Source: a virus
Virus record (IMG/VR): IMGVR_UViG_3300020472_000163
Span: 1-24,155 of that record
Reading direction: 5' to 3' (one strand)
Length of the DNA: 24,155 nt
Part shown: one piece after another, positions 1-24,155 of the stretch
Position numbering within the stretch: position 1 is the first letter of the stretch
Layout of the letters: every line of letters starts with the position of its first letter
Program-made: the position numbers and the translations under genes
The notes under the pieces: generated by a model
Databases searched by the model: none
What the model was told of the DNA's origin: nothing
Seen by the model: the letters and a program-made list of their open reading frames with translations, nothing else

Positions 1-155
1 TGGAAGAAGTACTCGCGGAAAGGGTCGCCATCTTCGGTTGGAACAATGCGAATCGCTTGCTCGCCGTCGTTGGGTCGCCAGAACTTGTTATCGCCGGAAT
101 CTTTATTTTGGAGAGCATCCAGCTTCGCTCTCATTTTTGACAGGTCAATTGCCAT
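1..155 (-). CDS. gp32-like single-stranded DNA-binding protein (N-terminal part, truncated by window edge)
   Basis: Only the first 51 codons are present; the gene runs off the left edge. The start is ATG at 155-153, preceded by AAGGA at 170-166. The product begins MAIDLSKMRAKLDALQ and continues with a FWRPNDGEQAIRIVP segment around residues 25-39. This layout of a short charged helix, a W-R-P turn and a strand with R-I-V-P is what I know from the N-termini of T4 gp32-type ssDNA-binding proteins in T4-related phages. Such proteins coat ssDNA at the replication fork and during recombination. The zinc-binding core lies outside the window, so it cannot be checked. The gene is the last of the minus-strand series but has its own promoter and a hairpin leader, unlike its upstream neighbours. 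Family assignment is by recall of the N-terminal pattern only. Confidence 0.72.
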   Translation of the reverse strand, partial: MAIDLSKMRAKLDALQNKDSGDNKFWRPNDGEQAIRIVPTEDGDPFREYFF

Positions 156-184
156 GTTGATTTTTTCCTTTTGTTGGTTATAGT

Positions 185-208
185 CAAGATGATAAATCTC
201 TCATCTTG
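185..208 (-). promoter_or_regulatory. 5'-end mRNA hairpin in ssb leader, possible autoregulatory operator
   Basis: CAAGATGA (185-192) and TCATCTTG (201-208) form a perfect 8-bp stem with an 8-nt loop. If the promoter at 217-245 is used, the hairpin sits within a few bases of the mRNA 5' end. About 29 nt of A-rich, apparently unstructured leader follow before the ATG. T4 gp32 represses its own translation by binding a 5' pseudoknot and then the unstructured leader; the arrangement here is similar. Loop bases GATTT (198-194, minus strand) are complementary to AAATC (163-159) between the ribosome binding site and the start, so a pseudoknot is conceivable. The stem is seen; the regulatory role is inferred. 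Confidence 0.5.
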
Positions 209-216
209 CTGTATAC

Positions 217-245
217 AGTATAGCTTATTCTGAAGTCAAAGTCAA
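217..245 (-). promoter_or_regulatory. sigma70-like promoter for the ssDNA-binding protein gene
   Basis: On the minus strand TTGACT (245-240) is followed by exactly 17 nt and then TATACT (222-217). This is close to the bacterial consensus TTGACA-17-TATAAT. Transcription would start near 210, at the base of the leader hairpin. The -35 box begins just after the stop codon of the 87-aa gene, so ssb can be transcribed separately. This suggests early or middle expression by host RNA polymerase. Confidence 0.7.
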
Positions 246-248
246 GTG

Positions 249-512
249 TTATTTTGAACTTTCTTCAAAGGGGCTATCCACTTCGATCTCTGTCACGTCG
301 CCGTCTGCTGTTTTCCAATTAAACATGCGGAAGGCATTCGTGTCCAAATCCCATACCAGTTCCATTCCCTCTGCGAGAGTGGACTTGCGACCGGTTCCCT
401 TGATCTGAGAAGTGATAAACTTCTCGGGAATGTCAGTCATACGGACAAAGCGCATGGTGCGCGTGTCTCCGTTCTTCTTAATAAATTTACCGTTATATGC
501 TTTCATCAGCAT
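249..512 (-). CDS. small conserved-type phage protein, function unknown (87 aa)
   Basis: The start ATG (512-510) overlaps the TAA stop of the tubulin-like gene as TAATG, and GGAG lies 5 nt upstream, so translation is probably coupled. A second ATG two codons on (product MKAYNGKF) is an alternative start. The 87-residue product is basic at its N-terminal half and acidic at its end. It has alternating strands such as MRFVRMTDIP, and an ELVWDLDTNAFRMFNW stretch at about residues 50-66 that suggests a small beta-barrel. There is no signal peptide and no membrane segment. I do not recognise the family. The tight coupling suggests it works with, or at the same time as, the tubulin-like protein. It may also be an independent small nucleic-acid or host-modulating protein. 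Confidence 0.75.
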   Translation of the reverse strand: MLMKAYNGKFIKKNGDTRTMRFVRMTDIPEKFITSQIKGTGRKSTLAEGMELVWDLDTNAFRMFNWKTADGDVTEIEVDSPFEESSK

Positions 513-1351
513 TATGTCTCCTGTTGTATCTCTGATGTGTTGGCTATTAAATAGCCATAGTTGTTGTTGTAGTCAGTAGAGTGAATCCGCACCGAAACAA
601 TGGTTTCATCACCTACCATGGATGCGCTACGTTCGCGCAAAGATGTAAATAGCTTGCCGTCTGTTTCAAGCTGTTTTTTATTGATAGCATAAATATAACA
701 CCTTTCGTTGATGGTGTCAAGGGGAAAAAACAACTTTTCTTCATTTTCTTCAATATCCACCACACCGAAGGTTGAAACACGGGCTGTTGCCAGCGAAGTC
801 GCGGGTGTGTTGTAGACGGTCTTAGTGTTCAAGAAAACGTTTGTCATGTGAACCGTGTTGACGATTAATTCATTTAGACGTTCATAATACCCGATAACGG
901 GCACGCTGTCAAGTACTTCTTCTACTTTTTTATTATCGACTAGGTAAATCTTCTCAAAAATGCCAGACCGCGCATACTCCTGCAATACATGATACGCTAC
1001 TCGTTCATGCATTAGTGCCTCTTTACTAAGGAGCGCACGATCTGGTTTGACATAAAGGATATTAATCTTGCAACGCTGGACTTGCTCTAGGATCTTTAAT
1101 GTTGCTGCCGATACTTTGCCGGCGCCACAAACAATAAACAAAACTTCTTCGCCCGCCTTTAGCGGCTTGAAGAAAGCCTTGAGATTTAGTGCATCGCTCT
1201 CATAGGCTTCTGCACTATCCGACTCAGGAATGGGATAACAGTCCTTACCCTTCACCAACCCTACGTCAATCTTAAAAACATTGTATTGTGGATACTGTGC
1301 AAACCCATCTGCGATATTGCAGCCGGCAGCACCCAAACCGATGATATTCAT
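512..1351 (-). CDS. divergent FtsZ/tubulin-fold protein
   Basis: The 279-aa product matches the N-terminal GTPase domain of FtsZ/tubulin in order. Residues 1-13 (MNIIGLGAAGCNI) correspond to the FtsZ strand and first nucleotide loop. Residues 68-90 (GEEVLFIVCGAG, then a helix) correspond to the T4 glycine loop. Residues 97-103 (NILYVKPD) correspond to the FtsZ VVTKPF strand. LVDN at 137-140 matches IPND, and the helix at about 150-175 matches central helix H7. The classical GGGTGTG signature is replaced by GAGKVSAAT. No NxDxxD-like catalytic loop is visible after H7, so GTP hydrolysis is doubtful. The C-terminal part is short (FtsZ is usually 350-400 aa). The start has GAGGTGAG just upstream and lies 8 nt after the 797-aa gene. 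The fold is inferred from colinear motifs, not from a search. A different Rossmann-like nucleotide-binding protein is the main alternative. Confidence 0.6.
   Translation of the reverse strand: MNIIGLGAAGCNIADGFAQYPQYNVFKIDVGLVKGKDCYPIPESDSAEAYESDALNLKAFFKPLKAGEEVLFIVCGAGKVSAATLKILEQVQRCKINILYVKPDRALLSKEALMHERVAYHVLQEYARSGIFEKIYLVDNKKVEEVLDSVPVIGYYERLNELIVNTVHMTNVFLNTKTVYNTPATSLATARVSTFGVVDIEENEEKLFFPLDTINERCYIYAINKKQLETDGKLFTSLRERSASMVGDETIVSVRIHSTDYNNNYGYLIANTSEIQQET
541..557. repeat. 17-bp dyad inside the tubulin-like gene, 28 nt before the next start
   Basis: TGGCTATT and AATAGCCA flank a single central base (549), giving an 8-bp inverted repeat. It lies in the last codons of the tubulin-like gene and just upstream of the 87-aa gene. 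It contains a CTATTTAATAG core resembling the intergenic element before other genes here. It may be coincidence imposed by coding. Confidence 0.35.
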
Positions 1352-1359
1352 TTCTCACC

Positions 1360-3753
1360 TCAACTATATAAAAAGCTTTTCCAGTTACGGACAATGGATT
1401 CGTTAGTAGCGTCTCTTGGCGGCTCTGCGGTCCTGTCGTCGGTGGTCTGGACGTGCTCGCCCACCACCTGATTGAACACAGCCTGCACTCTTGCTGCCAA
1501 CTCGTCTTCGTCGTCGTTATGCTCAATCGTGACTTTCATAGCCTCGATTTGTTCTTCGCTACTGTTGTCGTTGACCTCAAGCACCATGTACAGCCTAATC
1601 GTCGGATTGTCGCCCGTGCCAATGACTCCAACCTTTGTAATCATATTTGGATAATGCCTGTCATCACCCGGTGTGCCCTCTTCGTTCCATGCATGTTGAG
1701 TCAGCGCCTGACGCAACGGAACGCTAAACTCTCTGCTCATCAGAATCGTCTTAACATCTTCGGGTGACATGTTGTCGGGGTAGTCTGGATATGCGAATGC
1801 TGTAGCCTCGACACCATAGTATTCCTGATAGTCTGCTTCTTCGGCTGTAACGTCCCACTCATATGTTTGAAACTCTCCGTCGTTTACTTCTTGACCAAAT
1901 GTGTTGAGGGCGCCGCCGTCCATGTATCCGTCGCGCTTTGCCATGCGAGACAACTCGCCCTTGATTGCATCGTACATGTCGTCAATCTCGTTGACCTTGT
2001 AACAAACGTCTTGGAAAGAATCGGCGTTATAAACGTAGCCGTCCTCGGAGATATATTCGCTATCAAGTTGGATATCCAGAATGATGCCATCGCCGTCACG
2101 ATAGAGGCGTGTGCCCCATGAAGAATCGTCCATGAAGCCCCATTCTCTATCGCGGAATTCATCAGCCCAATATTCCATAATCTTGCGAGCATCTGGAAGC
2201 GAGTTCCATTCGTCAGCGTCCCATCTAACGTGCATAATGGCGTTTACCTGAACGTAGTAGCCTTCGCCGCCGTCGTATACAACCTCGCCTTTGATATCGC
2301 ATGCCTGCATTCGGTAAGACCAGTCGTCTGAAAGCTCGTTGACTCTCGCTTGTTCCGCAGCCATGGTTTGCTCTAGGAAATCCATTTCTGGTAGCGTGTC
2401 TTCTGTGTCTGTATTCTGTCCGACTCTTTCAAGCTCAATGCCTGTCAAGTCGTGGATGAGTCCCTTGATATTATTATCCTCGTAAGATCCACCGTACTTA
2501 ACCCAAAAGGCATCTTCTGGTACGGATGCGATAGTTTGCGCCTGACTCTCCTTAGCCCACGCCGCAACTCTCTTCTGAAAGCCGGGGATCTTGGAACCAT
2601 ACACGCGGGTTTCGGGAATGGCGATCTGGGCGCCCTTTTCGTACTTAGCTTCAGATGTGTCTCGATATACACGGACCTGACGCAGACGGACGCGAGAAAG
2701 CGGAACAAAGCTGGTGGTAAGCCCAACGTGACTGCCGCGCATATCATCGGCAAAAATCTCTTCGCCAGCATTGATCGCGGCTTCAGCGGCTTCAAGATTA
2801 TTCGTCTCTGTGGCTTCAAACAGTTCTTCTGTGCTCACCACGTAGGCGACAGCGCCATGCCCATGAGCCTCTGCGACTGCGCATCTAAATTCTGATTGCA
2901 TGTGTTGTTCGCGTGATGGTGGCGAATGACATGATGTGATTCGCTGGAAATCTGACATGCGGAGAATGTCTACGGGATCGCGTGTAATTATAATACTGTA
3001 TCGGTCGCTGAACAGTTTGTCCATATTCTTCTTAATATAGCCGGCATTGTCCTTCCAAAAGTTTCCGAAGTCTACCGCCATTTCTGCTGCTGTGTTGGCG
3101 CCGTCCATCAGACCGCTGTTGCGGGCAGCGTAGCCGCCGTCCATCAAGCCGGGATTGGGAATATACAGCGACATCTGCTTATGCAGCCGCTCCCACGATT
3201 CCATCTGCTCTGCGTTGAGAGCATCTGCAGCCTCATTGCCAGTGACGTTGCCGGGATGACGGAGAGTGCGATCTGCCTTTTTCTGGATAATGGCAAGCAA
3301 CTCATCCTGTCTGCGTGCGATATCCGCAATCTTTGCAAAGAGCTTGCCGATTTTCATCTGAATCTTCTTCTTTTTCTTCTCTGGGCGTGCGCCAGTGATT
3401 GCAGCCATGATGTCGTCTGCGTTGGACTTCGCTGAAACCTCTCTTTCGGCAGAAACCATGCCTTTTTCCCAATCTACCGTATATCCTTGGTCTTGGAGCG
3501 TTTTGGCAAACTTGCCCATATCGCTTGTTTCATCAAATGCTTGGAAATCGATGATAAGGCGCGTTTTACCTTCAAATAGGTCGTTGAACGCCAAATCCTC
3601 CGGTTCCATATCATCGATGGCATCTTGGATGACCGAATACTCGTCTTCATCGAGTTCTCTGAGCAATCTGCTCTCTGTGTACATCTTTGGCTTTTTAGCC
3701 GGTTTTCTGGCTTCTGTTAAAAACTTGCGCCAGCCATATTCGTCGTATTTCAT
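1360..3753 (-). CDS. large phage protein of unknown function with an S-C-H motif (797 aa)
   Basis: No family is recognised with certainty. From residue 250 a compact conserved-looking block reads YSIIITRDPVDILRMSDF, then ITSCHSPPS with Cys275-His276, then CAVAEAHGHGAVAYVV with Cys291, His297 and His299. The R-D-P-x-D-x-x-x-M-S ... S-C pattern recalls a group of large uncharacterised phage proteins, and the clustered Cys/His residues look like a catalytic or metal site. Residues 125-163 are a lysine-rich helix. Residues 450-797 are very acidic, with several Tyr/Asp-rich strands. The N-terminus (GWRKFLTEAR, residues 7-16) and C-terminus (RNWKSFLYS) each carry a W-x-x-F-L peptide. ATG at 3753 follows AGAGG and an A/T-rich element at 3769-3778. 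It leads the polymerase-side cluster with the tubulin-like gene only 8 nt downstream. It could be a virion enzyme or internal protein. Confidence 0.85.
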   Translation of the reverse strand: MKYDEYGWRKFLTEARKPAKKPKMYTESRLLRELDEDEYSVIQDAIDDMEPEDLAFNDLFEGKTRLIIDFQAFDETSDMGKFAKTLQDQGYTVDWEKGMVSAEREVSAKSNADDIMAAITGARPEKKKKKIQMKIGKLFAKIADIARRQDELLAIIQKKADRTLRHPGNVTGNEAADALNAEQMESWERLHKQMSLYIPNPGLMDGGYAARNSGLMDGANTAAEMAVDFGNFWKDNAGYIKKNMDKLFSDRYSIIITRDPVDILRMSDFQRITSCHSPPSREQHMQSEFRCAVAEAHGHGAVAYVVSTEELFEATETNNLEAAEAAINAGEEIFADDMRGSHVGLTTSFVPLSRVRLRQVRVYRDTSEAKYEKGAQIAIPETRVYGSKIPGFQKRVAAWAKESQAQTIASVPEDAFWVKYGGSYEDNNIKGLIHDLTGIELERVGQNTDTEDTLPEMDFLEQTMAAEQARVNELSDDWSYRMQACDIKGEVVYDGGEGYYVQVNAIMHVRWDADEWNSLPDARKIMEYWADEFRDREWGFMDDSSWGTRLYRDGDGIILDIQLDSEYISEDGYVYNADSFQDVCYKVNEIDDMYDAIKGELSRMAKRDGYMDGGALNTFGQEVNDGEFQTYEWDVTAEEADYQEYYGVEATAFAYPDYPDNMSPEDVKTILMSREFSVPLRQALTQHAWNEEGTPGDDRHYPNMITKVGVIGTGDNPTIRLYMVLEVNDNSSEEQIEAMKVTIEHNDDEDELAARVQAVFNQVVGEHVQTTDDRTAEPPRDATNESIVRNWKSFLYS

Positions 3754-3768
3754 GAAATAGCCTCTATC

Positions 3769-3778
3769 CTATAAATAG
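3769..3778 (-). promoter_or_regulatory. CTATTTATAG element before the 797-aa gene
   Basis: Minus strand AACTATTTATAGG lies 15 nt before the ATG, in the 95-nt gap after the polymerase gene. It is one of at least seven similar elements upstream of genes here and is a candidate phage-specific promoter or mRNA element. Confidence 0.35.
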
Positions 3779-3848
3779 TTAACTAAACCGCAAATCTGAA
3801 AATTCTAGCGGCGAAAAAAATTTGCAATATCCACCTTTTGGTGAGCAT

Positions 3849-5072
3849 TTACTTTTTGAGGATCAAATCCGTCATGTTGCCAAAATCTAGCCCAACTTTA
3901 GTGTTCACCTTGAAGGTACCGAACTCGGTTTGGCTAAAAAGGTTAATAAGTTCTGGTATCATTTTTCGTTCTCCATAGGCAAGGTCGATGACGATTGAAT
4001 CATGAAGTGTGAAAGCGATTCGGCTTCTGTAGTTTCTAAGATGGTTATGGACTTCAATGAGTCTCCGGAGGGTAACATCCACGCAACTAGACTGAATAAT
4101 GTAACTGAGAGAATGATGATGGTCGCTAGGAATGGTCCGTCCGAATCGTGTGGAGACATGTGTGCCGGTCCAATGCGAGCTAATAATTCTCTCTCTTCGG
4201 TACGTTTCTTCCAGTAGTTTTTCCACAGACCCATCATTAATACCTAGTGTGCCGGTGACGTTTTTTCTACCGTATAACCAAGCAAAGATTCTGCGCTTCG
4301 CCTCTTGCCTATCAATGTCACCAAAGATATTCTCTATATTCCACTGATGAATGTCAATGTCGGGCTGTTCTTGCCCTGCCAAAGCCAAAGCCACACGTAG
4401 TTCAGCAGCGTTGTAATCTAGCTCCAAAAACCAGTCATTGTTGGGCTTAACCACCGAACGATACTGCTTATCGAGCGTTAGTATTGGAAAGCTGCCCGGC
4501 ACGTTCGTCAAGCGACCGGTTTTAGTACCCCATATGTTATAACGACAGTGGGATGAATACTTCTGAAGGTTCTTTACAAACTTTCGCGTAGAAGCCTTGT
4601 GGTAGATGGGGCGAATGCCTTCCATGTTGAGGGTCAATTCATTATACCGAATATCATCGAGCGTCACTCTTAGCTGCTTGATGAAGTCATAGTTGTCAGG
4701 CTTCTCATAGCTGTCGAATACGTGTTGCGTGATCTTGTTCTTAACCTCACAATAGTCCAATAGAAATTGGCGGGGTACAAGATCGAAGAAACAATTCTCG
4801 TCCAACGAAACCTTGGCGAACCCGAAGGAGCGATAGTACGCTTTCAGCTTATCCCTCACGCCTTCCCACTGCGTGCGCAAATGCGGCGGACATACTTGAT
4901 CCAATGACATGCCTCCGCAATAAAGCTTGGCATATTCTATATCAGTGTCCTGCAAAAACGTGCTGTAGTCCCATGTCTGCGACAATCCTGTGGGGATGGT
5001 GTCGTGTATGAGTTCACCGTCCACATAGACGCCTACGCAGTCCTTCTTATCATCGAGAGTTTGAAATAGCAA
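3849..5072 (-). CDS. family A DNA polymerase, polymerase domain only
   Basis: All polymerase signatures of the PolI family are visible in 407 aa. TKTGRL is at 183-188. Motif A is LELDYNAAELRV with Asp219, followed by DIH around 239-241. Motif B is RQEAKRRIFAWLYG (255-268), with Lys259, Phe263 at the Pol I Phe762 position, and Tyr267. IQSSCVDVTLRRL is at 326-338. Motif C is LHDSIVID with Asp358. It should extend DNA using Asp219 and Asp358 as the metal-binding pair. There is no 3'-5' or 5'-3' exonuclease domain; the roughly 150 residues before the palm are not exonuclease-like. The only bacterial-type start in the open frame before conserved sequence is TTG at 5072, with AAGG 7 nt upstream. 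The frame is open further, overlapping the 611-aa gene, without a better start. The gene lies 13 nt after the 611-aa gene. Confidence 0.93.
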   Translation of the reverse strand: MLFQTLDDKKDCVGVYVDGELIHDTIPTGLSQTWDYSTFLQDTDIEYAKLYCGGMSLDQVCPPHLRTQWEGVRDKLKAYYRSFGFAKVSLDENCFFDLVPRQFLLDYCEVKNKITQHVFDSYEKPDNYDFIKQLRVTLDDIRYNELTLNMEGIRPIYHKASTRKFVKNLQKYSSHCRYNIWGTKTGRLTNVPGSFPILTLDKQYRSVVKPNNDWFLELDYNAAELRVALALAGQEQPDIDIHQWNIENIFGDIDRQEAKRRIFAWLYGRKNVTGTLGINDGSVEKLLEETYRRERIISSHWTGTHVSTRFGRTIPSDHHHSLSYIIQSSCVDVTLRRLIEVHNHLRNYRSRIAFTLHDSIVIDLAYGERKMIPELINLFSQTEFGTFKVNTKVGLDFGNMTDLILKK

Positions 5073-5085
5073 GAGCTTGCCTTGT

Positions 5086-6921
5086 TTAAATGTAGATAAT
5101 AAATTGTCCGCGACCGGCGGAAGATCGTTCGCGTGCTTCGTGTCGTCTAAATGCTTTTGACTTGTCGAGGACTGTCCTGAACGGGGGATTCCCGCCGGGT
5201 GCTGCCAACCGTCGCGTCTTGTTGTTAATATAATCTAGTGCGCGGTTTCCGTCAAGTGTTTTCTGCAATTCTGCCAATATTTTTACATTTTGATCAAAGA
5301 TCCTCTGGGTCCAATCAACTGCAGCCTCTCTTGCGCGGATCCAAAAATAAAATCGTGCAGCAAAGGTGGCGCCAAGGGTATCGCTGAAGACCTCATATGA
5401 TGATGGAGCCATGCCGGGCTGGGACATGCGGGTGTCTGCCTTGCCTAAGAGCATGGCATGGTTCCGCCTCCGGATGGACGAATAAAGCATATCCTGTGGT
5501 GTCTGTCTGCCGTCAAACTTGATTGGCTCGCGTCGTTTCGTAACTTGAATAATCTCTCCCTTGAACCAAACCTGATCGGCTTGTGTGGGAAAAGCTTGTG
5601 CAAACGAGTTCCACATGCTGCAAAAATAGTTCATCAGAACCTTGAGGTCTGTACTGTCTGCCCTATAATAGCACTTGCGGAACATAATGTCAAGGTTTCT
5701 TGTCTGCCATTTTTTAATTAACTCATCATACCGGTGTGCCATCTTGTAAGCACGGTCCCTCTCGCCGGGGATTGTCTGAACACCGGTAGCCGTGGCGTGC
5801 CACCTATCCCTTCTCCTTGTCAGCTCTGTGATGGGCGTGCCTTTGCCTCTGTGGTCTTTTCCTTCTGCTGCAAAGTCACGAATATATGTGCGCATAGCTG
5901 TGGAATGTACATCTGCTACCAGTCGCCATGGAGCATTGAAATCTATAACAAAGCCGTACTTAGAGGCAAACGCAACAAACAATTCAAAATTGGGGTCATT
6001 CAAATACGACTCTTTCTTCACAACATCATTGCCAAAGTCTTCATCCCACAAATCGATCTGCCACCCACTAATGCTGCGGCTACAGTCGCGGCTCAGGATA
6101 AAGCCTGAACGTGTGATTGGTATTTGTGGCGTGATAACGTCGATAAAGTAGATCATGTTCCTCATAAAATCTTTGAAGGTTAATATCTTTTGGCGGCGAC
6201 CATCCTGCAGTGTCCACTGTTGAAAACTTTCAAATACCTTCTCCATGTGCGCTTGATACTGTGGATGTATGCTCTCCCACGCCTTGTGTACATGAATACC
6301 CCCAGCAATCGGAGCATATTTACCCCCCGGATAGCAGCGCGCCTCTTCTGGGCTTCGATCTCCTGTTGATGTGCGCTCATAAAACTGTACCCATGCCTTT
6401 GTCAGATCTCTGAAAGCCTTTGCGACGAAAGCCGGCGCCTGATGAGTGCCGTTGCCTTCAATCAACGATTGGAAATATGTCTCTGAAATGTAAATAGGGT
6501 TTTGCTTCAAATCGACCTTCCCGTACATCTGTTTTTCGTACCAAAAATCGATCATCGGCAACGGGAGTCGGGGGGCGCCTGATTTGGTGTCTCCTTGTTG
6601 CATGGTGTACCTAGGCGCAAATGATTCCCAGTGAATCCTGCGCAGGAACATGTCGCTTGGCTTGTCAGTGTTGGTTGCACCCCACCATTGGGCGTCTGGG
6701 TTTCCATTTCGCCTTGCCTGCTGTATTTTCAATGCCGGCAGTTGAATGAACTGGTGCAGCGTCGGCTCATGACCGCTGCGATATGGTATGCGGCGGATCC
6801 CTTTTCTCTTGCGAGGATCCTTAGCCTCAAAGATGCCGGGAGGGTCTTCCATAAATTCTACCGCGCCCGTATTAAAGCTCCGCTTTTTCTTCATTGATTT
6901 CTCGTCAGAATCAGATGCCAT
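5086..6921 (-). CDS. unrecognised 611-aa phage protein, probably structural or tail-associated
   Basis: The start is very well supported: ATG at 6921 with a full-consensus AAGGAGGTGA 6 nt upstream. Residues 1-50 are basic and probably disordered. The body (70-560) is rich in Trp, Tyr and Phe. Segments include PLPMIDFWYEKQMYG (120-134), ITRSGFILSRDCSRSISGW (269-287) and YGFVIDFNAPWRLVADVHS (322-340). A Cys-containing helix at 412-438 carries KCYYRADSTDLKVLMNYFC. The last 50 residues are again basic. No signal peptide or membrane segment is seen. I do not recognise a family. The gene follows the baseplate/hub candidate by 32 nt and precedes the polymerase by 13 nt. It may close the tail operon or open the replication group. 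High expected translation favours a structural protein. Confidence 0.85.
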   Translation of the reverse strand: MASDSDEKSMKKKRSFNTGAVEFMEDPPGIFEAKDPRKRKGIRRIPYRSGHEPTLHQFIQLPALKIQQARRNGNPDAQWWGATNTDKPSDMFLRRIHWESFAPRYTMQQGDTKSGAPRLPLPMIDFWYEKQMYGKVDLKQNPIYISETYFQSLIEGNGTHQAPAFVAKAFRDLTKAWVQFYERTSTGDRSPEEARCYPGGKYAPIAGGIHVHKAWESIHPQYQAHMEKVFESFQQWTLQDGRRQKILTFKDFMRNMIYFIDVITPQIPITRSGFILSRDCSRSISGWQIDLWDEDFGNDVVKKESYLNDPNFELFVAFASKYGFVIDFNAPWRLVADVHSTAMRTYIRDFAAEGKDHRGKGTPITELTRRRDRWHATATGVQTIPGERDRAYKMAHRYDELIKKWQTRNLDIMFRKCYYRADSTDLKVLMNYFCSMWNSFAQAFPTQADQVWFKGEIIQVTKRREPIKFDGRQTPQDMLYSSIRRRNHAMLLGKADTRMSQPGMAPSSYEVFSDTLGATFAARFYFWIRAREAAVDWTQRIFDQNVKILAELQKTLDGNRALDYINNKTRRLAAPGGNPPFRTVLDKSKAFRRHEARERSSAGRGQFIIYI

Positions 6922-6935
6922 GGCAGGTCACCTCC

Positions 6936-6949
6936 TTAATATAAATACT
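6936..6949 (-). promoter_or_regulatory. TAGTATTTATATTA element before the 611-aa gene
   Basis: Minus strand AATAGTATTTATATTAAGG sits in the 32-nt gap immediately before a consensus ribosome binding site. It resembles the elements at 3769 and 20120 but is the weakest copy. Confidence 0.25.
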
Positions 6950-6953
6950 ATTC

Positions 6954-9608
6954 CTACCAGATTTTCCACCAAGGATCAGAAGATTCTTCGCCCTTGCACG
7001 GATCTCCGTCTGCAGTGTCTCCCTCCAGATCCGAAGCCTCTAATGTATCTCCATGTCCGATTTCGTCGGAAGGACCAAAGGGGTTGATTGCAGCCCACGC
7101 GCTTTCTGCCATAGAGGAGTAAGTGTCCGTAATGTTTGTAATATCCTCTGCGGTTGCTGCGGTACCGCAATCTGGTTCGCCGATATTAGGTTTCCCTGCA
7201 CCACTGTCAACCCATGTTGCTTCAATTTCTGTATCGTATTGTCCGCCGCGAGTAATCTTAGAACGTACCTTAATAATACTATGATAGCCACCCAATCCTA
7301 AACGAAAGGCGGCGCTGCCTCTCTGGTTGGGAAGTCCAATGCTCCAATGTGGCCACACGTAGATGTATTGTCCCGGGAAATGTAGATTATTGCCCACCAT
7401 TTTTACCTTGCAATTATAAAGCTCTCGAATGTTCGCCAAGGCGCCCTCCTCTGATTGCCTTGCCTCCTTGAGACCCTGAACATCCGACTTGCTAAACTCG
7501 ATAGTTTTCACAAGCCCGCGATCTTGCCCAATAGTGTAGTGGACAATGCCGCGTCTTCGGTCTTCGGATTCGTTGCCCAACATGTCTGCCGTTACTCCTG
7601 ACTGCATGTAAAACATCATGTAATGAAAGCCCGGCTCTTCCGGATTGATTGAACCTTCGGGGAAAAGAGATTTCAACGTTGATAGGTCGGCTCTGTTGGT
7701 GCCAGTGTATGGAGCCAGCCGGTTGCCCGGTCCTTCCGACTTGGTTGAGAAACATATTCTAGCCACGTCGCCAGTTTGAGCGCCGGCATGATGCTTTTTG
7801 TTTGTAAAACACTTAGGTTGGAGTGCGGGCTTAATGATGCACTGCATAACATCCAGTAGGAAAGACCTCACAGAGTAGTTGTTTCTCTCTGGTTGTACGA
7901 CCTTCTCGTTCCAGAATTTTAAAAACAGGGTATAAGAAATGGGGATATCTGCCAAGCTACAAGTCACCGTACTACCATCTCTGGGGTATGCGTACTGCGC
8001 TGGACCTAAAATCACTGCCATGTCTTTTAGTGATGGATCACAACTGCGCGGATCTTCACTTAGATCACCGAAGCAGTCGCAGGCAAGCTCAACGATATCG
8101 CCCAGAAAACAAAAGTAAATATCGTCATCTTTAACGTCGTCTGCTTCTGCTTTTTCTGCTTCTTCAGCAGGGTTGCTGTTCCAGCCTTGGTCTCCAATGG
8201 TTAATGTTGCAACACCGCCGCTGGCGTCAGAGGTCAGTGGCACCCTTTGGTTGCCGGTGTTCTTCGTCCATGCTTTAAAAAAACCGTTGTCCAAATTCAA
8301 GTGGCGGATCTTCGTGCTGAGTTGATCGGTAAATGCGGCGTAAGCGTTGGCTCTGTTCTTGTCGTTGAGTTCTGATGCCGTGTCTTGAAGTTCTTCCAGT
8401 TCATCGATTGCGTCTTGGTTGGCATCCTGCAACTCCCCTGCATCGGAGGTTCCTGCTTCGGCACAAGCTGATGCCTCTTCGATATCCTCTATCGTCTCTT
8501 CGACTGCTTGTATCTCTGCGTTAACATCTTCAATTGTGCGGTCGTCTGCGTTGTCGAATGGGTTCCACCACGCACCTTCGTTCACAACGGCTCCAGATAC
8601 CCGGGACTCGCCGCCGGGAAAAATAATATCAGCAGCTTTTGACTCTAGAGTTGTTTCAACAGCCGCCCAATACTTAACCGACACATCCATAGAGCCGTCC
8701 TCTTTCATCTTAATCTCATGCGAGACCAGATTCAAAAACATCGAAAGCTGCATTTTTCTTAACATTCGGATCAGGTTCTGATTATACTCAGGGTGGTTTT
8801 CCAAGTTGCCACCCTCAACTGCCCAACCAACCTCGGCACGAATCCTGTAAAACTTTGGATCATATTCTTCTTCTAATCCTGCGCCGCCTTCCGGATGCAA
8901 AATCAACTCTAATGGAGAGGGAGCGCCGCCGCGTGAGGATGGCAGATAATCGCTGTTCGGGTCTCCACCGAGATCTAGACCGCCTGTTAGATCTTGCATA
9001 GACTGAAAGTGCAGTACCATCTTTACTTCAATAACCTTGTCGCCCTCGGCGGGGTTAGTACCAGCAAACTCCCAGCTAAACTCTTTGATTCCGTGACCGC
9101 CAGAGCGACCACCCTGAGCGCTAGTTAGCGCGGACAACCGGTTCGATTCTGTGAACCCTGGCCATTGAAACTCTGCCTCCGAGAATCCTTCTGAAGAGTT
9201 CTCTGGAAAGACTCGAAAAATTCTTACCTGTGGTTGTAGTAACGCCTTCTGTGCAGGGGTCATACTAGTAAACTCTACCAAGCCCTCGCGCTGAAGAAAT
9301 CTGGCTAAAAAATCAGTAACTGCTTCTGTGGCTGGCTCCGGTGGCTTCAGGCAATGAAACTGATAGTAGCCGCACTGAGCATTGAGCGGCGACAAAACAT
9401 CGTGCGCGTAATCCATCAAGAAACACTGATGATCAAACGTTAATTTAGTATCATTTGATTCATCCGGATCCTCGGTGGCAGCAGCATTGCCGCTAGCCGG
9501 CGCAGCCGGATCTGTGCCGGCGCTGCCGTCTTCAGCAGATGCATCTGTGCCGCCAGCCGCCTCTGCTGCAGCAGCCGGATCTGTTTCTGGAACCTCTGGA
9601 TCAGCCAT
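6954..9608 (-). CDS. large baseplate/tail-hub candidate (884 aa)
   Basis: The N-terminal 50 residues are an Ala/Asp/Pro-rich low-complexity tail. A beta-rich region follows, and residues about 355-425 form a strongly acidic coiled coil starting at DRTIEDVNAEIQAVEET. A Cys-rich patch has CDCFGDLSEDPRSCD. The C-terminal region from about residue 744 (FPGQYIYVWP) through GQYDTEIEATWVDSG (790-804) resembles the closing part of gp27/gpD-type hub proteins, where a ligand-binding-like strand precedes the tail. The end is another acidic linker finishing DPWWKIW. Its place right after the tape measure, junction protein and LysM protein is the usual place of the hub. The start ATG at 9608 has AAAGGT upstream and lies 6 nt after the LysM gene. 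Hub identity rests on position and weak pattern; a wedge or other baseplate component is possible. Confidence 0.6.
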   Translation of the reverse strand: MADPEVPETDPAAAAEAAGGTDASAEDGSAGTDPAAPASGNAAATEDPDESNDTKLTFDHQCFLMDYAHDVLSPLNAQCGYYQFHCLKPPEPATEAVTDFLARFLQREGLVEFTSMTPAQKALLQPQVRIFRVFPENSSEGFSEAEFQWPGFTESNRLSALTSAQGGRSGGHGIKEFSWEFAGTNPAEGDKVIEVKMVLHFQSMQDLTGGLDLGGDPNSDYLPSSRGGAPSPLELILHPEGGAGLEEEYDPKFYRIRAEVGWAVEGGNLENHPEYNQNLIRMLRKMQLSMFLNLVSHEIKMKEDGSMDVSVKYWAAVETTLESKAADIIFPGGESRVSGAVVNEGAWWNPFDNADDRTIEDVNAEIQAVEETIEDIEEASACAEAGTSDAGELQDANQDAIDELEELQDTASELNDKNRANAYAAFTDQLSTKIRHLNLDNGFFKAWTKNTGNQRVPLTSDASGGVATLTIGDQGWNSNPAEEAEKAEADDVKDDDIYFCFLGDIVELACDCFGDLSEDPRSCDPSLKDMAVILGPAQYAYPRDGSTVTCSLADIPISYTLFLKFWNEKVVQPERNNYSVRSFLLDVMQCIIKPALQPKCFTNKKHHAGAQTGDVARICFSTKSEGPGNRLAPYTGTNRADLSTLKSLFPEGSINPEEPGFHYMMFYMQSGVTADMLGNESEDRRRGIVHYTIGQDRGLVKTIEFSKSDVQGLKEARQSEEGALANIRELYNCKVKMVGNNLHFPGQYIYVWPHWSIGLPNQRGSAAFRLGLGGYHSIIKVRSKITRGGQYDTEIEATWVDSGAGKPNIGEPDCGTAATAEDITNITDTYSSMAESAWAAINPFGPSDEIGHGDTLEASDLEGDTADGDPCKGEESSDPWWKIW

Positions 9609-9614
9609 AGAACA

Positions 9615-9953
9615 TTAACCTTTCAAGTATTTTAGTACCGTTGTTATTGGAGTCGGGATCTGGATCGTATCCCCCATTTCGATATGACTCTCTGTTGGCT
9701 TCTTATTAAACCACGCAATAACCCACCACATCTGGGAGTCTCCATAATATTTCTGTGCCAATTTCCAATATGCATCTCCCGTCTTCCAGAGATGGGGGAT
9801 CCTCTCAATGGTATCCGCGATCTCTTTCCCTGTGGGATATTTCATGTTAGGCGTGTTGTAATGCCTGATCCCTTTGAGACCTCTTTCCTCAAAGATTTCT
9901 TTATAAAACTCAGTTTGATTCCTCAAAAGGGTTCTGCTGTTATAACGTCCCAT
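9615..9953 (-). CDS. LysM-domain baseplate protein (T4 gp53-like)
   Basis: The 112-aa product has a clear LysM-type fold at about residues 58-103. GDAYWKLAQKYYGD is followed by a helix with WWVIAWFN and then EMGDTIQIPTP, the classic Gly-Asp-x-(I/L)-x-I-P end. LysM-type small proteins of contractile tails (T4 gp53, P2 gpX class) sit in the baseplate at the tube base and hold the hub or wedge together. The N-terminal 40 residues (SRTLLRNQTEFYKEIFEERG) are a basic helix typical of gp53-like proteins. The start ATG at 9953 has AAGGAG 7 nt upstream. It lies between the junction candidate and the hub candidate, which supports a baseplate role rather than peptidoglycan binding. No signal peptide is seen. 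Confidence 0.8.
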   Translation of the reverse strand: MGRYNSRTLLRNQTEFYKEIFEERGLKGIRHYNTPNMKYPTGKEIADTIERIPHLWKTGDAYWKLAQKYYGDSQMWWVIAWFNKKPTESHIEMGDTIQIPTPITTVLKYLKG

Positions 9954-9972
9954 TTCTTGTCTCCTTGATCAT

Positions 9973-10761
9973 TTAATCGTCACCCAAGCCCGGGAATGGA
10001 ATTCCACCGCCGGCGGGATCGTCTGGGTCACCTAAAGGCGGGGCTCCGGTGGCGGAGCTTGCGCCTCCGGATCCGCCGGTGCCTGTATTGTACGGGAAGC
10101 CGGCTTGCTGCCTGCCCATCGCTGCATCGCCGCCCTCTTCGGCTGCGTTCGATACAGACCAACCCATCGCATGAGTATGCAATACGGTAAACTCTGCCGA
10201 CAATGTGAGCTTCAGAGGGTAGAACTCGCCGACGCCGGGATCCACAATACCAGAATCAAAATCTGGCTCAAACGTGAACCCACCAATAAAACCAACCAAG
10301 CCATCAGCAGATGCAGGCGCTCCACCGATGCCGTCAGACATGGCGCTGTGAGCAAAGTTTCCAAACTTAAATTTAAACAGCGGCGAAGAAGCAATCGTTT
10401 GGGCGCCGCCTGCTGCCCCGGCTGCGCCGGCTGCATATGACGGGTATAGCATAGCCATAAGCTTTTCCGCTTTCGCCATATTCAATTTTGCCTCATCGAT
10501 GCTAGCAGCAACCACATCCCACTCCACACTGATCGATCTCGCAGTACCTTGGAATGCGCCGATAGGATCCATTCGACCATACACCGCCTCCGTATTCCAC
10601 TCAGATTTATATTCGTCAGAAAAACTATTGATCATTGCCTTGAACACAACATTCGTGGCGCTGGGGATGTGATAAAAGTCCAGCACCATCTTTTTGTGCT
10701 CAGCCAAATGGGTAGAGCCGTCGTCATATGCGAACGAACCAAAGCCAGATGTATCACTCAT
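9973..10761 (-). CDS. tail-tube/baseplate junction-like structural protein
   Basis: The 262-aa product has a beta-rich body: FYHIPSATNVVFKAMINSF at 30-48, then SEWNTEAVYGRMDPIGAFQG, then a strand ARSISVEWDVVAAS. A helix EAKLNMAKAEKLMAMLYPSY ends near 109. Strands SPLFKFKFGNF and FYPLKLTLSAEFTVLH follow. The pattern of a 'V-x-G-R-x-D-P' turn, a 'R-S-I' strand and a 'K-L-x-x-M-L-Y-P' helix is one I associate with baseplate or tube-initiator proteins of large myophages, but I cannot name the family exactly. The last 45 residues are a Gly/Pro-rich linker. The gene follows the tape measure by 66 nt and precedes the LysM protein, as expected for a tube cap or initiator. AAGGAG lies 11 nt before the ATG. 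Confidence 0.6.
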   Translation of the reverse strand: MSDTSGFGSFAYDDGSTHLAEHKKMVLDFYHIPSATNVVFKAMINSFSDEYKSEWNTEAVYGRMDPIGAFQGTARSISVEWDVVAASIDEAKLNMAKAEKLMAMLYPSYAAGAAGAAGGAQTIASSPLFKFKFGNFAHSAMSDGIGGAPASADGLVGFIGGFTFEPDFDSGIVDPGVGEFYPLKLTLSAEFTVLHTHAMGWSVSNAAEEGGDAAMGRQQAGFPYNTGTGGSGGASSATGAPPLGDPDDPAGGGIPFPGLGDD

Positions 10762-10790
10762 TGTCGGGGGTACTCCTTAAGCATTAAAGC

Positions 10791-10805
10791 ATTACTATAA
10801 CTAGT
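10791..10805 (-). promoter_or_regulatory. ACTAGTTATAGTAAT element before the junction-like gene
   Basis: Minus strand GACTAGTTATAGTAAT is a short dyad (ACTA-GTTA-TAGT) in the 66-nt gap after the tape measure gene. It resembles AACTATTTATAGG at 3769 with one substitution in the core. Confidence 0.3.
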
Positions 10806-10827
10806 CAGGATGGTAAGAAGTTCGATG

Positions 10828-13800
10828 CTAGAAGCCCTTTAGTCCATGCTTACTATCGATTGCTGCATCAACCGCTCTCGCAAATTCATCACCATCAATA
10901 TTGAGAACAATATCTTGACCAGACTTGCCGCCCTTGCCGCCGGCACCCTTACCGCCGCCGATGACCTCTCGGAGAGCTTGCACGAATGCGTCCTTGTCTG
11001 CAGATTTCATGTGCCGCTGGGCTTTGGCATAATCTCTTGCCGCAACAGCCATGCCTTTAACGTTGTCTACGTGTTCTGGCTGTAGATGTATAGCCGAATC
11101 TATAAGACCAACCATCGAGTCTGCGGCAACACTAAATGCCACCGTCTTTGACTCTGGCAGTTTGTGCAGAGCCCAAGCAAGCCACAAGATTCCCCATCCC
11201 AACTCTCTCAGTACCTTCGCAACACCCTTCAGATCCGTAAAGCCGGTAAGCCCTTGGGTCAAAGCTCCGAGAGCCGTAGCATTTTCTGGCGGGATTCGGC
11301 TCAAGGCATCGGCGAATGAAGATAGAGCCTTTCTTAGTGTCTTCAATCCTGTGCTCATAAAGGGCATCGACGCGGCAAAGCCAAGCTTGAGCAAGCCCCA
11401 AGCCAACGTTGGTAGCGCCCAGCCGAGTTGTATGAAGCCCATCGCCAACATGCCGAAACCCTTTGCGTGGGGAAGAATCATTGCCAAGGTTTCACCAAAA
11501 TATCTAAGCGGCAGATTCAGTGCCAACAAAGCGATTGCCATCATAATGCCGCCGAAGAACATCGGAACACCTGCAGCCAACAGCGCCCAGCCAGCCGGCA
11601 TCATCCACGACGCAAATTCATAAAAGTCCTTTCCTAGCTGCGGAAGGTACCCAAGAGTATAGTCTGTGACCCATGGTTGTACGCCTAGCCACAAGTACGC
11701 CAATCCAGCAGCCGTCATGACGGCGCCGAACATAAAAGCGACTCCGCCGATAAGCAGTGCCCAGCCTGCAGGGAGCATTGCCCAGCCGAACGCACGGAAG
11801 TCTTTCCCTAATTCTGGCAAGAACCCTAACTCATAATCTGCCCACGGCTTTACACCCCAATGTAGTACGTGAAGTCCAAGCGCTGCCGCCGTAGCACCGA
11901 GCATAAATGCGCCGCCGCCAATCGCCAGAGACCAGCCAGCGGGAATCAGTGCCCAGCCAAATGCGGCAAGGACAATGGCAAGAGGAATCAGGACATCTAC
12001 ATAATCTTCAAATGCGGATACGCCCTTCGCCAGTAGGAGCAGACCTAAGCCCAAGACTCCAACTGCGAGACCGACCTGCATTGCGCCGGCGAAGACAAAC
12101 TTGCCAGCGATCTCCAGTAAGATACCCAAGACTATAAGACTGCCAACCATCATGAGAATGCCGTCCCACGTTACATCATTAAACTGTTTGACTCCCATGC
12201 CCAAAAGCAGTAAGCCTATGCCCAAAACACCCACAGCCAAGCCAACCTTCCAAGCTGCAGTTTCCATAAACTTTGCAGCAACCTTGAGTAAGACACCCAT
12301 AAGGATAAGACTAACGATCATAAAGCCAATTGCTGGCCAAGTTACATCATTAAACTCTTTGACACCTTTGCCTAAGAATATCAGCCCGAGCCCTAAGACT
12401 CCGACTGCGAGCCCCACTTTCCACGCGCTATCATTAAGAAACTTGGAAACAATCGCAAGACCGATACCGAAAGCGATCAGTGAAACGAGAGCAATCATCA
12501 TTGCGCCGGGCATATCATCCCCAATGAACTGCTTGATCCCTAAGCCCAGCAGATACAAAGCAATGCCAAGCCCCAGCAATGCCCCGATCATCTGAGGCAA
12601 CACCGGTGTCAACAATCCCATAGGTTTTATCGCGAGTGTCAATACCCAAAAGAAGCCCACAATCGCCAGCCCTAGAATTGGCAGACCGACAGAGACAAGA
12701 CCAATAAACGCAGCTAGACCTACCAAGGCTGGCATAATAGCCTTGGGCATCTCTAAGAATGCAAGGACCAATTCTTTAAGTGACCAGATGATCACTGCAA
12801 CAAGAATTATCGGAGCCGCCACAGCGAGAGCTAGTCCCATCAGTGCCATGCCCAACGAGAAAATCGCCGGCAGATATTTGGTTGCAGCTTTACCAATCGC
12901 CTTAATGCCTTTAGCCAGAGCCTTTGATGCTGGCGCACCTGCGGCGGCTGAAGTTGTCTGAGTGTTCTGAGCTATGCTAAGCCAGCCTGTCACTTTAGTC
13001 AGTGCTGCTTTGACCCCCATTTCTGATAACATTTGGGAACTCATTATGCTGCTCCAAGTCCAATTAAGCACTTTCATTTTCTTCAGCAACATGTAGGCAG
13101 CGCCGAGACCGATTAAGGTCGGGATAAGCATGCCGCCCGTCATATCATTCAATGCCAAAAAGCCATCCAACAATCCGTGTACAAAACTCAGGATAGGCTG
13201 GACAGCTACGGCAAACTGCTCAAAGATGCGCTTAAGTTTGTCTTGCGCTGATGTTGCTGCTGCCGCACGTTCTTCTAACTTCTTTTGTGCTTCGGCATTG
13301 TCTTCAACCTTCCGCTGTTGTTTATCATATTCAGCTAGCGTCGTGCCAAAAACCTTATTCGCCTCGGTCATGTCTGAGATACCTGCTGCATTTGCAACAG
13401 CCATCTTTTCAAACTTGTTCATGCTGTCCCAACTCTTGCCAGACAACTGAATAGATTGAATCAGCAATCGGATTCTTTCTTCTTCCGAAGCGTTCAGAAG
13501 ATCCATAGAATTCAGAACGCCGCCGCCTAGGACTGAGTTCAGTTTACCGGCAGCATTCGCGGCTCCTTCAAACGTGTCGAACTGAGTAGTGATACCCAGA
13601 AGAGCTTTCATTTCAATACCAGTAGCCTTAGCTGCTGCGGCAACTTCTTTAAAAACCTTTGTTGCTTCATCGCCATAAGCTGTAAACACGGATGCGTTCG
13701 CTTCAAAGTCTTTCGCGATCTTTCCTGCGCTAACGCCAAGGTCAGCAGCCATTGCAGCAAAATCCTTTTGAACCTTTATCGCTTGCTCTGCGGACATGCC

Positions 13801-14670
13801 AAGAGCTTTATTAAGGATCTCCATGTTCGCCGCTGTTGTCTTGGTGTCAATACCCAGAGCGTTCAACTGTGCCGTCGCTTCGACCAAGTTGCCCTGTGCT
13901 TCCTCGGTCATCTCTGTGAATTGGCTCATTTCCGTATACAGGTCACCGACAGCTTCGCCAGCAACTTCCATGCTCACGTTCCACTCAGCATTATTCTGCA
14001 TGGTGTTCATGATCATGTCGTTGTACTCACCGGTACTGTTGGTAAGCTGGTTGGTCTTGGCAAACTGAGCGTCTGCTGCCCAAACCATTGCCACGGTCGC
14101 CTCTTGTACCTTCATCAGTGACGAACCAAGTATGTTCGCGGCACTAAACTGATCGACCAATGCCTGTCTTGTTCTCTCTAGGTTCTCTTCAAAGTCGCCC
14201 TGAAAGAATCTGCCAATGGTGGTGCCCTTCCACGCTCCACTGACGCCCGTAATCGCCTTGGCAGCTTTCTGAGCGCCGGCGGCTGATGCATCTGCAGCCT
14301 CGTTCTTCTCCCACTCAGCATCGACTTGTTGGAGCGTGCGTTCGTACTCCTCTTGGCTCATCGCGCCGGAGGCTCTATCGCGCTTTGCCTGCTGGCGCTG
14401 AATTTCGAGTCTCTTTTTTTCAGTCTGATATGTATTAGCTGCCCACTGCCCTGCTTCTTTAGCTTTGTCGGCGTTGGCTGTGAGGTGATCGTGCTGTTGT
14501 TGCAAATAGCCTACATGCTGCTGGGCAGCATTTGCGGCAGCAACTTGCGCCTGCGTCATCTTCTGGATCGCAGCGGTAATTTCGGCAACAGTCTTGCCCA
14601 TCGCGGCGAGGCTCGTCGCCATGCCCTTTAGCGCTTTTGGATCTAAACCCTTTGTCGGATCGTCAGACAT
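10828..14670 (-). CDS. tail tape measure protein
   Basis: The 1280-aa product is the longest in the window and lies after the chaperone pair, the canonical tape-measure place. Residues 1-135 are a Gln/Ala-rich helical coiled-coil region. Residues 150-500 are amphipathic helices with many Ala, Met and Glu. From 510 to about 1100 it is extremely hydrophobic, with Trp and Gly at regular positions and an approximately 57-residue repeat. The end is a Gly/Lys linker followed by DIVLNIDGDEFARAVDAAID, a common tape-measure C-terminus. It would span the tail tube lumen, set tube length and probably insert into the host membrane. By the rule of about 0.15 nm per residue the tail would be near 190 nm, roughly twice T4. 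The start MSDDP has AAGGAG 13 nt upstream, a long spacing; no better start is seen. Confidence 0.92.
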   Translation of the reverse strand: MSDDPTKGLDPKALKGMATSLAAMGKTVAEITAAIQKMTQAQVAAANAAQQHVGYLQQQHDHLTANADKAKEAGQWAANTYQTEKKRLEIQRQQAKRDRASGAMSQEEYERTLQQVDAEWEKNEAADASAAGAQKAAKAITGVSGAWKGTTIGRFFQGDFEENLERTRQALVDQFSAANILGSSLMKVQEATVAMVWAADAQFAKTNQLTNSTGEYNDMIMNTMQNNAEWNVSMEVAGEAVGDLYTEMSQFTEMTEEAQGNLVEATAQLNALGIDTKTTAANMEILNKALGMSAEQAIKVQKDFAAMAADLGVSAGKIAKDFEANASVFTAYGDEATKVFKEVAAAAKATGIEMKALLGITTQFDTFEGAANAAGKLNSVLGGGVLNSMDLLNASEEERIRLLIQSIQLSGKSWDSMNKFEKMAVANAAGISDMTEANKVFGTTLAEYDKQQRKVEDNAEAQKKLEERAAAATSAQDKLKRIFEQFAVAVQPILSFVHGLLDGFLALNDMTGGMLIPTLIGLGAAYMLLKKMKVLNWTWSSIMSSQMLSEMGVKAALTKVTGWLSIAQNTQTTSAAAGAPASKALAKGIKAIGKAATKYLPAIFSLGMALMGLALAVAAPIILVAVIIWSLKELVLAFLEMPKAIMPALVGLAAFIGLVSVGLPILGLAIVGFFWVLTLAIKPMGLLTPVLPQMIGALLGLGIALYLLGLGIKQFIGDDMPGAMMIALVSLIAFGIGLAIVSKFLNDSAWKVGLAVGVLGLGLIFLGKGVKEFNDVTWPAIGFMIVSLILMGVLLKVAAKFMETAAWKVGLAVGVLGIGLLLLGMGVKQFNDVTWDGILMMVGSLIVLGILLEIAGKFVFAGAMQVGLAVGVLGLGLLLLAKGVSAFEDYVDVLIPLAIVLAAFGWALIPAGWSLAIGGGAFMLGATAAALGLHVLHWGVKPWADYELGFLPELGKDFRAFGWAMLPAGWALLIGGVAFMFGAVMTAAGLAYLWLGVQPWVTDYTLGYLPQLGKDFYEFASWMMPAGWALLAAGVPMFFGGIMMAIALLALNLPLRYFGETLAMILPHAKGFGMLAMGFIQLGWALPTLAWGLLKLGFAASMPFMSTGLKTLRKALSSFADALSRIPPENATALGALTQGLTGFTDLKGVAKVLRELGWGILWLAWALHKLPESKTVAFSVAADSMVGLIDSAIHLQPEHVDNVKGMAVAARDYAKAQRHMKSADKDAFVQALREVIGGGKGAGGKGGKSGQDIVLNIDGDEFARAVDAAIDSKHGLKGF
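11491..12603 (-). repeat. about 57-residue tandem repeat within the tape measure gene
   Basis: The anchor Gly in G-V/I before an aromatic recurs at residues 711, 769, 826, 883, 939 and 996, with a degenerate copy near 1053. The spacing is 56-58 residues (about 171 bp). Two adjacent copies share WKVGLAVGVLG and FNDVTW almost exactly, at 750-778 and 807-835. Each unit is a long hydrophobic helix pair separated by an aromatic turn. Confidence 0.8.
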
Positions 14671-14700
14671 ACTTCAATATGATCTCCTTGGAGCAGCGAC

Positions 14701-15033
14701 CTATTTAAATGGCCAAACAATGCCTGTGCTACGCTCAAACTTTTTTACTGCACCACGCAGCGCATATTTGCTACGATACGTGCGCGGATCATCAAGTCCA
14801 TATTTTACATAGTCTTTATAGTATCTTTTTTCACCGGCTAACGTACGAGCAAAGTCTTTAACCTGCCTCTTGTTTCCGCGTACCTTCATGGGTATATCTG
14901 CACCACCAAACATGCGCTGCATGATCATCTTAATACCCGTTCCGAACATCGACAAGAAGCTCTCGTTCATTTCGCCTCTTTCGGCTGCAGTTAAATCAAT
15001 AACGATGGGGGCTAAATCACCTTGCTCTTCCAT
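14701..15033 (-). CDS. small basic phage protein between chaperones and tape measure (110 aa)
   Basis: The ATG at 15033 (product MEEQGDLAPIVID) has GGAGG 7 nt upstream and is preferred. The frame opens earlier at a TTG (15066), but that adds only 11 residues containing the ribosome binding site itself. The product has an acidic N-terminus, then a Met-rich helix FLSMFGTGIKMIMQRMFGG. A very basic, Tyr-rich second half follows, with VRGNKRQVKDFARTLAGEKR and YKDYVKYGLDDPRTYRSK, ending GIVWPFK. The C-terminal half looks like a helical nucleic-acid or protein binding surface. I do not recognise a named family, though the pattern feels typical of large marine myophages. It starts a new transcript after the terminator at 15082-15118 and ends 30 nt before the tape measure gene. 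That suggests a tail-assembly or tape-measure partner role. Confidence 0.75.
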   Translation of the reverse strand: MEEQGDLAPIVIDLTAAERGEMNESFLSMFGTGIKMIMQRMFGGADIPMKVRGNKRQVKDFARTLAGEKRYYKDYVKYGLDDPRTYRSKYALRGAVKKFERSTGIVWPFK

Positions 15034-15067
15034 GGACGGTCCTCCGATTAAACACAATAGTCTCAAC

Positions 15068-15078
15068 AGTAAATAGTT
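15068..15078 (-). promoter_or_regulatory. AACTATTTACT element before the 110-aa gene
   Basis: Minus strand CAACTATTTACTG lies between the terminator at 15082-15118 and the 110-aa gene, 34 nt before its ATG. A promoter is expected here because the upstream transcript should end at that terminator. Confidence 0.35.
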
Positions 15079-15081
15079 GAT

Positions 15082-15118
15082 TAAAAAAGAAAAAGGACCG
15101 GGTTTTAAGCCCGGTCCT
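15082..15118 (-). terminator. strong rho-independent terminator after the chaperone genes
   Basis: GGACCGGG (15095-15102) and CCCGGTCC (15110-15117) form a perfect 8-bp GC-rich stem with a 7-nt loop, and A15094/T15118 can extend it. On the minus strand it is followed by TTTTTCTTTTTT. It lies 18 nt past the stop of the chaperone extension. Confidence 0.9.
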
Positions 15119-15135
15119 AGGAAAAAGCAGCCCAG

Positions 15136-15438
15136 CTACGGTTTCCGTACGCTAGGCATGCTAGGTCTGCTCATAGAAGGCATGCTGGAGGAACCCTTTT
15201 GATTGGATTTCTTCATCTGTTCTGCTTCATCTTTAAACTGCTTCTGCAGGCGTTCCATGAACCAATGGCGTAGTTTTACTGGGAGGTTATATGCCTCGAT
15301 GAAACTCCATCCACCATGATACTTGAGCAGGAAAAAACACTCATACACTTGTGACATGTACTCATGACTTAGGCCAAAAAAAGTCCGCTGTAAACGGAAC
15401 CTCCATTTCTTGAGAATATCCACACTCAACGCACTCAA
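15136..15438 (-). CDS. tail assembly chaperone extension (T part of G/GT), probably made by frameshift
   Basis: This frame overlaps the end of the 302-aa gene by 77 nt and runs 79 codons past the T7 run. It has no convincing start of its own. The only early candidates are TTG codons near 15438 buried in the upstream gene and an ATG lacking any ribosome binding site. The unique part has a helix YMSQVYECFFLLKYHGGW, then SFIEAYNLPVKLRHWFMERL and a Lys/Gln-rich helix, ending in a Ser/Met/Pro tail. The E-x-x-x-L-P-x-x-x-R-x-W-F motif is what I know from second ORFs of tail-chaperone pairs. Fused to the first 298 codons of the upstream frame it gives a protein of about 377 aa. Its place between tube and tape measure is that of G/GT proteins, which load the tape measure during tail assembly. 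Confidence 0.7.
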   Translation of the reverse strand: MSALSVDILKKWRFRLQRTFFGLSHEYMSQVYECFFLLKYHGGWSFIEAYNLPVKLRHWFMERLQKQFKDEAEQMKKSNQKGSSSMPSMSRPSMPSVRKP

Positions 15439-16270
15439 AGTGTTGTCTGAGATCGTGGTTTGGCATCAGCGCCTGATACGCTGTTCTTAGAAACCGAGAA
15501 TCGGCTGCTGGCATTGCGTTTACAAAGCCGTGTACGTGCTGCATTAGGGAGCTACCATTAACAGCCGTGATATATGTTCGCATCTGATCGGTCATCTGCG
15601 TGTCGTGACCAAGAAGGTTGGTTCTTGTCGTCTTAGCGTTGGCTTTTCTCATGCTATCGGCAAGTGCGGTCTCGTCGCGACCATTCATCAAACGAACAGT
15701 GACAGTAACCTCGGACTTGGGCAAGACAATATTAAACGTGTTGTCCTCGTTCCTTGTTACTGCATCGCTGTACTCTTCGGCGGCGAAGTACTCTGTGTCG
15801 AAGCCAGTTGAGACTCCTTCCGACAAGCTAAACTCGTACTCCTGTGCTGTGGCACATGCGGGGCACGTTGTCTTTGTCTTATACTCCTCGCCGTAACCAG
15901 AAATACGTGCTGAAACAAGAATAGCATTCTTGTCGCCGGTTAAAAGGTCATCGACCTTAACACGCTTGTCAACAATAATGTTCTGCAAGAACCTATTGAT
16001 GGCTACCCCCTTCTTCAAGAGAGCGCGTGATGTAAGAATGTCTTCATCCTTGGCAGTCATGTACTTAATCTCGATGGTTTCAGCACCGCAAAGTGGGTGC
16101 CCCTCGGGATAGTACCTTCCTGCCGTGGGGAGTTCGACAAACTCGGTTGGGACTACAAAATTTAATTGTCCCGCTGATTGTTGAGTAGGCTGTGTAGCCT
16201 GTTGAGTTGCGGCTGATGCATCGGGGTTTTCCCGTGCGCCAGTACGCTCGTCGTTATTACGACCTGACAT
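15362..16270 (-). CDS. T4 baseplate-type protein / tail assembly chaperone (G-like)
   Basis: The 302-aa product starts with a Gln/Thr-rich disordered stretch (1-35). It continues with PTEFVELPTAGRYYPEGHPL (41-60) and EIKYMTAKDEDILTSRALLK (67-86), the opening pattern of the T4 baseplate protein family (T4 gp26 relatives, Pfam T4_baseplate). Two CxxC pairs, Cys136/Cys139 and Cys280/Cys283, could bind one zinc ion. The protein would act in the cytoplasm during tail or baseplate assembly. In its place between the tube and tape-measure genes it is the counterpart of the G tail chaperone. The start ATG at 16270 has GGAGG 5 nt upstream. Its last codons contain the T7 slip site. Family assignment is by recall; the exact role (hub subunit or chaperone) is uncertain. 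Confidence 0.82.
   Translation of the reverse strand: MSGRNNDERTGARENPDASAATQQATQPTQQSAGQLNFVVPTEFVELPTAGRYYPEGHPLCGAETIEIKYMTAKDEDILTSRALLKKGVAINRFLQNIIVDKRVKVDDLLTGDKNAILVSARISGYGEEYKTKTTCPACATAQEYEFSLSEGVSTGFDTEYFAAEEYSDAVTRNEDNTFNIVLPKSEVTVTVRLMNGRDETALADSMRKANAKTTRTNLLGHDTQMTDQMRTYITAVNGSSLMQHVHGFVNAMPAADSRFLRTAYQALMPNHDLRQHFECVECGYSQEMEVPFTADFFWPKS
15376..15382 (-). other. T7 slippery run, candidate programmed +1 or -2 frameshift site
   Basis: In frame 0 the minus strand reads GAC TTT TTT TGG CCT AAG TCA TGA. The extension frame reads GGC CTA AGT from 15375, one base forward. A +1 slip (skip one T) or a -2 slip (re-read two) joins the two; a -1 slip hits TAA at once. No other homopolymer of this length is present in the 77-nt overlap. 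Confidence 0.65.
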
Positions 16271-16335
16271 TAATCCTCCAATGTGGTATTAGTATACAAT
16301 ACTTAGTCAGTTTATTAAAATGTTTTTGTCATCTT

Positions 16336-16926
16336 TTAAGGTGCGGTTGAGCGAGTCGTGCTTCTCCAGCCTGCGCCGCCTGCAGCGTCACCAGCGTCTG
16401 GTCCACCAAGCTCTGCCCAATCGTAACGAACCTTAACAGTAATCTCTACGATATCATCAGACTCATAATCAAGATCACCGAATGTGACTTCCTTGATCCA
16501 TGCGTTCTTGAGATACCATGTCTCGATTGCTGTAACGTCTTCGTTACCATCGCCACCAGCAATCTGCTGGATAGTAAGTCCACCAAGAGCAGCTACTGCC
16601 GACTCTTTCGTGATGGTTTGAGCAGCATGTGCTGCGGTGTCAGGAAGCTTATAGCCTGACATGTCGATGATCTTCAAAATGTTGTGTGCTGCATCCGGAG
16701 TAACAGGATCAACAAGTGTGAATTCGACTTCATTGTACTCTACTCGTCCCGGGTAATAGAATGAGTGGTTGATATAGCTATGCTTCACCTCCGATACTGT
16801 GAAAGTGGGCTTAGTTACCTTCTTAATGATCCAAGCTGGGATCTCGCCAACCTCCGAACTGATGCTGAGTAGCCACCTAAATTTTCTTTTAGGCTCGGTT
16901 GTGCTCACGCTCCAAAAATCTGCCAT
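16336..16926 (-). CDS. tail tube protein
   Basis: The 196-aa product directly follows the sheath gene. It starts with KRKFRWLLSISSEVGEIPAW, the strand pair that begins T4 gp19-like tube proteins, and contains TVSEVKHSYINHSFYYPGR (42-60). Strands such as VEYNEVEFTLVDP and DIVEITVKVRYDWAEL complete the tube beta-barrel. It polymerises as stacked hexamer rings around the tape measure and forms the DNA channel inside the sheath. T4 gp19 is 163 aa; the extra length is a loop near 95-125 and a short disordered C-terminus. The ATG at 16926 has GGAGG 9 nt upstream. A terminator-like hairpin separates it from the sheath gene, so sheath and tube may be made in different amounts. Confidence 0.93.
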   Translation of the reverse strand: MADFWSVSTTEPKRKFRWLLSISSEVGEIPAWIIKKVTKPTFTVSEVKHSYINHSFYYPGRVEYNEVEFTLVDPVTPDAAHNILKIIDMSGYKLPDTAAHAAQTITKESAVAALGGLTIQQIAGGDGNEDVTAIETWYLKNAWIKEVTFGDLDYESDDIVEITVKVRYDWAELGGPDAGDAAGGAGWRSTTRSTAP

Positions 16927-16978
16927 TTGTTAAATCCTCCGAATGATTCTTCGTAAACCTTATAGGTTTCTTTTTCTT

Positions 16979-16993
16979 CTATAATAAGTAGTA
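16979..16993 (-). promoter_or_regulatory. TACTACTTATTATAG element before the tube gene
   Basis: Minus strand TTACTACTTATTATAGAAG follows the hairpin at 16993-17021 and precedes the tube ATG by about 52 nt. It matches the CTATTTATTA-type elements loosely and could restart transcription for the abundant tube protein. Confidence 0.3.
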
Positions 16994-17021
16994 AAACGGT
17001 CAGGAAAAGCCCGACCGTTTT
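16993..17021 (-). terminator. hairpin terminator after the sheath gene
   Basis: AAAACGGTC (16993-17001) and GACCGTTTT (17013-17021) form a perfect 9-bp stem starting 6 nt after the sheath stop, with GG/CC extending into the loop. The T tract is the TTTT of the stem followed by ACTACTT, so termination may be partial and readthrough to the tube gene is likely. Confidence 0.65.
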
Positions 17022-17026
17022 CCATT

Positions 17027-20000
17027 TTAGTCCTCGAATGCAGCACCGGAATCCGTGATAACGAAGTCGATGGCGATGTACTCGATTGCCTTAGCAGGCT
17101 TCAGGAAGATCTTAGCGTACATAATGTTTCTATCGATAAGATCTGGGGTAGTAGTCGTTTCGTCCAAGATGATCTTGAAGTCCATGAGTCCAAGGCGTGC
17201 CTTAACACTTCCCAAGAAGGGAGAGACCTTGGATGTGAACTTCAGCCATGTAGACTTGACGTTCTGATCAAAGAGCAACGTTGCCGCCATTCTTGAAATC
17301 TCGCGCTTGACGAAAATCATGAGGCGACGTACGTTGATGCGATCAAGTGCAGACTGAGTGACCTGAAGCGTCTTCTGACCGAAGATTACGATTCCCTCTG
17401 CGGGGAACTGTGCAATCGGGTTGATGTTTGCTTCGTAAAGATCATCACGCTCCTTGGCGGTCAGGCGTTCGCTGACTGCAATAACGGGAAGTCCACCACG
17501 ACCCTCGGACAAGCCGCCTCGGGTGAAGCCAGCAGGGGCAAACCAAAGCTCCTGCGAGCGCTGACCATAAGACATGGCACCAAGGGCGACGACAGAGGGC
17601 GGTACCCAAACACGCTGAGCGGTTTGCGGATCCGAAATCTGTACCCATGGGAAGTAACACGCGCCGTAGCTGGAGTTAAGTCCTCGGGTTCTCATGTTGC
17701 TGACTGCAGTAGTAACGTTTGCTCCACGATTCTCAGCAGACTTAGTAGATTCTGTCTTCGGCGTGTAAGCGTTAGCGATATCAATAATCGCCAGACAGTC
17801 ACCACGATCCTCTGCTGTATTAATCATATGGTTTGTCAAGCCTGTGTGGGTGATACCCGGGGCTGCGAGCAAGTCCATATCCACGACTTCGGGATCGGCA
17901 ACCATGTCGATTGCCTTCTTGATCGTGTAGTATGCATAGTTAGTAGTTTCAGCAGCGTTGCTGGCAAGAGAAACGTTGTTAAACGGTTCAGATTGCTTAA
18001 TGTCCACGCCCTCGAAACCACCATACAGTGGCAGAACGAAGCGGTTGGCGCCTGCATCCAGCGGTCCCTTGTAGGAAGAGCTAGCTGCCGACAGTGAGTT
18101 GCCAGCAATGCGCGAACCAGACAAGTAAGTGGTGTGCATAGCTTGTCCCGAGTTCGTTGACTTAATGTCATCAAGGGTGAAGTAGAAAGACACCTCAGTA
18201 TCTGCAGACGATGCCGCATTGTAAGAATTGATACCGTAAGGAAGTGCCCCAACTGTGTCGCTCCAGCTATCCTCAAACAGAATGTCTGAATCTTCGCGGG
18301 TTGAATCAACACCCCAGTATGCGTTTCTCGCGTCGGACAAGCCGCCTTGAGAAGCTGATGCTCTGAGGTACAGTCTTGGATAAGTGTACGAGCCAGTGAA
18401 ACCGATTTCGGTTAAAGCACCAGAAACGTGTACTAGAACCGAGCCAGAGCTTACGCCACCTGCCCAGCCACCTGCGACATCGGGATCGCCGTTGCCTAGA
18501 TCGGAACCGGGCTCACCCGCACCTCCGTCCTTGCCGAATACGTTTTGGTAAGTGTTGCCGAAATCATTTCCGGGGTTGGCTACCATTGTCACTCCACCAT
18601 CAGTTGCTACGGCTGCAGCAACCGAACCAGAGTTGATGCTGAATCCAAGGAAACGCGGTGGTCCATAGAATCCAAACGGAAGCAGAAGCTGGTCTGCGGT
18701 TCCGATCTCAACTGCGTTGTCGAGTTCCACACGAACAAACTTGGACATGTTGGGGTGCTCGCCATACTCTCTATAGCGCTTCTCGGTATCACTCCAGACA
18801 AGTCGTCTGTCACCAATCTTGCGACCAATAAAGTTTGTAGAAAATGGGTTAAGGTTACAGCCTGAGAATCTCTCAACAATAGCAACAGCATTGTCGAGGT
18901 CGTCAGCCTTGCGAATAATAACATCAAACGTACCATACTTGTCGTAGTCGTTCGATGAAACCTTAATGTTCTGAATAGCAATCTTAAGGTTCTTCTGCTC
19001 CCACTCACCGGGCGAGAGGGTAACAAAGCGGAACAACTTCTGCATGTTAACCGGATCATATGCCGATGTGTTGGTGGTCAAGTCCTGACCGAAGACCCAG
19101 CCAGACTTAGCCTCCTTAGCTGCCATAGTCATTACACCGGGGGTGTAGCTACTCAGCTTGAGAGGGGCAACGAAGCCATAGTACTGTCCGCTGTCGCCAT
19201 CTGAGATATCTGCGGAGCCAGCCTCACCGGTATAGCCGGTAGCCTGCTGTCCACACTGCTCGACCAAGTGACGGTCGTAAGTCTCACCAAGCCAGTAGTG
19301 CCAACTGGGATCGTTTCCAGCACCCTGAGCAGTAATGGTTGCGTTAGTGAGCATGGGGTTCGTGTTGAACACGTTTCTAATATATTTTGCGGAAGATCTG
19401 TCAAAGTTAAACGCTGTCTCATGACGAACGGTAGAACCGGTCATGACCTGAGCCGTAAAGCCGCAATAGGTGCCGTTGGATTCAATCATGACATTGGAAC
19501 CGGAAACGGTAACGTCGTCAAGCGTAGAGCCAGCAGCGGTGCCCTTGAGAGCAAGCTCACCGTTCTTCAGATAGAAGACGGCTGCTAGTGCTCCCTTGTT
19601 AGAGGTGGCTCCCGAACCGGAGTTCGCGATGAACAATCCGTAGGCGCCGCCATCGGTACCGACAGTACCGTTTGACCATCCGGCGTATCCAGAGGAGGAT
19701 GCATCTTCGTGCTGCTCTCCTACCAGACGAACGATGGTACAAGCGTTGGTGTTACGCAGCCATGCCTGTGCAGCATATGCCGCATAGGTTGGTCCTACGT
19801 TATTTCCATCCCGCCAAACATCGTCGCCTTGGCGTCCACCAACTGGGGATCCAAATACTTCAATGAAATCTGAAAATGATGTGATACGAGTAGGACGCAT
19901 TGCTGGTCCTCTCTGTGTGCGTCCAATAATAACTGGACCAATAGGATCACTGGGTCGTGGAAGTTGTGAGTTGTCGATCTCGTTGACAAACACTCCCGGT

Positions 20001-20029
20001 GAAACGAACTTAAACTTAGTTACTGACAT
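17027..20029 (-). CDS. tail sheath protein
   Basis: The 1000-aa product has both conserved ends of contractile sheath proteins. The N-terminus is FVSPGVFVNEIDNSQLPRP (8-26), followed by GPVIIGRTQRGPAMRPTRIT. The C-terminal domain from about residue 776 includes RVWVPPSVVALGAMSY, PAEGIVIFGQKTLQ, NVRRLMIFVKREISR and LMDFKIILDETTTTPDLIDR. It forms the outer contractile sheath driving the tube into the host. T4 gp18 is 659 aa, so about 340 residues are extra, mainly between 100 and 750. That region is Gly/Ser/Asn-rich, with surface-domain features such as LYLRASASQGGLSDARN. AGGAG lies 9 nt before the ATG. The first codons overlap the end of a small possible ORF. Confidence 0.96.
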   Translation of the reverse strand: MSVTKFKFVSPGVFVNEIDNSQLPRPSDPIGPVIIGRTQRGPAMRPTRITSFSDFIEVFGSPVGGRQGDDVWRDGNNVGPTYAAYAAQAWLRNTNACTIVRLVGEQHEDASSSGYAGWSNGTVGTDGGAYGLFIANSGSGATSNKGALAAVFYLKNGELALKGTAAGSTLDDVTVSGSNVMIESNGTYCGFTAQVMTGSTVRHETAFNFDRSSAKYIRNVFNTNPMLTNATITAQGAGNDPSWHYWLGETYDRHLVEQCGQQATGYTGEAGSADISDGDSGQYYGFVAPLKLSSYTPGVMTMAAKEAKSGWVFGQDLTTNTSAYDPVNMQKLFRFVTLSPGEWEQKNLKIAIQNIKVSSNDYDKYGTFDVIIRKADDLDNAVAIVERFSGCNLNPFSTNFIGRKIGDRRLVWSDTEKRYREYGEHPNMSKFVRVELDNAVEIGTADQLLLPFGFYGPPRFLGFSINSGSVAAAVATDGGVTMVANPGNDFGNTYQNVFGKDGGAGEPGSDLGNGDPDVAGGWAGGVSSGSVLVHVSGALTEIGFTGSYTYPRLYLRASASQGGLSDARNAYWGVDSTREDSDILFEDSWSDTVGALPYGINSYNAASSADTEVSFYFTLDDIKSTNSGQAMHTTYLSGSRIAGNSLSAASSSYKGPLDAGANRFVLPLYGGFEGVDIKQSEPFNNVSLASNAAETTNYAYYTIKKAIDMVADPEVVDMDLLAAPGITHTGLTNHMINTAEDRGDCLAIIDIANAYTPKTESTKSAENRGANVTTAVSNMRTRGLNSSYGACYFPWVQISDPQTAQRVWVPPSVVALGAMSYGQRSQELWFAPAGFTRGGLSEGRGGLPVIAVSERLTAKERDDLYEANINPIAQFPAEGIVIFGQKTLQVTQSALDRINVRRLMIFVKREISRMAATLLFDQNVKSTWLKFTSKVSPFLGSVKARLGLMDFKIILDETTTTPDLIDRNIMYAKIFLKPAKAIEYIAIDFVITDSGAAFED

Positions 20030-20153
20030 TACGTTTAATCTCCTGCATTAATACATAAGTCCTCCGCAAATACGAGGGCTTTTTGGTTCTTGATACAGCT
20101 TCTTTGTCGCCATATTTCACTAATAAATAGTCAGCGAATCTGCCAACGGACAC
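20016..20153 (-). CDS. possible small ORF leading the sheath gene (45 aa)
   Basis: The frame starts at GTG (20153) and stops inside the sheath gene. The product includes FADYLLVKYGDKEAVSRTKK and PSYLRRTYVLMQEIKRN, basic and protein-like in composition. No ribosome binding site precedes the GTG. Its first half coincides with the element at 20120-20133, and its last 14 bases overlap the sheath start. It may be a leader peptide, a decayed gene or chance. Another short frame in the same stretch (ATG GCG ACA, 21 codons) is less plausible. Confidence 0.25.
   Translation of the reverse strand: MSVGRFADYLLVKYGDKEAVSRTKKPSYLRRTYVLMQEIKRNVSN
20120..20133 (-). promoter_or_regulatory. GACTATTTATTAG element upstream of the sheath gene
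   Basis: Minus strand GCTGACTATTTATTAGTG lies between the terminator at 20171-20196 and the sheath gene, about 90 nt before its ATG. A promoter is expected here because the fibre transcript should end at that terminator. Confidence 0.4.
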
Positions 20154-20170
20154 GAAAGAATAGAAATAAA

Positions 20171-20196
20171 GAAGGGGTCCGTTTCCGGACCCCTTC
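20171..20196 (-). terminator. strong hairpin terminator after the fibre gene
   Basis: GAAGGGGTCCG (20171-20181) and CGGACCCCTTC (20186-20196) form a perfect 11-bp stem with a TTTC loop. On the minus strand it is followed by TTTATTTCTATTCTTTC, an imperfect T tract. It lies 31 nt past the fibre stop. Confidence 0.85.
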
Positions 20197-20227
20197 AGGT
20201 GTGTATCAGTTAGTCCGATTATTAAAA

Positions 20228-23200
20228 TCAGATCAAGTAGTATACGCGAAGGATATCATCGCCATCGAGCTTAAGATCGGGGTGGAGTTCCACAGAGCCA
20301 GTTGCAATGGTGTAATCACCAGCAGCCAAGCTTGCGCCGGGCATAAGCATCTGACCGTTCAAGAATACCATCTCGCTTCCAGTTACAGCGTTCGCGCCAC
20401 AAACGTAAACGCCAGTAGCAGAAGTGTAGTTGTGACCAGAGGATCCGATAACAGTATCGATAACGGAGTCAACCTTAAACTGACCGGAGACACTGGCAAT
20501 ACCATCACCAGCTTGGAAGTCAGAAAGAACAGAAACATCCATTCTCTTGAGCGTTCCGCCGTCTGATACCATAAGCTCATCAGTTGCTGTAAGACCAGAT
20601 GCAAGAGCAGTCTGAGCAGAAATAGCATCTGTGTTAAGCATTGAGCCTTCGACAGCATTAGCTGCGATTGTCACAGCGCCGGCGTTAGACATGGTAACAT
20701 CACCACTAACAGCAACGAGAGTACCAACGTTTGAACCATTACCAACCATGATCTGACCAGCAGTCACGGCTTCCATCTTGCTATAAGCAATGGCTGCATT
20801 TGAAGCAACCGAAGCGTTGACAACAGCGTTAGCAGCCAACTCGTCAGCACCAACAGCGTCGTCGGCAAGCATGCTGTTTTCAACAGCGCCTGCAGCGATT
20901 GTTAAAGCACCGCCAGCAGCGACAGTAGCATCACCTGAGATGTTGCCGAAGATTGAATCCTCAAAGTTTGAGAACGTAACCTTCTTAACAGTACCGGGAC
21001 CATCATCAAGCATCAACAAGTCAGCTTGAGCAACAGCAGCACTACCGAGAGCAGCTTGACCAGAGATAATATCTTCAGCAAGCATGCCGTGCTCAACAGC
21101 ACCAGCAGCAATAGTAACAGCACCGTTGTTCGCCATAGTAACATCACCACTGATAGCTACAGGGTTGTAGCTAGTGCCATCTGCAACAAGCATAAAGCCT
21201 GAAGTATTGGTATTCATGATAAGATCATCACCAGTAATGGTAAGATCGCCAAGAACAGTTACGTTACCAGCGCTGGTGATAGTAAGCGGACTTACTCCAC
21301 TGCCGTGACGAATTTCGTATTGGGCAGCATTTTGGAGAGCAACCATCGACCAACGGTCGGCGGCGTCATCTGCATCATCAGCGCAAAGGTTAATAGTTGC
21401 GTTCTGACCTTCAACACCGAACACTTGGAACGGGTCAGGACCATGAACAAGCATACCGTTAGAAGCGGTAATTTGCGAAAGGAATGTAGAAACATCAGCA
21501 CTAGAATCACCAGCAGTGACAGAGCCAGAAACCCGAAGGTAACCAGAAGTCTCAATACCAGCGGTCGAATAGTGTCGAGCAGAACCGGAAACACCAGACT
21601 CCGCCCAAACAGCCTTGCTACCGTCCCAAGAGAGGGCATAGTTAGCGGTGGGTGAAGATTGACCAATCTTAGTAACGTGACCAGATCCGTCAAAGGTGAA
21701 AGCAGCAGTACCGCCCCCTTCCTTAAGCGAACCACCATCATCGATAGTAATATCACCAGTCAACGAGAGGTTACGCATACCAGCGGTGTCAGCGTTGCCA
21801 TCAAGGACAACAGCCTTGCTAGCAGCAGCCGTACCAGCAGCAGCACCATCAACATAACCAATCTCTGCATCGGTAAGAGCAGTGAGAGTGGTCAACTTAG
21901 CAGCAGTGACAGAAGCGCCAGCGCCATCAAGTTTATTAAGCTCTGCTGGGGTTGAACTGATCGCCGTAGTCGAAGCAGCAGCAAATGGAATCAAGTAACC
22001 AGACTGGTTCGCAATCTGAACGGTGTGGTCGGCAGTTGGATCAACCGCTTTAAGGGTTGTTTCGTTACCGTCATCGCTAGTGCCCTCAAAGATAACACCA
22101 TTGGCGGTGTTAACCACTTCAACATCAACTGTCGTTGTGGTACCAGTCACGATAAGGTTACCGGGAATGGTGACTCTGGAGTTAGCACCGGCACCGATTG
22201 TTACATCGATTTCGCCGTTAGCATCGCCATCTGAGAGAGTGAGACCGGCAGTTGCCGTACCATCATGCTCAGCAACGAAGAATTCCAACTCACCGCCTTC
22301 GGCACCATTGCTGGCATCAGAGACAGAAGCTACAATCTTAGCGAAGAGAACCTGATCTTGGTTGTCATCATCTGCATAGAACTCAATCTGACCAGCAACG
22401 TCGTTATCAGCGCCGGCTGCACCCTTGTCTTTGACAAAGCGCAAGCGAGCACCATTGGCGTCGTTTGTGGTGTTCTTGAGAATAACGAGAGGATCTGCTG
22501 AGTTAGCAGAGCCCACCTCAAAGGTATCAGCGCTGACTTCGACAGTTGTAGCTGCCAATTCAATCTCTGTACCTGCGGCAATGGTGAGTTCTCCCGACCC
22601 GTCAGCGGAAATGCTTTCGCCACCGCCAGCGTCATAGAAAGAAATCTTAGTGCCGTCACCAGCGAGAACGAGTTCATCGCCAGACTCATCCCAGAGCAAG
22701 TATTTGCCGGATGTTGCACCGAACATCTTAACATCTACACCAGTGTCGTTGACACCGAAAGTGGTAGCGCCGTCAATCTGAACAACGCCATCAATGTCTA
22801 CAGCATCGAGGTTTGTGGTTCCGTCGATATCGCAATCTCCACTTACGTCGAGAGAGCCAGCATCGAGTTCCCCTGTGAGAGTGATGTTGCGGAAAGAAGC
22901 TGCATCTTTGTTGCCATCGACAACAACAGCTTTTGAAGCCGCAACGGTACCGGCAGTCACACTGTCCAACACTCCAATCTCAGCAGCACTGATCGTAGTG
23001 CTATCGATTGTAAGGCTGGTGTTAACCGCTAAAGTACCTTCAATATTTGTATTATTATAAAGTTGAATCTTGGAACCCTCATACGAAATGCTACCGCCAT
23101 CGTAAAAGGATAATGTTCCTACGCTACTCACTGAGCCCGATTCCATGCTCATACCACCAGTATAAATACCTTGGGCGAATTTCGCCGTGGTGGAGTTTGA

Positions 23201-23248
23201 ACCAGAAAAGTGCGACAGTGCGTGCGCATTTACTAAAGTACGTGCCAT
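20228..23248 (-). CDS. repetitive tail-fibre/adhesin-like structural protein (1006 aa)
   Basis: The product is rich in Ala, Gly, Thr and Asp with almost no Cys or Trp, typical of trimeric beta-structured fibres. Repeat modules are visible. AEIGVLDSVTAGTVAASKAV (from 89) recurs as AEIGYVDGAAAGTAAASKAV (about 460). A SGDVTMANNGAVTIAAGAVE-type unit recurs near residues 700, 768 and 846. VDVEVVNTANGVIFEG resembles modules of structural proteins from marine phages. The C-terminus (about 930-1006) ends MVFLNGQMLMPGA, then DYTIATGSVEL, then GDDILRVYYLI. This domain is shared in outline with the protein at 23769. It probably decorates the tail or virion and contacts the host surface. ATG at 23248 has AGGAGG 8 nt upstream; another ATG 4 nt earlier is in a different frame. 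Confidence 0.85.
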   Translation of the reverse strand: MARTLVNAHALSHFSGSNSTTAKFAQGIYTGGMSMESGSVSSVGTLSFYDGGSISYEGSKIQLYNNTNIEGTLAVNTSLTIDSTTISAAEIGVLDSVTAGTVAASKAVVVDGNKDAASFRNITLTGELDAGSLDVSGDCDIDGTTNLDAVDIDGVVQIDGATTFGVNDTGVDVKMFGATSGKYLLWDESGDELVLAGDGTKISFYDAGGGESISADGSGELTIAAGTEIELAATTVEVSADTFEVGSANSADPLVILKNTTNDANGARLRFVKDKGAAGADNDVAGQIEFYADDDNQDQVLFAKIVASVSDASNGAEGGELEFFVAEHDGTATAGLTLSDGDANGEIDVTIGAGANSRVTIPGNLIVTGTTTTVDVEVVNTANGVIFEGTSDDGNETTLKAVDPTADHTVQIANQSGYLIPFAAASTTAISSTPAELNKLDGAGASVTAAKLTTLTALTDAEIGYVDGAAAGTAAASKAVVLDGNADTAGMRNLSLTGDITIDDGGSLKEGGGTAAFTFDGSGHVTKIGQSSPTANYALSWDGSKAVWAESGVSGSARHYSTAGIETSGYLRVSGSVTAGDSSADVSTFLSQITASNGMLVHGPDPFQVFGVEGQNATINLCADDADDAADRWSMVALQNAAQYEIRHGSGVSPLTITSAGNVTVLGDLTITGDDLIMNTNTSGFMLVADGTSYNPVAISGDVTMANNGAVTIAAGAVEHGMLAEDIISGQAALGSAAVAQADLLMLDDGPGTVKKVTFSNFEDSIFGNISGDATVAAGGALTIAAGAVENSMLADDAVGADELAANAVVNASVASNAAIAYSKMEAVTAGQIMVGNGSNVGTLVAVSGDVTMSNAGAVTIAANAVEGSMLNTDAISAQTALASGLTATDELMVSDGGTLKRMDVSVLSDFQAGDGIASVSGQFKVDSVIDTVIGSSGHNYTSATGVYVCGANAVTGSEMVFLNGQMLMPGASLAAGDYTIATGSVELHPDLKLDGDDILRVYYLI

Positions 23249-23260
23249 TCATTTTACCTC

Positions 23261-23278
23261 CTATAGTAATAAATAAGC
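23261..23278 (-). promoter_or_regulatory. TTATTTATTACTATAG element before the fibre gene
   Basis: Minus strand CGCTTATTTATTACTATAGG directly precedes the AGGAGG of the fibre gene, in a 76-nt gap. It shares TATTTATTA with the copy at 20120. Confidence 0.3.
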
Positions 23279-23324
23279 GTGCCAAACTTACTACCAAGAA
23301 GCTCGATGAAAAAGCGAGGGCTAA

Positions 23325-23753
23325 CTACGACTCAGAGTCAGGCTCTTCATGACGCACAAAGCTACCCTCTTCTTCCTCGCCCGCAGGAAAGTTAAGAACA
23401 TAATCGATAGTGGGTTCGACATTATAAGTAGTTCTGAGGTCGAGGATCTGCTGGGTCATTTGGGCATTTAATGCATTATTCGCTTTAATAAATTCTGCCT
23501 TCTCTTGTTCGTGGCGCAAAAACATTTCACCGCCGAGCCCTTTAAGGTTTTTAATCGACTGCATGGTGTTGAGCACAGGAACAAGGTCTTCGCGAGCAAC
23601 TGGGATTTGCGGATCTGAACAAAACTCAGACTCACTCGCCTCCTCCTGTTGTACCTCTTGGGCTTCTTCGGGTTCTGCCTTTTCTTCTTCCTCAATATAG
23701 TCTTCGGGAGAACCCAAAGCTGTCTTAAGTTTGTTCCATGATTGTTTCCACAT
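23325..23753 (-). CDS. small acidic phage protein (142 aa), function unknown
   Basis: The product starts MWKQSWNKLKTALGSPEDYI, a basic amphipathic helix. A very acidic low-complexity stretch (20-45) is rich in Glu. From 55 to 120 it is helical, with LVPVLNTMQSIKNLKGLGG and FIKANNALNAQMTQQILDL, and the acidic tail ends EEPDSES. No membrane segment or signal peptide is seen. I do not recognise a family. It lies between two appendage genes with a 15-nt gap upstream (AGGAG 7 nt before the ATG at 23753) and a 76-nt gap downstream. It may be a fibre chaperone or a linker in the virion; the acidic helical character fits a chaperone, but this is inference. Confidence 0.75.
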   Translation of the reverse strand: MWKQSWNKLKTALGSPEDYIEEEEKAEPEEAQEVQQEEASESEFCSDPQIPVAREDLVPVLNTMQSIKNLKGLGGEMFLRHEQEKAEFIKANNALNAQMTQQILDLRTTYNVEPTIDYVLNFPAGEEEEGSFVRHEEPDSES

Positions 23754-23768
23754 AATGTGCTCCTATTA

Positions 23769-24155
23769 TTATTGTTTAACGTAGCTCACCACCAGCCTGT
23801 CTCCAGAGTAGGGTGCTTCCGTCATAGTGATTGTGTTTGTACTGATTGTGTAGTCGGCGCTGGCGCCGGGGGTGAGAATCAAACCATTGTGAACCACAGT
23901 AAGTGTTCCCTCGCGGGGGTTAGCCTCCAGCGTAAAGGATTTGTTCGTTCCATTAAGCGTTCCAGTGACCGATTCCAGTACTACATAGTCATCGTGATGA
24001 ATTACGTCTCCTGAAGAAACGCCACCGCCACCGCCAGTGCCGCCGGATGTGTGTACCTTACCAAACTGTACCTGTGTCGCCAGCACTTGGCGGACATTGC
24101 GAAGAGAGCCTTCACTGGAGAATCTGGCAAAGCGCTCAGGCACTGGAAAGCCGTC
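23769..24155 (-). CDS. appendage/fibre protein, C-terminal part (5' end outside window)
   Basis: The frame is open to the right edge (128 codons). A GTG at 24143 has no ribosome binding site, so the gene probably begins outside. Visible parts are a short N-terminal segment PERFARFSSEGSLRNVRQVL, then a Gly-rich linker near residues 37-49. A compact beta domain follows: GTLNGTNKSFTLEANPREGT, VVHNGLILTPGASADYTIS, NTITMTEAPYSGDRLVVSY. This 'N-G-T-N-x-x-F-T-L ... N-G-x-x-L ... D-Y-T-I ... G-D-x-L-x-V-x-Y' pattern is common at the ends of phage fibre and tail-tip proteins. The fibre protein at 20228 ends in a related domain. The protein is probably part of the virion surface. Confidence is high that it is coding and moderate for the role. 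Confidence 0.8.
   Translation of the reverse strand, partial: DGFPVPERFARFSSEGSLRNVRQVLATQVQFGKVHTSGGTGGGGGVSSGDVIHHDDYVVLESVTGTLNGTNKSFTLEANPREGTLTVVHNGLILTPGASADYTISTNTITMTEAPYSGDRLVVSYVKQ

Follow-up and report, generated by a model that had tools for sequence, protein, structure and literature searches.

A divergent family of phage proteins with a predicted tubulin/FtsZ fold, encoded in a replication module, lacks both GTPase signatures

We describe a family of phage proteins with a predicted tubulin fold in which two sequence hallmarks of the tubulin/FtsZ superfamily, GGGTG[S/T]G and NxDxxD, are missing. We take the family to be a divergent viral offshoot of this superfamily whose gene belongs to the core of the replication module. 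The member analysed here is encoded on the minus strand at positions 512–1351 of the window, by which we mean the whole stretch of DNA under study, a 24,155-base virus record. The ORF begins with an ATG and comprises 279 codons plus the stop, and the protein was assigned by ORF calling, AlphaFold2 modelling, and Foldseek comparison. Genes for the tail sheath, tail tube, baseplate, and tape-measure proteins at 9615–20029 indicate a phage with a contractile tail, and the carriers of the family are a large group of uncultured bacterial viruses. The 24,155-base record contains no tRNA genes. It also encodes a repetitive, fibre-like protein of 1006 residues (20228–23248, minus strand) without a PHROG match.

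Sequence searches with the 279-residue protein by phmmer and hmmscan against Pfam, PHROGs, and the PDB gave no significant match, and neither did a profile search of the PDB. The window protein is without a match to the Pfam Tubulin domain (PF00091), for which the best relative reached 13 bits, over the T1 loop only, at a cut-off of 33. Searching 50,697 phage records (INPHARED) by tblastn with the window protein or two divergent relatives returned no match. Canonical FtsZ matches in the phage collection proved to be ordinary FtsZ, unrelated to the window family, in records that are mostly unannotated or contaminated-looking. In IMG/VR, on the other hand, we found 24 close relatives, and a profile search retrieved at least 588 relatives; the conservation counts given below refer to 184 distinct full-length members and the synteny counts to 191 distinct tubulin genes. 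The sole cellular match, in a WOR-3 metagenome-assembled genome (L115:7505-12864, CP070664.1), was discarded as a cellular homologue: on this contig, replication genes of the phage, including a shortened UvsX, span about 5 kb with cellular genes on both sides, which probably reflects a chimera or a decayed insert. A dN/dS ratio of about 0.07–0.13 between the window gene and four relatives indicates that the gene is under purifying selection. Among the open-licence papers searched, we found none on this family.

An AlphaFold model from the single sequence was unusable (pLDDT 43) and was replaced by an AlphaFold2 run on an alignment of 83 homologues with 33–91% identity to the window protein, which resulted in a pLDDT of 93.2 and a pTM of 0.92. 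The model displays the two-domain tubulin fold with the central helix H7 and the second α/β domain. Foldseek placed TubZ from Bacillus cereus (4ei7_B, E 2.6e-12) at the top of the PDB matches, and 50 of 50 among the matches listed were TubZ, FtsZ, or tubulin (E 1e-10 to 1e-12), aligned over the whole chain and both domains with query TM-scores of 0.65–0.73. The top matches in BFVD were viral proteins annotated as FtsZ or cell-division protein (E 5.4e-13 and 1.6e-9). A tubulin/FtsZ fold had been proposed in a sequence-only reading of this DNA, and the confident model and the whole-chain matches, a test set in advance, bear it out. We regard the predicted fold as near certain and the question as settled as far as prediction goes.

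The segments on which that proposal was based are all present in the ORF, including LYVKPD (residues 99–104), LVDN (residues 137–140), and an H7-like helix that corresponds to residues 155–174 of the model. Profile comparison (hhalign) of the family with an FtsZ alignment recovered 10 columns at T1 (P 0.012), which is not significant and lies at the detection limit. When forced to a full path, hhalign gave a colinear alignment in which LVDN lies opposite IPN(D) and YYERLNEL opposite AFKMGNMV; N140 then faces the Asn of IPND, and Y156 and N160 face the Phe and Asn of FtsZ helix H7. Seen from a single sequence, such likeness could be due to chance, given the absence of any phmmer or hmmscan match and a P of 0.012 at T1. 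However, because the 83-homologue model is confident and Foldseek ranks TubZ first, we conclude that the tubulin-like segments are not a chance resemblance. Another Rossmann-type protein, for example a dinucleotide-binding one, would account for the GxGxxG at residues 5–10, the aspartate ending the second strand, and the weak matches to TrkA_N that five of 14 members show (E 0.0097 at best), but it would leave unexplained why the listed PDB matches are exclusively of the tubulin superfamily and cover both domains. No better match to a Rossmann family was seen, as the first enzymes of this type in the BFVD ranking have E ~1e-3, with TMq values of ~0.3, and we consider this identity extremely improbable.

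The T1 loop (residues 5–12, GLGAAGCN; 1316–1339, minus strand) is well kept, with G5, G7, and G10 identical in 184/184 members. Residues 70–84 read VLFIVCGAGKVSAAT, and within them residues 76–83 (GAGKVSAA; 1103–1126, minus strand) take the T4 position in place of GGGTG[ST]G. None of the 184 members has the canonical motif; the family form is G-[SA]-G-x-[IV]-S-[GAC], in which S81 is kept in 159/184. At the T7/H8 position (residues 175–190; 782–829, minus strand), NxDxxD occurs in 0/184 and the model has no H8 helix. This stretch is among the most variable (mean entropy of 2.58 vs. 1.92 overall). The loss of the GTPase signatures, earlier noticed for the window protein, thus extends to all 184 relatives, among which no intermediate with intact loops was found. 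Position 188 is acidic in 123/184 relatives, and both 185 and 188 are acidic in 65/184; the window protein has neither acid. Because 123 members keep an acid at 188, residual hydrolysis is possible outside the clade of the window.

In tubulin and FtsZ structures, guanine is contacted by the T6 asparagine and, where H7 begins, by an aromatic residue and an asparagine spaced four residues apart. The residues likely to make these contacts are retained in the family as N140 of LVDN (932–934, minus strand; Asn in 177/184) and the top of the core helix H7 (residues 155–174; 830–889, minus strand), which is helical in the AlphaFold2 model: Y155 is kept in 169/184, position 156 is Tyr, His, or Phe in 161/184, and N160 is kept in 178/184. 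Since these contacts are kept, guanine specificity can fairly be inferred, although T1 also reads as GxGxxG and, by its sequence, could serve another nucleotide. A mask of the nucleotide face, set from tubulin anatomy, scored higher in conservation than all 277 of its circular shifts, making this region the most conserved.

Equally conserved, by a mask drawn after seeing the data, are the lower ends of H5 (QEYARSG) and H7 (HMxN) and the start of S7 (RxxTxG). The end of H5 (residues 124–130; 962–982, minus strand) is the most conserved run of the family, with a mean entropy of 0.50 and with Q124 in 184/184, R128 in 184/184, and S129 in 183/184. At the bottom of H7 (H168, M169, and N171), H168 is kept in 169/184 and N171 in 173/184, and at the start of S7 (residues 191–196, RVSTFG; 764–781, minus strand), R191, T194, and G196 are kept in 161/184, 177/184, and 164/184, respectively. 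Q124, R128, S129, H168, N171, and R191 are among the most conserved residues, and the topology puts them on the lower face, where H5, H7, and S7 have their lower ends. They might replace the T7 acids and complete the pocket of the neighbouring subunit in trans, and the protein would then be an active filament former with relocated catalysis; the acids at both 185 and 188 in 65 members would also be in keeping with this. The conservation may, however, be structural, the patch was placed from topology and not from coordinates, and we know of no tubulin that works in this way, which together make relocated catalysis unlikely.

Our preferred reading, to which we assign a probability of roughly 45%, is that of a tubulin-fold protein that binds a guanine nucleotide without canonical hydrolysis and supports phage replication, or organises DNA, in the form of a static oligomer or scaffold. 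The window protein would bind GTP or GDP in the retained T1/T4/T6/H7 pocket. Canonical GTP hydrolysis would be lost because the T7/H8 half-site, normally contributed by the neighbouring subunit, is gone. As the hydrolysis half-site is missing, assembly, whether head to tail or otherwise, would be expected to yield stable oligomers or short static filaments and no dynamic spindle. Such static assemblies may organise the phage replication machinery or newly made phage DNA. The kept nucleotide face and the lost T7 half-site fit two suggestions of the sequence-only reading, nucleotide binding without hydrolysis and static filaments. Canonical protofilaments may nevertheless be impossible, because the bottom face (T7, H8, and H9) is remodelled.

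The flanking replication genes are fixed wherever they could be tested. On the minus strand of the window, the order is PolA, a 797-residue protein, the tubulin, an 87-residue protein, and the start of a single-stranded DNA-binding protein (SSB). Among the 191 distinct tubulin genes, all 127 loci with sufficient flanking sequence have a gene for a family A DNA polymerase upstream in the same orientation, and all 119 testable loci have a gp32-like SSB gene downstream. An independent search starting from PolA yielded 80 loci, of which 78 have the tubulin gene, and the other two contigs end just past PolA. The order in the relatives is baseplate protein, unknown protein, PolA, tubulin, an optional small gene, SSB, UvsX/RecA, 5'-3' exonuclease, DnaB helicase, and RNR, and each of twelve large records (113–204 kb) carries one copy of the tubulin family. 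The tubulin-fold gene is a fixed part of the phage replication module. The sequence-only reading had placed it merely near replication genes; the association is stronger than claimed, with the replication operon found in every testable locus. This position suggests a role in replication, short of proof.

The window PolA is short, with 407 residues (3849–5072, minus strand; PF00476, E 2.3e-13; phrog_17, E 9.1e-21). In the relatives it has 394–407 residues, and its N-terminal ~170 residues are without assignment, with no recognised 3'-5' exonuclease domain. The 797-residue protein between PolA and the tubulin (1360–3753, minus strand) has no significant family match and belongs to a cluster of 15 loci; this insert is confined to the subclade of the window. 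Directly upstream of PolA is a 611-residue protein (5086–6921, minus strand) that belongs to a cluster of 89 predicted genes with conserved synteny and matches neither Pfam nor PHROGs. The SSB (3–155, minus strand) is represented by its N-terminus, cut by the window edge, in which 49 of 51 residues are identical to L004:9197-9967, a match to gp32 (PF08804, E 2.4e-15). The 87-residue protein (249–512, minus strand) shows a weak WYL_2 or Sm-like resemblance (PF10902, E 8e-4, below the cut-off; phrog_1086, E 1.4e-4). Its coupling to the tubulin, which had been suggested from the sequence, is real in the window, where the two genes overlap by one base at the tubulin stop codon (TAATG), but it is not general: a small gene of this kind follows the tubulin in 63 of 160 testable relatives, which rules it out as an obligate partner.

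The operon also bears on a possible action against the host. If the protein were a mimic arresting host division by capping FtsZ or assembling together with it, it would be expected to keep its upper face and lose its lower half-site, as a one-sided cap, which is what the family displays. As the main role, however, we consider division arrest quite unlikely, as the gene is always placed between PolA and SSB wherever the locus could be tested, whereas host-takeover genes are usually variable and scattered, and the sequence similarity to FtsZ is almost nil.

The strongest rival to a static scaffold is a monomeric or dimeric accessory factor of the replisome, in which the fold would serve as a nucleotide sensor or a purely structural module in contact with PolA or SSB, without ever forming polymers. 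It is consistent with the strict adjacency to both genes and with the altered T7, H8, and H9, much of the canonical lower interface, in the model. A related lineage with a remote PolA provides a further argument, as there the tubulin slot is filled by an RNase_T (DEDD) exonuclease; genes of similar length occupy the PolA-SSB slot at L404:5295-6134, L405:4371-5228, and L407:5068-5907. Three of four records of this sister lineage contain a recognisable RNase_T exonuclease, whereas the lineage of the window yielded none in 11 large records, although the records may be incomplete. On the other side, the conserved bottom ends of H5, H7, and S7, delineated with a partly post hoc mask, hint that a contact surface has been preserved at this end too, and not just at the top. 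We regard the accessory factor as rather doubtful. In a possible, but not probable, form of the nucleotide-bound scaffold, a GTP-binding, non-hydrolysing tubulin would be a standing part of the replisome and would scaffold or gate SSB and the DNA polymerase, encoded where related phages have a DEDD exonuclease of the proofreading type.

Some of the related phages carry a second tubulin with intact loops. In one large relative (record G075), it has 364 residues with the loops GGGGGTGS and FDSKD and is encoded in a structural-gene region (L304:4390-5481, minus strand). Its family comprises at least 107 IMG/VR loci (relatives L306–L385) and is absent from the phage record collection searched. Sequence comparison detects it against FtsZ, CetZ, and TubZ (alignment A5, E 3e-8); it can therefore be used as a control, since the sequence searches that miss the window protein do see a phage tubulin of the ordinary kind. 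Profile-profile comparison of the two families was colinear but not significant (P 0.09). Both tubulins occur together in five of 16 large records chosen for the second tubulin and in one of 18 chosen for the window family; given the latter figure, the window family seems not to need the second tubulin.

The known phage tubulins, PhuZ and TubZ, are dynamic GTPases that move DNA. Here, a tubulin fold is held under strong selection without the parts for hydrolysis and is obligate in a replication operon, in a widespread family (>580 IMG/VR loci) that went unmatched when the GenBank phage collection was searched and that forms a tubulin branch invisible to Pfam and PHROGs. This makes testable the idea that tubulins can be non-dynamic, nucleotide-bound scaffolds in viral replication, and the relatives with a second, intact tubulin offer a natural test of division of labour.

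Among known systems, FtsZ resembles the window protein with TMq values of up to 0.73 (EcFtsZ, 6ll6) and with T1, T4, T5, T6, and H7 colinear. The window protein differs in lacking both signatures and, in the model, the H8 helix, and in being phage-encoded, and the sequence relation reaches only P 0.012. FtsZl1 and FtsZl2 are likewise divergent branches of the tubulin superfamily detected by remote homology; both keep GGGTG(S/T)G, and FtsZl1 has no recognisable T6-H7 (Makarova and Koonin, 2010; PMC2875224). In the window family, T6-H7 is the well-kept part and GGGTG(S/T)G has been lost. The second phage tubulin shares some phage genomes with the window family but retains the intact GGGTGS and FDxxD that are absent here. 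TubZ of Bacillus plasmids and Clostridium phage c-st is the best structural match in the PDB and, like the window protein, resides on mobile or viral DNA. Unlike TubZ, the window family has no GGGTG[ST]G, T7 acids, or C-terminal helix and tail: the last strand of the model ends at residue 272 of 279, and as the chain stops about seven residues later, a tail of the PhuZ or TubZ type is lacking. Nor did we find other marks of a TubZRC system, neither iteron- or centromere-like repeats near the tubulin gene nor a recognisable tubR-type gene among its immediate neighbours (PolA, the optional small gene, and SSB). PhuZ, or phiKZ TubZ, of the nucleus-forming jumbo phages is also a tubulin fold from large contractile-tailed phages. 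Both PhuZ and TubZ possess a C-terminal tail and retain what is needed for catalysis (PMC3678025), and in PhuZ the T7 aspartate is catalytic and the tail is required for polymerisation (PMC3678025; PMC4244570). The window family, in contrast, lacks the T7 aspartate and the tail, is shorter, and lies in a replication operon; the C-terminal helix H11 and acidic tail of PhuZ are missing from the model. By analogy, the nearest experimental precedent for the static filaments suggested here would be PhuZ D190A, in which the catalytic T7 aspartate is removed: GTP is still needed for polymerisation, and the filaments are stable and non-dynamic (PMC4244570).

Follow-up and report, generated by a model that had tools for sequence, protein, structure and literature searches.

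The question raised by this locus is whether a 279-aa protein encoded by an uncultured virus belongs to the tubulin/FtsZ superfamily after having lost the GTPase signatures of that superfamily and, if so, what it does for the phage. The gene lies at positions 512 to 1351 of the window, the whole 24,155-nucleotide stretch that was analysed (positions 1 to 24,155 of IMG/VR record IMGVR_UViG_3300020472_000163); it is on the minus strand, as are all the window features located below, and its assignment is based on the ORF, the structure model, the fold matches and the family. The original prediction had listed a series of colinear FtsZ-like segments, and all of them are present in this ORF: GLGAAGCN at residues 5-12, VLFIVCGAGKVSAAT at residues 70-84, LYVKPD at 99-104, LVDN at 137-140 and YYERLNELIVNTVHM at 155-169. 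Comparison of the gene with three relatives rendered dN/dS values of 0.07-0.13, and the gene is under strong purifying selection. These values, together with the existence of relatives at 33-91% identity and of a ribosome-site-like sequence, GAGGTGAG, immediately 5' of the ATG, indicate that the ORF is a real gene.

An AlphaFold2 model, built without templates from an alignment of 78 sequences, has a mean pLDDT of 94.1 and a pTM of 0.92 and contains two domains joined by a core helix H7 (residues 155-174; 830..889, from model and alignment), the arrangement that defines the superfamily. The top 50 Foldseek matches in the PDB are all TubZ, FtsZ or tubulins (best E 5.4e-12, TubZ), and the best match among viral structure models is an uncultured Caudovirales protein named FtsZ (E 1.7e-12). 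With VIA-align the best match is CetZ (Z 24.6, rmsd 2.9 over 257 residues), with CetZ2 at Z 23.0 and TubZ at Z 22.7 over residues 1-279. At the sequence level, a profile-profile alignment against 15 FtsZ sequences runs colinearly through residues 3 to 167 (156 columns, P 4e-4) and pairs GAGKVSAAT with GMGGGTGTGAA, LVDN with IPND, and YYERLNELIV with the start of FtsZ H7. A search of the PDB with the family profile (hmmsearch) gave CetZ1 as the sole superfamily match, at an E of 1.6 that is not significant by itself, in two colinear segments, N-terminal and H7, in the right order. A full fold predicted without templates and a colinear FtsZ profile alignment together place the resemblance to FtsZ beyond chance, and the protein is, as modelled, a complete tubulin/FtsZ fold. 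Superposition on the tubulin GTPase fold had been chosen beforehand as the test on which the original prediction of a divergent tubulin-fold branch would stand or fall; the structure search matches tubulins over the whole length, in agreement with the profile alignment. A reading as an NAD(P)-binding Rossmann protein, suggested by weak TrkA_N matches, was dropped because the model fits tubulins along its full length.

The conservation pattern among the 78 members separates what has been kept in the nucleotide site from what has been lost. Eleven columns are invariant, among them G5, G7, A9, G10, L85, Y100, N140 and N160, and six of these (G5, G7, A9, G10, N140 and N160) fall in the expected nucleotide site; P103 (77/78), G76 and Y155 (75 each), G78 (73) and S81 (71) are nearly so. 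The glycine loop T1 characteristic of the superfamily, G5-L-G-x-A-G-C11 (1319..1339), is kept as GLGxAGC. N140, in the T6 segment LVDN (932..943), aligns with FtsZ IPND, and the segment containing N160 aligns with the start of FtsZ H7, so that by position both occupy base-contacting places, which we take to be those of the guanine-contacting T6 and H7 residues of tubulin/FtsZ (N206 and N228 of beta-tubulin). Contact of N140 and N160 with guanine may be inferred from this alignment, and guanine-nucleotide binding by the protein is plausible. As anticipated in the original prediction, on the other hand, the catalytic signatures are gone. No member carries the T4 signature GGGTG(S/T)G (0/78), in place of which a degenerate loop, GAGKVSAAT (residues 76-84; 1100..1126), is found by profile alignment and motif count, two residues shorter than FtsZ GMGGGTGTG, and a T3 phosphate-contact motif cannot be recognised in the family alignment. 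The catalytic T7 loop, NxDxx[D/E], is likewise absent between H7 and S7 in all 78 members, the linker that joins the two elements being 17 residues long in every one of them (779..829), which implies that both T7 and H8 have been replaced. T7-type hydrolysis within a polymer is thus not expected from the sequence, and nucleotide binding without hydrolysis, raised earlier as a possibility, fits the conserved T1 loop and base-contact positions; with a degenerate T4 and an unrecognisable T3, however, binding may be weak or lost. The rest of the protein is a C-terminal domain (residues 192-279; 515..778, from alignment and model) with a conserved hairpin near DIEENEEKLFF, and a clade-specific motif near the end of H5, QEYxRSG, belongs to the best-conserved parts of the sequence.

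When the window protein was used as a single query, Pfam, PHROGs and the PDB (phmmer) gave nothing meaningful, and tblastn against the 50,697 phage records of INPHARED gave no match, so that annotation from one sequence does not reveal the family. Neither this protein nor any of 15 members matches Pfam Tubulin (PF00091), the best match in a relative (E 0.0085) lying below the curated cut-off. In IMG/VR, a single-sequence query rendered 24 loci, and a profile query found relatives encoded in at least 588 stretches. One copy was found among 84,980 species genomes, in the chromosome record of a WOR-3 MAG (CP070664.1, about 2243222-2260037), where a phage piece with a shortened UvsX gene is followed by opposite-strand genes; we treat it as an embedded (integrated) or misassembled viral piece. 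A description of the family was not found in the open-licence papers covered by our literature search, preprints being outside its scope.

The genomic context of the gene is nearly constant. At nearly all loci the order is tail genes, the tail-region genes c5 and c4, a gene for a family-A DNA polymerase (PolA) of about 400 aa, the tubulin gene, and then genes for a gp32-like SSB, UvsX, a 5'-3' exonuclease, DnaB and a B12-type RNR, which bears out the earlier remark that replication genes lie nearby. In order to avoid circularity, linkage was assessed with a PolA profile as the query, whose 80 best matches (44-86% identity) define the clade for which constant linkage holds: the tubulin gene is downstream of PolA at 78 of the 80 loci, and at the remaining two the contigs stop 18 and 2 bases past PolA, which makes 78 of 78 testable loci. 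In most loci without an insert the PolA stop and the tubulin start overlap by 4 or 13 nt, and in some loci inserts, the longest of about 2.6 kb, lie between them. These include, in part of the family (L016, L034, L046, L050, L101 and others), a gene for a MazG-like NTP pyrophosphohydrolase, so called by eye from the motif KLVRDKIPEI, and, in the subclade of the window, a gene for a 797-aa protein (1360..3753) with no convincing family match, whose relatives include those in L001, L029 and, in shorter form, L057. On the other side, the original prediction had coupled the tubulin to an 87-aa protein. Its gene (249..512), WYL_2-like (Sm/SH3) by a match below the Pfam cut-off, does overlap the tubulin stop by one base in the window (TAATG), but it is present in only part of the family, so that this coupling is not general; what does stay constant is the PolA gene, on the upstream side. 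In one subclade (L005, L010, L052 and relatives) its place is taken by a protein of about 85-95 aa with conserved cysteines and, as judged by eye, an N-terminal hydrophobic segment, a small membrane protein. An obligate partner encoded after the tubulin was rejected, as a WYL_2-like protein, a small membrane protein or neither may be found there.

To place the carriers, nine contigs of 106-204 kb were analysed. All nine encode a T4-type gp23 and a single copy of the tubulin-family gene, and by gp23, sheath and helicase the closest cultured phages are Flavobacterium phage immuto and Microcystis phage Mel-JY01, together with Rhodothermus phage RM378 by gp23. These three belong to the Far-T4 group (PMC4360716), and the carriers are, by sequence, Far-T4-like phages. 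The paper describing the group nowhere mentions tubulin or FtsZ (PMC4360716). The likeness extends to the gp23 capsid, sheath and helicase and, for immuto, to the order of the replication genes, whereas no tubulin is detectable in the cultured RM378, immuto and Mel-JY01. Immuto has a second PolA, of 777 aa, and two unrelated small genes at the place of the tubulin gene in the operon; the idea that these, gp2 and gp3, could be a split tubulin was discarded since profile scores were not significant. Immuto gp2 (L238:1346-1801) and a 129-aa protein of Mel-JY01 (L237:15675-16064), both encoded after the short PolA at the position of the tubulin in other phages, have in common the motif ILVHRKKESNTxYTIN.

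The neighbouring polymerase (3849..5072, 407 aa) is short, without a 3'-5' exonuclease domain, and its motif residues, including the catalytic aspartates D219 and D358, are invariant in the alignment. Its structure model (pLDDT 94.6) aligns with the Bst Pol I large fragment and KlenTaq (Z about 24), and with the separate 5'-3' exonuclease of the same operon it apparently constitutes a split Pol I. Each of the nine long contigs has one PolA, and searches of them with PolB, T4 clamp, DnaN and PolA-exonuclease models gave no match. Seven of the nine encode a Pol III alpha (about 1,140-1,160 aa), which indicates that the role of main replicase probably does not fall to the short PolA, and for this reason we dropped the idea that it is the only polymerase and that the tubulin replaces the clamp. 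Phages of this clade with a T4-type capsid have a bacterial-type Pol III alpha (L260, L261 and L262, 18155 onward) in place of a detectable T4 PolB.

Among sampled loci, mean pairwise identity is 0.45 for the tubulin, 0.49 for PolA, 0.60 for SSB and 0.69 for UvsX, and 0.39 and 0.26 for a LysM tail protein and c4, respectively. Of the genes compared, it is PolA whose distances are best tracked by those of the tubulin (r 0.885; partial correlation 0.53-0.64, jackknife-stable). The adjacent UvsX-exonuclease pair, however, reaches a partial correlation of 0.66, so that close linkage alone could produce the PolA-tubulin value, which weakly supports the explanation given next.

The explanation to which we incline, with slightly better than even confidence, is that the gene represents a third family of phage tubulins, carried by Far-T4-like phages, that would bind guanine nucleotide without T7-type hydrolysis and serve replication or recombination with the short PolA. 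The fold, the invariance of T1, N140 and N160, the loss of GGGTG(S/T)G and T7/H8, the operon linkage and the selection are its computed parts. Acting as a monomer, dimer or filament, the protein would bind guanine nucleotide and would have no T7 mechanism with which to trigger hydrolysis in the next subunit. Rather than forming a dynamic spindle, it would be gated by nucleotide and have a structural or regulatory role in phage replication/recombination, most likely acting with the short PolA beside the 5'-3' exonuclease in gap filling or primer removal, while the main replicase would probably be the Pol III-type enzyme. We advance only tentatively a more specific form, in which the tubulin-fold protein would work specifically for the DNA polymerase, as a subunit of the phage PolA replication/recombination complex that is gated by GTP and does not hydrolyse it. 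Against the explanation in general, co-transcription is no proof of contact between PolA and the tubulin, and in immuto and Mel-JY01 the operon with its short PolA is kept although no tubulin is detectable, so that in some phages PolA does not need it.

It can also be the case that the protein forms static or slowly turning filaments which position the phage DNA or the replication site, hydrolysis being absent or done otherwise. This is the main rival, and we regard it as rather unlikely. T7, H8 and H9 material is assigned to the lower longitudinal face of tubulin subunits, and in this family it is missing or reduced; moreover, the last element of the model is a strand (residues 265-272), the protein ends at 279, and a long C-terminal tail or helix such as PhuZ uses is not predicted. 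Filaments would nevertheless be consistent with a fold that matches TubZ, CetZ, FtsZ and microtubule subunits over its whole length and with the location of the gene in a replication operon, and PhuZ mutants in the T7 loop still make nondynamic filaments (PMC7950403). That the protein is a relic scaffold, no longer binding nucleotide and working as a purely protein-protein adaptor in the replisome, would agree with the state of T4 and T3 and with the conservation of QEYxRSG, but is improbable given that six of the eleven invariant columns lie in the expected nucleotide site. The capping or poisoning of host FtsZ, entertained in the original prediction, we consider very unlikely. In principle, a T7-less subunit could occupy the nucleotide face of FtsZ without activating hydrolysis; yet the sequence is far from FtsZ, and linkage to PolA wherever it could be tested (78/78 loci), a single copy in each of the nine long contigs and strong purifying selection are unlike what is found for a patchy anti-host gene.

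Comparison with known systems points to a new family, with a possible new function. The best structural match is with archaeal CetZ, which keeps GGGTG(S/T)G and T7, both missing here. FtsZl-1 and FtsZl-2 (Makarova and Koonin 2010) are also divergent families of the FtsZ/tubulin superfamily first described from sequence, but they are cellular, with a proposed role in membrane remodelling, phages being unmentioned in that paper (PMC2875224). TubZ, from plasmids and phage C-st, is similarly a mobile-element tubulin matching over the whole length (Z 22.7), but works in segregation with TubR and tubS (PMC7950403), whereas the constant neighbours here are the PolA and gp32 genes. PhuZ of phiKZ and 201phi2-1 is, like the new family, a phage-encoded tubulin fold with a divergent T4 (GGASGST in phiKZ PhuZ), but belongs to another phage group and gene context and has a long C-terminal helix/tail and the catalytic T7 needed for dynamics (PMC7950403). 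In a review of jumbo-phage tubulins, TubZ and PhuZ are the two families recognised, and the dynamics of PhuZ are linked to its T7 loop (PMC7950403); a third family, T7-less, polymerase-linked and with members in hundreds of sequences from uncultured viruses, would be a natural tubulin without T7-type hydrolysis, would make a direct service of the tubulin fold in DNA replication testable and, should the polymerase-partner reading be true, would represent a use of that fold outside the cytoskeleton.

Follow-up and report, generated by a model that had tools for sequence, protein, structure and literature searches.

How two overlapping reading frames between the tail tube and tape-measure genes of a virus are turned into protein is the question raised by a 24-kb IMG/VR virus fragment, the whole of which (24,155 nt) is referred to here as the window. 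The tail genes described here all lie on its minus strand, in the order sheath, tail tube, ORF1, overlapping extension, small ORF, and tape measure (Table 1), and ORF1 and its extension thus occupy a G/GT-type position. The original prediction held that the two frames are a tail-chaperone pair joined by either a +1 or a −2 frameshift at a run of seven T residues.

Table 1. Features of the tail locus in the window.
Feature	Coordinates	Strand	Basis or remark
Tail sheath	20029-17027	−	1000 aa, very long
Tail tube gene, upstream of ORF1	16336-16926	−	PHROG 4542 tail tube, E 9e-25
GGAGGA, ribosome-binding-like, for ORF1	16274-16279	−	by eye
ORF1, predicted short chaperone form (TAC-N, "G"), 302 aa, T4 gp26-type	15362-16270	−	PF12322, PHROG 150
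T7 run TTTTTTT	15382-15376	−	sequence
Predicted shift site TTT TTT TGG	15374-15382	−	P-site TTT 15379-15377, A-site TGG 15376-15374
+1-frame extension (TAC-C, "T"), 79 codons	15139-15375	−	stop 15138-15136
ATG in extension frame, 4 nt past ORF1 stop	15355-15357	−	possible independent start, unconserved
Small unassigned ORF	15066-14701	−	between extension and tape measure
Tape-measure gene, downstream	10828-14670	−	PHROG 167, E 3e-12

Three further features of the window are recorded here. A GC-rich, terminator-like inverted repeat followed by a T run, seen by eye on the minus strand at 15082-15118, lies between the extension stop and the small ORF and tape-measure gene. A 407-aa ORF at 3849-5072, whose residues 171-399 match DNA polymerase family A (PF00476, E 2e-13), adjoins tail and baseplate genes. 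The region 20228-23248 encodes a 1006-aa protein that has no Pfam match and looks repetitive by eye.

The end of ORF1 reads GAC TTT TTT TGG CCT AAG TCA TGA, placing its stop codon 14 nt past the T7 run, exactly as originally described. The −1 frame past the run reads TTG GCC TAA and closes after two codons, confirming that a −1 slip would terminate at once, and the locus is therefore not of the X_XXY_YYZ −1 type. In the +1 frame, GGC CTA AGT continues for 79 codons, and translation of the joined frames yields a predicted fusion of 377 aa with DFFG at the junction, the size that had been anticipated. For the extension alone, prediction gives three helices with low confidence (mean pLDDT 63.8), and its consensus among relatives is GLSxxYxExVYEQFFxLKYHGGWSFxEAYNLPVxLRxWF. 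A tblastn search with the extension among phages returned a single record, Mel-JY01. A Pfam match to DUF6760 (E 0.012) falls below the cut-off and is not relied on.

ORF1 belongs to the T4-baseplate family, matching PF12322 (T4_baseplate) with an E value of 1.2e-11 and 45.1 bits against a curated cut-off of 24.5, as well as PHROG 150 "baseplate hub" (E 8.8e-16). It harbors a CxxC...CxxC metal site (C136, C139, C280, and C283), the four cysteines of which are invariant across 39 aligned rows. The fold predicted for ORF1 alone has a mean pLDDT of 85.1, and "baseplate hub" and "baseplate hub assembly" proteins are among the best matches of this model to viral models. In a VIA-align comparison against solved structures from listed families, a ranking that leaves families absent from the list in play, the HK97 tail assembly chaperone (TAC) comes first (Z 5.3, rmsd 4.4, 84 aligned), followed by YqbN (Z 5.1, rmsd 6.8, 91 aligned), which we take to be a prophage tail chaperone. 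Both alignments cover residues 28-128 of the model; a Z of about 5 is modest, and the next row has a Z of 3.5. A sequence search of solved structures with ORF1 gives no match up to an E value of 1, and Foldseek against the PDB gives nothing under 0.001, with the HK97 TAC third at 1.3.

A T4-baseplate-type protein in this position had been set apart from a lambda-type G. The family assignment stands, yet it is no oddity, because the gp26/gp51 family is itself the tail-assembly-chaperone family of T4. Both T4 proteins match PF12322 over their first 200 residues, and gp51 is about 48 residues longer. On the 282 positions of PHROG 150, T4 gp26 spans 14-235 and gp51 spans 13-280, while gp26 of cyanophage P-SSM2 spans 5-232 and its 57-residue "gp51" covers 239-278. 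The PRFect paper (PMC10885494), citing Vladimirov 2022, gives T4-like phages two chaperone genes, one short and one long; these are taken to be gp26 and gp51, because both match PF12322 and gp51 bears the extension. Two separate PF12322 genes of this kind are absent from the relatives G001 (187 kb) and G002 (184 kb), each of which has a single match against two in T4; the window itself is only a 24-kb fragment.

A further arrangement is found in cyanophages. S-PM2, P-SSM2, and S-RIM2 each have one PF12322 gene, whose end reads NNT TTT TTC NNN stop and whose extension is in the −1 frame; S-RIM2 lacks an ATG for the second part. The T TTT TTC heptamer is present in all 73 distinct relatives of P-SSM2 gp26, although the codon before it varies (AGT in 63, AAT in 6, GCT in 3, and TCT in 1). 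The joined cyanophage protein aligns to T4-type gp51 through the junction (probability 99.2, E 9.8e-20), and T4 gp26 aligns with the marine fusion, that is, the joined protein of the window type, only up to the site (probability 95). The marine extension matches the cyanophage extension (probability 66, E 5.5e-5), which in turn matches the C-terminus of gp51 (probability 97). A direct match between the marine extension and the gp51 C-terminus is lacking (probability 0.1), the link running only through cyanophages, and this lack counts as a point against the present reading.

The comparison of homologues proposed in the original prediction bears on whether the two frames are joined. The first locus set, in which the ORF1 stop and the overlapping frames were located, comprises the window and 84 of 86 other loci, two having run off their contigs. 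A first survey of 248 loci with a forward match left 156 distinct sequences with a stop and 120 nt of flank, and a second survey of 86 matches left 71, with 4 truncated; the two were merged on a 330-nt key into 219 distinct sequences. Of these 219, 147 have the conserved C-terminal piece in the +1 frame and 72 in the −1 frame; none has it in frame past the stop. The extension profiles in both surveys were built from the longest open frames of an earlier subset, such that independence from that choice holds only for the additional cyanophage loci, the L277-L356 set, and L273-L276. A mixed alignment of whole and partial rows (A1) misplaced segments and is not used.

Selection follows the same boundary. 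In the extension frame, pN/pS is 0.106 downstream of the site but 2.55 upstream of it (257 non-independent pairs); the values for ORF1 in the same pairwise analysis are 0.14-0.22. The +1 frame is under strong purifying selection, and behaves as protein, only past the site, because pN/pS is low downstream and high upstream. Judged from these sequences, the join between ORF1 and its extension is not a chance one, and the claim of a tail-chaperone pair joined by frameshifting is strongly supported by the conserved phase, the selection, and the site.

The −1 cases consist of 70 cyanophage-type sequences and two others. L112 reads GAT TTT TTT TGG CCA AGT CAA TAG and has U UUU UUU, with CCAA where the CCTAA of its relatives supplies the −1-frame stop, and its extension lies in the −1 frame. 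L112 is the same virus sequence as L113, to which it is identical over 700 nt; this one sequence, found in two contigs, is a hint that the direction may have flipped within a +1 clade through the gain of U_UUU_UUU and a one-base change that abolished the −1 stop. In L087, from the huge uncultured phage LR756511, the extension is likewise in the −1 frame; there is no T-run and an ATG stands at the ORF1 stop, which suggests a separate gene or another route.

The nucleotides at the junction are themselves constrained. At 80% nucleotide identity the loci form 98 clusters, 97 of which have a recognized site, YTT followed by TGG or TAC; L084 is without one. The codon before the A-site UGG or UAC, that is, the P-site codon, is TTT in 96 clusters, CTT in 1, and never TTC, even though TTC accounts for 27% (262/964) of the other Phe codons. 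The codon preceding it is TTT in 91, TTC in 3, and CTT in 3. The chance values for this Phe-codon bias (6e-14 and 9e-10) treat the clusters as independent, which overstates significance, and serve as a guide only. In 10 of the 97 clusters, a stop just upstream in the +1 frame keeps that frame closed until 5 nt before the P-site codon, which leaves about 20 nt for the shift. No downstream RNA structure stands out against mononucleotide shuffles (mean z −0.55; 6 of 48 below −2). Of 48 clusters, 46 have Shine-Dalgarno (SD)-like stretches that begin 21-37 nt ahead of the run and 2 have none, unlike the arrangement in prfB. Both observations weigh against the shift proposed here. As a separate observation, the −1 frame past the run (15368-15376 in the window) stops after exactly two codons in 83 of the 97 clusters; this could limit the products of backward slips or could merely follow from the codons of ORF1 and the extension.

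The direction of the shift is indicated by those lineages in which the run is broken. On TTTTTTT itself, both +1 and −2 movements can re-pair, such that a −2 shift as in phage Mu, in which the P-site UUU re-pairs two bases back to give DFFFG, fits the intact run. It also fits the TTT bias of the upstream Phe codon (91 TTT versus 3 TTC, or 91 of 94 Phe codons), as the run is longer than a +1 slip on UUU-U needs. However, the +1 phase is kept with TTC TTT TGG (3 of 98 clusters), with TTT CTT TGG (1 of 98), with TTC TTT CGT in L085, and with TTT CTA in L084. In these lineages a −2 movement places the tRNA on UCU, UUC, or worse, and mismatches would be needed, whereas a +1 movement gives UUU or UUC. 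On these sequences +1 is favored over −2, because it alone serves as a single mechanism for all lineages, including the broken-run ones; the choice left by the original prediction is narrowed to +1, and a −2 shift is improbable. The conservation of T runs beyond what +1 slippage needs could alternatively reflect transcriptional slippage, in which RNA polymerase loses one U or inserts two extra while copying the run and the fusion is made from part of the mRNA. That the phase is kept with only four consecutive T residues (TTCTTTTGG) or a broken run (TTTCTTTGG) makes this quite improbable.

Two explanations dispense with a shift altogether. The second frame could be a separate protein of about 73 aa made by coupled translation from the ATG at 15357, which stands 4 nt past the ORF1 stop of the window and is a point against a fusion; the annotations of P-SSM2 and S-PM2 list its counterpart as a "gp51" of its own that has an ATG. 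The original statement that this frame lacks a start and a ribosome-binding site survives in its second half, with no SD-like stretch seen by eye before the ATG, but fails in its first, as TTG and GTG codons occur upstream in addition to the ATG. Among relatives, however, an ATG occupies this position in only 35 of 77, no ATG, GTG, or TTG exists between the upstream stop and 14 codons past the site in 5 of 77 loci, 22 of the 71 loci in the second set have no possible start codon, and selection acts on the frame and the site. An independent start may operate in some phages, yet on this distribution it cannot be the general route, and a separate protein in place of a fusion is very unlikely, more so than either slippage alternative. 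The remaining explanation is that a one-base indel, in a pseudogene or through sequencing error, has split a single gene; homopolymer runs are error-prone, and some relatives (T4 gp51) have an in-frame long form. Separate contigs and isolates show the same phase (147 distinct sequences), and the distance of the ORF1 stop from the P site takes three different values among relatives; this effectively refutes the indel.

The best explanation is thus that the short and long forms of a tail chaperone are produced by +1 slippage at the T7 run in a marine contractile phage of the PF12322 type, a forward counterpart of the backward shifts of many phages, a reading to which we assign a probability of roughly 0.8 from sequence comparison. 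Most ribosomes would terminate at the TGA, producing the 302-aa short form. A minority, we infer, would slip while the Phe tRNA occupies the P-site UUU and UGG waits in the A site, moving from UUU-U to U-UUU. Translation would then resume at GGC CUA and yield the 377-aa form with its helical C-terminal extension. Roles modeled on lambda G/GT would have the short form coat the tape-measure protein and the extension bring in tail-tube subunits.

The proposed system shares features with several known ones. Lambda G/GT and the HK97-type TAC are alike in their position between tube and tape-measure genes, in having a short form with a frameshift extension, and in the slippery run that lies close to where the short gene ends, and the HK97 TAC is the nearest solved fold to the ORF1 model; they differ in using −1 rather than +1, and ORF1 is larger and carries the PF12322 metal site. 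T4 gp26/gp51 belong to the same family, gp26 ending where ORF1 ends and gp51 being gp26-like with a C-terminal extension, but they are encoded by two genes rather than joined by a frameshift. The cyanophages (Kyanoviridae), with gp26 and a 58-aa "gp51," likewise have one PF12322 gene and an overlapping-frame extension at a T-run; in contrast, their phase is −1, their T TTT TTC is invariant, and an ATG for the second part persists in most of them. In bacterial prfB, CUU UGA similarly combines a pyrimidine-UU P site that slips to UUU with UG opening the A-site codon, and two relatives read CUU UGG. However, prfB has a stop codon in the A site where ORF1 has the sense codon UGG, and it has an SD-like stretch close to the site, which ORF1 lacks. 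The predicted +1 site of L085 (Streptococcus phage GXN1, 4700-4729), TTC TTT CGT, is close to UCC_UUU_CGU, which a paper title names as the shift site of influenza PA-X.

Parts of this picture are already in print. A review states that G/GT in different phages uses −1, −2, or +1 and that the tail-chaperone shift of the myovirus HSTV-2, an archaeal virus, is very likely +1. The phage data used to train PRFect include, by its own count, 350 forward sites, such that +1 tail-chaperone shifts are already known from these sources. A 2016 review describes G-T frameshifting as conserved in long-tailed phages "except T4," and later work accounts for T4 by its two genes. PolyT −1 signals in T4-like TAC-N genes appear in a paper citing Vladimirov 2022 (PMC12846349); with the short and long genes also in print, T4 gp26/gp51 as a G/GT pair was dropped as a novelty. 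A literature search of sources other than Vladimirov 2022 returned no +1 form, UUU-UGG site, or coexistence of +1, −1, and two-gene arrangements in the T4-baseplate-type family, and the +1 result may already be given, in part or in full, in Vladimirov 2022.

The +1 slippage proposed for the window may also operate in phages of Microcystis, Flavobacterium, Listeria, and Streptococcus. Existing annotations overlook or divide this part of the gene. The extension piece is a separate hypothetical protein in the Microcystis phage Mel-JY01, is reduced to a 111-nt hypothetical gene in the Flavobacterium phage immuto, and is unannotated in the Listeria phage LIS04.

We give somewhat better than even odds to the joint proposal that a single chaperone family reaches its long form at the same point of the protein by +1 slippage (UUU-UGG or similar), by −1 slippage in cyanophages, and by duplication in T4, with a flip in L112, and that UUU-UGG is a sense-codon +1 site without an evident stimulator. 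If true, this would provide a simple, testable +1 site that does not involve a stop codon, and it would mean that the output of short and long chaperone is conserved in the family while the decoding mechanism is interchangeable.
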